Virus record (IMG/VR): IMGVR_UViG_3300032401_000690
Span: 1 to 64,000 of that record
Source of the DNA: a virus
Direction: 5' to 3' (one strand)
DNA length: 64,000 nt
How positions within the stretch are numbered: position 1 is the stretch's first letter; each line of letters starts with the position of its first letter. Of the stretch, positions 1-64,000 are shown piece after piece. The translations under genes were made by a program, and so were the position numbers. The notes below the pieces were generated by a model. It was given only the letters and a program-made list of their open reading frames with translations. It was not told the DNA's origin and searched no databases.

Positions 1-429
1 TATATTGAAAAATATGGGGAATATGATGGAAAAATAAAATATAATGGGTATTCTAAAGAACGAGTATCTAATATAATGGGGTTATCTATTTCGGCGTATT
101 CAAAAATATCTCAAGAATTGTTTTGGTTAATACATAATGAATTGTCTGATTATGAGATTTCTAGTTGTTATTTTAAAGAATTAAATAGAGAAGTATTTAT
201 AAATGGTAACAGTAAGACCTATATTCCTGATTTTATATATAAAAATAAAATTATAGAATATGATGGTTTATATTGGCATGATGAAATAAAAGACAACCGT
301 AGGAATCAATTTTATTTTGATAATGGTTATGAGTTGTTAGTAATAACCGACAATGACTTTAATCGTCAAAAAAAACCACAAGACGTGGTTAATAAATGTG
401 TTAAATTTTTAAGAAATGAAACAAAATGA
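1..429 (+). CDS. Homing endonuclease, Vsr-like (EDxHD type), 5' end outside window
   Basis: The reading frame is open from base 1 (it begins YIEKYGEYDGK) to the TGA at 427-429, so the first in-window ATG at 76 is internal and the N-terminus lies upstream. The IEKYGE... block followed by GYSK/AYSKISQELF is a linker often seen in phage homing endonucleases. The C-terminal half has YIPDF, then IIEYDGLYWHD, an arginine-rich stretch and NGYELLVITDNDF. This is the Glu-Asp-x-His-Asp layout of Vsr-like nucleases, the family described from fractured intein genes. It sits between the unseen N-half of the terminase and the C-half carrying the C-intein, so it is probably the mobility gene of a split intein. 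Its last 14 bases overlap the next start codon. Family is fairly certain; cleavage site unknown. Confidence 0.8.
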   Translation, partial: YIEKYGEYDGKIKYNGYSKERVSNIMGLSISAYSKISQELFWLIHNELSDYEISSCYFKELNREVFINGNSKTYIPDFIYKNKIIEYDGLYWHDEIKDNRRNQFYFDNGYELLVITDNDFNRQKKPQDVVNKCVKFLRNETK

Positions 430-739
430 TCGTTATGAAATTTTAACACCGGAAGGTTTTGTGAAATTTGATGGAATACAAAAATTAATGAAAAAAACTA
501 GGGAAATATTTTTTGATAATAATATGACATTAAGGTGTAGTTATAACCATAAAATTTTTAATTATGATGGTGAAGAAGTATTAACTAAAAATATTAACGT
601 TAATGATAAAATTAAATCCCAAGATGGTTTTTTAACTGTTATTGATATTATCGATTACGATTACGAAACCGAAGTTTATGATATTATCAATGCTGGTGAA
701 TTACATTTATATTACACTAATGATATTGTGTCACATAAT
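416..739 (+). other. C-intein coding segment (108 residues) in TerL
   Basis: This segment ends with codons for His-Asn at 734-739 directly before the Cys+1 codon at 740-742. Its length (108 residues) fits a split very close to the intein N-terminus rather than the usual split at the endonuclease site, since it still carries the N-proximal EILTPEGF and B-block regions. It begins with an independent ATG overlapping the upstream endonuclease gene by 14 nt. Confidence 0.88.
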
Positions 740-1588
740 TGCAATTTTCTTGGATCTGGTGATAACGTATTTGATTCAAATATGTTGCAAACAATTCGTG
801 AAAATATGATAAAAGAACCCGCAAATAAAATGATGGGTAATTCTTTATGGATATGGAAGGAACCTGTTGTAGGACATAAATACATTATGGGTGTTGATGT
901 TAGTCGTGGTGATAGTGAGGATTTTAGTACAATACAAATTATTGATTTTGATGAACGGGAACAAGTATTAGAATATATTGGAAAAATCCCACCTGATGTA
1001 TTGGCAGAGATTGCATATAAATGGGGGAATATGTATTCTTGTTTTATTGTTATTGATATTACTGGTGGTATGGGAATTGCAACATCAAGAAAATTACAAG
1101 AACTTGGATATAAAAATATGTATGTTGATGGTATTGACCAAAATAATACTTGGAAATATGACCCAAAAGCGTTAGATAAAATACCGGGAATAAACTTTAA
1201 TAACAAACGAGTTCAAATAATTGCCGCCTTTGAAGAAGGTATGAGACATAAATTCAGAATTTATAGTTCAAGGTTGTTTAATGAGATGAATACCTTTGTT
1301 TATGTGAATGGAAGACCTGATCACCAAAAGGGTCATCACGATGATTTGATTATGTCTATATCAATTGCCTTATATGTTGGTGAATCATCCTTCTCTAGTC
1401 TTGAAAGGGTAACAGAACAAACTAAGGCGATGTTAGATTCTTGGACGGTTACCAATAATGAATCGGTTAAGGAGATAATAAACTTTAATCCACAAATGCC
1501 ACATTTTGGGTTTGATAATGGAAACAATAATTCGGGAGCATCTAGAAAGGATTATGAAACATATGGTTGGTTATTTGGTGGTAGATAG
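416..1588 (+). CDS. terL: C-terminal half of large terminase (TerL) fused to an atypically split C-intein
   Basis: Residues 1-108 are a C-intein and residues 109-390 are the nuclease half of a T4 gp17-like packaging motor. The intein part has EILTPEGF, a B-block around RCSYNHKIF (His45), VYDI near the end and the terminal VSHN|C junction (His107, Asn108, Cys109). It lacks only the first ~25 residues with Cys1, the arrangement known for the AceL-TerL intein, also in a terminase. The extein starts CNFLGSGD. The RNase H-type nuclease shows GVDVSRGD (Asp161), VIDITGGMG and HHDDLIMS (Asp309/310), which cut concatemeric DNA during headful packaging. The ATPase domain must be encoded upstream. The two polypeptides would be joined by protein trans-splicing. 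Confidence 0.92.
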   Translation: MKQNDRYEILTPEGFVKFDGIQKLMKKTREIFFDNNMTLRCSYNHKIFNYDGEEVLTKNINVNDKIKSQDGFLTVIDIIDYDYETEVYDIINAGELHLYYTNDIVSHNCNFLGSGDNVFDSNMLQTIRENMIKEPANKMMGNSLWIWKEPVVGHKYIMGVDVSRGDSEDFSTIQIIDFDEREQVLEYIGKIPPDVLAEIAYKWGNMYSCFIVIDITGGMGIATSRKLQELGYKNMYVDGIDQNNTWKYDPKALDKIPGINFNNKRVQIIAAFEEGMRHKFRIYSSRLFNEMNTFVYVNGRPDHQKGHHDDLIMSISIALYVGESSFSSLERVTEQTKAMLDSWTVTNNESVKEIINFNPQMPHFGFDNGNNNSGASRKDYETYGWLFGGR

Positions 1589-1596
1589 TATTTATA
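1589..1596 (+). promoter_or_regulatory. Candidate late promoter element TATTTATA
   Basis: TATTTATA lies 11 bp before the ATG of the 83-residue protein. The same octamer recurs before many other genes of this window and resembles the T4 late -10 element TATAAATA. No Shine-Dalgarno sequence is seen in the short leader. Confidence 0.6.
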
Positions 1597-1607
1597 AATA
1601 AAGTATA

Positions 1608-1859
1608 ATGGGTTTAAATCAAAGAAAAAGGTCTGGTAATATAATTGCGGGTAGTACAATGATTGTACCGGGGCAACCTGTGTTAAGTGCGAAAAGATTT
1701 CCCTTAACTTTTAACAAAAAGGGATCTTTACCTGACACAAATAGAGAACAAAATTATGTTCCACCAGCACCCCCAGTTATTATAACAAATTATATTTTAA
1801 CGGAAAATAACCAATCATTAATAACCCAATATGGGGATCATTTGGTATGGACTTATTAA
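1608..1859 (+). CDS. Small hypothetical protein between terminase and portal
   Basis: The 83-residue product is not recognised. It starts with a basic N-terminus (MGLNQRKRSGN), followed by a Gly/Pro-rich stretch and PPAPPVIITNY, and ends with WTY. There is no signal peptide or membrane segment. It has its own TATTTATA element 11 bp upstream and lies between terL and the portal gene. T4-like phages place tail tube and sheath genes here, but this product is far too short for either. A minor virion or packaging role is only inferred from position. Confidence 0.6.
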   Translation: MGLNQRKRSGNIIAGSTMIVPGQPVLSAKRFPLTFNKKGSLPDTNREQNYVPPAPPVIITNYILTENNQSLITQYGDHLVWTY

Positions 1860-1901
1860 ATAACTCAAGTAATATTATATAAAAAAAATTAAATAGTCAA
1901 C

Positions 1902-3737
1902 ATGGAACAAAATCAAAACAATCTAACAATTTGGCAAAGACTATCCCAAGCATTTGGGCCTAACTCACTGTTAAATCAAGATTATCCAACATATAAGTTT
2001 GATAAAAAAGAATTATTAAGAACCACAGATAAACAGGAATTTGAGAAGGAAAAACTTCAATCTCAACAAACTATGTATTTGTCAGGTCAATGGGCAAAAA
2101 TTGAGAATAACTTATATACTCAAGCGGTTTATTATGAACCAACAAGAATTGCAGCATTCTACGACTACGAATCAATGGAATTTACTCCTGAGATATCAAC
2201 TGCGTTAGATATATATTCTGAAGAATCAACAACTTCAGATCAAGATGGTTTTATTTTACAAATTTATTCAGAATCAAAAAGAATAAAAGGTATTCTTGCC
2301 GATTTATTTAATAATGTATTAGACATTAATACCAATTTGGCAATGTGGACAAGAAATACCTGTAAATATGGTGATAATTTTGTTTATTTAAAATTGGACC
2401 CAGAAAAAGGTATTGTTGGGTGTATGCAATTACCTAATATTGAGATTGAACGATTGGAAGGGGGTATGGCGGCAAAATCTGTCAATGCTGAGGTTGATCC
2501 TAAACAAAAAGGATTGAGATTCCATTGGAAAGTTAAAGACATGGAATTTAGTTCTTGGGAAATTGCTCACTTTAGATTGTTAGGTGATGACAGAAAATTA
2601 CCATATGGTACCTCTATGTTGGAAAAGGCGAGAAGAATATGGAAACAATTAATATTATCTGAAGATGCTATGTTAATTTATCGTACATCAAGAGCACCTG
2701 AACGAAGAGTGTTTAAGGTGTTTGTTGGGAATATGGATGATAAAGATGTTGAACCATATGTACAACGTGTTGCAAATAAATTCAAACGAGATCAGGTAGT
2801 TGATCCAAAAACAGGAAATGTTGATTTACGTTTTAATCAAATGGCGGTGGATCAAGATTACTTTGTCCCTGTTAGAGATGCCGCACAAACAATGCCTATT
2901 GAGACATTACCAGGAGCACAAAATTTATCGGAAATTGCGGATATTGAATACATCCAAAAGAAATTGGTTACCGCATTACGTGTACCAAAAGCACATTTAG
3001 GGTTTGAGGAAGTTGTTGGTGATGGTAAAAACTTATCATTACAGGATATCCGTTTTGCAAGAACCATACATAAAATACAAAAAAGTATGATTGCAGAAAT
3101 GAATAAAATTGCAATCATTCATTTATTCTTATTAGGGTTTGAAGATGAATTACAAAACTTTACATTAGGTCTTACTAATCCATCAAAACAAGCAGATCTA
3201 TTAATGGTTGATGTTTGGAAAGAAAAAGTATTACTTTATAAAGATCTTGTCAGTGAAATACCTAACACTCTTGCGCCGACATCAGCAACTTGGGCTAAAA
3301 AACATATTTTTGGATTCTCAGATGAAGATATTAAGTTAGATGTTCAACAAATGAGGTTAGAACGAGCAGTTGCTGCCGAACTTACAAATACTCCAACAAT
3401 AATCACACATACAGGTATGTTTGATACTGTGGATAAGTTATATAAAGTTAAGTCAGGATCAACTGAAACTGTACCACCGCCAGATGAAGGGGGTGATATG
3501 GGTGGATTACCACCGATGGGACCACCAATGGGGGGTTCAGAACCAATGGGACCACCGATGGGAGGACCTGAACCAGGTGGTGAGGCAGGTGGATTACCTG
3601 AAAATAATGAAAAAAATAACCTAAATATCCTATTAGAAAGTGATGATTTACAGGGTGATTCGTATATTGATTTATCCGGAGCAAGAAATTCTTTGGGTTC
3701 AATGGAAGAAGCTTTGAGCAAATTGCTAAGAGATTGA
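1902..3737 (+). CDS. Portal protein (T4 gp20-like)
   Basis: At 611 residues the product is close to the usual length of myovirus portals (T4 gp20 is 524). The N-terminal half contains the typical portal run EPTRIAAFYDYESMEF followed by TPEISTALDIYSEE, then KYGDNFVYL and an RRIWKQLILSEDAMLIYRT-type helix. Residues ~380-420 carry RVPKAHLGFEE and the clip/wing region. The C-terminus (about residues 525-565) is a low-complexity Gly-Pro-Met tract with repeats of PPMGG, then an acidic tail. Portals form the dodecameric ring at the head vertex through which terminase pumps DNA. Its place after terL and before the protease, scaffold and capsid genes fits T4 order. The poorly conserved proline-rich tail is unusual. 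Confidence 0.92.
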   Translation: MEQNQNNLTIWQRLSQAFGPNSLLNQDYPTYKFDKKELLRTTDKQEFEKEKLQSQQTMYLSGQWAKIENNLYTQAVYYEPTRIAAFYDYESMEFTPEISTALDIYSEESTTSDQDGFILQIYSESKRIKGILADLFNNVLDINTNLAMWTRNTCKYGDNFVYLKLDPEKGIVGCMQLPNIEIERLEGGMAAKSVNAEVDPKQKGLRFHWKVKDMEFSSWEIAHFRLLGDDRKLPYGTSMLEKARRIWKQLILSEDAMLIYRTSRAPERRVFKVFVGNMDDKDVEPYVQRVANKFKRDQVVDPKTGNVDLRFNQMAVDQDYFVPVRDAAQTMPIETLPGAQNLSEIADIEYIQKKLVTALRVPKAHLGFEEVVGDGKNLSLQDIRFARTIHKIQKSMIAEMNKIAIIHLFLLGFEDELQNFTLGLTNPSKQADLLMVDVWKEKVLLYKDLVSEIPNTLAPTSATWAKKHIFGFSDEDIKLDVQQMRLERAVAAELTNTPTIITHTGMFDTVDKLYKVKSGSTETVPPPDEGGDMGGLPPMGPPMGGSEPMGPPMGGPEPGGEAGGLPENNEKNNLNILLESDDLQGDSYIDLSGARNSLGSMEEALSKLLRD

Positions 3738-3745
3738 TATTTATA
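3738..3745 (+). promoter_or_regulatory. Candidate late promoter element TATTTATA
   Basis: TATTTATA is 13 bp before the ATG at 3759 and just after the portal stop codon, so the downstream head genes may have their own late transcript. Confidence 0.55.
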
Positions 3746-3758
3746 TATAAAAAACGAT

Positions 3759-4472
3759 ATGAAATTTGGTATATTAAAATCTAAAATAGAAAATGTGTTA
3801 ATTGAATCTTACAAGAAAAACACATTCAAGAAAGAAATGTTTATTTTTGAGGAACTAATCTTAAAGAATAAAAATGTTAGTAAATTGTTTTATTTGTATG
3901 GGGAATTAAGTTCTAATAAAGGACTTAACGAATCTGTGGCAAATGAATATATTAACCAAAGTATTATACTATACGAAAACTTAATAAATAAAATCCCAAC
4001 TTCACAATTAAAAGAAATTCAAATGTGGGTTGGTCATATCCAATGTGAAAATACTTATAACACAATAGATAATCTGTTTTCAAATGATGTTGTTAATCTT
4101 GAAGATAAAATCAATAGTAAAAATTCTATATTAGAATCAATTAAACTACCAAAAACTGAAAAGAAAACTGACATAGTTAATGTTCCAATTAAAGATATGG
4201 TGGAGATTGCAAATAAAACAATCACCAACTATATTGATAATTTAACAGAATCTGACAAAAAAGAATTAAAGTCTTTATTGTCGTCAAACGATGATACAAT
4301 TAAAGAATCATACTTTATGTTGAAAGGTAGTGTATTAACTAAATTGGAAAACCTACAAGAAAGTGATTCTGATGTTAATAACAAAATCACCGAAACAATT
4401 AATAAGATAAAGGACGAATCTTACGATAAGATTAATTACTTTAAATTACGAAAATTAAATGGGGAACTTTAA
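3759..4472 (+). CDS. Probable prohead core protein, unknown family
   Basis: The 237-residue, Lys/Glu/Asn-rich, mostly helical product has no recognised domain. It lies where T4 encodes the small prohead core proteins, between portal and protease. The first residues MKFGILKSKIENVLIES form a basic amphipathic segment ending L-I-E|S, close to the gp21-type cleavage rule (L/I-x-E). It may therefore enter the prohead and be trimmed by the protease encoded at 5235. Several other DLTESDKKEL-like helical stretches follow. Function is inferred from position only. Its 3' end overlaps the opposite-strand bS21 gene by 4 bp. Confidence 0.65.
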   Translation: MKFGILKSKIENVLIESYKKNTFKKEMFIFEELILKNKNVSKLFYLYGELSSNKGLNESVANEYINQSIILYENLINKIPTSQLKEIQMWVGHIQCENTYNTIDNLFSNDVVNLEDKINSKNSILESIKLPKTEKKTDIVNVPIKDMVEIANKTITNYIDNLTESDKKELKSLLSSNDDTIKESYFMLKGSVLTKLENLQESDSDVNNKITETINKIKDESYDKINYFKLRKLNGEL

Positions 4473-4654
4473 TCGTTAGAAATCATTTTTTGACGATAAA
4501 TCGCCCTATTTTTATTTGTTCTATTTAATACCGACTTTTTAGTATATTGCTTTCTATCATTAAGTAATGAACTTTGTCTTGTTTTTATTACCTTACTTTT
4601 TAATTCTTTTAGGGATTTTTCTATATTCCCGTGTTTTACAACTACTATTAACAT
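4469..4654 (-). CDS. rpsU: Ribosomal protein bS21 homologue
   Basis: The 61-residue product begins MLIVVVKHGNIEKSLKELK and continues with KVIKT, NDRKQYTKKSV and RAIYRQK. This matches bS21: a short beta start, GxNIExALKxxK, KTG, RxQxYxKPSV and, as in Bacteroidota S21, a C-terminal (K/R)AxYxQ. bS21 sits by the 16S rRNA 3' end on the 30S platform and influences initiation. It is the only gene on the minus strand inside the head module, convergent with the gene before it (4-bp overlap) and divergent from the next. No Shine-Dalgarno-like sequence is seen in its leader. Phage-encoded bS21 is known from metagenomic and pelagic phages. The product probably replaces or competes with the host protein on ribosomes. 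Confidence 0.85.
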   Translation of the reverse strand: MLIVVVKHGNIEKSLKELKSKVIKTRQSSLLNDRKQYTKKSVLNRTNKNRAIYRQKMISND

Positions 4655-4677
4655 CTGATATTTTTACGAATTTATTG

Positions 4678-4699
4678 TATTTGATATATATCACAAATA
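4678..4699. promoter_or_regulatory. Inverted repeat between divergent genes, possible operator
   Basis: TATTTG...CAAATA arms flank a self-complementary GATATATATC core in the 86-bp gap between the bS21 gene and the divergent gene at 4744. It could be an operator or overlapping promoters. In sequence this AT-rich, chance cannot be excluded. Confidence 0.25.
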
Positions 4700-4743
4700 T
4701 ACCTATTATTTTAAAAATAAACGTGATAACATGAAAAAAATTG

Positions 4744-5211
4744 ATGAAAAAAGGAAAAACTTCCAAATTAATTGGTTATAGATCCTCAAAGGTGATATAC
4801 GGAACAGTAAACTCCAAAGATTTTAAATCCCTATACCTTAACTTACAAACTTGGGTGGAACCCAAAATTGATCCAGAATCTTGGTCAAGAATTGTACTAA
4901 ATATGGGTAGATCTATTAAACATTCAGTATATGAACATATAGATAAAACATTGTTTGACGACAAATTTATTGTTGATATGGACCTAAGAACAAGCGGACT
5001 ACAACCAAAGAAAAAATCGTTTATGAACCTTGAAATTAATTTGTTCCTAATAGATGAATTAGACTTTAAAGATACAAAACTAAAGAGAAAATTAAAAACT
5101 ATCGTCAAAGGAATATATGATGATGTTCTTATCAAAAACGAAAACTTTAAGTTTTCTTTAACAAAAAATGGAAATGTGAAACCAAATAAGGTAAAAATAG
5201 AAAAAGTTTAA
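4744..5211 (+). CDS. Hypothetical protein in the head module
   Basis: The 155-residue basic product (MKKGKTSKLIGYRSSK...) is not recognised. An in-frame TTG lies one codon upstream at 4741, but ATG 4744 is the more likely start. The body has mixed alpha/beta character (FKSLYLNLQTWVEP, FMNLEINLFLIDEL) and a very basic C-terminus. It lies between a probable core protein and the prohead protease, so a role in head assembly is inferred from position. Confidence 0.6.
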   Translation: MKKGKTSKLIGYRSSKVIYGTVNSKDFKSLYLNLQTWVEPKIDPESWSRIVLNMGRSIKHSVYEHIDKTLFDDKFIVDMDLRTSGLQPKKKSFMNLEINLFLIDELDFKDTKLKRKLKTIVKGIYDDVLIKNENFKFSLTKNGNVKPNKVKIEKV

Positions 5212-5219
5212 TATTTATA
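5212..5219 (+). promoter_or_regulatory. Candidate late promoter element TATTTATA
   Basis: TATTTATA overlaps the end of the upstream gene region and lies 15 bp before the protease ATG at 5235. It has the same spacing class as other copies in this window. Confidence 0.55.
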
Positions 5220-5234
5220 TATAAAACTTTTGAT

Positions 5235-5963
5235 ATGAACGAAAATAGAATATTAGGGCCAAATGAAACGGGACGCGGGATTCTTGTTGAATACGATGCC
5301 GGTTACATCAACCCAACAGATAAATATAACTCAGAAATACTTAAAGAATCTAAGAATTTTTTAGACCACTCAAAACCATTTGAATTTTATGCCGTATTAC
5401 AAAAATACGACACACCAAATAGAAATGGTAGAGTATACCCTAAAAAGATTCTTGAACGAGAAGCTCAGAACTATAAGAAGATGATTGAGAAGGGAACTTC
5501 CCTTTCGGAGTTAAACCACCCTGAATCATCACTTATTGATCTTGATCGTGTTTCACACATCATCACTGAAGTGTTTTGGGAAGGTCCTGTTCTATTGGGT
5601 AAATTAAAACTATTAACAAGTCCTGGGTTTCACCAAAGTGGTGTATGTTCCACTAAAGGAGATTTGGCGGCAAACTACCTAAGACAAGGTGTAACATTAG
5701 GAATATCTTCTCGTGGTGTTGGATCACTTAAAAAAGTGGGAGAACAAAATGAAGTACAAGAAGATTTTGAGTTAATTTGTTTTGACCTTGTATCTTCACC
5801 ATCTACGCCAGGAGCATATCTTTTCTTAAATAGAGATGATAGACACAAATATGATGAGAACTTAGAAGAAGAGAAAAAAATTACCGTTGATCGTCATGTT
5901 GGGGAATCTGGAAACAAATCACTTGACTTAATGAAAAGATTATCCGATTATTTGGATAAATAA
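5235..5963 (+). CDS. Prohead core protease (T4 gp21-like serine protease)
   Basis: The 242-residue product has the hallmarks of the T4-type prohead protease. NRNGRVYPKKIL (residues ~62-73) is the substrate-strand motif. SELNHPE gives the likely catalytic His95, and LGISSRGVGSL gives the likely nucleophile at Ser158 or Ser159. An acidic C-terminal tail follows. The enzyme removes N-terminal peptides from capsid and core proteins after (I/L)-x-E, then digests the scaffold. It directly precedes the scaffold and capsid genes. Probable substrates in this window are the capsid protein (cut after Glu60) and several proteins with short basic/hydrophobic leader peptides. Confidence 0.9.
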   Translation: MNENRILGPNETGRGILVEYDAGYINPTDKYNSEILKESKNFLDHSKPFEFYAVLQKYDTPNRNGRVYPKKILEREAQNYKKMIEKGTSLSELNHPESSLIDLDRVSHIITEVFWEGPVLLGKLKLLTSPGFHQSGVCSTKGDLAANYLRQGVTLGISSRGVGSLKKVGEQNEVQEDFELICFDLVSSPSTPGAYLFLNRDDRHKYDENLEEEKKITVDRHVGESGNKSLDLMKRLSDYLDK

Positions 5964-5969
5964 AATAAA

Positions 5970-6185
5970 ATGGAACAAGGAGAAAAGTATTTCGTAGCAA
6001 AAATTACATCAGACCTGTTAGATACAGAGTCAGGTAAAGTAAAAAAAATGAGAGAAGAAAAATTGGTAATGGGATATACCCCAACCGATGTTGAGGCTAA
6101 AGTCACTAAAGTATATGAAAATTATACGATGGATTGGAGAATCACTTCAATTACTGAAAGTAAAATTGATGAGGTTATTGACTAA
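5970..6185 (+). CDS. Small DUF4494-like protein
   Basis: The 71-residue product reads YFVAKITSDLLDTESGKVKKMREEKLVM... with a later TPTDVEAKV and WRITSITESK. This layout (a strand, G-K-x-KK, E-x-L-V, T-x-x-EA, a final strand-helix) is like the DUF4494 family common in Bacteroidota genomes and their phages. No function is known. It follows the protease by 6 bp and is followed by a terminator. Confidence 0.6.
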   Translation: MEQGEKYFVAKITSDLLDTESGKVKKMREEKLVMGYTPTDVEAKVTKVYENYTMDWRITSITESKIDEVID

Positions 6186-6203
6186 CTAAATTAAAAATTT
6201 AAG

Positions 6204-6235
6204 AAAGGATGGACAAATGTTCATCCTTTTTTTAT
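6204..6235 (+). terminator. Rho-independent terminator after the protease operon
   Basis: AAAGGATGGAC pairs with GTTCATCCTTT around a 4-nt loop, followed by a T7 run. It separates the protease transcript from the scaffold and capsid transcript. Confidence 0.85.
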
Positions 6236-6298
6236 GCCCTATAATTTTTTATTTTAAATAAAAACAACTCTAAAAGTGAATTTTTTGAAATAGTCAAG

Positions 6299-6306
6299 TA
6301 TTTATC
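6299..6306 (+). promoter_or_regulatory. Candidate late promoter element TATTTATC
   Basis: A one-base variant of the TATTTATA element lies 20 bp before the scaffold ATG and directly after the terminator, so it probably drives scaffold and major capsid expression. Confidence 0.55.
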
Positions 6307-6326
6307 AATAAAACTATTCAAAAATA

Positions 6327-7682
6327 ATGAACAAAAAAGAATCATTAGTTGAGGACACATTCATCCAGTTAAGAAACTTGGAGAATGTGATCGCTGAAAA
6401 CGCACAAGGAATACTTGCATCTACAATGACGCAAGAAATCAAAGAATTAGTAAAAGAATCTCTCAACGAACAAGACGATGAGGAGATTGACCTAGAAGCT
6501 GAGGTTGATACCGACGCTGATAATGACGAAATGGATATGGATATGGACATGGGTATGGATGATGAAATGGATATGGATTCTGATGACGAAATGGATATGG
6601 ACATGGATATGGATGTTGATGACGATACAATCGATCTAACAGGTGCTTCTGACGAAGAAATTCTTCGTGTATTTAAAGCGATGAAAGATGAGGATGGTAT
6701 TATCGTAAAAAAGGAAAACGATATGTTGCATTTATCAGATGAAAATGAAAACGTAGATTACCTAATTCAACTTGGAGAATCATATGATGAATTCGAAGAT
6801 GAAGATGAATTCGGATCTGAAGAAGAAGAAAATGAAGGTGTAATTTATGAATTACATATTGATTCTGACGAAGATGAAGATGAAGATCTTTCTTTTGATG
6901 ATTTTGATGAAGATGAATTTGAATTTGAAGAAGAAGAAGAAGTTGAAGAAGAAGACGAATATGTTATGGAATCTTCAAAATTCAAATCTAAAGGAATTGG
7001 TATGGGTAACGCTTCAAAATTCAAATACGGAAAAAAACCTAACCAAGATGGTGGTTTCGATGTTAAGAAAAAACAAGGAACAAGAGGTGTTGGAATGGGT
7101 AAAGCAAAATTCGAATATAAGGAGGAAGTTAACACAGGAAAAGAAACTAAAAGACCAGTTAGAAAACCAACAGTTAAAAAAGTGGAGACTAAAGAGGCTT
7201 CAAGAACTTATGGTAATGGATCTAAATCAGGTCGTGGTTTAAGAAAAGGTATTACACCTAATAGAAACTTAAACTTAGAATCTAAAAACGAAGAGTTAAA
7301 CTTACTTAGAGAAAAAAATGAAGAGTATAGAAAAGCACTTAATCTTTTCAGAACTAAATTGAATGAGGTTGCGGTATTCAACTCAAACTTAGCTTACGCT
7401 ACTCGTTTGTTTACTGAACACTCTACAACAAAACAAGAAAAGATCAATGTATTAAGACGATTTGATGGTGTTGAAACTATTAAAGAATCTAAAAATCTAT
7501 ACAAAACAATTAAAGACGAACTTTCAACTACAACAAGTACGGATAATACAATTAACGAATCTTTCGAAAGAAATCTGATTAAAACACCTACAAGTGGATC
7601 AGCAGCAAACTTGATCGAATCTAAAACGTATGAAAATCCTCAATTTATGAGAATGAAAGATTTAATGTCAAAATTAAAATAA
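6327..7682 (+). CDS. Prohead scaffold / core protein (T4 gp22-like)
   Basis: The 451-residue product begins with a helical segment (residues 1-48). An extremely acidic region follows (about residues 50-215), dominated by Asp/Glu/Met repeats such as MDMDMDMGMDD and EEEEEVEEEDE. Next is a basic linker with two related blocks of KGIGMG/RGVGMGKA type, then a coiled-coil-prone C-terminal helical region. Acidic and helical composition, and position between the gp21-like protease and the capsid gene, fit a gp22-type scaffold that is degraded during head maturation. The acidic block is longer than in T4 gp22. Confidence 0.8.
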   Translation: MNKKESLVEDTFIQLRNLENVIAENAQGILASTMTQEIKELVKESLNEQDDEEIDLEAEVDTDADNDEMDMDMDMGMDDEMDMDSDDEMDMDMDMDVDDDTIDLTGASDEEILRVFKAMKDEDGIIVKKENDMLHLSDENENVDYLIQLGESYDEFEDEDEFGSEEEENEGVIYELHIDSDEDEDEDLSFDDFDEDEFEFEEEEEVEEEDEYVMESSKFKSKGIGMGNASKFKYGKKPNQDGGFDVKKKQGTRGVGMGKAKFEYKEEVNTGKETKRPVRKPTVKKVETKEASRTYGNGSKSGRGLRKGITPNRNLNLESKNEELNLLREKNEEYRKALNLFRTKLNEVAVFNSNLAYATRLFTEHSTTKQEKINVLRRFDGVETIKESKNLYKTIKDELSTTTSTDNTINESFERNLIKTPTSGSAANLIESKTYENPQFMRMKDLMSKLK

Positions 7683-7715
7683 AAATAAACTAAAAACAAA
7701 TAAAAAACCAAAAAA

Positions 7716-9584
7716 ATGGGAGCATTATTAGAATCAGGTCTTGTTGGTAACATCGGGTTAAAACACCTTAAAGTTATCAAAGAAGATACTATAAACAAAT
7801 GGGATAAATTAGGATTCCTTGAAGGCCTTAAAGGTCACCTAAAAGAAAACGTTGCACAGTTATATGAAAACCAAGCATCTTTCTTGATTAACGAAGCAAC
7901 TTCTGAAGGTTCTAACGGAGCATTCGAAACTGTTGTTTTCCCAATCGTAAGAAGAGTTTTCTCTAAATTATTGGCAAACGAAATCGTTTCTGTACAAGCA
8001 ATGAACTTACCAATCGGTAAATTGTTCTTCTTCGTACCTCGTATCCAAGGATATCAATCTGGACAAGACCAAACACCAGCAAATGATTATGTTGGTGGTG
8101 GAACACATTATGCGCCAGTAGGGTCACCTAACAACGCAACAATTGATTCATCTACCATTGGTGCAGGTTACCCACCTAATTCAAACGCATTTTCAAAAAA
8201 TCTTTATGATTTATTCTATGAAGGTTCTGAAGGTCAATTAGATCCTCCAGGATTGTTTGATTACTCAAAAGGTAAATGGTCGGCAATCACTACTGATGCA
8301 ACTATGTTACAATGGGTTAACGGAACTATTGATAACGGACTTAATATTACTGAAACAACTAACGTTAGAAAAGTAATTGTTAAAATGTGTGGTTTCAGAG
8401 ATCTTGGTGTTGGTAAATTAATCGGACCTGATGGAAATGAGATTGATACTGAAAGTTTCTTATCTGACTTGAGAGTATTCCAAAAATCAGGTAATGGAAT
8501 GTCAGCATCTACAACACCTTGTAATGTATTGAGAGATACAAATGGTGATCCTAATTCTTTATTATTTAGAGTTGTAACTCAACAATATGGTAAAGGTATT
8601 GTTGCTCCAACATCTAACCAAGCATCTACTAGTTTCCCAAGTACAGGTAATGGTGGATCTTACAATAATATCTGTTCTCAAGATGGTTGTATCTATCTTG
8701 AAGTAGATTTATCTTGTCCAGCATGTGTTACTTGTGGTGAGACTATGGATGGTTACACAGGAACTACAATTTTTTCTGCGGCATCTGCAACATCATTCTC
8801 AACTGTTTATAGATCATACGCTAATATGGAATTTGAAGACCAAATTGGTGAGGTTTCTTTTGACTTAGAGTCTGTAACAGTTTCTGTAACTGAAAGAAAA
8901 TTAAGAGCACAATGGTCTCCAGAAATGGCACAAGACGTTGCGGCATTCCACAACATTGATGCTGAGGCTGAATTAACGGCTTTATTATCAGAACAAGTTG
9001 CGGCTGAAATTGACCGTGAGATCCTTCGTGACTTACGTAAAGGTGCGGCTTGGAACTTACGTTGGGATTATAATGGATGGAGAAGATTGTCTTTAACAAC
9101 TTCTTACACTCAAAAAGATTGGAATCAAACATTGATTACTGCAATCAACCAATTATCGGCACAAATCCACAAATCTACATTGAGAGGTGGAGCTAACTGG
9201 ATCGTTGTTTCTTCTGAGATTTCTGCAATCTTTGACGATTTAGAATACTTCCACGTATCTAATGCGTCTCCTGAACAAGACCAATACAATATGGGTATTG
9301 AAAGAGTTGGGACATTAGCAGGACGTTACCAAGTTTTCCGTGACCCTTACTTCCCACCAAACACAGTTTTGTTAGGACATAAAGGAACGTCATTGTTAGA
9401 CACAGGTTACATCTACGCACCGTATGTACCATTACAATTAACACCTACAATGTATAATCCGTTCAACTTTACTCCGATTAAAGGAATAATGACGAGATAC
9501 GCGAAAAAAATGGTAAATAATCGCTTTTATGGCAAAATTACCGTAGATGGTGTTCGTACATTTGATTTAAGAGAATTGAGATAA
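7716..9584 (+). CDS. Major capsid protein (T4 gp23-like, HK97 fold)
   Basis: The 622-residue product has an N-terminal delta region, INKWDKLGFLEGLKG then ENQASFLINE|ATSEG, that parallels T4 gp23. Cleavage after Glu60 by the prohead protease is predicted (LINE|A). FETVVFPIVRRVF and VQAMNLPIGKLFFF begin the HK97 core, and the C-terminal part has AEAELTALLSEQVAAEIDRE and GTLAGRYQVFRDPYFPP, both typical of gp23 homologues. It is about 100 residues longer than gp23. The extra length includes a Cys-containing insertion around residues 318-350 (CSQDGC, CPACVTCGE) that could bind metal or form an outer domain. The leader is A-rich with no Shine-Dalgarno. It is probably co-transcribed with the scaffold. 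Confidence 0.95.
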   Translation: MGALLESGLVGNIGLKHLKVIKEDTINKWDKLGFLEGLKGHLKENVAQLYENQASFLINEATSEGSNGAFETVVFPIVRRVFSKLLANEIVSVQAMNLPIGKLFFFVPRIQGYQSGQDQTPANDYVGGGTHYAPVGSPNNATIDSSTIGAGYPPNSNAFSKNLYDLFYEGSEGQLDPPGLFDYSKGKWSAITTDATMLQWVNGTIDNGLNITETTNVRKVIVKMCGFRDLGVGKLIGPDGNEIDTESFLSDLRVFQKSGNGMSASTTPCNVLRDTNGDPNSLLFRVVTQQYGKGIVAPTSNQASTSFPSTGNGGSYNNICSQDGCIYLEVDLSCPACVTCGETMDGYTGTTIFSAASATSFSTVYRSYANMEFEDQIGEVSFDLESVTVSVTERKLRAQWSPEMAQDVAAFHNIDAEAELTALLSEQVAAEIDREILRDLRKGAAWNLRWDYNGWRRLSLTTSYTQKDWNQTLITAINQLSAQIHKSTLRGGANWIVVSSEISAIFDDLEYFHVSNASPEQDQYNMGIERVGTLAGRYQVFRDPYFPPNTVLLGHKGTSLLDTGYIYAPYVPLQLTPTMYNPFNFTPIKGIMTRYAKKMVNNRFYGKITVDGVRTFDLRELR

Positions 9585-9606
9585 TCAAAATCTTAAATAA
9601 TACTAC

Positions 9607-9635
9607 AAAAGGGACAAGGAATTGTCCCTTTTTTT
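9607..9635 (+). terminator. Rho-independent terminator after the capsid gene
   Basis: AAAAGGGACAA pairs with TTGTCCCTTTT around GGAA, with a T run. It ends the scaffold/capsid transcript and has a close relative after the HNH gene. Confidence 0.9.
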
Positions 9636-9678
9636 ATGCGTATTTACAAACAATAGGGAAAATGAGAGTATTTATAGT

Positions 9679-10359
9679 ATGAGAAAAATTATATTTAATG
9701 AGGAACAAATAAAAGATATGATATCATTATATGTTAATAATATTTGGGGAACTAGACAGATTGGTGAAAAGTATTCAGTTTCTGAAAAAACAATTAATAG
9801 AGTATTAAAAGAAAATGAAGTTAAGATGGATACTCCTGGTAGACGATATTTTGGAGGGAAAAAAACATCTGATAAAAAATATTACGAATCCAATAAAGAA
9901 AAAATATCAGAATACTATTCTGATTGGAGAGAAGATAAGAAAGAATACTTAAAAGAATATCAAAAAAAATGGAGAGAAGAAAATCGTGATAAATTACGAA
10001 AAATAAAACGAGATTACGAAAGAAATCGTAAAGCGAGAGACCCCCTTTATAAATTAATTAGTAATTTCAGGACTGCAATTTACACCGTATTAAAAGAAAG
10101 TAATGTGGAAAAAAACAAACATTACTTTGACATACTACAATACACACCTGAACAATTAATAACACATTTAGAATTACAATTCAAGGACACAATGAACTGG
10201 GATAATTATGGTGAATGGCATGTCGACCATAAGTTACCTATAACATCATTTGATATACAGGAGATGGGAGATAAAGAATTTATGTCTTGTTGGTCCTTAG
10301 ATAACCTTCAACCAATGTGGGGTATTGAGAATATACGTAAATCAAATAAAACAGAATAG
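9679..10359 (+). CDS. HNH homing endonuclease with N-terminal helix-turn-helix
   Basis: The 226-residue product starts at ATG 9679. A longer TTG start at 9622 would begin inside the terminator hairpin and is rejected. Residues ~5-40 form a resolvase-like helix-turn-helix (YSVSEKTINRVLKENEV). A Lys/Glu-rich helical linker follows, then a C-terminal HNH nuclease with WHVDHKLPITSFD and CWSLDNLQPMWGIENIRKSNK. This form is typical of free-standing phage HNH endonucleases. It is inserted between the capsid gene and the secreted-protein gene, with similar hairpins on both sides. A TATTTATA octamer ends only 2 bp before the ATG. Confidence 0.88.
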   Translation: MRKIIFNEEQIKDMISLYVNNIWGTRQIGEKYSVSEKTINRVLKENEVKMDTPGRRYFGGKKTSDKKYYESNKEKISEYYSDWREDKKEYLKEYQKKWREENRDKLRKIKRDYERNRKARDPLYKLISNFRTAIYTVLKESNVEKNKHYFDILQYTPEQLITHLELQFKDTMNWDNYGEWHVDHKLPITSFDIQEMGDKEFMSCWSLDNLQPMWGIENIRKSNKTE

Positions 10360-10362
10360 GGG

Positions 10363-10391
10363 AAAGGAGACAAGAAATTGTCTCTTTTTTT
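10363..10391 (+). terminator. Rho-independent terminator after the HNH gene
   Basis: AAAGGAGACAA pairs with TTGTCTCTTTT (one G-T pair) around GAAA, followed by T's. It shares GACAAG(A/G)AATTGTC and the TTTTTTTATG tail with the terminator before the HNH gene. Confidence 0.85.
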
Positions 10392-10463
10392 ATGTTTGCT
10401 AATTTATAATACCAATATACACAAACAATTTAATTAACGATTGACAATAAATAATTTCATAGG

Positions 10464-10471
10464 TATTTATT
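10464..10471 (+). promoter_or_regulatory. Candidate late promoter element TATTTATT
   Basis: A one-base variant of the common TATTTATA element lies 16 bp before the ATG of the secreted protein, suggesting it is expressed late with the virion genes. Confidence 0.5.
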
Positions 10472-10487
10472 AATAAAATGACCACTT

Positions 10488-12932
10488 ATGAAAAATTCAC
10501 TATTTATTTTATTCATTATACTAACAAGTTTTTTTGTTAAATCACAAGTTAGTTCCTACACATTTGGAACGTCAACAGGAACCTATACACCAATAGTTGG
10601 GGGTAGTAATTACGATAACTTTACAAGTTGGTCAAACACAAACTTTTTAGACGATAATAATTCAACCGCATTAGAATCTATAGGATTTAACTTTGTTTAT
10701 AATGGAACAACCTATACACAATTTGCGGTTAACACTAATGGATTTATAACATTAGGATCATTACCAACCAATAGTTATCTTCCACTATCAACAGGAACGT
10801 CAAATAATGTTATATCGGCAATGGGTAATGATATAATAGGTCGTGGTTCATTATTGGCAAATAGAACTTCAGGTAGTGCGGTAATTACAATAACTGGTGG
10901 TGATATATCTTTAATATCAGTTGGTGATAAAGTAAGTGGTACAGGTATTCCTGCAGGTGCTACGGTACTATCTAAAACCGCAACTACTGTGACAATTTCT
11001 GCAAATGCAACAAGTGCAGGTACCGGATTTCATTTTAGATTTAGTAGGTCAACCTTCGGTATTAGATTTCAAACAATAGGTACATCCCCTAATAGAACTT
11101 TAGTTGTACAATGGACGGGGTGGCAAAGATATACCACAACAGGTGGTTTTGGTGAATTATATAACTTTCAGATAAGATTAAATGAGACCACAAATACAAT
11201 CAACGTGGTCTATAATATACAAGGACCAACAAGTACTACCTCAACAACATTTCAGGTAGGTTTAAGAGGAAGTACGAACACTGATTTTAATAATAGATTA
11301 ACAACAACAAATTGGTCATCAACAACCGCAGGGACATTAAACAGTTCAACTGTGACACTTTCAAGTACAGTTAAACCAACTTCAGGATTAACATATACTT
11401 GGACTCCCCCATCTTGTACCGCCCCATCATCATTATTGGTGACTTACACATCACCAACATCCGCCAACTTATCTTGGGCGGCATCACCATCATTACCAAC
11501 AAATGGATATGAATGGGAAATTAGAACTTCAGGTTTAGGGGGAAGTGGAGCAACGGGATTAGTTGCTAGTGGTAGTGTTGGTGCTGGTGTTACATCTTCT
11601 TCTACCTCATCACTAACTCAAAATACCACATATATATTATATGTTAGAAGTAATTGTGGAGGATTATATAGTTCTTGGAACGCATCTGCAAGTTCAACAT
11701 CACCAGTACCAGCACCCTCAAATGATAACTGTTCAAATGCAACATCACTTCCTTGTGGGACATCAGGACTTGCGGGAACAACTGTTGGTTCTGTTTCAGA
11801 AACCGCACCTTTAGGATATTCATCACCTTACGGTGTATGGTATAGTTTTGTTGGTGATGGTCAAAATACAACTATTACTTCAGTTGCAGGAACAGGATTT
11901 GATCACGAAATGGTTATTATGAGTGGAACCATATGTGGTGCAACATATACGTTAGTGACTGACCAAGATGTTGGTTTTTCAGGTGGTACTGAAACTTATA
12001 CGTTCACAACAGTAAACGGTACTCAGTATTATGTGTATATAGCTTATTATAGTACCACAGGTTTGTCAACTAATACAGGAACCTTTACAATGACAAGAAC
12101 CTGTGTCGCACCACCAACACCACCAGTTAACGATAATCCGTCAGGTGCAATATCAATAACCCTTAATACTGGAACATATTCAACATACACAAACGTAAAT
12201 GCAACATCAACATCAGAAGCAACACCAAGTTGTGCTAGTTATACGGGTGAAGACGTTTGGTTTAGTGTTGTTGTCCCATCAAATGGTATTGTGGAGATAG
12301 ATTTGATACAGGGGGTTATTACTGATGGTGGTATGTCAGTATATACAGGTTCTATTGGTTCTTTAACTCAAGTTGCTTGTGATGATGATAATAGCGTTAA
12401 TGGTTTAATGCCTTACTTATATTTAACAGGATTACCTGTGGGTCAAACAATATATATTAGAGTTTGGGAATATGGTGGAGGAACCACAGGAACTTTTGGT
12501 ATCCTTGCAAATTCACCTATTGGATTACCTGTAGAGTTATTATATTTTGAAGGTTATGGTTATCCATCTTACAACAATTTAAAGTGGTCAACCGCATCGG
12601 AACATAACTCAGATTACTTTTTACTTGAAAGAAGTGTCGACGGTGAACAATGGAATTACGTAGGCACTACAAAGGCAATGGGTAATAGTACTCAAGTAGT
12701 TAATTACTTATATGTGGATAATTTTAGATTTAATGGGTTTATTTATTATAGATTAACACAAGTTGATTATGATGGTAATTTTAAACAGTATGGTCCAATA
12801 TCAATTGATAATAGAATAACAAAAAACATTGTTAAGTGTTTTAATTTAATGGGTCAAGAAGTTAATGAATATGAAAGGGGATTAATTATCCTACAATATG
12901 AGGATGGGACAGTAGAAAAGGTGATTAGATAA
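10488..12932 (+). CDS. Secreted modular protein with signal peptide and T9SS-type C-terminal sorting domain
   Basis: The 814-residue product starts with a clear Sec signal peptide (MKNSLFILFIILTSFFVKSQ, cleavage near residue 20). An N-terminal beta domain follows (FGTSTGTYTPI...). A fibronectin type III-like domain lies at about residues 307-400 (CTAPSSLLVTYTSPTSANLSW...YVRSNCGG). Two Bacteroidota-type beta modules come next (NDNCSNATSLPCG and NDNPSGAISITL). The end has LPVELLYFEGYG, LKWSTASEHNSDYFLLERS, then CFNLMGQEVNEYERGLIIL. This end is the pattern of T9SS cargo: an LPVEL...F module plus a short NxxGQEV...G sorting signal. T9SS occurs only in Bacteroidota. It lies among late phage genes with a promoter-like element and a terminator. 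It may be exported from infected cells; a virion role is also possible. Confidence 0.8.
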   Translation: MKNSLFILFIILTSFFVKSQVSSYTFGTSTGTYTPIVGGSNYDNFTSWSNTNFLDDNNSTALESIGFNFVYNGTTYTQFAVNTNGFITLGSLPTNSYLPLSTGTSNNVISAMGNDIIGRGSLLANRTSGSAVITITGGDISLISVGDKVSGTGIPAGATVLSKTATTVTISANATSAGTGFHFRFSRSTFGIRFQTIGTSPNRTLVVQWTGWQRYTTTGGFGELYNFQIRLNETTNTINVVYNIQGPTSTTSTTFQVGLRGSTNTDFNNRLTTTNWSSTTAGTLNSSTVTLSSTVKPTSGLTYTWTPPSCTAPSSLLVTYTSPTSANLSWAASPSLPTNGYEWEIRTSGLGGSGATGLVASGSVGAGVTSSSTSSLTQNTTYILYVRSNCGGLYSSWNASASSTSPVPAPSNDNCSNATSLPCGTSGLAGTTVGSVSETAPLGYSSPYGVWYSFVGDGQNTTITSVAGTGFDHEMVIMSGTICGATYTLVTDQDVGFSGGTETYTFTTVNGTQYYVYIAYYSTTGLSTNTGTFTMTRTCVAPPTPPVNDNPSGAISITLNTGTYSTYTNVNATSTSEATPSCASYTGEDVWFSVVVPSNGIVEIDLIQGVITDGGMSVYTGSIGSLTQVACDDDNSVNGLMPYLYLTGLPVGQTIYIRVWEYGGGTTGTFGILANSPIGLPVELLYFEGYGYPSYNNLKWSTASEHNSDYFLLERSVDGEQWNYVGTTKAMGNSTQVVNYLYVDNFRFNGFIYYRLTQVDYDGNFKQYGPISIDNRITKNIVKCFNLMGQEVNEYERGLIILQYEDGTVEKVIR

Positions 12933-12945
12933 TCACCTTTTTTTA
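12917..12945. terminator. Bidirectional rho-independent terminator
   Basis: AAAGGTGATTA pairs with TAATCACCTTT around GA, with A's on one side and T's on the other, so it can stop transcripts from both strands. It overlaps the stop codon of the secreted-protein gene and the end of the convergent 73-residue gene. Confidence 0.88.
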
Positions 12946-13164
12946 TTTAGATAAAACTCTAATTGATTTTGATATAATTTCTGATTCACCTATACTAAAG
13001 GCACCTCTCTTATGTGCTGATTTTACCGCTTCCACCAAATAATATATTGAGTGTTCTTTATCCATTGTTGATAATAGTAGATCTAAATGATCTTCTGTTA
13101 ATAAATTAATTGTTCCGAATAGGTTACCGAATAACTCTTCTTTTTTTTCTTCTTCCATTTCCAA
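12943..13164 (-). CDS. Small acidic hypothetical protein
   Basis: The 73-residue product (MEMEEEKKEELFGNLFGTINLLTEDHLDLLLST...) is mostly helical and not recognised. It is convergent with the secreted-protein gene and shares its terminator. No membrane segment or signal peptide is seen. Confidence 0.6.
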   Translation of the reverse strand: MEMEEEKKEELFGNLFGTINLLTEDHLDLLLSTMDKEHSIYYLVEAVKSAHKRGAFSIGESEIISKSIRVLSK

Positions 13165-13173
13165 AATATTTGA

Positions 13174-13181
13174 TATTTATA
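13174..13181 (+). promoter_or_regulatory. Candidate late promoter element TATTTATA
   Basis: TATTTATA lies 21 bp before the ATG at 13203 and supports that start over the longer upstream option at 13110. Confidence 0.5.
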
Positions 13182-13202
13182 ATAGTAAGTAATTATTGGA
13201 TA

Positions 13203-13892
13203 ATGTTAAAGGATATCATAAAAAAAGTATTAAGGGAAGCAACTTCTGAATCGGGAAGTAGGGGGTCATATATCGCACCACTACAACCGGGTATTAGAAT
13301 CTTCAAGAAGAACGAAATGGGACCGTTTACAATACCCGTTTCCAAATATGATAGTCCTATGTTAGAATTTGATAGTTATGACGGGAAAATGGACGAAACA
13401 AAGAAACAAATCAAGAAGATAGAATCTAAGGCTAAGAAAGTTTCCAATTATATTAAAAATCATCCAGAATCAACTAATAGTGATGATGATGGTAACAGTA
13501 TTAATCAAACTCCTGGTAAAAATTTAAAGATAGTTCCAATCAAAGAAGATTTGGGGGTTTGGTTTGGTAAAAAGAAATCACCTAAAGGATCTTCACAACC
13601 CCAAGGACCGTGGGTTAATATTTGTCGTAAAAACGAAGGTGGTGGACATCCCCCTTGTGGTAGACCTGATGCTGACCCAAAAGGTTATCCTAAGTGTAGA
13701 GCAAAGAGTGTTGCATCTAAAATGAGTGATAATCAAAAAAGAAATGCGTGTTCTCAAAAAAGAAATGCAGAAAAGAAGGATACTCAAACGGGTAAGGGAC
13801 AAAAACCTGTTATGACATCATATAAAACAAAAAAAGAATCAATTGATTCCTTGATTGGTAAGATTATATCAGAGATTAGAAATTTTATCTAA
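13203..13892 (+). CDS. Virion-associated protein with GGGHPPCGR domain and capsid-targeting-like leader
   Basis: ATG 13203 gives 229 residues; the longer frame from 13110 would add an unlikely hydrophobic tail. The first residues MLKDIIKKVLREATSES form a basic amphipathic segment ending L-R-E|ATSE, nearly the same as the capsid cleavage context (INE|ATSE). A middle Lys-rich helix is followed by WVNICRKNEGGGHPPCGRPD, then PKCRAKSVASKMSDNQKRNAC and KGQKPVM. This Cys-containing domain is common in phage and marine Bacteroidota proteins of unknown function (a DUF5872/DUF6321-type domain by memory). It may be a minor head protein packaged via its leader. Its 3' end overlaps the opposite-strand gene by 24 bp. 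Confidence 0.7.
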   Translation: MLKDIIKKVLREATSESGSRGSYIAPLQPGIRIFKKNEMGPFTIPVSKYDSPMLEFDSYDGKMDETKKQIKKIESKAKKVSNYIKNHPESTNSDDDGNSINQTPGKNLKIVPIKEDLGVWFGKKKSPKGSSQPQGPWVNICRKNEGGGHPPCGRPDADPKGYPKCRAKSVASKMSDNQKRNACSQKRNAEKKDTQTGKGQKPVMTSYKTKKESIDSLIGKIISEIRNFI

Positions 13893-14291
13893 CACATCGG
13901 TCAAGGAGTTTTTGATCTGGGAGTTTACCTGAGTTTCCATATCAATTCTACGTTTGTCGGTTTCTTTATCAAATATAAAATTTAATCTTGTCCAATCTCT
14001 ATCGCTTAATTTTACGTTATAGTGGTATACGTGGTTTGTGATATCAACTCTACGATCAGAAAATGTAATGAAAATATCTAATTCATCATTTTTTAAATAT
14101 TTTTTATCTGATAGGGGAGCAATCATAAAATCTGTGGATTTATGATTAATAATTTTTAAACAAATTTTAAAACAAGTTTTTTCATAAGAAGAAACATCTT
14201 CTTTATATGATGGTATAATATTGTTTCTTTGTGTCCACAAAAAAAACTTCATTTTTAATCTTTTAAAAAACCTTATAATTCTTATTCTCAT
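13869..14291 (-). CDS. Hypothetical protein
   Basis: The product has 140 residues from the first ATG, or 127 from ATG 14252 (MKFFLWTQRNN). It has a basic N-terminus and alternating beta strands (DELDIFITFSDRRVDITNHVYHYNVKL), then a helical C-terminus. No family is recognised. It converges with the gene at 13203 with a 24-bp overlap. Confidence 0.55.
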   Translation of the reverse strand: MRIRIIRFFKRLKMKFFLWTQRNNIIPSYKEDVSSYEKTCFKICLKIINHKSTDFMIAPLSDKKYLKNDELDIFITFSDRRVDITNHVYHYNVKLSDRDWTRLNFIFDKETDKRRIDMETQVNSQIKNSLTDVLDKISNL

Positions 14292-14341
14292 TTTTACTTA
14301 TTTATGTGAATGATAAGTAAGTTTTTTTAATAAGACAAATG

Positions 14342-14833
14342 TTAAATTAATAGATTATGCTTTAAAACATCAATAAAATCTAACCAAGTATCCAAATCAT
14401 TTTCATTTCTACCAATATTTGCGGAATAACAACACAACACAACATTATCTTTAGTATATCCTTTATTTCCATCTAGTCTATCTAATGAAGGTTGTTGTGG
14501 GTGTTTAGATCTATTAGATGGTATTAAAGGGACTTTAAACCAATAACATAAACCATTTTGATTATCAAACATTTCATTAACGTCTCCTATCGTTAAAGTA
14601 TGTTCTATTTTTCTGTGTTTAGAATCATGTAGTAGCGTGTTTTGCCATAACCTAACTCTTCTTTCTTTTTGTTTTAGTCCTTCTTTTTTTCTTTGTTCAG
14701 GGTCTAATCTTTTTTTTCTTTTATAATCTCTGGTTTTTTTTAAAACACACTCTTTACATCTGTGACCTCTTTGGTTTTCATAAAAATCAGTTTCTAATTT
14801 TATTTCACCACATTTACTACATTGTTTATCCAT
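14342..14833 (-). CDS. HNH-type homing endonuclease with zinc-finger N-terminus
   Basis: Starting at ATG 14833 (MDKQCSKCG; a longer start exists at 14857), the 163-residue product has two CxxC pairs in CSKCGEIK...HRCKECV. These form a zinc ribbon seen in phage recombination-VII-like HNH endonucleases. A basic helical linker follows, then NGLCYWFKVPLIP, SLDRLDGNKGYTKDNVVLCC, the HNH core. In this subgroup the first His is replaced within SLDR(L/I)D. It is free-standing and probably a mobile insertion. A hairpin lies just upstream at 14866-14896. Confidence 0.78.
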   Translation of the reverse strand: MDKQCSKCGEIKLETDFYENQRGHRCKECVLKKTRDYKRKKRLDPEQRKKEGLKQKERRVRLWQNTLLHDSKHRKIEHTLTIGDVNEMFDNQNGLCYWFKVPLIPSNRSKHPQQPSLDRLDGNKGYTKDNVVLCCYSANIGRNENDLDTWLDFIDVLKHNLLI

Positions 14834-14865
14834 ATTATTAAATATACGGATAAACAAAATAAATT

Positions 14866-14896
14866 AAAAAAAAAGAATATTTCTATTCTTTTTTCC
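14866..14896 (-). terminator. Rho-independent terminator for the upstream minus-strand gene
   Basis: On the minus strand AAAAAAGAATA pairs with TATTCTTTTTT around GAAA and runs into a T tract. It overlaps the stop codon of the 154-residue gene. Confidence 0.75.
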
Positions 14897-15347
14897 ATTT
14901 ACCCCCTTTTGAATTATATCTTTTAACTGCGGCACCATTACAATAGGCACTAGGACATACGTCATATTTTGTTTTAGCCCAAGATAATGATTGTTGCCAT
15001 AAATCTTTATTAGTTGCAACATTTTTATTTTTTTTACCTTCCATCATGACCATATCTTTATCATCAATATTCATAGGCATTTCACCACTTTCGGTTTCAT
15101 TCATTAAGAAATCAAATACTTGATCCATATTGTTTTTTGCTTCAGAGATATGATCTTGAGCCCAATCGTGACCGTTCTCTAAAATTTCCTCAACCATAGA
15201 ATGATCCATATCTAACAACATTTCACATTGTCTTTTCATTTGTTCAAGATTAGAGAAGAACATATATCTACTAGACTCTTGTTCATTAATAACTCGTTTA
15301 ATGATTCTACTTAAATCTGATTCGTTTAATTTAATTACTCTTTCCAT
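14883..15347 (-). CDS. Hypothetical phage protein with LNESDLSRIIKRVINE leader and PSAYxNG C-terminal motif
   Basis: The 154-residue product begins MERVIKLNESDLSRIIKRV then INEQES, a basic amphipathic peptide ending I-N-E|Q. Comparable L-x-E-x-D-L-x-x-I-I-K-x-V-I-x-E leaders are widespread in marine T4-like phages. The middle is acidic and Met-rich. The C-terminus has LSWAKTKYDVCPSAYCNGAAVKRY then GGKW, matching a small domain with a KYDVyPSAYaNg core found in many phage proteins. A prohead-packaged protein with removable leader is a reasonable guess. No enzymatic motif is seen. Confidence 0.65.
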   Translation of the reverse strand: MERVIKLNESDLSRIIKRVINEQESSRYMFFSNLEQMKRQCEMLLDMDHSMVEEILENGHDWAQDHISEAKNNMDQVFDFLMNETESGEMPMNIDDKDMVMMEGKKNKNVATNKDLWQQSLSWAKTKYDVCPSAYCNGAAVKRYNSKGGKWKKE

Positions 15348-15350
15348 CTT

Positions 15351-15740
15351 TTAATTATTTAATCCGTTAGGACCACCTAATGCGATCATATTTAATTGTG
15401 TAACTTGTGTTCCATAACCATCTGTCCATTCAGGGTGTGGTGGTATAAAGGTTGTTACTGTTGTTCCTGAAACATCACACGTTTCTTGACAAATAGTTAC
15501 TTCTGTTCCCGCACTTCTTGGTGGTTCAACACAACTTGTACAACCTGTGTATTCTACACTCAAAGAATCTATTGTGTCGATTGTAGATTCTTCACTTTCA
15601 GAATCAACTAAAAAACATCCAGGATTTGTTGTTCCGGTGAATGTTATATAATATGTTGAACCTGTGTTAGCAGTAAATGATCCCGAATCAACAACAATTT
15701 GTCCCGTACCATCACAAGGTGTTAATAATATAATTGCCAT
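15351..15740 (-). CDS. Small virion-type protein sharing its C-terminus with the 758-residue neighbour
   Basis: The 129-residue product has one beta module (residues ~1-70) ending in GCTSC, then a C-terminal stretch with PPHPEWTDGYGT, VTQLNMIALGG and GLNN. The last 46 residues are about 76 percent identical to the C-terminus of the upstream 758-residue protein (35 of 46 counted by eye). It looks like a minimal one-module version of that protein. The shared tail probably docks both onto the same virion part. A TATTTATA element lies 17 bp upstream of the start. Confidence 0.7.
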   Translation of the reverse strand: MAIILLTPCDGTGQIVVDSGSFTANTGSTYYITFTGTTNPGCFLVDSESEESTIDTIDSLSVEYTGCTSCVEPPRSAGTEVTICQETCDVSGTTVTTFIPPHPEWTDGYGTQVTQLNMIALGGPNGLNN

Positions 15741-15757
15741 AATAAGTTTTTTTTATT

Positions 15758-15765
15758 TATAAATA
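15758..15765 (-). promoter_or_regulatory. Candidate late promoter element TATTTATA (minus strand)
   Basis: The octamer reads TATTTATA on the minus strand, 17 bp upstream of the ATG at 15740, in the gap between two related virion genes. Confidence 0.55.
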
Positions 15766-15771
15766 TCTCGT

Positions 15772-18048
15772 TTAATTATTTAATCCGTCTGGACCACCCA
15801 AAGTTATCATATTTAATTGTGTTACTGAGGTTCCGTATCCGTCCGTCCATATTGGATGGGGTGGTGAAACTTGTGTTACCGTTGTTCCACTTGGACCGCA
15901 AACTTCCATACAAAATAATGTTTCAGGTCCGGAATTTCTTGGGAACCTAGTGTTATCGTTATAACATTCAATACAGTTATAGTAAAATGTTAGTGGGGTT
16001 ATTTCCCTAAATGATCGGTCAATCTCTAATGGGCAAGAATTAATTAATCTATAACATTTTCCATAATGTTCTAAATTAAAAACATTTTGTGGTGTTTCAT
16101 AGTATCCTGTTAGTGTATACCAATCTTGTAATGTAACACTAACATATTCTTGGTTTGACCCATCACATTCAGAAATTGATACACCAATTCGTGTGTTTAA
16201 AGAACAATCCTCACAAGTATCGTAAGGTGAAGTATCTAAACTATTCCACACTTCATAAGTACCCATATATGTTTCATATGGTGTGTCTAAATAAAAACAT
16301 TGGAAGTCAGATGTCCCATATTTTACTTTAACATAATCTCCAGTGGTAAAACCATTTGATGTTGTTATTATCCCGTAATTTCCAGAATCACAATTATATC
16401 CTAACCATACAAAGTTATCCGTCGTAAGACATTGTTCACAGTTTAGTGATGAATTAAAACTATATATATAATTATAACCGGTGCCTTCAGAATAATCTGT
16501 AATCTCAACACAATCATCCACCCAAGGATTATAAAGTGTTGTCCCAATTGAGTTATTCACATATTGATAAGATGTAAATATTCCTGTGTTTGTTACCTCT
16601 GTGACCGTAATCGTAATATCGTCAATCCCACTTATTCCACCAAATGAACTACCATCTATGATTATAGTGTCATCAACACCATATCTAACACCATATTGTA
16701 CTGTTACTGTTGAGGTAAATGCTGATGAGGAATCAAAAACAACATAAAATGATGCACCGTAACCATCATTATCGGTTACTCCAGTGAAAGGACCGTAGGT
16801 TCCTTCAACGATTCCACTTCCGGAATATGATGGAGTAATTGAAACAATTGGACCCGTATTGGTACAACTTGAATACGCATAATTGACCCCAAAACACTGA
16901 ATACAAGATTGGCAATCTGGTTGTGGATCAAAATTTAGAAATGAATTTAATGTTACCGCGGAAGTGGTTAAATCACCAATTAAAAAACAACCATCATCTC
17001 CCGATAAATTTGATGATGAACCATATTCAAGTAATGTGGATGCCCATACAACCTCATCGGAATTTGTTAAACAATTTGTTATGATTTTTTTATCGGCAAC
17101 TTGATCTACACAATCCTCACATTGTTGTGGGTCAAGATATTCACCTAAGTCGGCAATAAAGGTAACGTCAGGTGTGGTTGACTCTATTGCGGTGACAATC
17201 CCACAAAACTGTTGATTAAGAAAAGTATCAAAATATGTTATTAAATGGTTTACATAATTATCATTTGGTAATGAAACATATACAATATCACCACTAATAC
17301 AAGATGAAACAGAATATATAAACGGATTATCTGCATAACAGGTAGCACAATCCGTTTGTTCCGATTGGTTAATTAAAACTGAAATATCTCTTGGTATATT
17401 ATTACCAAAATCGGAAACATAAAAACAACCATTAATTGGTTTTTCAAAATAAGTAAAATCAATATAAAATGTATCTCCGGTTGTTGTACCTGACGGTAAA
17501 TCTCCAATATTAAATGGGTAAAGATCTCCTGGAAGATCACAACTAGTTAGATATAGTATATTACTATTATTAATTAAACATTCAGTACAAGATAATTCTG
17601 AAATTGGAGTTTCATTTAAAATTGAAAATTCTTGTGGGGGTGTAAAACTAAAATCAACAATATAATAACAACCGATTAATGGTCTACCATTCCCCGTAAA
17701 ATTCATATAAAACGTATCTCCCGTTGTTATTCCCGATGTAAAATCACTAACATTAAAAGTGTATAGTCCTTGAGAACCATCACAATTTGATAGAGTAACA
17801 TAAGGAGAATTATTAGATATACAATCAATACAATCGGTATATGGTCCGGTAAATGTTGCAACTGACCCAGAAGGATCTGGTACTGGTTTACTATCAACAG
17901 TAAAACAATTTGATCCTATTCTTGGGTCATTAAAAACAAAGAAATATGTTTCACCAGAGGTTATTGCCGATAATGGGTCGTCAACAACAATCTGTATAGG
18001 TGGTTTACCATCACATCTTACAATATTAATTTTTACATTATTTGCCAT
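15772..18048 (-). CDS. Cys-rich modular virion protein, about eight repeats
   Basis: The 758-residue product consists of about eight modules of roughly 75-100 residues. Each ends in a Cys-x-x-Cys pair followed 10-16 residues later by another Cys (for example DCISNNSPYVTLSNCDGS, CTECLINNSNILYLTSC, CEDCVDQVADKKIITNC). Each module carries Gly/Thr-rich beta strands such as SGITTGDTFYMNFTG. The C-terminus has PPHPIWTDGYGT...VTQLNMITLGGPDGLNN, shared with the next gene. No signal peptide is seen. It probably forms an elongated fibre, whisker or decoration protein, with module number open to recombination. The regular cysteines suggest disulfides or metal sites. Confidence 0.7.
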   Translation of the reverse strand: MANNVKINIVRCDGKPPIQIVVDDPLSAITSGETYFFVFNDPRIGSNCFTVDSKPVPDPSGSVATFTGPYTDCIDCISNNSPYVTLSNCDGSQGLYTFNVSDFTSGITTGDTFYMNFTGNGRPLIGCYYIVDFSFTPPQEFSILNETPISELSCTECLINNSNILYLTSCDLPGDLYPFNIGDLPSGTTTGDTFYIDFTYFEKPINGCFYVSDFGNNIPRDISVLINQSEQTDCATCYADNPFIYSVSSCISGDIVYVSLPNDNYVNHLITYFDTFLNQQFCGIVTAIESTTPDVTFIADLGEYLDPQQCEDCVDQVADKKIITNCLTNSDEVVWASTLLEYGSSSNLSGDDGCFLIGDLTTSAVTLNSFLNFDPQPDCQSCIQCFGVNYAYSSCTNTGPIVSITPSYSGSGIVEGTYGPFTGVTDNDGYGASFYVVFDSSSAFTSTVTVQYGVRYGVDDTIIIDGSSFGGISGIDDITITVTEVTNTGIFTSYQYVNNSIGTTLYNPWVDDCVEITDYSEGTGYNYIYSFNSSLNCEQCLTTDNFVWLGYNCDSGNYGIITTSNGFTTGDYVKVKYGTSDFQCFYLDTPYETYMGTYEVWNSLDTSPYDTCEDCSLNTRIGVSISECDGSNQEYVSVTLQDWYTLTGYYETPQNVFNLEHYGKCYRLINSCPLEIDRSFREITPLTFYYNCIECYNDNTRFPRNSGPETLFCMEVCGPSGTTVTQVSPPHPIWTDGYGTSVTQLNMITLGGPDGLNN

Positions 18049-19514
18049 TATTTTTTATTTACGATTTGAAATTTTATTTGTCTCTTATAAGTATTTATTT
18101 CCCCACTTGAAACCACCTTTAAATCAATATAATATTCGTTAGGTATTTTATCTCTAGTATCAAATATGAAATAATATTCATTAGATGAACGGTTAATCTT
18201 AGTCCAATCTTGAACTTGAACTTCCGTTTGACCTTCTCGTACATACACTCTATAGAAGGCATCCACATTAGGTTGTAATTGATTTGTGGTATACGCCTTT
18301 TTAATAACAACACCAATTTTTCTAACATCCGTATTTAAAATTTTCTCATCTTGTTTTACACCATAAAAATCAAAACCATAGATTGATGGTTCTTGAGATG
18401 TAATACCAATTTGGATTGATTTCTTTAATGGATAAATAACAAATTCATTCTCAACGTTCGGTAATGAAAAACCATTCAACACAATACCACTCCAAGTATC
18501 TGTAAACATACACGGAGTATGATATCCCCCAGGAGGAAATGCGGGTATGGTAATTTCATAAACACCTTTAGTTCTTCTACAAGAAGTTAAACCCGTTAAT
18601 CCAAATATTGGATCCCCGTTTTGGTCGCTAATTGTTACCGTTGGGTTATTGTCTAAATTTTGGAAGTCACCATCTTCATAGATATATAAATACAATTTAT
18701 TAACTTTACCTAAAGAGAAACTATTTCTATCATCCTCAATTAAGTCATTATAATTTGTTTCTAAAAATGGTTCATAAAATGTTTGTGTATGACGAGTAAA
18801 GAACCCAACTTCATATGTTCCTGTTGTTCCCGTTAAGTTTTCAACTTGAGGTAAGTATGCAATACCCCAACCAGAGACATCTAAACCAAATTGTAATATA
18901 TTATTAATTTCTGAGGTCATATCAAATTCAACATTTTCATCACCAAATTCAAAATGTTGTGTTGCAACAATTGTTAATGCAGAAAATGGATATAACCCTA
19001 AATTGTTGTTATTATAAATTCCTGGTTGTCCCCAATTTTGAATGGTTGTTGTTGCCGACCAATTTGACGGTCTATCAGAATAATTCTTATCCGTTGGGAT
19101 TTGTGTTGCAAGATCAGCAAAATCATAACCAACTCCTTCATCCCAATATTGTTTTGTATAAGGGTCCACTTCTAAATTTGGTATTCTAAATAATATAAGA
19201 TCAAATGATGTTGCCCTTAATCTACCCGATGAGGTTGATGTATTTAACAAATCTCTATCAAAGAAAGATGTGTTGGTCATCCTTAAGGTGTGGGTCATCC
19301 CATTATTACAAGTGATTTCGGCAATGGTGCCTCCAGTATATTTTTCTCGTAATAAATTAAGATCTAAGTCAAAGATAAAACGACTAAACCCAATAGGGTT
19401 TGCAATACCACCATTACCATAAAATAGTTCAGTCACAGGGTTTTGTCCTGTGTTTGTAAAACTATTGGATATGATAGTATTATTCTTACTAAAATATGAA
19501 TTGTTGATTGACAT
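18048..19514 (-). CDS. Virion structural protein, unknown family
   Basis: The 488-residue product is rich in Asn, Thr and beta strands. It has strands such as FSRFIFDLDLNLL and THTLRMTNTSFF, a middle region with VSGWGIAYLPQVENLTG, and a C-terminal Ig-like part (VNKLYLYIYEDG, NPTVTISDQNGDP, FPPGGYHTP). No domain is recognised. It lies between the modular Cys-rich protein and the gp5-like spike, and has a TATTTATA element 13 bp upstream. A baseplate or tail-surface part is likely from context. Confidence 0.65.
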   Translation of the reverse strand: MSINNSYFSKNNTIISNSFTNTGQNPVTELFYGNGGIANPIGFSRFIFDLDLNLLREKYTGGTIAEITCNNGMTHTLRMTNTSFFDRDLLNTSTSSGRLRATSFDLILFRIPNLEVDPYTKQYWDEGVGYDFADLATQIPTDKNYSDRPSNWSATTTIQNWGQPGIYNNNNLGLYPFSALTIVATQHFEFGDENVEFDMTSEINNILQFGLDVSGWGIAYLPQVENLTGTTGTYEVGFFTRHTQTFYEPFLETNYNDLIEDDRNSFSLGKVNKLYLYIYEDGDFQNLDNNPTVTISDQNGDPIFGLTGLTSCRRTKGVYEITIPAFPPGGYHTPCMFTDTWSGIVLNGFSLPNVENEFVIYPLKKSIQIGITSQEPSIYGFDFYGVKQDEKILNTDVRKIGVVIKKAYTTNQLQPNVDAFYRVYVREGQTEVQVQDWTKINRSSNEYYFIFDTRDKIPNEYYIDLKVVSSGEINTYKRQIKFQIVNKK

Positions 19515-19527
19515 TTACAGTTTTTAC

Positions 19528-19535
19528 TATAAATA
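19528..19535 (-). promoter_or_regulatory. Candidate late promoter element TATTTATA (minus strand)
   Basis: The octamer lies 13 bp upstream of the ATG at 19514, in the short gap after the spike gene. Confidence 0.55.
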
Positions 19536-21074
19536 TCAATTGATTCTAATATTTTTATTTAAAATTGTATTATCTGCGTTATTCAGTGTTGATGTTATTT
19601 GTGCAACCGTTACCCCATTAGTTGATGTTGGTATTGGTATACACCCAGGGAATGGATGAACGTGAGATATTAAAAACTTTGTTATTAAAGATAGGAATTT
19701 CATTAATTCCTCACCCCTAACCATAGAGTTTGTACTTGTTCCCTCACCTATAGACACTAATTTATCTTGTGGTATACCATATAATGTTTCCTTTAAATCC
19801 ACAGTAAATGCCCCTGAAGATCGGTGACTCAATAAAAATAATTTATCTGCCCCCATCACAGAATATGTAATTGGGTTTACAATATAATCTCGTTTATTAA
19901 CCTCCTCAATATTAACGTTAGATAAAATACCTAATCTTGGTGGTGTTTTAGCCCAAACTAAACCATACCCTTTTTCTTTATATCCATCACTTAATGTAAT
20001 TTTATTATACAAAATTGATGCCTTTGTGGTACCACCCAAATGATTAATTAAGTCAAATACATCACTAATGATATAACTATAAGTGTTTGAATCTGGACCA
20101 TAAAAGAATGGAAACTGATCCTCAATAAAATATGTGGTATATCCATCAATATTTATAACACCTTCATTAACCCCTTTAATAAAATTGTTTATCAATTCTG
20201 AAGTTTCAGATAAAGTTTTACCGGTAAAATCAATTTTATAGTTAGGTGAAAATGGTTGTCCCAATAATATATCAGTATTAACTGTTATATTTGATACTTT
20301 TATCAAATCACTATTTGTATTTGATAAGTTATAAAATTTAATAACCCCATCATATGTAAATCCAGTTGCATCTAAATTATTGATTGTCCATTGGACATAT
20401 GATTTTGTGTTTATATCTTTATATGTTTCTGTGGTTATAGTTTCGGTACCTGTTGAAACATTTTCTAATTCATAACTTGATAATTGTAAAAACGACCTAC
20501 CATCATTTTTTACAACAGGAACATTCTCATTACCTGAACTTATATATTTACCCGATCTAATCAGTGCCGTTGAATTATTATCACCTTCACTATCTACTAA
20601 AACAAAATCACTACTACCTCTTCCTAAGAATGCGTTATCTCCAGGTTTTGGATATACACCCTCAAGACCTATTTTTATTTTTCCTGTTGTTGGATCAACA
20701 GTTGATTCGGCTTGTTTAAAATTCTCCCCACTTGCCAAAACAGATTGAGAACTATTATAAGATTCAAATTTATTATTCCAAGGTCTTGATATTGGTCCTT
20801 GAGTATAAAATTTATTAGCGTCTTTTCTTTCATCTTTATTTACGTAAGTAATAAATACCAACTCACCTGTTTTAGGTATTTGTGAAATATAGTAAGGTAA
20901 AAGAGGTAAAAATATTAAAGGGTCTTTTGGTCCCCATTTATCGGCATCAGTCCAACCTGTAGGGTAAACAAATGCCATTTGTTCATCCTTAGGCATAATT
21001 CTAATTCTACCAATATGTAATGGATCATTAACATCCATTACTGTTCCAATAAACAACATTTTATTATTTTCCAT
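19536..21074 (-). CDS. Baseplate central spike / hub protein (T4 gp5-like OB-fold)
   Basis: The 512-residue product starts with an OB-fold typical of gp5/VgrG spikes: MLFIGTVMDVNDPLHIGRIRIMP...VYPTGWTDADKWGPKDPLIFLPLLPYYISQIPKTGELVFITY. GDNAFLGRGSSDFVLVD follows, then a long beta-rich body. The C-terminal part has LISHVHPFPGCIPIP, matching the HxHP motif found near the end of spike proteins. No lysozyme domain as in T4 gp5 is apparent. The spike sits at the centre of the baseplate and pierces the outer membrane. Confidence 0.8.
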   Translation of the reverse strand: MENNKMLFIGTVMDVNDPLHIGRIRIMPKDEQMAFVYPTGWTDADKWGPKDPLIFLPLLPYYISQIPKTGELVFITYVNKDERKDANKFYTQGPISRPWNNKFESYNSSQSVLASGENFKQAESTVDPTTGKIKIGLEGVYPKPGDNAFLGRGSSDFVLVDSEGDNNSTALIRSGKYISSGNENVPVVKNDGRSFLQLSSYELENVSTGTETITTETYKDINTKSYVQWTINNLDATGFTYDGVIKFYNLSNTNSDLIKVSNITVNTDILLGQPFSPNYKIDFTGKTLSETSELINNFIKGVNEGVINIDGYTTYFIEDQFPFFYGPDSNTYSYIISDVFDLINHLGGTTKASILYNKITLSDGYKEKGYGLVWAKTPPRLGILSNVNIEEVNKRDYIVNPITYSVMGADKLFLLSHRSSGAFTVDLKETLYGIPQDKLVSIGEGTSTNSMVRGEELMKFLSLITKFLISHVHPFPGCIPIPTSTNGVTVAQITSTLNNADNTILNKNIRIN

Positions 21075-21276
21075 TTCGTGATTGATACTCTTTTAATATA
21101 GTATCATAACTTAATTCTAATTTATCAATATGATTTGTCAACTTAATAAGTGTTTCTTTTGTTAAGTCAAAATCTTTTTGTATAAAATCCATTGCCAATT
21201 TCAAGTCTTTATTGGGGCTTGTTTTATAATTTTTAATGATCTCAACAATTTCTGATGATTGTATTTTATTTTCCAT
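21064..21276 (-). CDS. Small helical hypothetical protein
   Basis: The 70-residue helical product (SSEIVEIIKNYKTSPNKDLKLAMDF...) overlaps the start of the spike gene by 11 bp, which suggests translational coupling. It has no recognised motif. A small chaperone or adaptor for baseplate assembly is possible but unproven. Confidence 0.6.
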   Translation of the reverse strand: MENKIQSSEIVEIIKNYKTSPNKDLKLAMDFIQKDFDLTKETLIKLTNHIDKLELSYDTILKEYQSRNGK

Positions 21277-21279
21277 ATC

Positions 21280-23202
21280 TTACATTACTAATCCAAATGC
21301 CGTATCTGGTATGGTTTGATTTGTTGGTAATACACTTAAGATCCCAATACCAATATCAACTCTAGCATTTTCTGTCATTTCTTTATCCATACCATCAATA
21401 ATTCCTTTTATTGCTGCCAACATTAAATTAGGGCTTCCATCCGGCATAGGACCTGTTGGTAAACCAAGACTTTCAAATTCACTAATTACATTTAAAAACG
21501 CCCCTGTTTTAGAATAACCTTTTCTTAATTTACTTGCCAATAATAACGGTAATGGTAGTTGTTTTGTTTTACTTTGTATCTGGGATAACAACATTTGTAA
21601 ATCATTTAGAATTGATTTACATTCCCTAAAATCTTTAATTAATTTAGCAATTGACATAATAAGTGCAACTAATGACAAAATCATATCCGCATATTTTTTT
21701 GTTTTTTCCTTAGCGATATCCGCAATGATTCCAGCGATCAATATTTTAATATCCTTCTTAATTATGTTAAATATAATTTTAATAAATAACGACGTAATTT
21801 TTGAAACAAGTTCTGAAAAATATGTTTTTAATTTTTCGGCAAAATCCATAAATGAATTTATTTCATCAACAAATGTTTGACCTAAAGATTTTGCCATTAT
21901 CATAATTGGTAAAACAACTTTTGGTGATAATATTGACATTACCAATGCCTTTGGAAATTCTTTAAGGAAACTTAAATCAATGTTAATTTCTAATGGAAAA
22001 AACCCATTTGTTATTGTTTCTGTTATATTTGCCGCATCATTTATTGTGTTATTATTATTTTTACCATCAATATAGTTTAATGTTGCAACAGAATTAATAA
22101 TTGCATCGGCATCAACAGGTAATTTTACCGTCCCACATTCCTCAAATTCAGAAACACCCAATTTAATATCTGATATTTTTTGATCTATCGTTCTTAAATC
22201 TATTTCCGAAAATTCAAAAAATGATTTATCAATATTATCAAATTCGGATACTTTGGAAATACCACTAACATCAATCTCAGTTGTTGAATCAAAACATAAA
22301 CCCAAGATTCGTTTAAGTATTAATAATATTTTATTTAAATCACCCAAATTTATATCCCCATCACCTCTTTTAATTGATAATGCTCCGGTAAGTTGGTTAA
22401 TTAAATTTGCGAACATATTCTTAAAATCAAAGATTTCAATTGTACTATAATAATCCTCAAGAAATTCAACAACTTTAGTTACCTCTCTAGTTTTTAAATC
22501 TACTTTATAAAAATTTCCTTGAATAAGACCATTTATAGGATCATTATATGATTCAACATATGTGATATCAAAAAGTTCTTGACCTGACGTTCCAAGATAA
22601 CTTAATGTTGCCGGAACGGAATATGGTTGGTTAATGTTTTGCATCCGATCATACAAAGATCTATTTAACGAAAAGGGGAAAGTCCCATATTGAATACTTT
22701 CTTTTTCATATGTGATTTTACCAACATCACTATCTGGATCCTCCTTTAAGAAGTTTACCAAATCAAATGATTTAACTCTTAAATAAATTGATTGATTTGC
22801 AACAAATTCTTGATCCTGAGCACAACCAATTGCACTAGTACCTAAACTATTTAGAATATCTTTTATTTGGGGTTTTAATTCTGTTAATGCGGTAACAAAA
22901 ACTCTTTTCAAATATTTTACAGTTTTTGTGGTTCCACTTTTTTCTTTACCATTTGACAATAATTTATTTATATCTAAAAGTTCGTCAAATTGAGTTTTCC
23001 TTTTTTCTATTTTTTTTTCAAAATCCTTCGCTTTTTGCGTTAAACTTGATAATTGTTCTGTTTTTTCTTTTTTTGGAGTTTCAAAAGATTCTCCTTTTCT
23101 TTTTTTAAGGTCGTCAGTGTCTTTTTTTATGTCCTTATACTTTTGCGTTGCAGATACTTTCTTTTGAACCGCCTTATATCCGTCATTTAAATCTAATGCC
23201 AT
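21280..23202 (-). CDS. Baseplate or tail structural protein with long helical regions
   Basis: The 640-residue product has a highly charged coiled-coil N-terminus (residues ~5-75, Lys/Glu-rich), a beta region around residues 150-230 (SIYLRVKSFDLVNFL, YGTFPFSLNRSLYDRM) and a hydrophobic helical segment around residues 415-530 (VMSILSPKVVLPIMIMAKSL, FIKIIFNIIKKDIKILIAGI). The C-terminus is Gly/Pro-rich. Family not recognised. Its position next to the spike gene suggests a baseplate part. The hydrophobic helices could also suit a tape-measure-like or membrane-contacting role, though it is short for a myovirus tape measure. Confidence 0.65.
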   Translation of the reverse strand: MALDLNDGYKAVQKKVSATQKYKDIKKDTDDLKKRKGESFETPKKEKTEQLSSLTQKAKDFEKKIEKRKTQFDELLDINKLLSNGKEKSGTTKTVKYLKRVFVTALTELKPQIKDILNSLGTSAIGCAQDQEFVANQSIYLRVKSFDLVNFLKEDPDSDVGKITYEKESIQYGTFPFSLNRSLYDRMQNINQPYSVPATLSYLGTSGQELFDITYVESYNDPINGLIQGNFYKVDLKTREVTKVVEFLEDYYSTIEIFDFKNMFANLINQLTGALSIKRGDGDINLGDLNKILLILKRILGLCFDSTTEIDVSGISKVSEFDNIDKSFFEFSEIDLRTIDQKISDIKLGVSEFEECGTVKLPVDADAIINSVATLNYIDGKNNNNTINDAANITETITNGFFPLEINIDLSFLKEFPKALVMSILSPKVVLPIMIMAKSLGQTFVDEINSFMDFAEKLKTYFSELVSKITSLFIKIIFNIIKKDIKILIAGIIADIAKEKTKKYADMILSLVALIMSIAKLIKDFRECKSILNDLQMLLSQIQSKTKQLPLPLLLASKLRKGYSKTGAFLNVISEFESLGLPTGPMPDGSPNLMLAAIKGIIDGMDKEMTENARVDIGIGILSVLPTNQTIPDTAFGLVM

Positions 23203-23207
23203 AATTA

Positions 23208-23573
23208 TTATAATTTATAATTTTTATCTTCAGATATATCCTTCTCAATTAAATTTTTAATTATATCATCATCTAAATCAATATCCGAAAGGGTAAAGTC
23301 ATCTTGTTTCTCAGTTGACTTTTGCCACATTTGGGATTGTAATTTTGAAAGGGTTAATTTTTTATCAACACAATCGTTTATGATTTTTTGTTGTTTTTCA
23401 ATAACAGGGCCAATAAGTTGCATATCTTCTGGTTCCTTCATCATTGTAAGCATTTTATTTTGAATCCTAATTGCGGTATTTCTTTGTTCCACAAGTTCAT
23501 TGTAGATCTCTTGCATCAATGATAACATTGATTCTTTGGTTAAATTAATTTGTTTTTTTTGTGGTCTTGCCAT
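23208..23573 (-). CDS. Hypothetical helical protein
   Basis: The 121-residue product begins MARPQKKQINLTKESMLSLM, continues as amphipathic helix, and ends with an acidic tail (DDFTLSDIDLDDDII). It is not recognised. It is followed within 5 bp by the 640-residue structural gene, so a chaperone or assembly factor is conceivable. Confidence 0.6.
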   Translation of the reverse strand: MARPQKKQINLTKESMLSLMQEIYNELVEQRNTAIRIQNKMLTMMKEPEDMQLIGPVIEKQQKIINDCVDKKLTLSKLQSQMWQKSTEKQDDFTLSDIDLDDDIIKNLIEKDISEDKNYKL

Positions 23574-23593
23574 AACAATAAATAGTGAAAACT

Positions 23594-24340
23594 TTATTTT
23601 AACATATCTTGAATTAGTTGAAAATACATTTTCTTATATCTTTTAATAGAACTTCTAATTTCCTTCGTTGATAAATTTGTCATTTCCCTCAATTCAAAAA
23701 GGATAACATTTTTATTAAATTTATTATTGGTTGTATCTAAAAATATGTTTTTATAATTTTCAAACATATCATAAAGGGCTTGACCTAACTTAATTTCCTG
23801 TTCAGTGATTTGTTTATCACCCATAGTGTCAGTTAACTTTTTAAGGAAATTTTTAATTATTTCCTCAGTTGTTATACCATCATTCTCAATATAATAGATC
23901 ATATCGGGACTATGTTGTAAGTCCGAAGATATGTCCTCATATGAGATTTTTCTATTTGTTTCTTTTTGGTCTTTCATTATTTGACCCATCAAATAGTTTT
24001 TACAAATTGTCCCAAAATACGAATAAGCCTTTTTTTCTTTTGCCGGCTTAAACTTGTCTATTTTAGTCATTAAGAATGAGTGTGTATCTACATGAACTTC
24101 TTCAAAGTTCATATCTTTTCTATACAATTTGTATCTTCGTATTATTGATGATATCATTTTGTCTAAAGGATGTTTTAAAAACTCGTTGTAAATTTTATTC
24201 TTCTCTTCAAAAGTCTCTGCGGTTAGATACATTCTAACCGCATTTTCCTCTCTTTCGTCAAAATAATTATTAGGTTTTGGTTTTCTTCCTTTCTTTTTTA
24301 CATCATTTGTGTCGTTTAAAATGGTTTCATTTTCGGTCAT
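23594..24340 (-). CDS. Late-transcription sigma factor (T4 gp55-like)
   Basis: The 248-residue product has a basic N-terminus (KKKGRKPKPNNYF) and a sigma region 2-like core: LDKMISSIIRRYKLYRK, THSFLMTKIDKFKP, AYSYFGTICKNYLMGQIMKDQKE. The Y-(S/F)-Y-F-x-T-I-x-K-N-x-L string is the gp55-type signature. The C-terminus (NLSTKEIRSSIKRYKKMYFQ) looks like a short HTH remnant. T4 gp55 directs RNA polymerase to TATAAATA with the sliding clamp. Here the probable target is the TATTTATA octamer found before many late genes. Its stop/start region overlaps the following glycosyltransferase gene. Confidence 0.85.
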   Translation of the reverse strand: MTENETILNDTNDVKKKGRKPKPNNYFDEREENAVRMYLTAETFEEKNKIYNEFLKHPLDKMISSIIRRYKLYRKDMNFEEVHVDTHSFLMTKIDKFKPAKEKKAYSYFGTICKNYLMGQIMKDQKETNRKISYEDISSDLQHSPDMIYYIENDGITTEEIIKNFLKKLTDTMGDKQITEQEIKLGQALYDMFENYKNIFLDTTNNKFNKNVILFELREMTNLSTKEIRSSIKRYKKMYFQLIQDMLK

Positions 24341-25143
24341 TAAACTTCTTGAGGTTCATACTTTATCTCTCTTTGATTAATAAACAAATATTCTTTCTTT
24401 GCCAAATCAATCCAAAATCTTACCTCATCCTCACTTAATCTGTTATCACCATTTTTATAATTCCAGAATATAGATCCTTCTCTTAAATTGGTGTGTTTAT
24501 AACCGATCTTAGGTATAGTCATAAAATTAACAGAGTTTTGTGTCATTCTTAATAAGAACTCGTAACCAAATGTTAATTTAAACGATGTCTTCATCATACC
24601 ATAATCAATAAACGATTCTTTTTTAATCATCATACCTGATATTTGGAAATTCTGATAAGACAATAATGTCTCATTAGTTAAGACACCCATCTCTTCTGAG
24701 AAATTTGCCGCGAATGTTGCCTCATTTGTGAATCCAACAAATACACCTTTTTCATCAACATCAACTACGATAGGTAGAAACGCATCAACTTTAGGGTAGA
24801 TATCCGCATAACTCTTAAAGTTCTTTACCCAAATGTTTGAGAATTCATCATCAAATTCAAGGATTGATACCCATTTAGATGTTGCAACTTTAACTCCGTG
24901 ATTTACTTGACCACAGAAGTTAGGTTCCTTTGCCCAATTTTCAAACTTTACGTTCATACCCTCAAAGTCATAAGACTCCAAATGGTTCTTTAAGAATGTT
25001 TCATCAGTATGGACGATAACCAATTCATCGATTGAGACCTTCTGATTTTTAATTGATGTGATTGCTTTGTCGAAATAGTCCTCAAAGAATCCATTATTTC
25101 CTGATTTAATTGGTAGGATTACCGAAACTGTATTATTTTCCAT
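24340..25143 (-). CDS. Family 2 glycosyltransferase
   Basis: ATG 25143 (MENNTVSVILPIKSGN) is preferred over 25161, because the upstream gene ends at 25145. The 267-residue product has the GT-A start VSVILPIKSGNNGFFEDYFD, KAITSIKNQKVSIDELVIVH and a WVSILEFDDEFSNIW segment. EFDDE there replaces the usual DxD metal site. The C-terminus is YKHTNLREGSIFWNYKNGDN. It transfers a nucleotide-activated sugar, probably to a phage or host surface glycan. It is coupled to the neighbouring glycosyltransferase at 25145. Confidence 0.8.
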   Translation of the reverse strand: MENNTVSVILPIKSGNNGFFEDYFDKAITSIKNQKVSIDELVIVHTDETFLKNHLESYDFEGMNVKFENWAKEPNFCGQVNHGVKVATSKWVSILEFDDEFSNIWVKNFKSYADIYPKVDAFLPIVVDVDEKGVFVGFTNEATFAANFSEEMGVLTNETLLSYQNFQISGMMIKKESFIDYGMMKTSFKLTFGYEFLLRMTQNSVNFMTIPKIGYKHTNLREGSIFWNYKNGDNRLSEDEVRFWIDLAKKEYLFINQREIKYEPQEV

Positions 25144-25144
25144 A

Positions 25145-26206
25145 TTATTCAATTGTTTCAAATTTTATTAGTTGATCTTCAAAAGAAGTTAATCTTGTTT
25201 TAATCATTTTTTCAAATAACGAGATTACGTTGTTATCAAATTCTTCCTTATTAGAATAATTCAAAATAGTTTTTTCCATTTCATCATAAATGACTGGGTT
25301 AATATTGTCCTCTAACCAATTTTGAATATAATCAGCAACAACGTCAACCATCATATTTGGGTTATTGATCCAAATACCATTATCTTCTGTCATCCATTCT
25401 GGTTGTAGGTTAGGAACTAAACCAATCACAGGTATTCCCATCTTAAATGATTCCAATGGGAATGTCCCAAATCCACTTGTTTGGTCAATCCAAACTGAAC
25501 AGAAACTTTCTTTCATTGCATTTGCAAATTCAACTTCCGATAAACCTCTTAAATCTCTAAATGTGATCCAACGATATTGTGGGAATTTAGAATAAAAAGA
25601 TTTAATCATATTAACCGTATCTCTATGGTCTCTTGTATGAACTGAAATTACAGTTTTTGGTGGGAGTACTTGTTTTTCAAATACCTCAGAAATAACAGGT
25701 GAAATAACCTCAGATGAAATTCCTCTCATTACTGACTCAACATATTCCTTTTGTCTTTCTGATGTTGTGATACATTTGTAAAAACCTAATTTTGTCCAAG
25801 TATCACCAGGGTTTAAAGTTTCAAAGATGTGATCATATGCTTGACATAAAACAATTTTACCACAAGGTAATTTTGTTATTTGATCCATAACAAAACCATA
25901 AACTTCAGGGATGATTATAAGATCTTCAGGGGATATTGCCAAATTTGTTCCCTCAATTGCACTATGTGGTAAATGAGTCATATAGTCTTCAGACAACCAA
26001 CTACCAACACCGAAATAATCAGGTTTCTCATGCAAGATCATTGCATTATAACCATTTGTTTTTAGTGTCATTGCCATTTGATAAATGTATCTAACTGAAG
26101 CTTTTGCGTTACCTTTTGTGTCTTGCACCAAAAAGTAGATTCTTGATGATTTGTCCTTCATATTTTGAACGGACTTTTCAAGTTTTAATATTTGTTCTTG
26201 ATTCAT
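25145..26206 (-). CDS. GT-B glycosyltransferase (group 1-like)
   Basis: The 353-residue product has a Rossmann N-terminal domain (SRIYFLVQDTKGNAKASVRY...) and a C-terminal domain with VISVHTRDHRDTVNMIKSF, SFCSVWIDQTSGFGTFPLES, MGIPVIGLVPN. The last is the E-x(6)-G-x-P nucleotide-binding region of GT4-like enzymes (PLESFKMGIPVIGL). It lies directly upstream of a GT2 gene. The acceptor is unknown. Confidence 0.75.
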   Translation of the reverse strand: MNQEQILKLEKSVQNMKDKSSRIYFLVQDTKGNAKASVRYIYQMAMTLKTNGYNAMILHEKPDYFGVGSWLSEDYMTHLPHSAIEGTNLAISPEDLIIIPEVYGFVMDQITKLPCGKIVLCQAYDHIFETLNPGDTWTKLGFYKCITTSERQKEYVESVMRGISSEVISPVISEVFEKQVLPPKTVISVHTRDHRDTVNMIKSFYSKFPQYRWITFRDLRGLSEVEFANAMKESFCSVWIDQTSGFGTFPLESFKMGIPVIGLVPNLQPEWMTEDNGIWINNPNMMVDVVADYIQNWLEDNINPVIYDEMEKTILNYSNKEEFDNNVISLFEKMIKTRLTSFEDQLIKFETIE

Positions 26207-26210
26207 ATTG

Positions 26211-26471
26211 TTATAGTTTATTTATTATTTTCTTAATTAATAGTGTATTAAATGCCAATTTAAAGGGTAAAGGTAATTCACTTGAGTTCATTCCTAATTT
26301 TTCATCAATTTCGTCTGGATGTTCCATTACGATTTCTAACATAAATTTAACAGTTTCGTACTTCACCAAATGTATTTGATTATCCGTTTCACCCGATACT
26401 GGATCAATTGTTGTATAATCCTCAATAGCGTCTAAGTCAATGTAATAATGTTCGCCTAAAATTTTAAACAT
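26211..26471 (-). CDS. Hypothetical protein
   Basis: The 86-residue product (MFKILGEHYYIDLDAIEDYTTIDP...) has a beta N-terminus and a helical, hydrophobic C-terminus (LPFKLAFNTLLIKKIINKL). It is not recognised. It overlaps the following HAD-like gene by 8 bp in the same operon. Confidence 0.6.
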   Translation of the reverse strand: MFKILGEHYYIDLDAIEDYTTIDPVSGETDNQIHLVKYETVKFMLEIVMEHPDEIDEKLGMNSSELPLPFKLAFNTLLIKKIINKL

Positions 26472-27150
26472 ATTCTTTAATTTTTTTAATCAATTCCTCA
26501 AATTCAGATAACGATGAAATTTGATGTTCGGAATTTATTTGTTTATTGTAGTCAGTGTTAAATTTTATTACCATTTTATCTGACGGATGGTTTAATAATA
26601 AGTCAGGGTTTGCCGTAAGTAAAATGTCTACATTATCCCACATTGAATTTTTTGTTTGATTACTGTAAAAAAATACTTGTTCAACCAAACACCCAAATTT
26701 AGATAAGAAAAATAGTGATGAAGGTTTTGATCTACCAATCTCATCAGAAACAATTATGATATCGTTTTCTTCTCTTAAGTTGTGATATAATTCATTTAAA
26801 TAATTGAAGGTTGATGTTTCGGTGGATGAGGCATGACCAAATAATTCCATCGTATATTCCTCAAACATAAATGAATATAATTCTTCTTTTGATTGGAAAG
26901 AAAAATGTTTTTCCAAATCCAACGAATCAACATCACTTAACACTTCATATTTAAAATAATTAACATCCACATTTTCAGTTAGACCCAAAACCACTTCAGT
27001 ATCTCCCGAAAACGTTAATTCATATGTTTTATCTACAGAAATATACGCAAGAGAGTCCAATAAATGTTTTTCGTATAATTGTTTGAATTTACCAATGGTG
27101 TCTCTTAAAACACCATTAATCTCAATCCCTATTCTCTTTGTCATATTCAA
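26464..27150 (-). CDS. HAD-like protein with degenerate motif I
   Basis: The 228-residue product starts KRIGIEINGVLRDTIGKFKQ, which lines up with the HAD motif DxDGVLxDT but has Glu and Asn where the nucleophile and acid Asp are expected. IIIVSDEIGRSKPSSLFFLSK resembles motifs II and III, and MWDNVDILLTANPDLL resembles motif IV. Loss of the nucleophile suggests a non-catalytic or altered member. It overlaps the end of the phoH gene, so the two are probably translated together. Confidence 0.65.
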   Translation of the reverse strand: MNMTKRIGIEINGVLRDTIGKFKQLYEKHLLDSLAYISVDKTYELTFSGDTEVVLGLTENVDVNYFKYEVLSDVDSLDLEKHFSFQSKEELYSFMFEEYTMELFGHASSTETSTFNYLNELYHNLREENDIIIVSDEIGRSKPSSLFFLSKFGCLVEQVFFYSNQTKNSMWDNVDILLTANPDLLLNHPSDKMVIKFNTDYNKQINSEHQISSLSEFEELIKKIKEYV

Positions 27151-27865
27151 ATAATATTTTGGTGATTAATGGGTTTCTAACGTTCTTAGCGTCTCTAAAA
27201 TCGTAAACACCGATATCAGAAACATTCTTAAATTTTTGTATTGCGTCGTATAGTCCCGATTGTTTTTTATCTTTATATCTGTCCGTTTGTTCAAGATCTC
27301 CCGAAATAAAGAATTTACTGTTATAACCAATTCTTGTTAATAACAATTTCATTTGGTTAGGTGTTGAATTTTGTGCTTCCTCAAAAATAAGAATTGAGTT
27401 ATCAATATTCATTCCTCTCATATATGCCAAAGCAAATACCTCAATAATTTCAGCCTTCTTTAATTCTTCCCTTGCTTCTTTACCAATAATTTTATTTAAT
27501 AAATAATACGAGGGGAAGATATAAGGATCCAGTTTCTCTTCAAGATTTCCCGGTAATGATCCCAACTTTTCTTCAGCTTCAACTGCCGGTCTAACAATAA
27601 TAATTTTTTCATATGAATTGTTTGGATCCATTAATAAATCTACTGCCGCCTTCATTGCGATAAAACTTTTACCAACACCCGCAGGACCTGAAGCGACCGT
27701 AATTTGATTATTCTTTAAAATGTTATAATAATCTTCTTGGTGTTCAGATAAAAATTTGTTTTTTTGTTTTCGTTTAATTACCGAGTTAATGAAGTCCTTT
27801 CTTGAAAAGGGTTTAGAGTCTACGGTATCTGTGTTAATTGATGGATCTAATTTTTTTCTTGTCAT
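27122..27865 (-). CDS. phoH: PhoH-like ATPase
   Basis: The 247-residue product has the PhoH signature: HQEDYYNILKNN, the Walker A ASGPAGVGKSFIAMKAA, VRPAVEAEEKLGSLPG, EKLDPYIFPSYYLL, Walker B SILIFEEAQNSTPNQMK, and FISGDLEQTDRYKDKKSG-like sensor with SGLYDA. PhoH proteins are RNA-helicase-like ATPases common in marine and T4-like phages. Their phage role is still unclear. The 3' end overlaps the HAD-like gene. Confidence 0.92.
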   Translation of the reverse strand: MTRKKLDPSINTDTVDSKPFSRKDFINSVIKRKQKNKFLSEHQEDYYNILKNNQITVASGPAGVGKSFIAMKAAVDLLMDPNNSYEKIIIVRPAVEAEEKLGSLPGNLEEKLDPYIFPSYYLLNKIIGKEAREELKKAEIIEVFALAYMRGMNIDNSILIFEEAQNSTPNQMKLLLTRIGYNSKFFISGDLEQTDRYKDKKQSGLYDAIQKFKNVSDIGVYDFRDAKNVRNPLITKILFEYDKENRD

Positions 27866-27871
27866 ACTTAT

Positions 27872-28867
27872 TTATTTTTGTGTGTTAGTATTTAGTTTAG
27901 TCATCCACCCATCAATCATATCATCCATTAAAGTTTCAAATGAATATTCAGGACTCCATCCTAATGTCGTTCTTATTTTTGTTGAGTCTCCCTTTAAATA
28001 TTTTAACTCTTCAGCTCTTAAAAATTTTTCATTTTGAGAAACATATTTTGTGTAATCTAAATCTAATTTTTTAAAAACGTATTCAACCATTTCCCTCACT
28101 GAATGAGTTGTCATTGTTGATACAACAAAATCATCGGGTTGGGTATGATTGGTCATCATATGTATTGCTTTAACATAATCTTTAGAATGCCCCCAATCAC
28201 GATAAGAATCCATATTCCCCAATTCCAATTTATTTGATAGACCAAGTTTAATTTCAACGGCAGTTTTAACAACTTTGTTTGTTACAAAATTAGATGCTCT
28301 TCTAGGTGATTCGTGATTAAACAATATTCCGTTACAAGCGTGTAACCCATATGCATTTCTATAATTTCTAACAATATTATAAGCAAAAACTTTTGAACAT
28401 CCGTAAGGACTAACAGGAGTCATAGGTGTTGTTTCTCTTTGGAAACCGTCCTCATCAACTGAATTACCAAACATTTCTGAAGAACTCGCTTGATAAAATT
28501 TAGCGTTAGGACAAGATCTTCTATATGCTTCTAATATATTTAAAACTCCTATTGCGTTTGTTTGTACGGTAAATTGTGGTATATCAAAACTAATTCTAAC
28601 GTGACTTTGTGCTGCTAAATTATAAATTTCATCAGGTTGTATAATATCCAATAATTTTTCTAAACCTCCCTGATCTAATAAATCACCATAATGAATATTT
28701 AAATTATTCCTAACGTCTTCGGTAAATCTACTTTGTTGGGACTCAACCGTTGAATTCCTTCTTATAATTCCGTGTACTTCATATCCAAGATCAAGTAAAT
28801 ATTCGGCCAAATATGATCCATCTTGTCCATTAATTCCTGTTATAAAAGCTTTTTTTTGTTTGCTCAT
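27872..28867 (-). CDS. gmd: GDP-mannose 4,6-dehydratase
   Basis: The 331-residue product is a short-chain dehydrogenase with the NADP site FITGINGQDGSYLAEYLL, GIIRRNST, EIYNLAAQSHVRISFDIP, the catalytic Ser/Tyr/Lys region QASSSEMFGN and SPYGCSKVFAY, FNHESPRRASNFVTNKV, and SYRDWGHSKDYVKA. All are characteristic of Gmd. It converts GDP-mannose to GDP-4-keto-6-deoxymannose, the precursor of GDP-fucose, GDP-rhamnose and GDP-perosamine. No Fcl/GDP-fucose synthase is seen in the window, so the host or another part of the genome must supply it if GDP-fucose is the product. Fucosyltransferase-like genes follow in the same direction. Confidence 0.95.
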   Translation of the reverse strand: MSKQKKAFITGINGQDGSYLAEYLLDLGYEVHGIIRRNSTVESQQSRFTEDVRNNLNIHYGDLLDQGGLEKLLDIIQPDEIYNLAAQSHVRISFDIPQFTVQTNAIGVLNILEAYRRSCPNAKFYQASSSEMFGNSVDEDGFQRETTPMTPVSPYGCSKVFAYNIVRNYRNAYGLHACNGILFNHESPRRASNFVTNKVVKTAVEIKLGLSNKLELGNMDSYRDWGHSKDYVKAIHMMTNHTQPDDFVVSTMTTHSVREMVEYVFKKLDLDYTKYVSQNEKFLRAEELKYLKGDSTKIRTTLGWSPEYSFETLMDDMIDGWMTKLNTNTQK

Positions 28868-28881
28868 TTTTATTTATTTTA

Positions 28882-29490
28882 TTATTTATTTGATGTTTTA
28901 AAAATATCCATTTGTGTTAAATCAGGCCAATCAATTACTGACCATTTTCTTGGCGGTGTATCTATTGCTAATTGTAATTTTTCTAAACCTAATTGTGCGG
29001 TTTCAGGTGTCATATAATAATGAAAACCAATAGTATTAATATTTTGATCTCTCCAAGGAGTATCGGGTAATCTACCGTCATATGACATTTTTTTTAAGGT
29101 AAAATAATCGTCTTCATTATCAAGTAAAATAATCCCACCTCTACCTAATGAAAGATGTTTTTGGTATTGGAAACTGATACACATAAATGTATTTGATATG
29201 TAACTATCTTTTCTCCAAAGAACTGCGGCATCAATAATTCTTTTATCTCCGTAATTTAATGTGTAATAATCTTCCCATTCTTCATCTCTCCATTCTCGGT
29301 CTAAACCCATTTTTTCCGATAAGAATGGAACAGATAAATAAGTCCTTTTAGGGACATTTATTTTAGTTTCTTTAGTATACCTTAAACACAATTCAATTCC
29401 GTGAGTACAACTATCAACCGCCACGGCGTATTTTGATCCAAAAAAATTCGCAATTAACTCTTCAAAATTTTTAATTGACTGAAACGACAT
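28882..29490 (-). CDS. Short DegT/DnrJ-like PLP-dependent protein
   Basis: The 202-residue product reads FEELIANFFGSKYAVAVDSCTHGIELCLRY, the N-terminus of sugar aminotransferases, and has ISFQYQKHLSLGRGGIILLDN, the PLP-lysine region (Lys in QYQKHL). The C-terminus GFHYYMTPETAQLGLEKLQL also fits. Full-length DegT enzymes have about 370 residues, so most of the small domain and an internal part are missing. It may be a compact variant or a reduced enzyme. Beside Gmd, a GDP-perosamine-type 4-amination is the obvious guess. Confidence 0.7.
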   Translation of the reverse strand: MSFQSIKNFEELIANFFGSKYAVAVDSCTHGIELCLRYTKETKINVPKRTYLSVPFLSEKMGLDREWRDEEWEDYYTLNYGDKRIIDAAVLWRKDSYISNTFMCISFQYQKHLSLGRGGIILLDNEDDYFTLKKMSYDGRLPDTPWRDQNINTIGFHYYMTPETAQLGLEKLQLAIDTPPRKWSVIDWPDLTQMDIFKTSNK

Positions 29491-29509
29491 AATATTTCAT
29501 TTTTAATTT

Positions 29510-30313
29510 TTATTTACCCTCAATAAAGGTTTTAAAAATGTAGTCCTCGGCAAGAGAAAAGTCAATTGATCTTTTAAAGTTATCATTTACCGAATCCATT
29601 TTACTATAATATAATTCAAATGATAAATCTTCAATTTTAAATTTATTATCTAACATTATTATCCCATTAGTATTAAAATAATCACCAATATTACTAATAC
29701 CATAATAAATTGGAATCGTTCCTGTCATAAAACAATCTGTAATTTTTTCCGTAAACATATTTGAATATGTTGCGTTCTCCATTGCAAATGAAAAACAATA
29801 ATCTTTTAACCCATCTTCTTTATTATTTATGGGGTTATAACCTCTACCAAAATGATCACAGTCTTTAGAAAATTTATGAATCATTTGTTGTCTATAAATG
29901 TGTTCCGAACACATAGTTTTGTTTGATGCAATCATAGAAACCAATTTAGTTTTTGGATATATTTCACCGTGGGAAAAATATGATTTACCACTACATAATG
30001 TCAATTCAAAAATATCTGATAATTTTGATAATTCAACGTCGTGAGTAAAAACTTTTATAAATTTATTTTTTAATGTATTAATATTTTTTGAACACCAATC
30101 ATATAAATGTGGTATTATCGTTTTTGATTCACATAACCACCCATAATTTTTAGTTTGATGATTAAATGGTGAGTGTAAACCATTATCGATATGTATTGAT
30201 ATTGAAGCTGATCCGTCTTTAATCCACTCAATAAATTTTGGGGGTAAATCGTTTGTTGAGATACTATGTTGGAAACCTCCACCTATCATATTAATTTTTA
30301 CTCTGTCAATCAT
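29510..30313 (-). CDS. Family 10 fucosyltransferase-like glycosyltransferase
   Basis: The 267-residue product carries the GT10 signature in its C-terminal half: DYCFSFAMENATYSNMFTEK then ITDCFMTGTIPIYYG. This matches the alpha-1,3-fucosyltransferase pattern FxxxxENxxxxxYxTEK...AxxxGxxPxYxG. The N-terminal half (MIDRVKINMIGGGF...) is divergent. The predicted donor is GDP-fucose, in line with the nearby gmd. The acceptor is unknown. It abuts the next gene with a 4-bp overlap. Confidence 0.82.
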   Translation of the reverse strand: MIDRVKINMIGGGFQHSISTNDLPPKFIEWIKDGSASISIHIDNGLHSPFNHQTKNYGWLCESKTIIPHLYDWCSKNINTLKNKFIKVFTHDVELSKLSDIFELTLCSGKSYFSHGEIYPKTKLVSMIASNKTMCSEHIYRQQMIHKFSKDCDHFGRGYNPINNKEDGLKDYCFSFAMENATYSNMFTEKITDCFMTGTIPIYYGISNIGDYFNTNGIIMLDNKFKIEDLSFELYYSKMDSVNDNFKRSIDFSLAEDYIFKTFIEGK

Positions 30314-31131
30314 ATTCTATAAACCTTTTTAATGTTTTCAGATAAAATAACAGAAGTTAATGATAATGATGATACATCTGCTTTTAGTAGATAATTGCAT
30401 TTAGATAATGTTAAAATTTCTAATAGACATTCTAACCCCATACGATACATATGATGTTCTCCACCATTTTTGTATCTATCATATGGATTTAAATTAGGTG
30501 AGTTTGAATCAGCTCTAGACATTCCATCATGATAAATGATGGGAATTGAAATATTTTCTTTTAATGTTTCAATGATTGAACCATCATCAGTGGATAAAAA
30601 AATTTGTTTAATATCATTATTATTTGATAAAATTTGATTAATTTTTTTAATGTAACTATTTAAAGGTGAAACCCTATGGTTATGTACCATGTCAGTTAAC
30701 CTAACTTGAACACCAAGCGTTATTTTATTTTCTAAATTATTCTGGTAGTATTCGTTTATTTTTTCAACTATGTAAGGTTTTATTTGAAATGAGTCATAGA
30801 ATTTTTTTTTTAAATCAATGAAAATTTCTGTGTTTATAAAAGCATCTTTATTTTCATAACTAAGTACTGATGGTGTATAAAAATTCATGTTTTTATAATC
30901 TTCTGTTAGTGTTGTTTGGTTAAAATAGTATTCCCAACAATTTTTAGTACTATAAATAGTAGGTCCTTTTTCAGTACACACACAATCATTTGTTTCCATA
31001 TCAACAAATAATCTATCGTCATCGCTTAAATAGGTAAGTGCGTTTAAAATAATAAAGATGTTACCAGCAAACTCAACTCCAGCAAATTCGTTTTCTGGTG
31101 ATATTTTTTCAAAAGTAAATTTATAATTCAT
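30310..31131 (-). CDS. Fucosyltransferase-like GT-B protein (NodZ/GT23-like)
   Basis: The 273-residue product has LGVQVRLTDMVHNHRVSPL, IKQIFLSTDDGSIIETL, and YRMGLECLLEILTLSKCNYL followed by KADVSSLSL. The R-x-x-D motif, S-T-D and late L-x-x-L-x-L-S-x-C order resembles NodZ/GT23 and O-fucosyltransferase-type enzymes that use GDP-fucose. Similarity is weaker than for the GT10 and GT11 neighbours, so the family is tentative. Confidence 0.6.
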   Translation of the reverse strand: MNYKFTFEKISPENEFAGVEFAGNIFIILNALTYLSDDDRLFVDMETNDCVCTEKGPTIYSTKNCWEYYFNQTTLTEDYKNMNFYTPSVLSYENKDAFINTEIFIDLKKKFYDSFQIKPYIVEKINEYYQNNLENKITLGVQVRLTDMVHNHRVSPLNSYIKKINQILSNNNDIKQIFLSTDDGSIIETLKENISIPIIYHDGMSRADSNSPNLNPYDRYKNGGEHHMYRMGLECLLEILTLSKCNYLLKADVSSLSLTSVILSENIKKVYRI

Positions 31132-31648
31132 CGTAACCTAATTTTTTAGCGTTTTCAATTATTTTTATTGGATTTATTTTTTTAACCAAAATAGCTGGGT
31201 TACCCTTATAAACACCCCATTCTTCGGTGTCTCCAATCAGTAAACTTCCGGAGGTTAATAACACGCCTTTTCTAAGTATTGATCCTGGTAAAACAATTGC
31301 ATTTGTCCCAATATTTGAAAATTCCTCCATTACAACAGGTTCAATAATTTGAGTTCCTTTTAATTCATTTGGGATCATTGCTCCAAATAACCCACTATCA
31401 TCAAATCTATCTGACCCACAAATAATTCTAGCTCCGGCCATTATATTATTAAATCCTTTTGCGGTAAAATAACTATTTTTACCACCAATAATTGTTACGT
31501 ATGGGCTTATATGAACATAATCGCCAATAGTAACATTTGTTGAACAATAAACCCCTTTATCAATTGCCACGTGCGAACCGATTATTGTCAAATCTTGTTT
31601 TGACACTACATCATCGTGAACAACAATATCTTTACCGATTATTTTCAT
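31121..31648 (-). CDS. Hexapeptide-repeat acyltransferase (left-handed beta-helix)
   Basis: The 175-residue product shows hexapeptide turns throughout: IIGKDIVVHDDVV, IIGSHVAIDKGVY, NVTIGDYVHISPYVTI, and later EFSNIGTNAIVLPGSILRKGVLL and GVYKGNPAILVKK. The last is the conserved G-x-P-A-k end of sugar O/N-acetyltransferases. It probably acetylates a sugar of the glycan assembled by this cluster. It overlaps the next gene by 11 bp. Confidence 0.85.
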   Translation of the reverse strand: MKIIGKDIVVHDDVVSKQDLTIIGSHVAIDKGVYCSTNVTIGDYVHISPYVTIIGGKNSYFTAKGFNNIMAGARIICGSDRFDDSGLFGAMIPNELKGTQIIEPVVMEEFSNIGTNAIVLPGSILRKGVLLTSGSLLIGDTEEWGVYKGNPAILVKKINPIKIIENAKKLGYDEL

Positions 31649-32259
31649 TATAATAAATCGTTAAATTTAGAATTAATCATTTCATCAATGTTAATCTCAT
31701 TTGATTTTGTTTTAAACATGCCAGAGTTTAAGTGAATATTATCAATTGAATAATAATTATCGTAGTTGTTCATGTCACTAACAATGAAATAAAAAAGTGT
31801 TTTAAATTCAAAATTTTTAATTTTAGACATTTTTTCTAATTTGTCATTAAATAATTGTGTGATTATATTTCTTTCATTTTTGGTTTTATAGCTCATGGCT
31901 CCATTTCCTTGTATACCATTATTAGACCCTGAAGGTATTGGACCCCAAACACCTACTTTATACCCTGAATTTATAAAGTGGTCTAAAAATAAACAATATC
32001 TATCAACACATTCTATAACAACATCTTCATATGTTCTATTATTATTATCGGCAACAAATCCTAAATGACACCTAGCATCAATTTCACCAAAAGAAAAGAA
32101 TATATAATCCGAATTTTTGTTGATTGGGTTAGACAATAAAAAACTATCTATTTGTGAAATTTTTTTTATGTTTTGATATGCCGTTGGTGCCGTCAACCAC
32201 AATTTAACATATGAATCATTAAATGATTGTACGTGGCTATCACCTACTAAATAAATCAT
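31648..32259 (-). CDS. SGNH/GDSL-like hydrolase or acyl-esterase
   Basis: The 203-residue product begins MIYLVGDSHVQSFN, with GDSH as block I and Ser as candidate nucleophile. IFFSFGEIDARCH corresponds to the G-x-x-D/N block, and SIDNIHLNSG holds the D-x-x-H(L) dyad. Together these form an SGNH fold usually acting on acyl groups of glycans. It directly follows the acetyltransferase, so it could trim or transfer O-acetyl groups. Confidence 0.72.
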   Translation of the reverse strand: MIYLVGDSHVQSFNDSYVKLWLTAPTAYQNIKKISQIDSFLLSNPINKNSDYIFFSFGEIDARCHLGFVADNNNRTYEDVVIECVDRYCLFLDHFINSGYKVGVWGPIPSGSNNGIQGNGAMSYKTKNERNIITQLFNDKLEKMSKIKNFEFKTLFYFIVSDMNNYDNYYSIDNIHLNSGMFKTKSNEINIDEMINSKFNDLL

Positions 32260-32284
32260 AATTTTTTTTATTTTTTTTTATTTT

Positions 32285-32887
32285 TTATTTACCCCAAGAT
32301 TCCCATACAAATGGATAATCAAAATTTATTTTAAATCCATTATCCAATAAATTATTACGGATTTTTTCTCTTCTTTCTATATCCCCCTCAATCCCCAAAT
32401 GAAATTGTATTTGTATGTTTTTAAATTTGTTAATCGACCCTGTTAATATCATATTTTCTAAAAGTGGGTATTCATCACCTTCAATATTAATCTGTATAAG
32501 ATCAACGTATTCTAAACCAAAATTATTTAGGATAGTATCAATGGTATTAAATTTAACATTTATCCCATTCCCATTAATTAAATTAGATGAACTACCATCT
32601 CCTCCCATATAAATAATACCATCTTTATCTTCAATTCCAACACCAACATTTAATAATCTAACTTTGGAGTTATTCTCAAATTTGGAGACCATACCACCAT
32701 AAAAACTATGAACAGGTTCTAAAATATAAACGTTTGGGTTATATTTTTCAATCATTTGTTGAGCCCAAACACCAGTGTATCCACCCAAATCCATAATGAT
32801 TGAGTTTTCATTTAAATCATATGTTATGTTATGGGTATAATCTCCCCTATCATTAAACCATCTACCTATCTCATTACTATTACTCAT
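32285..32887 (-). CDS. FkbM-family methyltransferase
   Basis: The 200-residue product has a SAM-binding start IIMDLGGYTGVWAQQM, NVYILEPVHSFY, VRLLNVGVGIED, and YVDLIQINIEGDEYPLLENM followed by QIQFHLG. The I-x-I-E-G-x-E block is the FkbM signature. These enzymes O-methylate sugars. The start overlaps the cupin gene by 8 bp. Confidence 0.85.
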   Translation of the reverse strand: MSNSNEIGRWFNDRGDYTHNITYDLNENSIIMDLGGYTGVWAQQMIEKYNPNVYILEPVHSFYGGMVSKFENNSKVRLLNVGVGIEDKDGIIYMGGDGSSSNLINGNGINVKFNTIDTILNNFGLEYVDLIQINIEGDEYPLLENMILTGSINKFKNIQIQFHLGIEGDIERREKIRNNLLDNGFKINFDYPFVWESWGK

Positions 32888-33299
32888 TTGTTATAAATTT
32901 TTTATCAAGTGATTGACCCTCATATGGTCCTGTTTTATATTCATAAACAATCGTATCTTCCTCAAGTATTTCATATGTGTGACCACCATAAAGGGTAAAA
33001 CTCGCATCTCCAGCATATAAAATTGGAGTTGCTATAATTTGATCATCAATATCAAACAAAATACATTTAACACTACCTTTAATAACAACCCAAGATTCTT
33101 GAGCTATTTGTTCCGCATAGTGCCTATCTTTAGTAATATGTTTATGTGGTGGAAATGTTTTATCTTTTTCCATCTTTAATGTTGCACATTGAATAAAATT
33201 ATTTTCAGGTATAACTTCTGTTCTACCATTAATATCATCCAATCTATTAATTACGTGTAATAGTTTTTTTGTTTCTACTTTTGAGTATATTTTTTCCAT
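32880..33299 (-). CDS. Cupin-fold protein (WbuC-like)
   Basis: The 139-residue product has a cupin core: PPHKHITKDRHYAEQIAQESWVVIKGSVKCILFDIDD, then GDASFTLYGGHTYEILEEDTIVYEYKTGPY. The histidines in PPHKH and GGHTYE would line a metal site. Small cupins of the WbuC kind occur in polysaccharide clusters. The reaction is unknown. Confidence 0.72.
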   Translation of the reverse strand: MEKIYSKVETKKLLHVINRLDDINGRTEVIPENNFIQCATLKMEKDKTFPPHKHITKDRHYAEQIAQESWVVIKGSVKCILFDIDDQIIATPILYAGDASFTLYGGHTYEILEEDTIVYEYKTGPYEGQSLDKKFITNE

Positions 33300-33302
33300 C
33301 TT

Positions 33303-34103
33303 TTAAATTTTAATCCAACTCTCAGGTATTATATCGTTGGTGTTATGTTGTATGTTTGATCCAAACCATTTTTTTGGTCCAACCACTATTTTATTATCAT
33401 TATTATTTAACCATGCTCCCCACCAAGAAAATGATGAATTAGATATTATATTATTATTACATAACGACATTAAATATAACTCAATGTAATCTTTTTCATT
33501 TTCAATGTAAATAATATTATCTAAAATTAGATTGTCTTTACACCATTGAATGTCGTCACTAAAAACAATAAAAATATCAGTTTTATCATTTAACATTTTA
33601 ATACTTTTTTTGTAATATTCTATAGATTGTGTTGGGTGATGATTTGGATAATTAATATAATCACCTCTCCTAACGTGGATACTGGTCGTTTTTTTATTTT
33701 GGTCAAAATTGTATTTTTTTTGTATATAATCTTCAGGTATAAAATTAAAATCTAAAAATTCTAAAATTGATTCTCTATTATGTTTGAAATATTTTTCACT
33801 TTGGAAAAACCCATCAATTTGTATATCCCCATTTATTAATGGGGTGTCAACGTATTCAAATGGATACACTCTTAAGGGAATACTTTTAGTGATTGGTGAT
33901 GTTATAATATTTTTAAATAATTTTAAATATTCGTGACTATAATCCAAAATAGGGTTATGGGTTTTATCTGAATTCAAATAATTTAAATGTGTAATAAGAT
34001 TAGGAAAACTACATTCAGTATTATTATCTATTGATAACGATTTTGTCGCCGCAATTTGAAATAGCACATTACCTATGCCTCCTTTTAAATTACAATAAAT
34101 CAT
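33303..34103 (-). CDS. Family 11 fucosyltransferase (alpha-1,2-fucosyltransferase-like)
   Basis: The 266-residue product has the full GT11 signature: MIYCNLKGGIGNVLFQIAAT, DGFFQSEKYF, SIHVRRGDYINYP, IFIVFSDDIQWCK and NIISNSSFSWWGAWLN. Length is close to the ~280-300 typical. It transfers fucose from GDP-fucose to a galactose-type acceptor in alpha-1,2 linkage in characterised relatives. With gmd and the GT10-like gene it points to a fucosylated glycan. Confidence 0.92.
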   Translation of the reverse strand: MIYCNLKGGIGNVLFQIAATKSLSIDNNTECSFPNLITHLNYLNSDKTHNPILDYSHEYLKLFKNIITSPITKSIPLRVYPFEYVDTPLINGDIQIDGFFQSEKYFKHNRESILEFLDFNFIPEDYIQKKYNFDQNKKTTSIHVRRGDYINYPNHHPTQSIEYYKKSIKMLNDKTDIFIVFSDDIQWCKDNLILDNIIYIENEKDYIELYLMSLCNNNIISNSSFSWWGAWLNNNDNKIVVGPKKWFGSNIQHNTNDIIPESWIKI

Positions 34104-34827
34104 TTTTATTTAATTTATCATATGGTTTATACGACCTGATTTTGTTTACGACATTACTGATTTTATCCATATTAACTTTGTGATCATTGATTGGGTTACC
34201 TTCATTATATATGTAATTAATTTCAGTCATAAATTTATAATTGGTTGGTCCACACATTTCAACCATAGGATACATAAACGCAACATCTCCCGCAACAGAC
34301 CAATAATTACCGTTTTCATCTTTTAAATCGTCAACTTTAATTTTCTTCCATAAAAAAGATTTCCAAGTTCTTAAATGAGTTAAAGTAAATGGTTGGTACC
34401 TAATATTTTCAAAAGTTGTATGAGGTTTTGCAAATCCAATCCTACCATCGTGATATAAAAAACTACCATTTGCCAACCAAATATCACCACTATTATATGT
34501 TTTAATTACTCTATCAAAAACCTCATTGTCGGGTAACCAATCGTCACCATCAACCTCAATACAAATATCTTCGTCTAAAACATTATAATTACCTCTAATT
34601 ACTTGATCGTAATTTCCAGGTTGATACATTTTTAATTTATTTTCAATTAAAATAAATCTATCATCATTTTTTATAAAATCTTTAATTTTATTTACGGTAT
34701 TGTCGGTTGACATATCATCAGTTATAAAACATCTAAAATTTTTATATTTTTGATTCATAATTGATGACAGGCATTTTTCAATATAATTTTCACAATTATA
34801 GGATGTTGTTAATATAATTAAGTTCAT
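34090..34827 (-). CDS. Family 2 glycosyltransferase
   Basis: The 245-residue product begins LIILTTSYNCENYIEKCLSS then FRCFITDDMSTDNTV, the GT-A nucleotide-binding start. EDICIEVDGDDWLPDNEV holds the DGDD metal site. WRTWKSFLWKKI-like and YNEGNPINDHK segments follow. It overlaps the GT11 gene by 14 bp and its other neighbour by 4 bp, so the three are probably co-translated. The acceptor is unknown. Confidence 0.88.
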   Translation of the reverse strand: MNLIILTTSYNCENYIEKCLSSIMNQKYKNFRCFITDDMSTDNTVNKIKDFIKNDDRFILIENKLKMYQPGNYDQVIRGNYNVLDEDICIEVDGDDWLPDNEVFDRVIKTYNSGDIWLANGSFLYHDGRIGFAKPHTTFENIRYQPFTLTHLRTWKSFLWKKIKVDDLKDENGNYWSVAGDVAFMYPMVEMCGPTNYKFMTEINYIYNEGNPINDHKVNMDKISNVVNKIRSYKPYDKLNKNDLL

Positions 34828-35702
34828 AATATTTTTATATATTCTTCTTTTATTTTTTTTGCCACTTCCATACCATCAAATTTACTTATGTCGGAAGGTA
34901 CCTCAAAACGATCTTTACTAATTATTTCCCCAAGTGAATTTACATTATAAATCCATCCAGGTTTTCCACACATCCACCCCTCAATAGTTGTTCTACCTAA
35001 AAGGATACCTGCAGTCTCACTACAATTTTTAACAAAATCCTCAACATTATATGTGTCTTCGTAATACTTAACGTGAGAATTTTCTAACAGACCAGACAAA
35101 TAATATGATGAGTTTTTACCTACTAACCATAATTCTTTACCAATATTTTTTGTATACTCTACCAAATCTTCAATTGATTTTTGTCTTAAATAATCAATTG
35201 TCCCTACAAATAGAACATAACCATTATCTGTAGTATTGGTTGGGTTAAATCTATTAGAATCAATAGGGTTATAAATAACTTCAATTTTATCTTTTGGTAT
35301 GTTAAAATTATTTATTAAATGGTCTTTAATTTCAGGTCTAATGGCAATGTATTTTAGAATACTATTATCCATTACAGGATTTTCTAAAGATATCACTTCA
35401 GAATGGATTGTAGTTATTTTTTTAATATTTGGAAATGCTTTAACCAACGCTTCTGTGATTGGTTTATGTTGTGTATGTATTATATCAAATATTTGAGTAA
35501 GAAGTTGTGTGTCAAAATTATGTATTTTTATACCATTTTTTTGAGCTAATGAAACTAAAGGATCTCCAAGATTTGGTGATGTTATAGTGACATCACAATC
35601 AAGTTGTGTTAAATATTTAGATAATTCGTAAATATACATTTCAGATCCCGTGAAATTTTTAAAGGATAAACACCCAATTAATATTTTTATTTTATTTGAC
35701 AT
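34824..35702 (-). CDS. GT4-like glycosyltransferase
   Basis: The 292-residue product is a GT-B enzyme. It starts KIKILIGCLSFKNFTGSEMYIYELSKYL, then has FDIIHTQHKPITEALVKAFP, the domain-2 start YVLFVGTIDYLRQKSIEDLVEY and GILLGRTTIEGWMCGKPGWIYN, where E-G-W-M-C-G-K-P corresponds to the donor-binding E-x(4)-G-x-P region. It is shorter than most GT4 enzymes (~350-400). Confidence 0.82.
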   Translation of the reverse strand: MSNKIKILIGCLSFKNFTGSEMYIYELSKYLTQLDCDVTITSPNLGDPLVSLAQKNGIKIHNFDTQLLTQIFDIIHTQHKPITEALVKAFPNIKKITTIHSEVISLENPVMDNSILKYIAIRPEIKDHLINNFNIPKDKIEVIYNPIDSNRFNPTNTTDNGYVLFVGTIDYLRQKSIEDLVEYTKNIGKELWLVGKNSSYYLSGLLENSHVKYYEDTYNVEDFVKNCSETAGILLGRTTIEGWMCGKPGWIYNVNSLGEIISKDRFEVPSDISKFDGMEVAKKIKEEYIKIL

Positions 35703-35714
35703 CAGTTTTATTTA

Positions 35715-37223
35715 TTAAATGTAATAAAGGTTATTTTTTATTTTATCAAAATTTAATTTAATTAATGGTAATAAAATTTTATTGTATTCCATAATAATTT
35801 CCCCCATTTCTAAATCAATATTTCTTGTTTTAGATTCATAATGGTACGCAACACAATTACTACTAATAATGTTATTGTAATCTTTAATTTTAAATTGTAA
35901 ATTAAGTTCAACATCCTCCCAACAATATTTATAATTTTCACTAAACATTCCAAGTTTATTAAAAATATCTTTTCTAACCATCATTAAAGCCGCGGTATTA
36001 CCAACCACATTTGATTGATCACTAGTATAGTTAAAATACGACTCTTTATTTTTATGTGTTACACTTATTGATTTATTTGTTTGATTAACATATATAGATA
36101 TTCCATCATGTTGTAGTGTGTTATTTGGATAATGTAGTCTAGCACCAACTGTCCCAACTTTATTTGTTGTTTTAAAAATTCTTAACATTTCATAAATAAC
36201 ATTGTTAAGAACTTTAATATCGTTATTACAAAACAATAAAAATTCGTAATCATCATTTATGTGATTTTTAACAACATCGTTATTAATTTTTGCAAAATTA
36301 TAATAATCGTATTCAATTAATCTTATGTTGTTATTTAGTTGGATATAACTTTTTATGATTTCCTTTTCATCATCTGTTGATCCCGTATCCGCAATAAAAA
36401 TATCAAATAGTTTTTCATTACAATGTTCATAAAATGAATTAATACAATCCAATAACATTTCCACATTACCTTTTGTTGGGATTATAATTGCAACCTTACC
36501 AATATTTTTTAAAGGTTTTTCTTTAATTACCGGAACATAAACCGATTCAGGTTTTAAATCTAATGGTAATTCACTTCCCCATTTCTCAACGAACTTATCT
36601 TTGCTTTCCCAAAACTCTTGGTTTGGTCTACCAACAGATTGATGTGTTATCTCAAATGATGAGGTTACACCAATCTTAACTCCCGATAAGTAATTTGGTA
36701 CACAGAATAGATGATCGTAGAAGTGGAACTTACCAATGGTTGTATCAAACATATGATTACATTTTGTTTTATCAAACGACATAAACAAACCATCAATTGT
36801 TACAACTGGAACTAAAAAAGGTAATTTTGGAGAATATTTACTTAAGAATTTTTTTTGACCATCAGGGTGATGATAAACTTGCCCGACCATTGTTTGGTTC
36901 ATTCTGTCCCAATAAACTCCTGACTCGGGAAAATAACAAGAACCTGCTTTGCCTATAATACCATAGTCGGGATTATCCTCAAAATCTTTTAATAATTTTT
37001 TACCCCAATTTTTCTCAAGTTTAATATCGTTATGACAACAAACAATTATATTATAAATTGATTCAGTAATTCCGGAGTTATAAACATTTGATAATGAATG
37101 TTCATTATGATTTTCATATTCTAATATCTGAGGATCTTTAACCCCAACAGTTTGTAACAAATGTTGTCTAAATTTGTTATTATATTCTTGATCTTTATGT
37201 GTTGAATATATTATTGTTATCAT
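35715..37223 (-). CDS. Two-domain glycosyltransferase (GT2)
   Basis: The 502-residue product has an N-terminal domain (MITIIYSTHKDQEYNNKF..., YNIIVCCHNDIKLEKNWGKK) and a second, complete GT2 domain from about residue 243 (KVAIIIPTKGNVEMLLDCINSF, IFIADTGSTDDEKEII, FLLFCNNDIKVLNNV, CWEDVELNLQFKIKDY). Both domains show an N-D-I metal-site variant. It overlaps the dUTPase C-half gene by 4 bp. Likely role is chain extension of the phage-encoded glycan. Confidence 0.85.
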   Translation of the reverse strand: MITIIYSTHKDQEYNNKFRQHLLQTVGVKDPQILEYENHNEHSLSNVYNSGITESIYNIIVCCHNDIKLEKNWGKKLLKDFEDNPDYGIIGKAGSCYFPESGVYWDRMNQTMVGQVYHHPDGQKKFLSKYSPKLPFLVPVVTIDGLFMSFDKTKCNHMFDTTIGKFHFYDHLFCVPNYLSGVKIGVTSSFEITHQSVGRPNQEFWESKDKFVEKWGSELPLDLKPESVYVPVIKEKPLKNIGKVAIIIPTKGNVEMLLDCINSFYEHCNEKLFDIFIADTGSTDDEKEIIKSYIQLNNNIRLIEYDYYNFAKINNDVVKNHINDDYEFLLFCNNDIKVLNNVIYEMLRIFKTTNKVGTVGARLHYPNNTLQHDGISIYVNQTNKSISVTHKNKESYFNYTSDQSNVVGNTAALMMVRKDIFNKLGMFSENYKYCWEDVELNLQFKIKDYNNIISSNCVAYHYESKTRNIDLEMGEIIMEYNKILLPLIKLNFDKIKNNLYYI

Positions 37224-37522
37224 ATCCCAGTACTCCCGAATCCTTTCTCTCCTCGGTCTTTATTGTTTATGTTATCAACCTTTGTTAATTTAATCCACTT
37301 ACCTGAAACCACGGGTGAAATAACTGCTTGTGCGATTTTCTGACCTTTTTTAATTATAACATTATTTTTTGTTGTATTAAATAGTATAACTTGAATTTCT
37401 CCTGTATATCCACAATTATGTATTAGATGGTCATTACAAAAAAAGTTATGATTATTAGATACCGTAATATCATAAGTTTGGTTTTTTGATTTTGAGATTT
37501 TTTTTATTTTAGTTGTTTTCAT
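37220..37522 (-). CDS. dut: C-terminal half of dUTPase fused to a split C-intein
   Basis: Residues 1-36 are a C-intein (TYDITVSNNHNFFCNDHLIHN). Residues 37-100 are the dUTPase end: Cys37-GYTGEIQVILFN (second part of motif III), IKKGQKIAQAVISPV (motif IV) and RGEKGFGSTGI (the Gly-rich motif V closing the active site). After trans-splicing with the product of 38432-39124, motif III would read GTVD-CGYTGEI. The start codon overlaps the end of the homing endonuclease gene by 14 nt. dUTPase removes dUTP to keep uracil out of DNA. Confidence 0.93.
   Translation of the reverse strand: MKTTKIKKISKSKNQTYDITVSNNHNFFCNDHLIHNCGYTGEIQVILFNTTKNNVIIKKGQKIAQAVISPVVSGKWIKLTKVDNINNKDRGEKGFGSTGI
37415..37522 (-). 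other. C-intein coding segment (36 residues) in dUTPase
   Basis: Residues 1-36 end in LIHN before Cys+1. The length and the TYDITV...H-N-F-F-x-N pattern match canonical split C-inteins of about 35-40 residues. Confidence 0.9.
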
Positions 37523-38393
37523 TTATAAAAGTTTTTAAATCATTAACACTATAAAATATTTTATAGTTTTTATATATCTGTTTTGTATAATATTCCTTAA
37601 CGTCAACCTCTTCAGTATTCCACCCCTTCATTTCAATAATATAGGATAATCCGTTATTAAATTCAACCAAAAAATCAGGAACATAGTGTCTATTTATGTC
37701 GTTATAAAAATATTTTATTCTAATCCCATGTTTATTTGTCCATGTTTTTACTAAAGTAGAGGAATCGAATAATTTCATAGACTCTAATTCGTAAGAGGAT
37801 GCGTACATAAAAATTTCATTATTTTTTGAAGTATATTTACCGGTCTTATATTTATTAGATTGATTACTGATTATTCCATCGGCATATAGTTGAGATATTT
37901 TTTTAGACATATTTTCTCTATATTCTAATGATTTCTCACATCTTCCGTCGTTTAACGACTTTTTTATTGATTCTATTGTTTTTTCTCTATACTCATTATT
38001 TTTCCACTTTTCTTTTGACGTTTTAGATATTTTTTCAATTCTTTCGTCAGATATTACCCATTTTTTAAACTCTTCCGACGATTTCCAATTCGTAAATCCA
38101 GAAAAAATTTCAGGAGTTTCCTTATGAATTTTTTTAATCTTTTCAGACATACTTTTCCTAAATTCAGGATTTTTATGTGTTATATTTCTAATTTTTATTT
38201 GTTTGTCTCTATAGTCGGGGTCTGACCAATTTTTTTTTGATCTTTCCGATATTTTTTTTAACTCATCATTTGATTTCACTTGAGAACCTACAAACATTAA
38301 TTTATAGTCCGAACTATTCATTTTATGTTCAAATTTTAAGTGCTCAACAATTGAACACTTTTTTTCCACACCACAAATTAAACATTTCACCAT
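37509..38393 (-). CDS. Homing endonuclease (PD-(D/E)XK type) between the two dUTPase halves
   Basis: The 294-residue product starts with a zinc-finger-like CLICGVEKKCSIVEHLKFEH block and a long series of NUMOD3-like repeats (Ser/Lys-rich: SERSKKNWSDPDYRDKQI, SKTSKEKWKNNEYREK, SKKISQLYADG). It ends with a nuclease domain RHYVPDFLVEF...YIIEMKGW, the P-D...E-x-K catalytic pattern. Repeats of this kind bind DNA in other phage homing enzymes. It lies inside a fractured gene, so it probably mobilises the split intein. It has its own TATTTATC element 19 bp upstream, and its stop overlaps the C-intein start. Confidence 0.85.
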   Translation of the reverse strand: MVKCLICGVEKKCSIVEHLKFEHKMNSSDYKLMFVGSQVKSNDELKKISERSKKNWSDPDYRDKQIKIRNITHKNPEFRKSMSEKIKKIHKETPEIFSGFTNWKSSEEFKKWVISDERIEKISKTSKEKWKNNEYREKTIESIKKSLNDGRCEKSLEYRENMSKKISQLYADGIISNQSNKYKTGKYTSKNNEIFMYASSYELESMKLFDSSTLVKTWTNKHGIRIKYFYNDINRHYVPDFLVEFNNGLSYIIEMKGWNTEEVDVKEYYTKQIYKNYKIFYSVNDLKTFINENN

Positions 38394-38412
38394 AATACCC
38401 CTTATCTATATT

Positions 38413-38420
38413 GATAAATA
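38413..38420 (-). promoter_or_regulatory. Candidate late promoter element TATTTATC (minus strand)
   Basis: The element lies 19 bp before the homing endonuclease start and just after the N-intein stop codon, so the endonuclease and the dUTPase C-half may be transcribed separately from the N-half. Confidence 0.45.
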
Positions 38421-38431
38421 GTATGCTGGTG

Positions 38432-39124
38432 TTAAAAAATTATGATTTCATCGTTTTCGGTTAAATTTTTTGCCAACTTAATCCCGTCTTTAGTGTAAAC
38501 CTCACTATTAAGGGTAACCTCAAGAATTCCATGTTCGGTGTCAATTAATAATATTTCTTGGACTCCAGTATCAAAAATGGATGATATGACATCTTTCTCA
38601 ATCTCTAAAGAATCTTCATTAAATGAATAAACGATATCCCCAATCCTCAGTTCTTTGATTGTCTTATCTCCGTCAATGGTTAATATCTTCATGTTTTCAG
38701 AAAAACAATCCACCGTCCCCGGAGAATTTAATACCATAAGCCCTTGTTTTAAAGCCAAACCACTCTTAGGCCTCACCTGTACCTCATACCCGTCAGGAAT
38801 ATCAATATGTAACCCCGTTGGAATTAATGATCTACCAAACGATTCTATTTCAATTTCTTCAGTTGAAAACAAATCAAATCCAGAATCTGTTGGGTAAGCA
38901 TATGATGGGTCAATAGAATCAACGTTGGATTGAGAATACTCAACTTTCATTTTTTGTTCAAAGTTTGCCATATCTCGTTCAAGTTCGGCAACATCAACAC
39001 CAAAAATATCCATTATGTTTTGGTAGTCAGGTTCTTCATCACCAAACATATCCTCAAGTTCTTGGAGATTTTCTAGTTGATTAAGTAAGTCCCCAAGATT
39101 TTCTTCTTCTTCCTCGTTAATCAT
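38432..39124 (-). CDS. dut: N-terminal half of dUTPase fused to a split N-intein
   Basis: Residues 1-70 form an acidic helical extension not found in ordinary dUTPases. The core follows: YAYPTDSGFDLFS (motif I), RPKSGLALKQGL (motif II) and NSPGTVD (first part of motif III). Cys140 starts the N-intein (CFSENMKILTIDGDKTIKEL, IGDIVYSFNED, a B-like block around HGILEVTLNSEVYT, ending ENDEIIIF), 91 residues long. The insertion splits catalytic motif III, so no activity is expected before splicing. The start overlaps the exonuclease stop by 4 bp. Confidence 0.93.
   Translation of the reverse strand: MINEEEEENLGDLLNQLENLQELEDMFGDEEPDYQNIMDIFGVDVAELERDMANFEQKMKVEYSQSNVDSIDPSYAYPTDSGFDLFSTEEIEIESFGRSLIPTGLHIDIPDGYEVQVRPKSGLALKQGLMVLNSPGTVDCFSENMKILTIDGDKTIKELRIGDIVYSFNEDSLEIEKDVISSIFDTGVQEILLIDTEHGILEVTLNSEVYTKDGIKLAKNLTENDEIIIF
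38435..38707 (-). other. N-intein coding segment (91 residues) in dUTPase
   Basis: It runs from the Cys140 codon at 38705-38707 to the stop. It is the partner of the 36-residue C-intein encoded at 37415-37522, and together they give a typical ~127-residue mini-intein. Confidence 0.88.
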
Positions 39125-39840
39125 TTTAATTCCTTTAATTTTTTAATAGTATCAACCAATACCACAACATCTTTTTCACAGTAATCTGATATCTCTTTTA
39201 ACATATTTTTATTCCAATAGTAGTCGTGAACTTTATCTCCCGTCACTTCACCATCTTTTGGTGTTGGTATATCCAAACAAGTACACATAAGATCCAACGA
39301 TCCGATGGAAGTATAAGAACCATATTGCCAAATCTCTTTGGTATCAATTGCCTTAACTTCCCAAGGTTTTGTATCATACGATGGTAAAAGTTTTGATGGC
39401 ATAATCCCATTTATAATCATTCGTTTTGCCATCATCGGTATATCAAAATTCTTTAGGTTATGACCACAAAGATAAAAATCTAATTTTTGGCAACGATCCA
39501 ATAGATTTCTTACTTGTAATAAAACTTCTTTTTCATCATCACCTGAGAATGTTTGTTTCTTGATATCACCATTGTCCATAACGAACGCCAATGAAACACA
39601 AACAATCTTTGCAAATTCAGGAACAAGTGCCGCCCTTTTCTTAAACACCTCATTTTTCCATTCCATTTCAGATTCCCCAATCATAGTATCTTCGGGAAAT
39701 CTTTTTAGGAACCAATCAAAGTATTTATTAAACTGATCGGCAACTGAACTATTTAAAGTTTGGCATACCTCAAAGTCAGGACAACAACCTACAGTTTCTA
39801 TATCAAGAAACAAAATTTTTGTAATTGGAATATTAATCAT
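39121..39840 (-). CDS. DEDD-family 3'-5' exonuclease (PolB exo-like)
   Basis: The 239-residue product has ILFLDIETVG (ExoI, Asp/Glu), CGHNLKNFDIPMMAKR (ExoII) and ISDYCEKDVVVLVDTI (ExoIII, Y-x(3)-D type). The order and length fit the stand-alone 3'-5' exonucleases related to the DNA polymerase B proofreading domain. It may act in replication, repair or host DNA recycling. It sits upstream of the fractured dUTPase in a nucleotide-metabolism island within the glycan cluster. Confidence 0.85.
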   Translation of the reverse strand: MINIPITKILFLDIETVGCCPDFEVCQTLNSSVADQFNKYFDWFLKRFPEDTMIGESEMEWKNEVFKKRAALVPEFAKIVCVSLAFVMDNGDIKKQTFSGDDEKEVLLQVRNLLDRCQKLDFYLCGHNLKNFDIPMMAKRMIINGIMPSKLLPSYDTKPWEVKAIDTKEIWQYGSYTSIGSLDLMCTCLDIPTPKDGEVTGDKVHDYYWNKNMLKEISDYCEKDVVVLVDTIKKLKELK

Positions 39841-39845
39841 ATTAT

Positions 39846-40679
39846 TTAATTATTTTTTATTTTATCTACAACTTCCCACCCTTTATTTTTTCCATAAGAT
39901 TTCAAAGTAGTAACACTAACTAATAGGTTATTTTTTTTTACGTAATCTTTAAATGAATTATAACCTAAAAAATTTAAAATATCACCTTTAGGTGTTTTTA
40001 TTATCCAAATCATTTTATTTGATTCAGATTGTTTTTTCTTTGATAACTCACTTCTTTTATACCCAACCTTACTTATTGACATTTTTTTTCTTATGTCTTC
40101 ATTATATTTTTTACCTTTATTTGGTGATGGAACCCCTTTTTTAATTTTAGATAATTTTAATTTAGTTTCATCATTCATAGGAATTCTTTTTTTACCTTTA
40201 AGTGACTCGCTTATTTTTTTTCTTGTATTGTCACTAACAATTCTACCTTTAGATGTTTCACTAATTTTTTTTCTAAAATTTTCAGACATTTTTAACCCCC
40301 TATTCCATCCACCTAAAGTCCTATTTTGTTTTTTCGCAGTTTCGGACATTTTAAGTTTTGTTTTACTACTATGATTTTTCCCAAACATAGGAGATCCCCC
40401 ATCACCACCATTGGTTAAATTAACCAATTTAAATCCCCATACTTTAAATTGAGATATCCAATACATTTCAACCTCATTTGAGTCTTTATCGTCACATACA
40501 TCTAAAATTTCTATAATAATTTTTCCCCCATTTAATAAAGTATTATTAATCCATTTTTCTTTATATGTTTTTTTATTTTTACTTTGATTTATATGTGCAG
40601 AGTATCTTTTATTTATTGATTTAGTTTTACCAATATAACGAATTTTAATCTCATCACTAAGTGTGTAAATATATGTCAT
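39846..40679 (-). CDS. GIY-YIG homing endonuclease with NUMOD3 repeats
   Basis: The 277-residue product begins with a GIY-YIG domain (TYIYTLSDEIKIRYIGKT, RYSAHINQSKNK, later EMYWISQFKVWGFKLVNLTNGG). Several NUMOD3-type DNA-binding repeats follow (FGKNHSSKTKLKMSET, SENFRKKISETSKGR, SDNTRKKISESLKGK, NEDIRKKMSISKVGY). A C-terminal module (ILNFLGYNSFKDYVKKNN) closes it. It is free-standing and probably a mobile insertion between the exonuclease and a glycosyltransferase gene. Confidence 0.92.
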   Translation of the reverse strand: MTYIYTLSDEIKIRYIGKTKSINKRYSAHINQSKNKKTYKEKWINNTLLNGGKIIIEILDVCDDKDSNEVEMYWISQFKVWGFKLVNLTNGGDGGSPMFGKNHSSKTKLKMSETAKKQNRTLGGWNRGLKMSENFRKKISETSKGRIVSDNTRKKISESLKGKKRIPMNDETKLKLSKIKKGVPSPNKGKKYNEDIRKKMSISKVGYKRSELSKKKQSESNKMIWIIKTPKGDILNFLGYNSFKDYVKKNNLLVSVTTLKSYGKNKGWEVVDKIKNN

Positions 40680-40707
40680 AATAATAAATATTACGACATT
40701 AATAAAG

Positions 40708-41925
40708 TTACCTAATAATACTCAAATAAAAATCTTTTCGGTCAATGGTTACTTTATTAAGGTCGTAACGATCCTTTACCGTTTCATATAGTCTTTCACC
40801 CATATCGGTAATCATATTTGGGTTATCAACCAACTTCTTAATATATTTTGCCCAATCACTATGGTTATTATTTTTATTAACCAATAACGCATTACCATCA
40901 GTAAAATTACCATTATTTAACGAATGTTTCAAATCAATCGTGTATGGTCCAACATTAGATGCAATCAATGCCTTTTTATAAAATCCTGCTTCAATAACTT
41001 TAAGTTGTGATTTCATTCTGTTAAATACGTGATCAACAATTGGTGATAAAGAAATATCAAACTTAGAATAGTTCTTAGCGTATGTTGTTGTTGGTTTTGT
41101 CCATACTCTAACATAGTTTTCATTTTGCCACCCAGGATATTCACCATCCTCAAACTTATCCAAATATTCCTTATATTTTGGTGTAACGATTTTATATTTG
41201 TCGGTAAAAATTTCTTCATACTTAACCCAAACAGTTTCTTCAGGTTTAATTGCCCGTTTTGTTTCTTGATTTGTTTGTTTGTTAATTTCGGTAACTGTAC
41301 CTCTTGTATCAAAACCACAAACATAATATTGTAGTTTATCTTTAACGGACGATAATTTTGAAACCATACCATCTAACAATTTTAAATCGTGTAAATGTGA
41401 TGATCCACCCAACCAACCAACTCTTACTTTATCAGATGGTAATGTTGGTTCATTAAATTGAGCCTCCCTTGGGTCAATAGCGTTTGGAAACACAAAAACA
41501 TTTTTATTAAATTTTTTAATTTCAAATGCAAAAATATCAGTTGTTGTTGTAACGTAAGAAGCAACTTTAAGATTTGCAATAATTTTTTCGTGAATTTTGT
41601 TATTTAAAATCAATTGTTGAATTGGATGTTCCTTTGTTGGTAACCAATAATCGTCAATGTCTGCAACAACAATAATTCCCATAGATTTAAGTTTCTCAAT
41701 CAATGCAGGACATTTATCATAATCATTTCCAATTGTTCTATGGAAATGAACAATATGATATTGTGACCAATAATTCATATCATCCACCTTTGGTGCATAG
41801 TCAATATCAACGTGAAAATCATCAGGATATAGATTTTGTAGTTTAACATGGGGGTCGACAGATCTATACCGACCAACTCCTGACGAATCTGAGGGGGCGA
41901 CTAATACTCTAATTTTTTCTTTCAT
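40708..41925 (-). CDS. GT-B glycosyltransferase
   Basis: The 405-residue product begins RVLVAPSDSSGVGRYRSVDPHVKL, then IVHFHRTIG, IVVADIDDYWLPT, and the domain-2 start KVRVGWLGGSSHLHDLKLLDG. The C-terminal region has FDISLSPIVDHVFNRMKSQLKVIEAGFYKKALIAS, where K-x-x-E-A-G resembles the donor-binding E of GT4 enzymes. Such proteins are common in marine T4-like phages. The acceptor is unknown. Its start overlaps the next gene's stop by 17 bp. Confidence 0.82.
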   Translation of the reverse strand: MKEKIRVLVAPSDSSGVGRYRSVDPHVKLQNLYPDDFHVDIDYAPKVDDMNYWSQYHIVHFHRTIGNDYDKCPALIEKLKSMGIIVVADIDDYWLPTKEHPIQQLILNNKIHEKIIANLKVASYVTTTTDIFAFEIKKFNKNVFVFPNAIDPREAQFNEPTLPSDKVRVGWLGGSSHLHDLKLLDGMVSKLSSVKDKLQYYVCGFDTRGTVTEINKQTNQETKRAIKPEETVWVKYEEIFTDKYKIVTPKYKEYLDKFEDGEYPGWQNENYVRVWTKPTTTYAKNYSKFDISLSPIVDHVFNRMKSQLKVIEAGFYKKALIASNVGPYTIDLKHSLNNGNFTDGNALLVNKNNNHSDWAKYIKKLVDNPNMITDMGERLYETVKDRYDLNKVTIDRKDFYLSIIR

Positions 41926-42673
41926 ATTTTTTTATAATTTTTTTTAAATAGGTAAGATCGTAAAAATCACTTTCCCATATTACTTCTAAATTATAACCAT
42001 ATTCTTTTATTTTATCAACTCTAAATTTATCCTCATCCCAAATATTCTTTGCGGTTTTTTTTTTATGGGGGTGAAAATAATCACTATCGTATTTTAATGG
42101 GTTACAATGCCAATAATCACCATTAAATTCTATAATTAAATTATATTTTTCAATATAAATGTCACAAACATATCTACCAACAGAAAAAGATCCTTTAGGG
42201 TTTTGTTTCATTTTTTTTAATTCTGTTAAAAGTTTTTTTTCTTTTTTAGAGACAGGTCCTTGTTTTGGAAAATTATTAGATATTTTTTCAGATATTTTTT
42301 TTAATGTTTCTTTAGTGTGTTTTTTACCAAAAAATGGATTTGATTCCCCCTTTTGTTGGTCATTACTACATTTTTTACATAACGAATCTTTTAATTTGTA
42401 ATAATTTCTACAAGTAATTGATGAGTTATTTGATGACACAACCACATCAGTCCCACATTTAGGGCATTTCCTCATAATAACATATTTATCATCATTTTTA
42501 ATAATCTTTAAAGATTTACATCTATCTCGTTTCCTGATAAGATTATGTTTGTTTAAAATGGTAAGTATTGTTGGTTTTGAAACATTTAACATTTTTCCAA
42601 TCTCTATGGAGCTTTTTCCTTTATTATATTCACTAATAATAAAATTTTCATTAAGGGTTAATTTTGGTGGCAT
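41909..42673 (-). CDS. Homing endonuclease with HTH, zinc ribbon and Vsr-like nuclease
   Basis: The 254-residue product has an N-terminal helix-turn-helix (SSIEIGKMLNVSKPTILTIL), a zinc ribbon (CPKCGTDVVV...CKKCSND), one NUMOD3 block (NPFFGKKHTKETLKKISE) and a Vsr-like nuclease (VGRYVCDIYIEKYNLIIEFN then GDYWHCNPLKY, later KIKEYGYNLEVIWESDFYD). The E-x-x-G-D-Y-W-H pattern and the C-terminal E-S-D are the catalytic elements. A TATTTATA octamer lies 14 bp before the start. Free-standing mobile gene at the end of the glycan cluster. Confidence 0.88.
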   Translation of the reverse strand: MPPKLTLNENFIISEYNKGKSSIEIGKMLNVSKPTILTILNKHNLIRKRDRCKSLKIIKNDDKYVIMRKCPKCGTDVVVSSNNSSITCRNYYKLKDSLCKKCSNDQQKGESNPFFGKKHTKETLKKISEKISNNFPKQGPVSKKEKKLLTELKKMKQNPKGSFSVGRYVCDIYIEKYNLIIEFNGDYWHCNPLKYDSDYFHPHKKKTAKNIWDEDKFRVDKIKEYGYNLEVIWESDFYDLTYLKKIIKKYERKN

Positions 42674-42687
42674 AAAGAACAGTTTAA

Positions 42688-42695
42688 TATAAATA
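42688..42695 (-). promoter_or_regulatory. Candidate late promoter element TATTTATA (minus strand)
   Basis: TATTTATA on the minus strand lies 14 bp before the homing endonuclease ATG, after the terminator at 42731-42760. It would start the transcript entering the glycan cluster. Confidence 0.55.
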
Positions 42696-42730
42696 TCATA
42701 GGTCCTATCAAAAGGTAAAATATCAATAAC

Positions 42731-42760
42731 AAAAAACCCCCAATCTTAAGAATGGAGGTT
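42731..42760 (-). terminator. Rho-independent terminator of the 42.8-45.5 kb minus operon
   Basis: On the minus strand AACCTCCATTCTTAAGAT pairs back with TTGGGGGTT (one G-T pair and one mismatch), followed by TTTTTTG. It lies just after the 206-residue gene. Confidence 0.7.
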
Positions 42761-42792
42761 AGCCGATGTAATAAAATACAAAGGGGTGCGTA

Positions 42793-43413
42793 TTATTCTG
42801 AAACTTTACGAACTCTTAAAAGTTTTCCCTCAAATATATGTTGGCCAACTCTAAATTTAAAAACCTCATTTGATTTTTTTGTGGATTCTACTAACAGACC
42901 ATTTTCTTTAAGAACGTCTTGTACTGTTTCTCTAACGATACTTCTAATATCATCTGCAGATATTGATACTGATGGTTGTGTTTGTTGTGTTTGTTGTGTT
43001 TGTTGTGTTCTTTTTGGAACGTTTTCATTAATTAAATCACCATTTGCCTTTGTGTTCATTAAACGAGATGCTTTCTCAATTAGATCACTTGATAACACTG
43101 AACTATTTACCGATGAGTTTGGTTGTTGTATTGGGTGTTCCATCATTAACCTTTTAATTTCATCTGGTAGTTTTGAATTTGCTATTCTATCTGCCGATGG
43201 AACTTCTGTATTCATTTTTTGTATTGGAGCTTCTGTTAGGTATTCCTGTGGTAAATTATAATTTGCCGATACTGGTGCGAAGTCCTCAACCATTGGTGAT
43301 GACATTGATTGTGATGGAATTGATTGTGATCCACCTCTACCCATTGTATCATGCTTTTGCATGATTTGTTTGGATATAATTAACTTATTTATTAAATCTT
43401 GTTCTGCTGACAT
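42793..43413 (-). CDS. Hypothetical protein, probably virion-associated
   Basis: The 206-residue product has a helical N-terminus, a long Ser/Pro/Gln-rich disordered middle with a (TQQ)n-like tract, then ISADDIRSIVRETVQDVLKENG (a short coiled coil) and a final beta module (FKFRVGQHIFEGKLLRVRKV). It is not recognised. It is last in a five-gene minus operon ending at the terminator. Confidence 0.6.
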   Translation of the reverse strand: MSAEQDLINKLIISKQIMQKHDTMGRGGSQSIPSQSMSSPMVEDFAPVSANYNLPQEYLTEAPIQKMNTEVPSADRIANSKLPDEIKRLMMEHPIQQPNSSVNSSVLSSDLIEKASRLMNTKANGDLINENVPKRTQQTQQTQQTQPSVSISADDIRSIVRETVQDVLKENGLLVESTKKSNEVFKFRVGQHIFEGKLLRVRKVSE

Positions 43414-43414
43414 A

Positions 43415-43822
43415 TTAAACTATATTTTGTTCTTCATTATTATCAAAGACTGCGTTAACGATAACACTATTCATACTTTTATCCCCATTTGGGTTATACC
43501 CTTGTCTTGGTTCGTTAAATGTATCTGCGGTTGGTCTAAAGGAAACAATTTTATCTACTCTAAAAAATCTCCAACTTGGTAGAGGTTTTTTACCTAAATA
43601 CGCTTTATGTGAAGCTCCTTCTAAATCCCACGCTCTTAACACAGGATTACCCGCTTTACTATAACCAAAACACACAGGTTCTATGGTTCTTAACCCATTT
43701 CCCCCAGGTTCATCACCTTGGTAATATATTACAACCTTTTGTCTTTTCTTAATTGCATCAACGATTGAGTCTATTGATGCTACCTCAAGAATAAGTTTTT
43801 TTAAAGAGTTGTAAAGTTTCAT
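43415..43822 (-). CDS. WYL-domain-like protein with capsid-targeting-like leader
   Basis: The 135-residue product starts MKLYNSLKKLILEVAS, close in form to the T4 capsid-targeting peptide (MKxYxxFIxEA) and ending L-x-E|V. The body IVDAIKKRQKVVIYYQGDEP, LRTIEPVCFGYSKAGNPVLRAW and WRFFRVDKIVSFRPTADTF matches the WYL fold (I-x-Y...R-x-I-x-P...R-x-F-x-x-D-x-I). WYL domains often bind nucleic acid ends or ligands. No DNA-binding HTH is attached. A packaged regulator or nucleic-acid-binding protein is a possibility. Confidence 0.75.
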   Translation of the reverse strand: MKLYNSLKKLILEVASIDSIVDAIKKRQKVVIYYQGDEPGGNGLRTIEPVCFGYSKAGNPVLRAWDLEGASHKAYLGKKPLPSWRFFRVDKIVSFRPTADTFNEPRQGYNPNGDKSMNSVIVNAVFDNNEEQNIV

Positions 43823-44109
43823 TATACTGAAGGTGTGGTATAAGGTTTATCTATTTGGAATTCATTAATTTTAATTTCATTTTTTCTTTCCAAAGTATCT
43901 ACCGATGAACCACCTTTGCTTGTATCCAAGAAAGATCCTGTTCCTTTACCGAACTCATCACCATCTGACATTGCATCTTTGTTTGTTGATGAATATTGGT
44001 TAACGGTTTTATAATCATTTTTTGGGATTAATTTTTGTCTTTGTTGTTCTGCTATTTGAGATAATTCATTATCTGGTTGTGCAAAATCTAATCTTTCTGT
44101 TTGTGCCAT
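43822..44109 (-). CDS. Hypothetical protein
   Basis: The 95-residue, mostly polar product (MAQTERLDFAQPDNELSQIAEQQRQKLIPKND...) has Gly/Ser/Asp-rich disordered stretches. It shares one base with the WYL gene start. No family recognised; perhaps a small structural or adaptor protein. Confidence 0.55.
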   Translation of the reverse strand: MAQTERLDFAQPDNELSQIAEQQRQKLIPKNDYKTVNQYSSTNKDAMSDGDEFGKGTGSFLDTSKGGSSVDTLERKNEIKINEFQIDKPYTTPSV

Positions 44110-44110
44110 A

Positions 44111-44578
44111 TTAAATTAATTTTTTCATTATTTCGTTTATTCTTTTAAGGCTTTCCGTGATTTTAATATCATCATTATAACCCGAATGACTTTTGGCGTC
44201 TCTATTCATATTTGACAACCATCCCATATCATCAACCAATTGGTCGTTTATATCTTCTGGCATTACATCTTTAACTTCTTGATTTGTATGAGTATTGTTT
44301 CTCATATGGTCAATTGTTGTTGTGATCCAATTGCTCATATAATCACCACCATTTAATATAAATGGGGCATCTTCCTTTTCTCCCTCATAATGTTTAAACC
44401 AATTCTGTATTCTTTCTAACTGTTGGAAGGTAACTTTGCCATTATCTCTTAAGAAATTATTTCTTTTGTGTCCTTCAATTGTTGCATCAGAATTTGGAAC
44501 TTGATCAAAGCAATGATGTAAATGTTTAATTACTTCTTCTGGTAATTCAACAACTTGTCCGTATAATTCTTTATTCAC
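44111..44578 (-). CDS. Hypothetical protein
   Basis: The 155-residue helical product has VTFQQLERIQNWFKHYEG and INDQLVDDMGWLSNMNRDAKSHSG, then a C-terminal helix ITESLKRINEIMKKLI. It overlaps the LETM1-like gene by 8 bp. Not recognised. Confidence 0.6.
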   Translation of the reverse strand: MNKELYGQVVELPEEVIKHLHHCFDQVPNSDATIEGHKRNNFLRDNGKVTFQQLERIQNWFKHYEGEKEDAPFILNGGDYMSNWITTTIDHMRNNTHTNQEVKDVMPEDINDQLVDDMGWLSNMNRDAKSHSGYNDDIKITESLKRINEIMKKLI

Positions 44579-45548
44579 CTACTTTAAGTATTTTAATTAA
44601 TTGATTTATATTGATCCCTTCTTTTTCTGCAATTCTTTTAATTGATTGTAAGTTTCTTTTCAATATTTTTGTTACGGGTGTTTCATCATCACCATCTTTA
44701 TTTATAACGTCTTCAGAATTCTTTTTTTTCTTTAAAAGAATTTCATCAATCATTTTAATCATTTTTTCTTTTTCAACTTCGGACAATCTTCTTTTGGTGA
44801 AACAATTTTTACATATTCCTCGTTTCTTTTCTCTTTTCAATTGATCGTCAAGTTTTGGATCAAATCCCATCGTTTCCAATCTATCGTTTCTTTCAAACGG
44901 ATCTTCAATACCCATTTGTTGTAATACCTCATCGGCATCATCATATGTTTCTAAATCTTCTGTTTCTTCATATCCAAACGCATCGGACATATTAATTTCG
45001 TCAAGTAATTTTTCATCTTCACCTTCAAGTGACTCACCATAAAAAACTCTATAACCACGAACAAAAGGATTGTTTGTTTGTCTTGTTGCTATTACGGTTT
45101 GATCTTGAGTTTTTCTTGGGTGTAAACCTAATTGTAAAATAGGAATTGCTGAACCACCAAAGGTACCATCTGAATCAACAAGTTCGGTCATTTCACCATC
45201 CGTTGTCTCTTCTCCCTTATTTTTATATTTTTCAGGTATTTTTGTATTTAATTTCATTCCCAATTTTTCACCTAACTTCACAATAAATGGTGTTGCAATT
45301 GTTGAACCTGGTATGATTTGAAAGGCAATAAGTGGTATTAATTTTAAAAGGTCGGATGATTGATCTTTAATAAATTCTTTATCCTCCTTATCTATTCTAA
45401 AATCTTTATTTTTTAAATATTCTTTTGCCGAAGACATTAGTATTCTTACTAATAGTCTTGTTTGTTTTACCTCACTAACGGCAATATTTTTATACCTCTT
45501 AATATCAGAAGTAACCTTATCTGTTGTTTTATTTTTTGTTTCGTCCAA
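44571..45548 (-). CDS. LETM1-like domain protein
   Basis: The 325-residue product probably starts at TTG 45548; no in-frame ATG lies upstream before the stop. Residues ~15-110 read VKQTRLLVRILMSSAKEYLK, SSDLLKLIPLIAFQIIPGST then IATPFIVKLGEKLGMKLNTK. This is the LETM1 pattern (L-L-K-L-I-P-F-x-x-F-x-I-I-P...L-P-x-x-x-K). The middle is acidic (QQMGIEDPFERNDRL), followed by GICKNCFTKRRLSEVEKEKM and a helical C-terminus. LETM1 proteins are membrane-associated in mitochondria; the phage role is unknown. Assignment rests on this one block. Confidence 0.55.
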   Translation of the reverse strand: MDETKNKTTDKVTSDIKRYKNIAVSEVKQTRLLVRILMSSAKEYLKNKDFRIDKEDKEFIKDQSSDLLKLIPLIAFQIIPGSTIATPFIVKLGEKLGMKLNTKIPEKYKNKGEETTDGEMTELVDSDGTFGGSAIPILQLGLHPRKTQDQTVIATRQTNNPFVRGYRVFYGESLEGEDEKLLDEINMSDAFGYEETEDLETYDDADEVLQQMGIEDPFERNDRLETMGFDPKLDDQLKREKKRGICKNCFTKRRLSEVEKEKMIKMIDEILLKKKKNSEDVINKDGDDETPVTKILKRNLQSIKRIAEKEGININQLIKILKVGE

Positions 45549-45641
45549 AATGTCGTAGGTTTTATTCCATTTTTAATTATGAATAATCATAAGTTATTTT
45601 TACAATAAATACTTTGTTTTGTTGTATTTATTTAAAAAAAG
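45549..45641. promoter_or_regulatory. Divergent late promoter region
   Basis: TATTTATT on the plus strand (45625-45632) precedes the ATG at 45642 by 9 bp. TATTTATT on the minus strand (45604-45611) lies upstream of the LETM1-like operon. No ribosome-binding site is seen on either side. Confidence 0.5.
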
Positions 45642-47864
45642 ATGGCTCAACAGAATATTAATCAATACGTGTATCCGAAATTACGATTAAATGTCGTAAA
45701 TGAGTGTATGGATATGTCCTTGGCGTCCGATGAGGTGAATTATAATCAAGAGGTAGTTTTCTCACCATATTTGATTGCAGAAACTTTTGGAGATAGATTA
45801 CCAATAAATATAGATATTAATAATTCGGGAACAACCCAACCATTAAATCTATTTTATAAACAATATGATTATAATAATATTTTTGTTTCTCAAAACTATT
45901 ATAACCCAGATAATTTAGATTTATCTTGTTTTTCCTCATCAACGGCTTGTGATATTGGTTTAACGGGTATTGATAATGGTTTGGTAACTTCTATGACGGG
46001 AGAGACGATTTATTTTACAAATGGGTTATACGATGAAAGTTTAAAATTTGAACGATTATATTTTGATAGAAGATTTAAAATGTTCCAAGTAACGGGATAT
46101 ACATCTCAAAATGAAAGATTTTCGGCAATACCTGACACAACACTATATGAAGTGGTTAGTAAGTCGGGAACAACTGTTGGTAGATATCACGAATTATATG
46201 GTGGGTTCTACCAAGGATTTTATAAATTATTTGGATATGATTACAATATTTTTCCTGAACGGATGAATAAAGGTTGGGCAGTTGAGATGTTATTAAAACC
46301 AAGATTAATTAATGAATATTTTCCATCGTCAGGTGAAACAACTCTAAATGAAATATACCCACAAAATAAGGACATTTTCTTTTATTTTGGTGCAAGGGCT
46401 GAGAATAAATTTTATCATCACGCTGACGGAAATCCAAATTGTTTTACGGGATATACTAGGGTTACCAGTGGTTTAGAGAATTGTGTTGAAACTTGTGGTT
46501 GTTGTAATAGAACAGTTACAAATAGTAGATGTATATATGTTTATCCACCAAGATCTGTAAATAATCAACACGATCCTCATTTAAATTATGGTTGTGATAT
46601 CTGTGGTGGAACTACGGGTAAGACAATGACTTGTGGGTGTGATTGTAATGAACAACCTTGTGAGATATGTGGGTGGGAATGTTTTACACATACTTGTGGA
46701 ACAATAATAGAACCAACACCAACACCGGTTCCAACACCTGAACCAACACCAACGTGCAATACTTTAACTCCTGTTTGTACTCCAACTGTTTGTGTTACTT
46801 GTACGGGGTGTACTGAATGTATTGATTGTGTAACGACAGGATTTACATCGGTTGAGAATACTTGTGAGACAGATCCATTATTTGATTCAATATCAAATGC
46901 TTTATCCGTAAAATTATGTGGTGATCATAACAACCCACAGATTGGTGTTAAAGTTTTAAGATGGACTGGTGAATGTGAAACAACAGGAACTTGCGTTACA
47001 GGACAAACTTATGTTACCGGATATACGATAGATGAATATTGTTCTCCTCCGATATATCCTTACTGTTTATTAAAAAATCCTCCGTATTTGTTATTGGAAC
47101 ATTGGTTTCAAGTTGATGTGGTATGGGAAAGATATACTTGGTTGGATATTTGTGATTTATGGTGGAGAGGTGGTCTTGGAGATATTACCAAAACGGAATA
47201 TTTGGATTCACTTTCAAACAATACTGTTGCATTAATTAAACCACCGATCACTAATGGTAAGGAAGTTGCTGAAACAATTGACCTTGTTAATTTGGATCAA
47301 CCTTGGTTAAATGATGTTAATTTTAGAATGGGTAGATTAAAAATCTATGTTAATGGAAAGATACATTATACGATAGAGAATTTTGAGGAGATTATACCTA
47401 GAGCGTTAAGTACCGATAAGGAAAGACAATTGGGTGTTCCATTTAACATATCTTGGGGTGGTGGAACTCAGGGTCTTCGTGAGAATTTAACATTCTCTGC
47501 TTGTTCTGCAACCACGGGTCAATACATTCAAGATCCTGAATCATTTCCAAATAATGTGTTAAGTGGTTCATCGTTATCAGGACTTAATACCAATATTTTA
47601 ATTGAACAAAATTTTGCCGGAACATTTGAAGGTGGAATCTCACAATTTAGAATGTATACAACACCTTTATCAGCACCTGAAGTTAAACATAATTTTCTTT
47701 TATTAAAAGAAAAATTTAATATGTTTAACCCTGATTGTCCTGATTGTAGTACAACAATATGTCTTCCTAACGATTTTACATACGTTTTGGTTGATCTTAA
47801 CTATTTAATAACTCAACAAGGTTTTTACATAACAACACAAAATTATGAGAATTTAGTTGCATAA
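45642..47864 (+). CDS. Virion structural protein with Cys-rich and LamG-like regions
   Basis: The 740-residue product starts MAQQNINQYVYPKLRLNVVN and has a large beta N-terminal part. A very Cys-rich segment at about residues 280-410 has many C-x-x-C pairs (CGCCNRT, CGCDCNEQPCEICGWEC, CTGCTECIDC) interrupted by a Pro-Thr linker. The C-terminal half has FRMGRLKIYVNGKIHY and GISQFRMYTTPLSAPEVKHNF, the pattern of a concanavalin/LamG-type fold. A long extracellular fibre or baseplate-periphery protein with carbohydrate-binding capacity is likely. It opens the plus-strand fibre cluster. Confidence 0.7.
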   Translation: MAQQNINQYVYPKLRLNVVNECMDMSLASDEVNYNQEVVFSPYLIAETFGDRLPINIDINNSGTTQPLNLFYKQYDYNNIFVSQNYYNPDNLDLSCFSSSTACDIGLTGIDNGLVTSMTGETIYFTNGLYDESLKFERLYFDRRFKMFQVTGYTSQNERFSAIPDTTLYEVVSKSGTTVGRYHELYGGFYQGFYKLFGYDYNIFPERMNKGWAVEMLLKPRLINEYFPSSGETTLNEIYPQNKDIFFYFGARAENKFYHHADGNPNCFTGYTRVTSGLENCVETCGCCNRTVTNSRCIYVYPPRSVNNQHDPHLNYGCDICGGTTGKTMTCGCDCNEQPCEICGWECFTHTCGTIIEPTPTPVPTPEPTPTCNTLTPVCTPTVCVTCTGCTECIDCVTTGFTSVENTCETDPLFDSISNALSVKLCGDHNNPQIGVKVLRWTGECETTGTCVTGQTYVTGYTIDEYCSPPIYPYCLLKNPPYLLLEHWFQVDVVWERYTWLDICDLWWRGGLGDITKTEYLDSLSNNTVALIKPPITNGKEVAETIDLVNLDQPWLNDVNFRMGRLKIYVNGKIHYTIENFEEIIPRALSTDKERQLGVPFNISWGGGTQGLRENLTFSACSATTGQYIQDPESFPNNVLSGSSLSGLNTNILIEQNFAGTFEGGISQFRMYTTPLSAPEVKHNFLLLKEKFNMFNPDCPDCSTTICLPNDFTYVLVDLNYLITQQGFYITTQNYENLVA

Positions 47865-47877
47865 CTAAAAATGTAAA

Positions 47878-47885
47878 TATTTATA
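47878..47885 (+). promoter_or_regulatory. Candidate late promoter element TATTTATA
   Basis: The octamer lies 15 bp before the fibre ATG at 47901. The same stretch (AATGTAAATATTTATAA...) reappears at 63180-63200 as part of a decayed duplicate. Confidence 0.55.
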
Positions 47886-47900
47886 AAAAAAAACAAAATT

Positions 47901-50414
47901 ATGTCAGACGCTAGAATAACCGATTTACCATTAATATTATCAGGAGATATTAGATCTAATAACGTCCTACCAATTGTTGATATTGATAATGATATCACAG
48001 ATAAAATCACATTAGACCAACTTAGAACTTATGTTAATAGTGGTGAAACATTTTTATATGAAGTGGGTTCAGGAACTTGCTCAACTCAAAGAGTTGGTGT
48101 TAGTGGATCCGCAATTGGTGATTATTCTATAGTTGCCGGGGGATTAAATAACACATCAAGTGCGCCTTATTCAACCGTAAGTGGTGGTTATTATAATACA
48201 AGTTCGTCTGACTACGGATCAATCGGAGGTGGGGCAAACAATACAATATCAACATATTCTCGTTATGCTACAATTGGTGGTGGTGACGATAACACAATAC
48301 TTCCAAATAGTGAGGTAGGAACAATATCAGGTGGTGAAAATAATACACTTAGCGGTTGTTACTCATTTATTGGTGGGGGGTATAATAACAACATATTTGG
48401 CAATTATTCAACCGTAAGTGGGGGTTATAGAAACACATCAAGTGGAAATAATTCAACCGTAAGTGGGGGTTATAATAACACATCAAGTGGTTATAACTCA
48501 ACAATAAGTGGAGGTTATAATAACACATCAAGTGGTAATTATTCAACCGTAAGTGGTGGATATTATAACACATCAAGTTCTTACCAATCAACGGTAGGTG
48601 GAGGTTATAGAAACACAATTAATCAATTCTCAACTTGTTCTGGAAAATATATTATTGCCGGTAATACAGTTGGTGGTGGAAATAATAACTTAATTAATTC
48701 AAATAGTGCATATTATGGAGATGCTGGTGGTGTAACAATTAATGGTGGTTACCTTAATAGAACAAACTCAGGTTATTACGGATTTAACACAATAGGTGGT
48801 GGTGTAGGTAATGATGCAAACCTTGAATACTCAACAGTAGGTGGGGGAACGTTTAACTCATCAACACAATCATTTACAACAGTAGGTGGTGGAGCGTTTA
48901 ACACTAACTCATCATATGTTTCTACAATTAGTGGTGGTTATTGTAATACAATCGGAACTTTATCTTCTTATTATGGTCCTATTATAGGTCAAACTATTGG
49001 TGGTGGTTCTTGTAATACAATTTCATCATATAGTGGGCAATATTGTAATGGTGGGTCAACAATAAGTGGTGGATATAGAAACACAACAGTTTCTTCTTAT
49101 TATGGTGGACAAACAATTGCCGGGGGATGGTGTAATGTAACGTCAAGTAATTATTCAACCGTAAGTGGTGGTCGTCTTAACACATCAAGTGGTCGTTATT
49201 CAACGGTAAGTGGTGGTGGTGGAAACACATCAAGTGGTTATAATTCAACAGTAAGTGGTGGTTATAGAAACACATCTAGTGGTCGTTATTCAACCGTTGG
49301 TGGTGGTAGAAATAATTTGGTGGAAAACACACTTGATACAATTGGTGGTGGTTGTTGTAATACAACAATGTTAAGTGGTGGTTTTGTCGGAGCATCAACA
49401 GTATCTGGTGGTTATAGAAACACATCAGGAAATTATTATACATTTAATGGTGGTGGTATTAATAATATTACACTTGGAGAATATTCATCAATAGTTGGTG
49501 GACAAAATAACGTAAACTATGGTGGATATGTTACCTCCATTAGTTTTAATTCTGGTAGTTTATCTGGTATCACAGATAACACATATACCGTTAACCCAAC
49601 TAATTTAGGTGGTTATGGGTTAAACTTACAAATTAGTTTTGATGTTAATAGTGGTGTTTTAAGTAACATAATAATTTTAAATTCAGGTGTTAAATATGAA
49701 AATGGACAACAAGTTTTAGTTTCTGGTAACACTATTGGTGGTTCTTCACCAGAAAATGATTTAACTTTTAATATAGACGTTGCTGTTTATTCAGATTACT
49801 CAACCATTGGTGGTGGTCAAAATAACACATCAATTGGAAATTATACAACTATTGGTGGGGGTTCATTTAATATTGTTAATGGTAATGGGGCTACTGTTGG
49901 TGGTGGTGGTGGATCTTGTTCATTGTTTGGTAATAAGGCTTTGGGGGATTATTCAACTGTGGGTGGAGGTCGTAGTAACACATCAAGTGGGGATACCTCA
50001 ACCATAGGTGGAGGTCGTAGTAACACATCAATTGGGGATTATTCAACCGTAAGTGGAGGGATTTTTAACACATCAAGTTGTGATCTTTCAACGGTAAGTG
50101 GTGGATATAGAAACACATCAAGTGGGTTTAGTTCAACCGTAAGTGGTGGTTTAAATAACACATCAAGTGGTCGTTATTCAACGGTAAGTGGTGGTCGTCT
50201 TAACACATCAATTGGTTTATACTCAAGTGTTTTAGGTGGTTCTGGAAATACAGTTTCAAATGACTGTTCATTTATTGTTGGAGATAGTATTATATCCAAT
50301 AGAATTTGTTCAACATTTGTTAATAATTTATCAATTATGAATATACCAACAAGTTCCGCTGGATTACCAACAGGTTCAGTTTGGAGTAATCTTGGGATAT
50401 TAAATATTGTTTAA
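47901..50414 (+). CDS. Tail fibre with YadA-head-like 15-residue repeats
   Basis: The 837-residue product starts with a short attachment domain (ITDLPLILSGDIRSNNVLPIVDIDNDITDKITLDQLRTYV). A very long run of ~15-residue repeats of type STVSGGYNNTSSGYN follows. This is the left-handed beta-roll seen in YadA-type adhesin heads and some phage fibres. A non-repeat insertion (about residues 540-625, YGGYVTSISFNSGS...) interrupts the roll, and a tip domain (SFIVGDSIISNRICSTFVNN) closes it. Repeats are rich in Ser, Thr and Asn, and the next genes encode glycosyltransferases, so it may be glycosylated. Confidence 0.85.
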   Translation: MSDARITDLPLILSGDIRSNNVLPIVDIDNDITDKITLDQLRTYVNSGETFLYEVGSGTCSTQRVGVSGSAIGDYSIVAGGLNNTSSAPYSTVSGGYYNTSSSDYGSIGGGANNTISTYSRYATIGGGDDNTILPNSEVGTISGGENNTLSGCYSFIGGGYNNNIFGNYSTVSGGYRNTSSGNNSTVSGGYNNTSSGYNSTISGGYNNTSSGNYSTVSGGYYNTSSSYQSTVGGGYRNTINQFSTCSGKYIIAGNTVGGGNNNLINSNSAYYGDAGGVTINGGYLNRTNSGYYGFNTIGGGVGNDANLEYSTVGGGTFNSSTQSFTTVGGGAFNTNSSYVSTISGGYCNTIGTLSSYYGPIIGQTIGGGSCNTISSYSGQYCNGGSTISGGYRNTTVSSYYGGQTIAGGWCNVTSSNYSTVSGGRLNTSSGRYSTVSGGGGNTSSGYNSTVSGGYRNTSSGRYSTVGGGRNNLVENTLDTIGGGCCNTTMLSGGFVGASTVSGGYRNTSGNYYTFNGGGINNITLGEYSSIVGGQNNVNYGGYVTSISFNSGSLSGITDNTYTVNPTNLGGYGLNLQISFDVNSGVLSNIIILNSGVKYENGQQVLVSGNTIGGSSPENDLTFNIDVAVYSDYSTIGGGQNNTSIGNYTTIGGGSFNIVNGNGATVGGGGGSCSLFGNKALGDYSTVGGGRSNTSSGDTSTIGGGRSNTSIGDYSTVSGGIFNTSSCDLSTVSGGYRNTSSGFSSTVSGGLNNTSSGRYSTVSGGRLNTSIGLYSSVLGGSGNTVSNDCSFIVGDSIISNRICSTFVNNLSIMNIPTSSAGLPTGSVWSNLGILNIV
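48134..50240 (+). repeat. Tandem 45-bp coding repeats in the fibre gene
   Basis: Units of about 45 bp (for example TCAACCGTAAGTGGTGG... followed by AACACATCAAGTGG) recur tens of times, with near-identical copies at 48404-48560, 49150-49290 and 49950-50215. The repetition is coding (15-residue beta-roll turns), but near-identical DNA favours slippage or recombination that changes fibre length. Confidence 0.85.
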
Positions 50415-50426
50415 TATATTTTTAAT

Positions 50427-50888
50427 GTGAAAAGAATTGTTAAATACGACGGTAATGATGAATTACGTAAAAAAATAATTGAGTTTTGGGTTAGTGAGAA
50501 TGCAATTAACTTAGAAGAATCTGAACGTAGAGTTGATAATGTTATTTTTGTTGATTTTTATAATGATGAGATTATTGGGTTATGTTCTGGAATCCAAATG
50601 AATGTCCCTGAGTTATCCGGTAATTTTTTATATTACCGAACATACACTTCACCCAAATGGAGGAATCTGAAAATAGCACAAGGATTATTTAATGAGACGT
50701 ATAATTTATTAAACAATTCTGAAACAAATTTATCGGGAATATATGTGGTATTTGAAAGTCCGATCTTGAATGAGTTTAATAAAGAATATGTTCTTAAGGG
50801 TTATTCTAACTTAACATTAATTAAAATTAACGAACAAGGTCAACAAGTTAGGGTATCATATTTTGATAATAAAACCATAACACAATAG
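50427..50888 (+). CDS. GNAT-like acetyltransferase
   Basis: The 153-residue product starts at GTG 50427. It shows the GNAT fold in NVIFVDFYNDEIIGLCSGIQ and YYRTYTSPKWRNLKIAQGLFNETYNLL, where the R-N-L-x-I-A-Q-G-L segment corresponds to the acetyl-CoA pyrophosphate loop (Q/R-x-x-G-x-G/A). It lies directly after the repeat fibre and before glycosyltransferases. Substrate unknown; acetylation of a sugar or protein is possible. Confidence 0.7.
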   Translation: MKRIVKYDGNDELRKKIIEFWVSENAINLEESERRVDNVIFVDFYNDEIIGLCSGIQMNVPELSGNFLYYRTYTSPKWRNLKIAQGLFNETYNLLNNSETNLSGIYVVFESPILNEFNKEYVLKGYSNLTLIKINEQGQQVRVSYFDNKTITQ

Positions 50889-50928
50889 GTTCAATTCACT
50901 TTAACAAATATCTTAATATATTTCAAAT

Positions 50929-51675
50929 ATGTTTGTAACTGTTTGTAATAAAGAATATCTTATTGGGTTTGAGGTGATGTTAAAATCATTAATTGATAAT
51001 AACCCAAGGGTTGTGAATGAAAATATACCAATCACAATTATAAGTAATGATATTAGTGAGGACGATTTGTTTGTTAGTAAACAAATTCATAACAACATCA
51101 CCCTTAAAAATTTCAATCAAACAAAATATTATGAAATTGATGGATTAAAGAAACAACAAAACTTTTTCGGAGATTATTTTAAATATGAAATTTTTTCTAT
51201 TGATGGTGTTGATAAGATAATATATTTGGATTCCGATGTTGTTATTTTGGGAAACATAGATTACTTAATTGATTATGATGGAGATTTTGGTGGAGTTAGA
51301 GATTTATATATTGACCAATACAATACCGGGGTTTTACTAATTGGCAAAAAATACTTGAACACAAATATCACAAATGATCTTATCAGTCAGACATTAATTT
51401 ATGGAATTACAGAACATTCGGATCAAGATATTATAAATAAATATTTTTATGACGTAATAACCGAAATCCCAATTTCTTATAATTATTTAAAGACATATTC
51501 AAAATCTTTATTCCAAAACACCGGATTACCAAACCATATTAAGATTTTACATTTTATTGTTAAAAAACCTTGGCAAAATAAACCATTAGTTTTATTGGAA
51601 GAAGGAACATTATGGCAAGAAAGATATTGGTTTGAATACCACTCAAAGATATTAAAATTAAAATATAATGGTTAA
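50929..51675 (+). CDS. Family 8 glycosyltransferase
   Basis: The 248-residue product has MFVTVCNKEYLIGFEVMLKS, NIPITIISNDISEDD, the DxD site IIYLDSDVVILGNID, then QYNTGVLLIGKKYLNT, EHSDQDIINKYF and HIKILHFIVKKPW, the late H-(Y/F) motif of GT8 enzymes. It is close to the ~250-300 usual length. It overlaps the TibC-like gene by 8 bp. A role in decorating the neighbouring fibre is inferred from context. Confidence 0.88.
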   Translation: MFVTVCNKEYLIGFEVMLKSLIDNNPRVVNENIPITIISNDISEDDLFVSKQIHNNITLKNFNQTKYYEIDGLKKQQNFFGDYFKYEIFSIDGVDKIIYLDSDVVILGNIDYLIDYDGDFGGVRDLYIDQYNTGVLLIGKKYLNTNITNDLISQTLIYGITEHSDQDIINKYFYDVITEIPISYNYLKTYSKSLFQNTGLPNHIKILHFIVKKPWQNKPLVLLEEGTLWQERYWFEYHSKILKLKYNG

Positions 51676-52579
51676 ACGACATTATGATGAAAGTGAGTTG
51701 TTGGATTATGTTGAGTTGGAACCAAAGACGGAAACATTAGTTGATAAAACAATCTTACTTCATTTTGATTCTTTTTGTTTGGGCGATACAATTTGTTTTG
51801 CTTCATTAATAGAACCATTTATTGATTTCCACAAACCAAAAAAAGTTTTAATCTCAACATTTTTTCCCCATCTTTTAAAATCAACCAACTTAAGTTATGA
51901 ATTTATTAATGCAAATCAAAAGAAAAAGATTGTTGTAGATAAACTTATTAATGTTGGGTATGATAAGGGTAGTTTATCTCATACATTAGGTGGAATGTTT
52001 TATGCGGCAAAGGAAAAGTTAATGATACCCCAAAACACAAAACCCGTTAAACCACCGATGATATTAAAATTTAGGAACCCAAAACCTAATAAAATAACAA
52101 TTGCACCTGAATCATTAAAAGATATTGCCAAATGGACGAAGGATGGTTGGCAATCGGTTGTTAATAAATTGGTTGATCATAAGTATGATGTTTATAATGT
52201 ATCATATGAGAATACGATGAACTTACAAAATGTAACACCAATTCACGGAAATGATGATATTAATATTTCAATAGACCATATTTTGGATTCAAAATTTTTT
52301 ATTGGTTTATCTTCTGGTCTTGCTTGGGTTGCATGGGCATATGGTGTTCCCGTTGTTATGATCTCAGGTTTTACAAAAGACCATAACGAGTTTGATTGTT
52401 TTAGGGTTAGAAACCACAATGTTTGTAATGGTTGTTTTAACGTTGTTCAAAATATAAAAACAAAATGTCCGATATTTTTGGGAACAAACCGGGAAAATGA
52501 ATGTCATAAGACAATAACATCTGATATGGTTATAGATCAAATTAATAATGCAATCAAGTTTACAAACAACGAAAAATAA
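51668..52579 (+). CDS. TibC/AAH-like autotransporter heptosyltransferase homologue
   Basis: The 303-residue product has ILLHFDSFCLGDTICFASL, VLISTFFPHLLKS, YDKGSLSHTLGGMFYAAKE, then FIGLSSGLAWVAWAYGVPVV and MISGFT, followed by NEFDCFRVRNHNVCNGCFN and KCPIFLGTNRENECHKTIT. The GLSSGLxWxAWxxGxPVVxISGFT block and four late cysteines match the BAHT family (TibC). There the cysteines hold an iron, and the enzyme adds heptose to Ser/Thr in beta-strand-loop-strand repeats of autotransporter adhesins. Here the nearest repeat protein is the phage fibre at 47901. TibC is about 406 residues, so this is a shorter relative. Confidence 0.78.
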   Translation: MVKRHYDESELLDYVELEPKTETLVDKTILLHFDSFCLGDTICFASLIEPFIDFHKPKKVLISTFFPHLLKSTNLSYEFINANQKKKIVVDKLINVGYDKGSLSHTLGGMFYAAKEKLMIPQNTKPVKPPMILKFRNPKPNKITIAPESLKDIAKWTKDGWQSVVNKLVDHKYDVYNVSYENTMNLQNVTPIHGNDDINISIDHILDSKFFIGLSSGLAWVAWAYGVPVVMISGFTKDHNEFDCFRVRNHNVCNGCFNVVQNIKTKCPIFLGTNRENECHKTITSDMVIDQINNAIKFTNNEK

Positions 52580-52593
52580 CTATAATTTTTTAT

Positions 52594-53481
52594 ATGGAAA
52601 AAAAATATTCATTATTTCATATTGAGGGTGGTTTAGGTAAACACGTTTGTGCAACGGCAGTTGCTAAATGTATTAAAAATAATCACCCCGATAGAGAATT
52701 GATTGTTGTATGTGCATATCCTGAAATATTTTTAAATCTACCATTTGTTGATAGAGTTTATCGGATTGGTATTACCCCTTATTTTTATGAAGATTATGTT
52801 GAGGGTAAGGATACTTTAATTTTTAAACACGAACCTTATTTCACGGACGAACATATACACAAAACATTACCACTTATTGAGAGTTGGTCAAAATTGTTTA
52901 ATTTAAACTACCAAGGAGAAACACCTGAACTTGTTTTTAATGTAAGACAAAAACAGATTGGATACAATAAATGGAAGAGGGAGAGACCAATTATGGTTAT
53001 CCAAACCAATGGTGGTCCGTTAAATGAACAACCATACCCTTATTCTTGGACTAGAGACATCCCTTATGAAGTTGCCGAACAACTTGTTAAAACTTTTGAG
53101 AATGATTACCACATCATCCAAATTTGTAGAGACAAGTCAAATGGAATACCAGGAACTGAAGTAATAACAGAACAAATGTCCAATATGGAATTGTTTTGGT
53201 TGCTAGCAATGTCAGATAAAAGAATTTTAATTGACTCTTGTTTGCAACACGCATCAATGGCAATGGGATTACCATCAACGGTATTGTGGGTTGGAACATC
53301 ACCAAAAACATTTGGATATAACATCCATAAAAACATCATTGCAAATATTCCTAAAACCGTTAAGTCACCAGATAGTTATCTTTTTGATTTTAATTTTAAT
53401 GGACTGACTCACGAATGTCCGTTATTAGATTTTAACATATTTGATATTAATGAAATAATTTACGAAACAAAAACAACTTAA
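52594..53481 (+). CDS. GT9-like glycosyltransferase
   Basis: The 295-residue product begins YSLFHIEGGLGKHVCATAVAKC, continues RELIVVCAYPEIFLNLPFVD, and has PIMVIQTNGGP, FENDYHIIQICRDKSNG, ELFWLLAMSDKRILIDSCLQ followed by HASMAMGLPSTVLWVGTSP. The last is the G-L-P-x-x-x-L-(W/F)-G region of heptosyltransferase-like GT9 folds. It lies between the TibC-like gene and the sulfotransferase. Donor and acceptor unknown. Confidence 0.78.
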   Translation: MEKKYSLFHIEGGLGKHVCATAVAKCIKNNHPDRELIVVCAYPEIFLNLPFVDRVYRIGITPYFYEDYVEGKDTLIFKHEPYFTDEHIHKTLPLIESWSKLFNLNYQGETPELVFNVRQKQIGYNKWKRERPIMVIQTNGGPLNEQPYPYSWTRDIPYEVAEQLVKTFENDYHIIQICRDKSNGIPGTEVITEQMSNMELFWLLAMSDKRILIDSCLQHASMAMGLPSTVLWVGTSPKTFGYNIHKNIIANIPKTVKSPDSYLFDFNFNGLTHECPLLDFNIFDINEIIYETKTT

Positions 53482-53482
53482 T

Positions 53483-54301
53483 ATGGTACAAAAGATATTC
53501 TTTCAAAGTTCCCTACCAAGAGCGGGATCAACATTACTACAAAATGTTATGGGACAAAATCCTGACTTCTATGTAACCCCAACATCGGGTGTTTTAGAGT
53601 TGGTATATGCGGCAAGAAACAATTATACAAATTCACCTGAATTTAAAGCTCAAGACACAGATCTAATGAAAGACGGGTTCCTTTCTTTTTGTAAGAATGG
53701 GATGGAAGGGTTTTTTAATGGTGTAACAGATAAACCTTATGTTATAGATAAAAGTAGAGGTTGGGGAGTTCATTATGGATTTTTAAATTCATTTTATCCA
53801 AACCCTAAGATCATTTGTATGATTAGAGATTTAAGAGGAGTTTTTGCTTCTATGGAAAAAAACTTCAGAAAAAATCAACATATGGATTCAGGTTTGGTAA
53901 ATCATGCAACTATGGTTGGTACCACAACAGAAAAAAGAATTGATACTTGGGCTCAAAGTCAACCCGTTGGTATGGCAATTGAGAGATTACAACAAATGTT
54001 TAAAGAGGGTGTTGATAAAAAAGTGTTGTTTGTTAAGTTTGAAGATTTCACTTCCAACCCGGCAAGTGAGATGAGAAGAATATATGAATATTTGGAACTT
54101 CCTTATTTTGAACACGACTTTAATAATGTTGAACAGATGACCAAAGAAGATGATAGTGTTTATGGTATCTATGGTGATCACAAGATAAAAAACAAAATAG
54201 AACCATTAAGAAATGATTTTAACGATGTTTTGGGTATTAATGCTAGTAACTGGATTAAAACAAACTATAAATGGTATTACGATCAATTTTTATATTTTTA
54301 A
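53483..54301 (+). CDS. Sulfotransferase
   Basis: The 272-residue product has the 5'-phosphosulfate-binding loop FFQSSLPRAGSTLLQNVMGQN. The 3'-phosphate-binding region is NPKIICMIRDLRGVFASMEK (R and S residues), and LFVKFEDFTSNPASEMRRIY holds the usual FEDL/P motif. PAPS-dependent sulfotransferases of about 270 residues are found in some marine phages. It is followed immediately by APS kinase, which makes its donor. The acceptor is probably a sugar of the virion or of the host surface. Confidence 0.9.
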   Translation: MVQKIFFQSSLPRAGSTLLQNVMGQNPDFYVTPTSGVLELVYAARNNYTNSPEFKAQDTDLMKDGFLSFCKNGMEGFFNGVTDKPYVIDKSRGWGVHYGFLNSFYPNPKIICMIRDLRGVFASMEKNFRKNQHMDSGLVNHATMVGTTTEKRIDTWAQSQPVGMAIERLQQMFKEGVDKKVLFVKFEDFTSNPASEMRRIYEYLELPYFEHDFNNVEQMTKEDDSVYGIYGDHKIKNKIEPLRNDFNDVLGINASNWIKTNYKWYYDQFLYF

Positions 54302-54304
54302 TTT

Positions 54305-54745
54305 ATGATTTATTGGTTTACAGGACAACCGTCCCATGGAAAAACAGTTTTGGGTGAAATGATGAAAAATCATCTTGAGAAAACACAAGAACAACCATAT
54401 AGAATTGATGGTGATGATCTTAGAGATTTATTTACAAATAAAGATTATTCTATGAAAGGTAGGGTAACAAATGTGGATGCCGCTCAAAAGATTGCACATT
54501 ATTTACATAACCAAGGATATACTGTAATCGTAACTTTGGTTTCACCTTATTTAGATCAACGAGAAGAGTTTAAACAAATGCTCGGTGAAGATATTAAGGA
54601 AATTTACATTCATTGTAATGAACCAAGAGAGAGAGATAGTTTTGCGGTTGAAGGTTATCAACCACCACAAAAAAATTTTATTGATATTGATACAACAAAC
54701 GACACACCTGAAGAATCATTAAAACTAATATTAAAAAATATATGA
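54305..54745 (+). CDS. cysC: Adenylylsulfate (APS) kinase
   Basis: The 146-residue product has a Walker A loop YWFTGQPSHGKTVLGEMM, YRIDGDDLRDLF (like the LDGDxxR motif) and RVTNVDAAQKIAHYLHNQGY, VIVTLVSPYLDQREEFK, then IYIHCNEPRERDSFAVEGYQPP. All are in the order of CysC, which phosphorylates APS to PAPS. It is shorter than bacterial CysC (~200). It overlaps the nucleotidyltransferase gene by 4 bp and follows the sulfotransferase by 3 bp. Confidence 0.88.
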   Translation: MIYWFTGQPSHGKTVLGEMMKNHLEKTQEQPYRIDGDDLRDLFTNKDYSMKGRVTNVDAAQKIAHYLHNQGYTVIVTLVSPYLDQREEFKQMLGEDIKEIYIHCNEPRERDSFAVEGYQPPQKNFIDIDTTNDTPEESLKLILKNI

Positions 54746-55206
54746 ATTGGGAAGTAAAAAATCACGGTGGGGAACCAACAAATAATTCGGATAAAAAATA
54801 TGCGATTTTTATTGGGAGATATCAACCACCACATTTTGGGCATTTAAATCTTATAGACCAAAAATTAAATGAAGGTATTCCGGCACTTATAATGGTTAGA
54901 GATATTGCTCCTGACGATAAAAATCCTTTTACCACAGAACAAACTGTTTCTATGTTAGAGAAATATTATCATTCAAAGAATAAAGATGTTAAGGTTATGG
55001 TTATTCCTGATATTGAGTCCGTTAATTATGGTAGAGGTGTTGGTTATGAAATAAATGAATTTACACCACCAGACAATATCGGGTTTATTTCAGCAACAAA
55101 GGTGAGAGAATCAATAAAAAATGGTGATGATGGGTGGAGATCAATGATTGATGAGTCCATTCAAGACGATGTTATTAATTATTTATCATATGAAATCACA
55201 AAGTAA
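54742..55206 (+). CDS. HxGH-type nucleotidyltransferase
   Basis: The 154-residue product has AIFIGRYQPPHFGHLNLI with the H-x-G-H motif, PALIMVRDIAPDDKNPFT and the C-terminal ISATKVRESIKNGDDGW, corresponding to ISxTxxR. It belongs to the cytidylyltransferase superfamily (NadM/CTP-transferase-like). Placed in an APS-kinase/sulfotransferase operon, it might make APS, activate a sugar, or act on NMN. The sequence alone does not decide. It overlaps both neighbours. Confidence 0.8.
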   Translation: MNWEVKNHGGEPTNNSDKKYAIFIGRYQPPHFGHLNLIDQKLNEGIPALIMVRDIAPDDKNPFTTEQTVSMLEKYYHSKNKDVKVMVIPDIESVNYGRGVGYEINEFTPPDNIGFISATKVRESIKNGDDGWRSMIDESIQDDVINYLSYEITK

Positions 55207-55630
55207 AACTTATCAAATAAGATTCAATACCGTATCAATAGGTGAAAACGATAGATGGAGATTAATTGAGAACGGAAATGAGACATTAGTTTCTGACGTT
55301 TATATTGATGGTCGCACTTACACAACAAAAGATTGGATAGAAGATATTCAAGATTATAAATGGCACATCAGTTGTATTGGTCATTGTAAAGTTAGAAGTA
55401 ATTGTGCCTACATTACAACAATAAAAGAAGAGTCAGTATTATTAAGACATATTTTAAAAACAATTAGTTATAGATTGTTAGGGACATTAACTACTGTTAT
55501 TGTTGCTTTAAGTTTGGGGGTAACCACAGAAGTATCCACATTATTAGGTGTTGGTGAATTGTTAATTAAACCTGTAATTTATTTCTTCCACGAAAGACTA
55601 TGGTATAAGTTTATTAAGATTAAAAAATGA
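55190..55630 (+). CDS. DUF2061 membrane protein with N-terminal extension
   Basis: Start ATG 55190 (MKSQSKTYQIRFN) is preferred over 55148, which would lie within the nucleotidyltransferase gene. The 146-residue product has an N-terminal soluble part (residues ~1-80, WRLIENGNETLVSDVYIDG, HISCIGHCKVRSNCAYITT). A DUF2061 domain follows (LLRHILKTISYRLLGTLTTV then VTTEVSTLLGVGELLIKPV and FHERLWYKF), with two hydrophobic helices. DUF2061 genes are, to my recollection, often beside sulfate assimilation genes in bacteria, which would fit the adjacent APS kinase. Function unknown. Confidence 0.75.
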   Translation: MKSQSKTYQIRFNTVSIGENDRWRLIENGNETLVSDVYIDGRTYTTKDWIEDIQDYKWHISCIGHCKVRSNCAYITTIKEESVLLRHILKTISYRLLGTLTTVIVALSLGVTTEVSTLLGVGELLIKPVIYFFHERLWYKFIKIKK

Positions 55631-55640
55631 TTTGAGGTTG

Positions 55641-55648
55641 TATTTATA
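55641..55648 (+). promoter_or_regulatory. Candidate late promoter element TATTTATA
   Basis: TATTTATA lies 11 bp before the ATG at 55660 and marks the start of the distal fibre group. Confidence 0.55.
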
Positions 55649-55659
55649 GTCTAAGAACT

Positions 55660-56439
55660 ATGGATCAAACAATAACAATTCAAAGTATAAATTATTCTGG
55701 TGAAAGTGCTGAAATAATTTTTAATCCTGACAATGAAACTATTGTCATTAATCTGGGTGCACATATATTACCTTACGCTTTTGATTCATCATTATTGGAT
55801 CCACCAAGAGAAATTTACGGCACTTATACGATATTAGTTAATAATTGTCCATACTTCCTTAACGTTCCAAGGTTAACACCAACACCTACACCGACGAGAA
55901 CTCCAACGAGAACTCCGACACCAACAGTTACACCAACACCAACGGTAACACCAACATATGATCCGTGTTCGGTAACACAAACACCATCGGTTACTCCGAC
56001 GAAAACACCAACAAGAACTCCAACGAGAACTCCGACTCCAACACCAACAATAACGTGTTATGCGACACCTACACCAACACCAACGGTGACACCATCATCG
56101 TTACCGTCATTACCTGGTGTTTATTACGGTAAATTTAATAGTACGTTAATAACTTCTGCAGATACGTCATCATTAACATTTGTAACAACAAATGATATAA
56201 CAAATACGTATGTGACGTTCTCTGCGGGGACTGGTTTTGGATATGTATTAATACCACCATCTTTACCTCAACCTATTAACTTTAAAGATAGTGATACTGG
56301 ATGTACGGGTAATGATGTCCCTGTTAATAACATAGGTACTGTGGTTGTATTGGATACAAATGGATTTGCAATAACATATAACATATATAGAACATTCTTC
56401 CCATTCAATGGACAATTATTCTGTTGGTTGTGTGGTTAA
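55660..56439 (+). CDS. Virion protein with long Pro-Thr linker
   Basis: The 259-residue product has an N-terminal beta domain (residues 1-70). A Thr-Pro linker (about 72-145) has repeats of TPTPTRTPTRT, interrupted by CSVTQ and CYATP. A C-terminal domain (GVYYGKFNSTLIT...FGYVLIPPSLPQPINF...FCWLCG) closes it. Similar C-terminal domains with YvlIPpsL occur in other phage structural proteins. The linker is probably extended and may be O-glycosylated. Family not otherwise recognised. Confidence 0.68.
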   Translation: MDQTITIQSINYSGESAEIIFNPDNETIVINLGAHILPYAFDSSLLDPPREIYGTYTILVNNCPYFLNVPRLTPTPTPTRTPTRTPTPTVTPTPTVTPTYDPCSVTQTPSVTPTKTPTRTPTRTPTPTPTITCYATPTPTPTVTPSSLPSLPGVYYGKFNSTLITSADTSSLTFVTTNDITNTYVTFSAGTGFGYVLIPPSLPQPINFKDSDTGCTGNDVPVNNIGTVVVLDTNGFAITYNIYRTFFPFNGQLFCWLCG

Positions 56440-56455
56440 AAACAAATAAATAATT

Positions 56456-59400
56456 ATGATGAGTTTTAGTCTTTCAGGGGGAGTTGAAGTTTTCGGGTTT
56501 ATATCACCATCGGAACCAACTGATACATATCCCGTTATAGATCCAATATATGGTATTGACGGTTTAAGAAACGTGGATACCCTTTCAGATTTAGACAATA
56601 TTCCTGAACTACGAAGACGTGCAGGTATGGTTGTGGGGGTTAGTGGTGGAACTGAATATTATAAACTAAATCCTCCTCCGTGGAATCTTGATTTTACCGA
56701 TTGGTCTGTTTTTAATTCTGGTGGTAGTGGTTTATCTTCATACACATATAATAACAATACTTTCACAATTTTAGATCTTACAGGTGGAACATATAGTGCA
56801 ACAATTAATGAAGTGACTGGATTAACCGTTAATGGAATTTTATCGGCAATGACATATGAAAACTTACCTATTGATGTTTTTGTTACGGGGGGAACTTATT
56901 CTGCGGGAACAAGTACTTTTGTTAATAACACCGGAGGAACATTTGATGTCACGGGATTCTATACAGGTGACACCGATGATAACACATATATCACAGGTTT
57001 TACATATTCGGCAAACACATTTACTATATCCGACAATTCAGGAACTACATTTAATTCAACTATTAATGAAGTAACAGGACTAACAGTTAATGGTATATTA
57101 TCGGCAACAACATATGAGAATTTACCTACCGATGTTTATGTGACTGGAGGGACTTATAATAACGGAACAAGTACCTTCACAAATAATACCGGAGGTACAT
57201 TTAATGTTAATGGGTTCTATACGGGAGCAACAGATGTTTTTGTTACGGGAGGAACATATAATAATGGGACAAGTACTTTTACGAATAATACCGGAGGAAC
57301 ATTTGATGTTACTGGGTTCTATACTGGAGAAACTGATGATAATCAATATGTTACAGGTTTTACATATTCCGCAAATACATTTACAATATCAGACAATTCA
57401 GGTAATACGTTTAATTCAACAATAAATGACGTTACAGGGTTAACCGTTAACGGAATATTATCTGCAACCACAATAAGTGGTGGGACATTCTACGGTAATG
57501 GTCTTGAACTAACAAGGGTTGAGAATTTAGTAACCGTTGGTTTAAATGGTACTAATTGTGACTTTGGGTCAATTAACTCTGCAGTTGATTATTTAATATC
57601 TTCGGGTAATACTTCATCAACAAATAGATATGTTATTACCGTTGGGCCTGGTGTATTTTATGAAAATGAAATTGATTTAACAAATATACCATATGTTAGT
57701 ATTGTCGGTAGTAGTGTCCAAACAACACAAATCCTACCAAACACCAATACCCAACATATTGTTAAAATAGGGGCTAATAATGAAATATCGTTTTTAACTT
57801 TTAGTGGGGCACCTTTAGGGTATTCGGCAATTTATTGTTACGATATTGGAGATTATGCTCAAGCTCATAAAATTTCATTTTACGATTGTGATATAAATGT
57901 GTGGGTTGAATCTAATAGTCAGGACACAAAATTCTATGGTGAATATTTAGATTATAATGGTACATATACTTATGGAACAAAAGTTATAGGAAACAATGGT
58001 TATGAGGCGTTAGCCAATATGGAGAACTATTATAACTTCCCAACGGGAGGAAATATAACTTATTGTAATTATGCGACAGGTAGTGGGGCAACATTAAGTG
58101 TTTTTGTTGGTGATAATCAAAGTAATGGAGTTTCAGGTAGTACTGCATACTTTGCTCAAGATGGTGCTGGATTATATTGTAGTACAATTACGATAAATGG
58201 TTTCACATATGGTATTAGAAATCCAAATGTGGGAGATCCGATTAGATTTGATATTGATAATGCTAGTATTGTAGGTGGAGAATGGGATTTATATATTGAA
58301 CGTATTACCACCTTTGGTACATTTGGAGGTAGTGCCAATAGCCAAAAAACATATTCGGTTAGTCCTGACATATATTGGGCATTTTTAGATATTGAGGATG
58401 GTCAGTTTGATATAACAAGAAAGGCTTCTGTAACATTTACCGATGGATCACATACCGACTTTACTACTTTAATTTTTGATGGGGGACCCATGGGTCTTTT
58501 AAGTGGTGGTACACTTACAACCGTTAGTGGAACAACAATCCAAACCGATAGGGGTTTCGGGTATGTTGAGAAATCAGATAATAGTGGGATTGTTAGAAGA
58601 ATTAATTGGGACAATAGTGAAATAACTCTATCTGAAAATACTAACACCTATATCTTTATTAACGAAAATGGTAATTTAGGGGGTTCAGGAACTAGACCAA
58701 ACTCTTTTTATAACATAATTTTAGGTAGGGTTGTTACTAATTCTACCGAGGTATCATTTATTGATTTAACACCATTTAATGCCGAACACACATCAAATAG
58801 GTTTGGTAGTTTGTTTAGAGAAGCCTTAGGACCAATATATTCATTAGGGTCAATAGTAACAGAAGGAACACCAACATACACCTTGGATGTAACTGATGGG
58901 GAGTATTATTTCTCAACCACAGAAATTTTACCTTCAGGTGGAACAGGAATAACATTTAACCAATATTATAGAAACGGTTCTGGTGGTTGGATAACAAGTG
59001 GAACAACAACCGTAGTTAACGGTTATGACGATAATAGTGGTACAATATCACCACTACCTTTATCTGCATATACAAAACATACATTATATTTAGTTGGTGA
59101 TGGAATTTACGAGAACTATTTTTTAGTATTAGGTCAAAACCAATATTCAACTTTAATTGAGGCTGAATTAGGTCTTTTACCAACACCACCAACATATTTT
59201 ACAGATTCTGTAGTTCAGGTTGCAAACATTTATATACGACAAGGATCATCAGGAATAACCCAAATTGAGGACATTAGACCTATTATTGGTTTTAAATCTG
59301 GTGGTGTAAACGCATCCTCAGTTCACGGTAATCTTTTAGGATTATCTGCCGATGACCATATCCAATACTTGTTGGTTAATGGTGGTAGACCTATGAGTGG

Positions 59401-60457
59401 GAACCTTGATATGGGAACTAACAACATTACGAATGTTGGGACTGTTGATGGTGTTACGGTATCCGCACACGCAACAAGACATCAGTTTGGTGGTTTAGAC
59501 CCTGTTGGTTCAACAACTCCAGGACCTAATTACATTCCATATGCTGACGTTAGTGGAACATTAAATGATTGGGTATCAACCGCATCAACCACAACATTTG
59601 GTAAAGTAATAACATCAAGTTCAAGTACTACAGTTGTTAGTGATAATGACCCAAGATTTTTAAATTCATTTACGGGTGGAACATATTCGGGAGGGACGTT
59701 ATCTTTAAATAATAATAGTGGGGGGACTTATAATATATTAGGATTTTATACGGGAGCAACTGATGTATTTGTTACGGGGGGAACTTATAATAATGGGACA
59801 AGTACATTTACAAATAACACCGGAGGAACATTTAATGTGTCGGGGTTTTTGTCTAATGCAACAACGGCAGTTACATTATCATCTAATGTGTTAAGTGTAA
59901 CTTCAAGTGGTGGAACACCAACAACAACTACGATTAATGCGGCAACGGGAGGAACATATTCAAACGGTACAATAACACTTGATGGTACAGGAACGTTATC
60001 AACAATAACTGGGTTATATACAGGAAGTACTGATGTTTTCGTAACTGGAGGAACTTACTCTAATGGAACAAGTATTTTTACAAATAATACCGGAGGTACA
60101 TTTAATGTCACAGGGTTCTTATCTACAGACACATACGTGACAGGTGTTACATATTCGGCAAATACTTTAACGGTACAACAAAATCAAGGTCAATCAAACA
60201 TAACAACAACGATTGGTTTAAATATAAAATCTAACACAATTACTGCGGGAAGTTTCGCAGGTAACCCCAAGAAAAATACCGTCACATTTACAACCGCGTA
60301 CCCTACCGATAATTATACTATTGGTATTACAGGTTCTGATAATAGAACTTTTACTTACGAATCAAAAACCGTTAATGGGTTTACAATAAACACAAATGCA
60401 AATACCGTACTAACAGGAAATGTGGATTGGCAAACTACCCAAATAGGTGAATCATAA
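56456..60457 (+). CDS. Long tail fibre with repeat modules and beta-helix
   Basis: The 1333-residue product has an N-terminal attachment region, then repeats of type DVFVTGGTYNNGTSTFTNNT followed by GGTF(D/N)V(T/N)GFYTG (residues ~140-300 and again near 1100-1225). A pectin-lyase-like beta-helix region spans about residues 350-640 (NRYVITVGPGVFYENEIDL...). A conserved fibre motif (DDHIQYLLVNGGRPMSGNLD then NNITNVGTVDGVTVSAHATR) lies near residue 960-1010. The DDHxQY...RxMSGNLDM...SAHAxRH motif is common in phage fibres and needles. It is the longest gene here and probably carries receptor-binding or spacer functions. Confidence 0.85.
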   Translation: MMSFSLSGGVEVFGFISPSEPTDTYPVIDPIYGIDGLRNVDTLSDLDNIPELRRRAGMVVGVSGGTEYYKLNPPPWNLDFTDWSVFNSGGSGLSSYTYNNNTFTILDLTGGTYSATINEVTGLTVNGILSAMTYENLPIDVFVTGGTYSAGTSTFVNNTGGTFDVTGFYTGDTDDNTYITGFTYSANTFTISDNSGTTFNSTINEVTGLTVNGILSATTYENLPTDVYVTGGTYNNGTSTFTNNTGGTFNVNGFYTGATDVFVTGGTYNNGTSTFTNNTGGTFDVTGFYTGETDDNQYVTGFTYSANTFTISDNSGNTFNSTINDVTGLTVNGILSATTISGGTFYGNGLELTRVENLVTVGLNGTNCDFGSINSAVDYLISSGNTSSTNRYVITVGPGVFYENEIDLTNIPYVSIVGSSVQTTQILPNTNTQHIVKIGANNEISFLTFSGAPLGYSAIYCYDIGDYAQAHKISFYDCDINVWVESNSQDTKFYGEYLDYNGTYTYGTKVIGNNGYEALANMENYYNFPTGGNITYCNYATGSGATLSVFVGDNQSNGVSGSTAYFAQDGAGLYCSTITINGFTYGIRNPNVGDPIRFDIDNASIVGGEWDLYIERITTFGTFGGSANSQKTYSVSPDIYWAFLDIEDGQFDITRKASVTFTDGSHTDFTTLIFDGGPMGLLSGGTLTTVSGTTIQTDRGFGYVEKSDNSGIVRRINWDNSEITLSENTNTYIFINENGNLGGSGTRPNSFYNIILGRVVTNSTEVSFIDLTPFNAEHTSNRFGSLFREALGPIYSLGSIVTEGTPTYTLDVTDGEYYFSTTEILPSGGTGITFNQYYRNGSGGWITSGTTTVVNGYDDNSGTISPLPLSAYTKHTLYLVGDGIYENYFLVLGQNQYSTLIEAELGLLPTPPTYFTDSVVQVANIYIRQGSSGITQIEDIRPIIGFKSGGVNASSVHGNLLGLSADDHIQYLLVNGGRPMSGNLDMGTNNITNVGTVDGVTVSAHATRHQFGGLDPVGSTTPGPNYIPYADVSGTLNDWVSTASTTTFGKVITSSSSTTVVSDNDPRFLNSFTGGTYSGGTLSLNNNSGGTYNILGFYTGATDVFVTGGTYNNGTSTFTNNTGGTFNVSGFLSNATTAVTLSSNVLSVTSSGGTPTTTTINAATGGTYSNGTITLDGTGTLSTITGLYTGSTDVFVTGGTYSNGTSIFTNNTGGTFNVTGFLSTDTYVTGVTYSANTLTVQQNQGQSNITTTIGLNIKSNTITAGSFAGNPKKNTVTFTTAYPTDNYTIGITGSDNRTFTYESKTVNGFTINTNANTVLTGNVDWQTTQIGES
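56873..57330 (+). repeat. Repeat module copies in the fibre gene (first group)
   Basis: Three ~90-100-bp copies at 56873-56970, 57131-57228 and 57233-57330 each encode the VTGGTYxxGTSTF...GGTF...GFYTG module. Copies 2 and 3 are almost adjacent and nearly identical. Further copies are at 59762-59851 and 60032-60120. Confidence 0.8.
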
Positions 60458-60469
60458 TAATTATATATA

Positions 60470-60928
60470 ATGGGAAATTTTATAACAGATAATATAATAT
60501 CCGAAGGTAGTATATCAGGAGTTACCATAAGTGGTAATACATTTTACGGTAATGGATCAGGACTTACAAATGTTTCTGCAACATTTTCTAAATCGTGGGA
60601 TGCTGGTGGAGGATTTATTACAACAGGTAATACACGATATTTAATATCTAATACTACTTGTACAATCAATCGATGGAGTATAATTGCAACAGGAACAAAT
60701 CCCACCTGTACGATTGATATATGGAAGGTAGGTACAGGAACATCTTTACCTACAGTATCTAACACTATAATGGGAACTAAACCTATACTATCAACAGGAA
60801 ATGCGGTTCGTTCAACTATTACAACTGGTTGGACTACATTATCAATTACTGAAGGAGATATCATTGCATTTAATATTGATAGTGTAAGTAACACATTAAC
60901 ATTAACATTCACATTAGAAGTTGCTTAA
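60470..60928 (+). CDS. Short fibre-like protein
   Basis: The 152-residue product begins MGNFITDNIISEGSISGVTI then SGNTFYGNGSGLTNVSA. This SGxTFYGNGxxL motif also occurs in the 1333-residue fibre (SGGTFYGNGLEL). The body is beta-rich with NTTCTINRWSII and CTIDIWKVGTG, resembling small trimeric tip domains. A short fibre or tip partner of the long fibre is likely. Confidence 0.7.
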   Translation: MGNFITDNIISEGSISGVTISGNTFYGNGSGLTNVSATFSKSWDAGGGFITTGNTRYLISNTTCTINRWSIIATGTNPTCTIDIWKVGTGTSLPTVSNTIMGTKPILSTGNAVRSTITTGWTTLSITEGDIIAFNIDSVSNTLTLTFTLEVA

Positions 60929-60959
60929 ATATAAAAAAATAAATTAAAAATAATCAATT

Positions 60960-63089
60960 ATGCCTATAATAACAGTATCAAATACAGGAGGAAATTGGAA
61001 CGCAGGAACAACTTGGGTTGGTGGGGTAGTTCCTAGTGCTACATTAGATACTGTGGCATTTACATCTACATCGGGACAATTAACAGTTAACGTTCCATCA
61101 ACTTGTATTGGGATAAGATTTACCAACTATGTAAATACAATTACATTTACAACTACACTTACTATAAATGGTCCAATAAATCTAGGTACGGGTGGATATA
61201 CACAAGCAGGTGCAAGTGGATTAATAGCAGGTGCAACATCAACATTAACATCGGGAGGAGTAACTTGGTCTAGATTATTTACATTTGCGGGTGCATCCCA
61301 AACTTTTACATTAGCAGATAACTGGACGATAAGTGGGAATATAACAATAAATGGTACAACATCAGTTATTATAAATGGTAATACTTTAAATATTGGTGGT
61401 AACTTAACCCAAACCACAACTGCAATTGTTTCAGGAACAACGGCATTCAACTTTAACGGTACAGGCACTTGGAGTAATTCAAGTACTGGATCAATTAGAA
61501 ATAATACCACAATAAACACTACAGGTACTTTAACTATAGGAACCAATGTTTATTACGATACAGGTACATTAACTAGAACATCTGGAACTGTAATAACCAC
61601 AGGTTCAACATTAAATATTGGAGCCGCAACAACATTAACTACTAATGGTATTACTTGGAATAATATTAATACAACCACAGGAGTAGTTATAACATTAGGA
61701 AGTAACTTAACTTTAACAGGAACATTAAGTTTAGGAAATGGTGTAACAAGTTTTACTTTAGGTGGATTTAATTTAATAAGTACAAATGCTAATTTAACTA
61801 TGTTGGGAGTAAATGCAATTTTTACAATGCCAGCAAATCAAACGTTTAAATCATTAACTATAACAGGTACAAATGCAACTCTGAATGCAAATACTTTAAC
61901 TATAACAGGAAATCTCACAATTAATGCTGGTGTATCTGGAACAACTACAATAGTTTATGGTGGTACTGGTACTTGGACTGCTTTAAATACTACTTCTTTA
62001 ATAAGTAATATTCTAACTATTAACACACCAGGAACACTTACTATTTCGGGAATAGTTTATAAACAATTAGGACTTTTTACTTATACGACTGGAACAATTA
62101 TAGACACAACGGGTACTGTATCTGTGCAATCAATAACTTTAAACTTATCAGGATTTACATTCAGAAAATTACTTGTAAATAATACAATTACTTTAACGAG
62201 TAATATCAACGCAACTACTTTTGGTACTTGGGGTGCTAATGTAATAACCTTTACATTAGGTGCTTTTTCACTTAATTTTACAAATCTTGAATTGGGTAAT
62301 ACAGGTATAACCACATTACCAACCGCTTGGGTATGCCAAAATATAGAATTTGCAAATGGTGGAACTGGTACATTAAATACTAATTCTATTACTATTAACG
62401 GTAATATTTTACAATCATCTATTGGTATTTATGGAGGAACTACAACTTTTACATATGCAGGAACTGGTAGTTGGACATCAACGAGTACAGGATATTTTAG
62501 TAATACGTTTAATATCAACACTGCCGGTACATTAACTTTTATAAGTGGTAATATTGGAGGTGGGACATTTACTTACACATCAGGTACCGTTGTAACTACG
62601 AGTTCAACTTTGACTATTAACGTATCAACAACATTAAATACTAATGGTATTACTTGGAATAATGTAACTTTATCTAATACAGCAATATATACATATACAA
62701 TAAATTCTCCATTTGTTGGGACAGGGACTTTAACCATAGGAACAAGTACATCAACAATATTTGCAGGTACTGCAGGATTTACTTTTGGGATATTAACTAA
62801 TGCATCAACCGTGGCAACATCAGTAACACTTGTTAATGGATTAACATACACCATAACATCATCATTAAATTGTTTTACAACTCGTAATGGGTCTTCATTA
62901 TTATTTACATCTAATCACGCTACATTAACATCTAATTTAATATTTTCTGGGGGTGCTACTTGTAATGTCTTAGCAAATTTTACACGAATAAATGCAAGTG
63001 GTGGAAGACCTATAATGACTTTTAATGGAACATTAGTAGGTTGTTCTAATATTATTGAAAGACACGATTTTGTAACATATGGATATTAA
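60960..63089 (+). CDS. Thr/Asn-rich beta-helix structural protein
   Basis: The 709-residue product begins MPIITVSNTGGNWNAGTTWV and GGVVPSATLDTVAF, the start of a G8-like or polymer-binding beta-helix. It continues with many TLTI/GNLTI-type strands separated by N-T-T-G turns, such as TLTITGNLTINAGVSG. This regular low-complexity sequence is typical of a right-handed beta-solenoid. The C-terminus (HATLTSNLIFSGG...RHDFVTYGY) closes the solenoid. A tail-surface or fibre role is likely from neighbours. Confidence 0.7.
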   Translation: MPIITVSNTGGNWNAGTTWVGGVVPSATLDTVAFTSTSGQLTVNVPSTCIGIRFTNYVNTITFTTTLTINGPINLGTGGYTQAGASGLIAGATSTLTSGGVTWSRLFTFAGASQTFTLADNWTISGNITINGTTSVIINGNTLNIGGNLTQTTTAIVSGTTAFNFNGTGTWSNSSTGSIRNNTTINTTGTLTIGTNVYYDTGTLTRTSGTVITTGSTLNIGAATTLTTNGITWNNINTTTGVVITLGSNLTLTGTLSLGNGVTSFTLGGFNLISTNANLTMLGVNAIFTMPANQTFKSLTITGTNATLNANTLTITGNLTINAGVSGTTTIVYGGTGTWTALNTTSLISNILTINTPGTLTISGIVYKQLGLFTYTTGTIIDTTGTVSVQSITLNLSGFTFRKLLVNNTITLTSNINATTFGTWGANVITFTLGAFSLNFTNLELGNTGITTLPTAWVCQNIEFANGGTGTLNTNSITINGNILQSSIGIYGGTTTFTYAGTGSWTSTSTGYFSNTFNINTAGTLTFISGNIGGGTFTYTSGTVVTTSSTLTINVSTTLNTNGITWNNVTLSNTAIYTYTINSPFVGTGTLTIGTSTSTIFAGTAGFTFGILTNASTVATSVTLVNGLTYTITSSLNCFTTRNGSSLLFTSNHATLTSNLIFSGGATCNVLANFTRINASGGRPIMTFNGTLVGCSNIIERHDFVTYGY

Positions 63090-63099
63090 AATATATGTG

Positions 63100-63230
63100 T
63101 GATTCAACATTCACGTATTTTATGTTTGACCTTAATTTTTTAATAACACAAAATTATGTATATTTTGTTATATAACTTAAAATGTAAATATTTATAACAA
63201 AACAAAATTATGTCAGACATTTTATTGTTG
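63100..63230 (+). pseudogene. Relict of a duplicated fibre-gene junction
   Basis: The stretch resembles, with indels, the end of the 740-residue gene and the start of the 837-residue fibre gene at about 47775-47912. It has a decayed LxxLxxxLITQNY-like end, AATGTAAATATTTATAAC, then ATGTCAGAC as at 47901. The frame stops after a few codons. A 28-nt stretch at 63092-63119 is also repeated at 63346-63375 in the next gene, so the site has seen recombination. Confidence 0.65.
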
Positions 63231-63293
63231 TTGATAATTTTATTGATTTACTTAAAAGATTAACTAATTTATAAGAGTATAGTATAAATTAAA

Positions 63294-64000
63294 ATGCCAC
63301 ACACAATAGAAATAACAGGAGCAACCGGAACACCACCATATTCAGTATATGTGTGTGATTCAACATTCACGTATTGTTATGTAGTAACAGGATCAACAAT
63401 GATCCCCCCAACATTTATCTTTGATGTTCCATCACCATTAGATGTTGCTTCTTCAGTTATTGTTAAAATTGTTGATGCGAATGGTTGTGAAACGTTTGAA
63501 CCATATTCTTGTCCTCCGACACCAACACCAACACCAACAATTACACCAACACCATCATCAACACCAACGGATCTGTGTTATTGTTTAATGGCAGTTAATT
63601 CGTCTATGGTTGCCGGTTCGTTTGATTATATTGATTGTGATGGTGTTTTACAAAAAAATATACCAGTACCAATTGGTGTGACGTATTATGCGTGTGGTTG
63701 GGCACCTACCAATTTGGTTAATGTGAGTGTTGGAATTGGGAACTTATGTTCTTTGAGTAGTTGTGTTCCCCCATTACCAAGTATGTCGGCAACACCTACA
63801 CCTACACCAACACCTACACAAACACCATTACCTGTTGCCTTTGTAAGTCTTTGGAGAACATCAAATACGTCAGCAGGATCAAGTACAAGTACTCAAGTAA
63901 CATTACCGTTAAACTCGTCAGGAACATATAACTTTGTTGTTGATTGGGGTGATGGTGGTCCAACAGACACAATTACCGTTTGGAATGATCTTGCAACAAC
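63294..64000 (+). CDS. Virion protein with Pro-Thr linkers and BspA/PKD-like domain, 3' end outside window
   Basis: The frame is open from ATG 63294 to the window end (235 codons). It starts MPHTIEITGATGTPPYSVYV, a small beta domain like those of other virion proteins. Two TPTPTPT linkers flank a Cys-containing domain (CYCLMAVNSSMVAGSFDYID, CGWAPTNLVNVSVGIG). The last visible part is LWRTSNTSAGSSTSTQVTLP then YNFVVDWGDGG, the start of a BspA-like surface-protein module with the WGDG motif. The C-terminus is not in the window. Confidence 0.7.
   Translation, partial: MPHTIEITGATGTPPYSVYVCDSTFTYCYVVTGSTMIPPTFIFDVPSPLDVASSVIVKIVDANGCETFEPYSCPPTPTPTPTITPTPSSTPTDLCYCLMAVNSSMVAGSFDYIDCDGVLQKNIPVPIGVTYYACGWAPTNLVNVSVGIGNLCSLSSCVPPLPSMSATPTPTPTPTQTPLPVAFVSLWRTSNTSAGSSTSTQVTLPLNSSGTYNFVVDWGDGGPTDTITVWNDLAT

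Follow-up and report, generated by a model that had tools for sequence, protein, structure and literature searches.

A split intein that carries its own endonuclease has very probably inserted, as a mobile unit, right behind the catalytic Asp of motif III in a phage dUTPase. According to this reading, in which we have considerable confidence, splicing would rejoin the enzyme halves, the endonuclease gene (HEG) would spread the unit and be expressed late, and the dUTPase gene would stay split after decay of the HEG. The DNA under study, here called the window, is a stretch of 64,000 nucleotides from a virus record of 144,147 bases. It stems from a T4-like phage with genes for a gp23-type capsid protein, a portal and a prohead protease. 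As far as sequences can tell, the split-intein dUTPase is supported by every in-silico test run.

Genes of this kind have been encountered before. In 2009 Dassa et al. reportedly described 'fractured genes' in phage metagenomes, e.g., NrdA, NrdJ, gp41, IMPDH and TerL broken by split inteins. Half of these loci are said to contain Vsr-related HEGs, and some to possess control elements. The window shares with them a gene divided by a split intein, an endonuclease gene that stands free between the two parts and the existence of intein-less homologues. It differs in the host gene, a dUTPase, in an HEG which is TnsA-like and not Vsr-related, and in the absence of the block B His. These three features, the His loss being family-wide, are new here, whereas the fractured-gene arrangement is already known. 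The original prediction knew of no well-described split-intein dUTPase. Indeed none was found in GTDB genomes, in the searched literature or among the matches listed from 50,697 named phage records, yet the novelty is narrower than supposed since the arrangement belongs to a known kind. Bacterial and archaeal GTDB genomes gave 151 pattern matches, of which 0 were relatives. When the named phage records were searched by tblastn with the N-half, the HEG and the C-half, the element was absent among the matches listed, which were ordinary dUTPases or short unrelated endonuclease matches. In Bacteroides phage DAC16 no split dUTPase is annotated. No open-access paper was found that combines dUTPase, intein and split intein. 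With this locus dUTPase joins the phage DNA-metabolism enzymes which are broken by split inteins.

A dUTPase gene divided within motif III

All features described are on the minus strand, where the gene order is an exonuclease-like gene, the dUTPase N-half, an ORF of 294 aa, the dUTPase C-half and a glycosyltransferase. The N-half (39124..38432; 230 aa) consists of 139 aa of dUTPase ending in SPGTVD and a 91-aa N-intein (CFSENMKIL...). Its N-extein (38708..39124; dUTPase residues 1-139) comprises motifs I and II, the initial half of motif III (GTVD) and, at the N-terminus, an acidic extension. The N-intein (38435..38707) starts with Cys1 and has TLNS as block B, i.e., the His of TxxH is replaced by Ser68. 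The C-half (37522..37220; 100 aa) opens with a 36-aa C-intein (37415..37522) which ends in HLIHN and whose start overlaps the end of the HEG by 14 nt. The C-extein follows (37223..37414; 64 aa) with the rest of motif III (CGYTGEI) and dUTPase motifs IV and V; its first codon is the TGT of the +1 Cys (37412..37414).

Both halves are matched by the Pfam family PF00692 (E 2.8e-9 for the N-half, 2e-14 for the C-half), the N-extein is matched to a PHROG dUTPase with an E of 2e-24, and all five motifs of trimeric dUTPases (PF00692) are present across the two exteins. An intact homologue, L003, aligns with solved dUTPases domain-wide, and its PGTVD is opposite their PGTID/PGTVD. The gene is broken within motif III, directly behind the catalytic Asp. 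The -1 residue of the split dUTPase is always the motif III Asp, which is well established as catalytic in the dUTPase family. The Pfam intein splicing domain matches the C-half with an E of 1e-4, which is below its curated cut-off; when N- and C-intein are joined as one query, solved inteins are matched (DnaB type, NrdJ-1, DnaX and gp41-1). Coordinates, Pfam matches and the recurrence of the layout in other contigs bear out the original prediction of an N-half in which GTVD is followed by Cys and a 91-residue N-intein, and of a C-half with a 36-residue C-intein ahead of CGYTGEI. An intact second dut gene, which according to the same source would make this copy dispensable, is absent: neither the trimeric (PF00692) nor the dimeric (PF08761) dUTPase family is present elsewhere in the 144-kb record, which may be incomplete.

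Group I introns are frequent in phage nucleotide-metabolism genes. That such an intron, or an assembly artefact, splits the dUTPase gene nevertheless hardly deserves credence. There is no Rfam match within 36800-40800 (E<=0.5), the intein halves are in-frame and conserved, and the layout is repeated in independently assembled contigs.

Empty sites, mobility and decay

A C-intein joined to a dUTPase C-extein is present on 52 IMG/VR contigs identified by C-half searches, a count which omits four inteins in other genes and in which many contigs are near-identical copies from different samples. The order of N-extein, N-intein, HEG, C-intein and C-extein is the same in most of these contigs (tblastn), with exteins about 35-76% identical to those of the window. 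The three-part layout is seen again in about 20 distinct sequences, which together with the intact intein-less alleles rules out chance; as claimed earlier, all parts of the arrangement are present.

A search for intein-less relatives with the target site had been suggested at the outset; it uncovered the exact empty site in four distinct alleles. These intact dut sequences are L003/L017, L045 and its copies, L056/L057, and L058. The dut gene of L003 is 98% (N-extein) and 95% (C-extein) identical to the window exteins (tblastn). The empty L003 site reads GTGGAT-CAA-GGATATACAGGAGAA; the corresponding site in the window reads GTGGAT, a 1,293-bp insert, TGT and GGATATACAGGAGAA, which begins with GGATAT in both. 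The codon replaced by the Cys codon that comes with the insert specifies Gln in L003 (CAA) and Glu in L045 (GAA). The presence of Gln or Glu in the empty alleles at the position of the window Cys implies that the mobile unit supplies the +1 nucleophile, which remains in the enzyme as a scar. The empty L003 and an occupied allele, L029, share one metagenome, 3300042465.

Comparing the window with L001, pS is 0.54-0.65 in the exteins and flanking genes and 0.26-0.31 in N-intein, HEG and C-intein. By extein phylogeny the window clusters with the empty L003, and L001 with the empty L056. The inteins of the window and L001 are sisters, unlike their exteins, and the extein tree and the intein/HEG tree reject each other (AU p 4e-5 and 2e-80). 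Differential loss alone is insufficient because the synonymous divergence of intein and HEG is lower than that of the flanks. These comparisons of divergence and phylogeny demonstrate that the intein/HEG unit moved laterally between lineages, as homing predicts. In the proposed cycle the TnsA-like nuclease would find an intein-less dut in a co-infecting phage and cut it in, or close to, the sequence of motif III. Repair would then copy the 1,293-bp insert together with the Cys codon into the cut allele; for this step the mobility is evident from the comparison above.

Further stages are preserved in other contigs. The L035 HEG is disrupted by frameshifts. In L037, L039 and L042 the HEG is deleted save for the last ~30 codons; a gap of 65 nt is left and the half-genes remain split. 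In this group of decayed or deleted HEGs pN/pS is 0.02-0.12 in the N-intein, 0-0.05 in the C-intein and 0.14-0.32 in the C-extein. Inteins which stay constrained without any HEG are the best computational evidence for working and needed trans-splicing; on this ground trans-splicing of the dUTPase halves probably works and is needed. HEG decay or deletion in some lineages is apparent from the comparison, and the gene stays split, presumably since dUTPase then depends on the intein halves. One insertion site with empty, occupied, decaying and HEG-deleted alleles represents a nearly complete homing cycle of a split intein, and it illustrates that a gene can stay split once the selfish nuclease is gone.

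Alternatively, the two halves may remain unspliced and form an active dUTPase by non-covalent association, the intein pieces being inert or only aiding the pairing. We consider this quite improbable, even if precedents exist in the Aeh1 NrdA split around mobE and in gene 43 of phage 25 (PMC2988022, PMC3653736) and even if the absence of the catalytic block B His would agree with it. Cys1 and Asn36 are invariant and +1 is Cys or Ser in all; pN/pS of the inteins is below that of the C-extein even in HEG-less loci; and the break lies within motif III, with Cys (Ser in L063) at +1 if the intein is present and Gln/Glu if the site is empty.

An intein family without the block B histidine

For splicing proper, the following sequence of events appears probable. 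The half-genes would be translated separately and the intein halves would associate. Cys1 would attack the carbonyl of Asp(-1), the +1 Cys would take over the acyl group and Asn36 would cyclise, with a continuous dUTPase (GTVD-CGYTGEI) as the product. Most residues expected of a class 1 intein are in place. Cys1 and Asn36, on whose integrity the original prediction had made splicing depend, are conserved family-wide, as is a +1 nucleophile, which is Ser in L063 and Cys otherwise. The dUTPase C-inteins retain the penultimate His, again with the exception of L063 (Gly).

The situation differs in block B. Thr65 of TxxH is kept, and the His is replaced by Ser or Thr in 22 of 22 distinct dUTPase N-inteins, a replacement fixed across N-intein sequences down to about 40% identity. 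Ser68 aligns opposite the His of the solved DnaB, NrdJ-1 and DnaX inteins, and related inteins in other genes (L004, L165, L166, L169) retain this His. The first reading of the locus had missed the absence of the His from the dUTPase intein. The missing His need not bar the family from the class 1 split inteins because natural His-less exceptions are known: inteins of Tko CDC21-1 orthologs are naturally without it (PMC6333167). This natural loss is what the two have in common. They differ in that the CDC21 inteins are archaeal and have a bulky Leu at -1, whereas the dUTPase inteins are split, come from phages and have Asp at -1.

In many inteins the block B His is important in the first step of splicing; that every dUTPase copy is without it counts against the proposed mechanism, as does the L063 allele, where Gly replaces the penultimate His and +1 is Ser. 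One may suspect a decaying intein, with splicing dead or poor after the loss of the His and the phage dependent on a host dUTPase. Mutation of this His blocks many inteins (PMC10663303, PMC6333167), and in the dUTPase inteins it is exchanged for Ser or Thr. Yet all 22 distinct N-inteins share the replacement, inteins and exteins are under strong purifying selection, the dUTPase motifs are intact in both halves, and natural His-less inteins exist, as the Tko CDC21-1 orthologs attest (PMC6333167). A decaying intein is thus very improbable.

If the dUTPase inteins do splice, their shared -1 residue merits attention, which is Asp in 22 of 22 distinct N-inteins. As a tentative and on balance rather unlikely idea, the His might be dispensed with since -1 is the catalytic Asp of the host enzyme: either the Asp side chain could aid the first splicing step, or a weaker active site could prevent premature cleavage at the Asp junction. 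This hypothesis is favoured by the coincidence, without exception, of Asp at -1 with lack of the His and by the His kept in related inteins of other genes. Against it count two helicase inteins (L004, L166), which have Glu at -1 and yet keep the His. If true, the intein would be chemically tuned to the enzyme active site which it occupies. The naturally His-less family provides a ready test of the chemistry that starts splicing, and protein engineering might obtain new split inteins from it.

The endonuclease and the proposed control of its expression

The HEG (37509..38393; 294 aa) has an N-terminal C4/C7/H18/H23 motif, a helical middle and a C-terminal domain of the TnsA-like PD-(D/E)XK type. 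In an alignment of 16 HEGs C4, C7, H18, H23, E202, P239-D240-F241, E254 and K256 (E254xK256) are invariant. Between the window and L001, pN is 0.04 and pS 0.29; together with the invariant residues this indicates an active site that is intact and under selection. Pfam profile matches are weak but consistent: 12 members match a TnsA-like N-terminal domain, and 8 match DUF1064; a restriction-endonuclease family profile matches 13 members. ROS/MucR-type fingers are matched in 9 members (best E 0.0025), consistent with the CCHH motif. The AlphaFold2 model has a mean pLDDT of 79, and of about 90 in the C-terminal domain. Foldseek matches it to TnsA (1t0f, 1f1z) with a probability of 1.00 and E-values of 4e-4 to 2e-3 (best 4.3e-4); the low TM-scores (about 0.3) reflect an alignment confined to the domain. 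A PDB sequence search with the HEG profile returned chance matches only. As modelled, the HEG is a TnsA-like nuclease of the PD-(D/E)XK type that bears a CCHH motif at its N-terminus. It has the catalytic-domain fold in common with TnsA, a subunit of the Tn7 transposase, and is unlike it in that identity is about 15% and the domain is joined to the CCHH motif and a helical middle instead of being linked with transposition genes.

The original assignment of a PD-(D/E)XK endonuclease between the halves is hereby refined; its NUMOD3-like repeats had to be abandoned, as Pfam reports no NUMOD3 in the 16 HEG members at E<=0.1. NUMOD3 does occur in the neighbouring HEGs, at 40679 and 42673. A Vsr-related family (EDxHD, I-Bth0305I) was also rejected. 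The HEGs have no Pfam match to Vsr, no Vsr/I-Bth0305I entry is among the 50 Foldseek matches listed, and the significant fold match is TnsA instead.

Together with the start of the HEG, the 38-nt gap ahead of it forms an RNA hairpin (38388..38431; -15.9 kcal/mol, z -4.6) which pairs the Shine-Dalgarno sequence (about 38403-38398) and the start codon. Hairpins are at the same place in L001, L040, L059 and L063 (z -3.0 to -5.1), with differing sequences in the last three (z -3.0 to -4.6). Two observations count against this part of the mechanism: covariation or compensatory change is minimal within the close group, and no hairpin was found at the HEG start of L062. A late-promoter-like motif, TATTTATCAATA (38409..38420), is located within the 5' arm and loop. 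The motif TATTTATNAATA has 10 copies in the record, 6 of them at most 45 nt ahead of an ORF; the control, a set of 400 permuted motifs, had a mean of 0.09 and a maximum of 3. Of the 58 copies of TATTTATA, 20 are upstream of ORFs; with this 26-fold enrichment it is one of the top 8-mers there. Like TATTTAT, it is positioned upstream of many virion genes and HEGs.

In early transcripts of T4 I-TevI, segB and Aeh1 mobE the start is masked by a hairpin, from which a late promoter releases it (PMC2988022, PMC3014915). Motif and fold together suggest late expression of the HEG from a promoter located within the hairpin. The hairpin would silence the HEG on read-through mRNA from upstream; late transcripts initiated within it would lack the 5' arm, and the HEG would be translated as in T4 I-TevI and Aeh1 mobE. 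The Aeh1 locus nrdA-a/mobE/nrdA-b is also a nucleotide-metabolism gene split by an HEG with its ribosome-binding site in an RNA hairpin (PMC2988022, PMC3014915). It differs from the window in that an intein is absent, the pieces of NrdA come together unspliced and MobE is an HNH enzyme. T4 I-TevI is similar in its hairpin-masked start with a late promoter in the 5' arm, yet it is an intron-encoded GIY-YIG enzyme, whereas the window has a PD-(D/E)XK HEG between the halves of a split intein.

Inteins in helicase-like and terL genes

Related N-inteins reside in helicase-like genes of two contigs, L004 (positions 5091-6351; a split intein with its halves near each other) and L166 (4001-4294). Both possess the histidine of block B, the N-intein TxxH motif, and a Glu at -1, i.e., directly before the intein.

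The phage record itself begins with a DUF559/Vsr-like homing endonuclease gene (HEG), followed by the C-half of terL (within window 76-1588, plus strand); the N-half is located beyond the record bounds. The terL C-intein is long, has a block B of its own (CSYNHKIF) and resembles the atypically split AceL- and GOS-TerL inteins.

HEGs near the dUTPase locus

A free-standing GIY-YIG/NUMOD3 HEG (window 39846-40679, minus strand) adjoins an exonuclease gene and is absent from the close relative L003. It constitutes a second recent mobile insertion. A further NUMOD3 nuclease gene (41912-42673, minus strand) has TATTTAT upstream.

Likely promoter motif, sugar genes and repeats at the record end

TATTTATA, spread genome-wide (e.g., window 1589, 6299, 10464, and 15765 on the minus strand), is likely the late-promoter core of this phage.

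Glycosyltransferase genes, along with sugar-dehydratase-like, sulfotransferase-like and APS-kinase-like ones (assigned mostly by eye), form extended series in window 24340-37223 and 50929-55206; decoration of the virion with sugars is a possible role.

Three direct repeats of 32 nt lie at the extreme end of the record (L075:982-1147, or 143982-144147 in record numbering). They are spaced by 66-68 nt, and the first is the 3' end of a gene.
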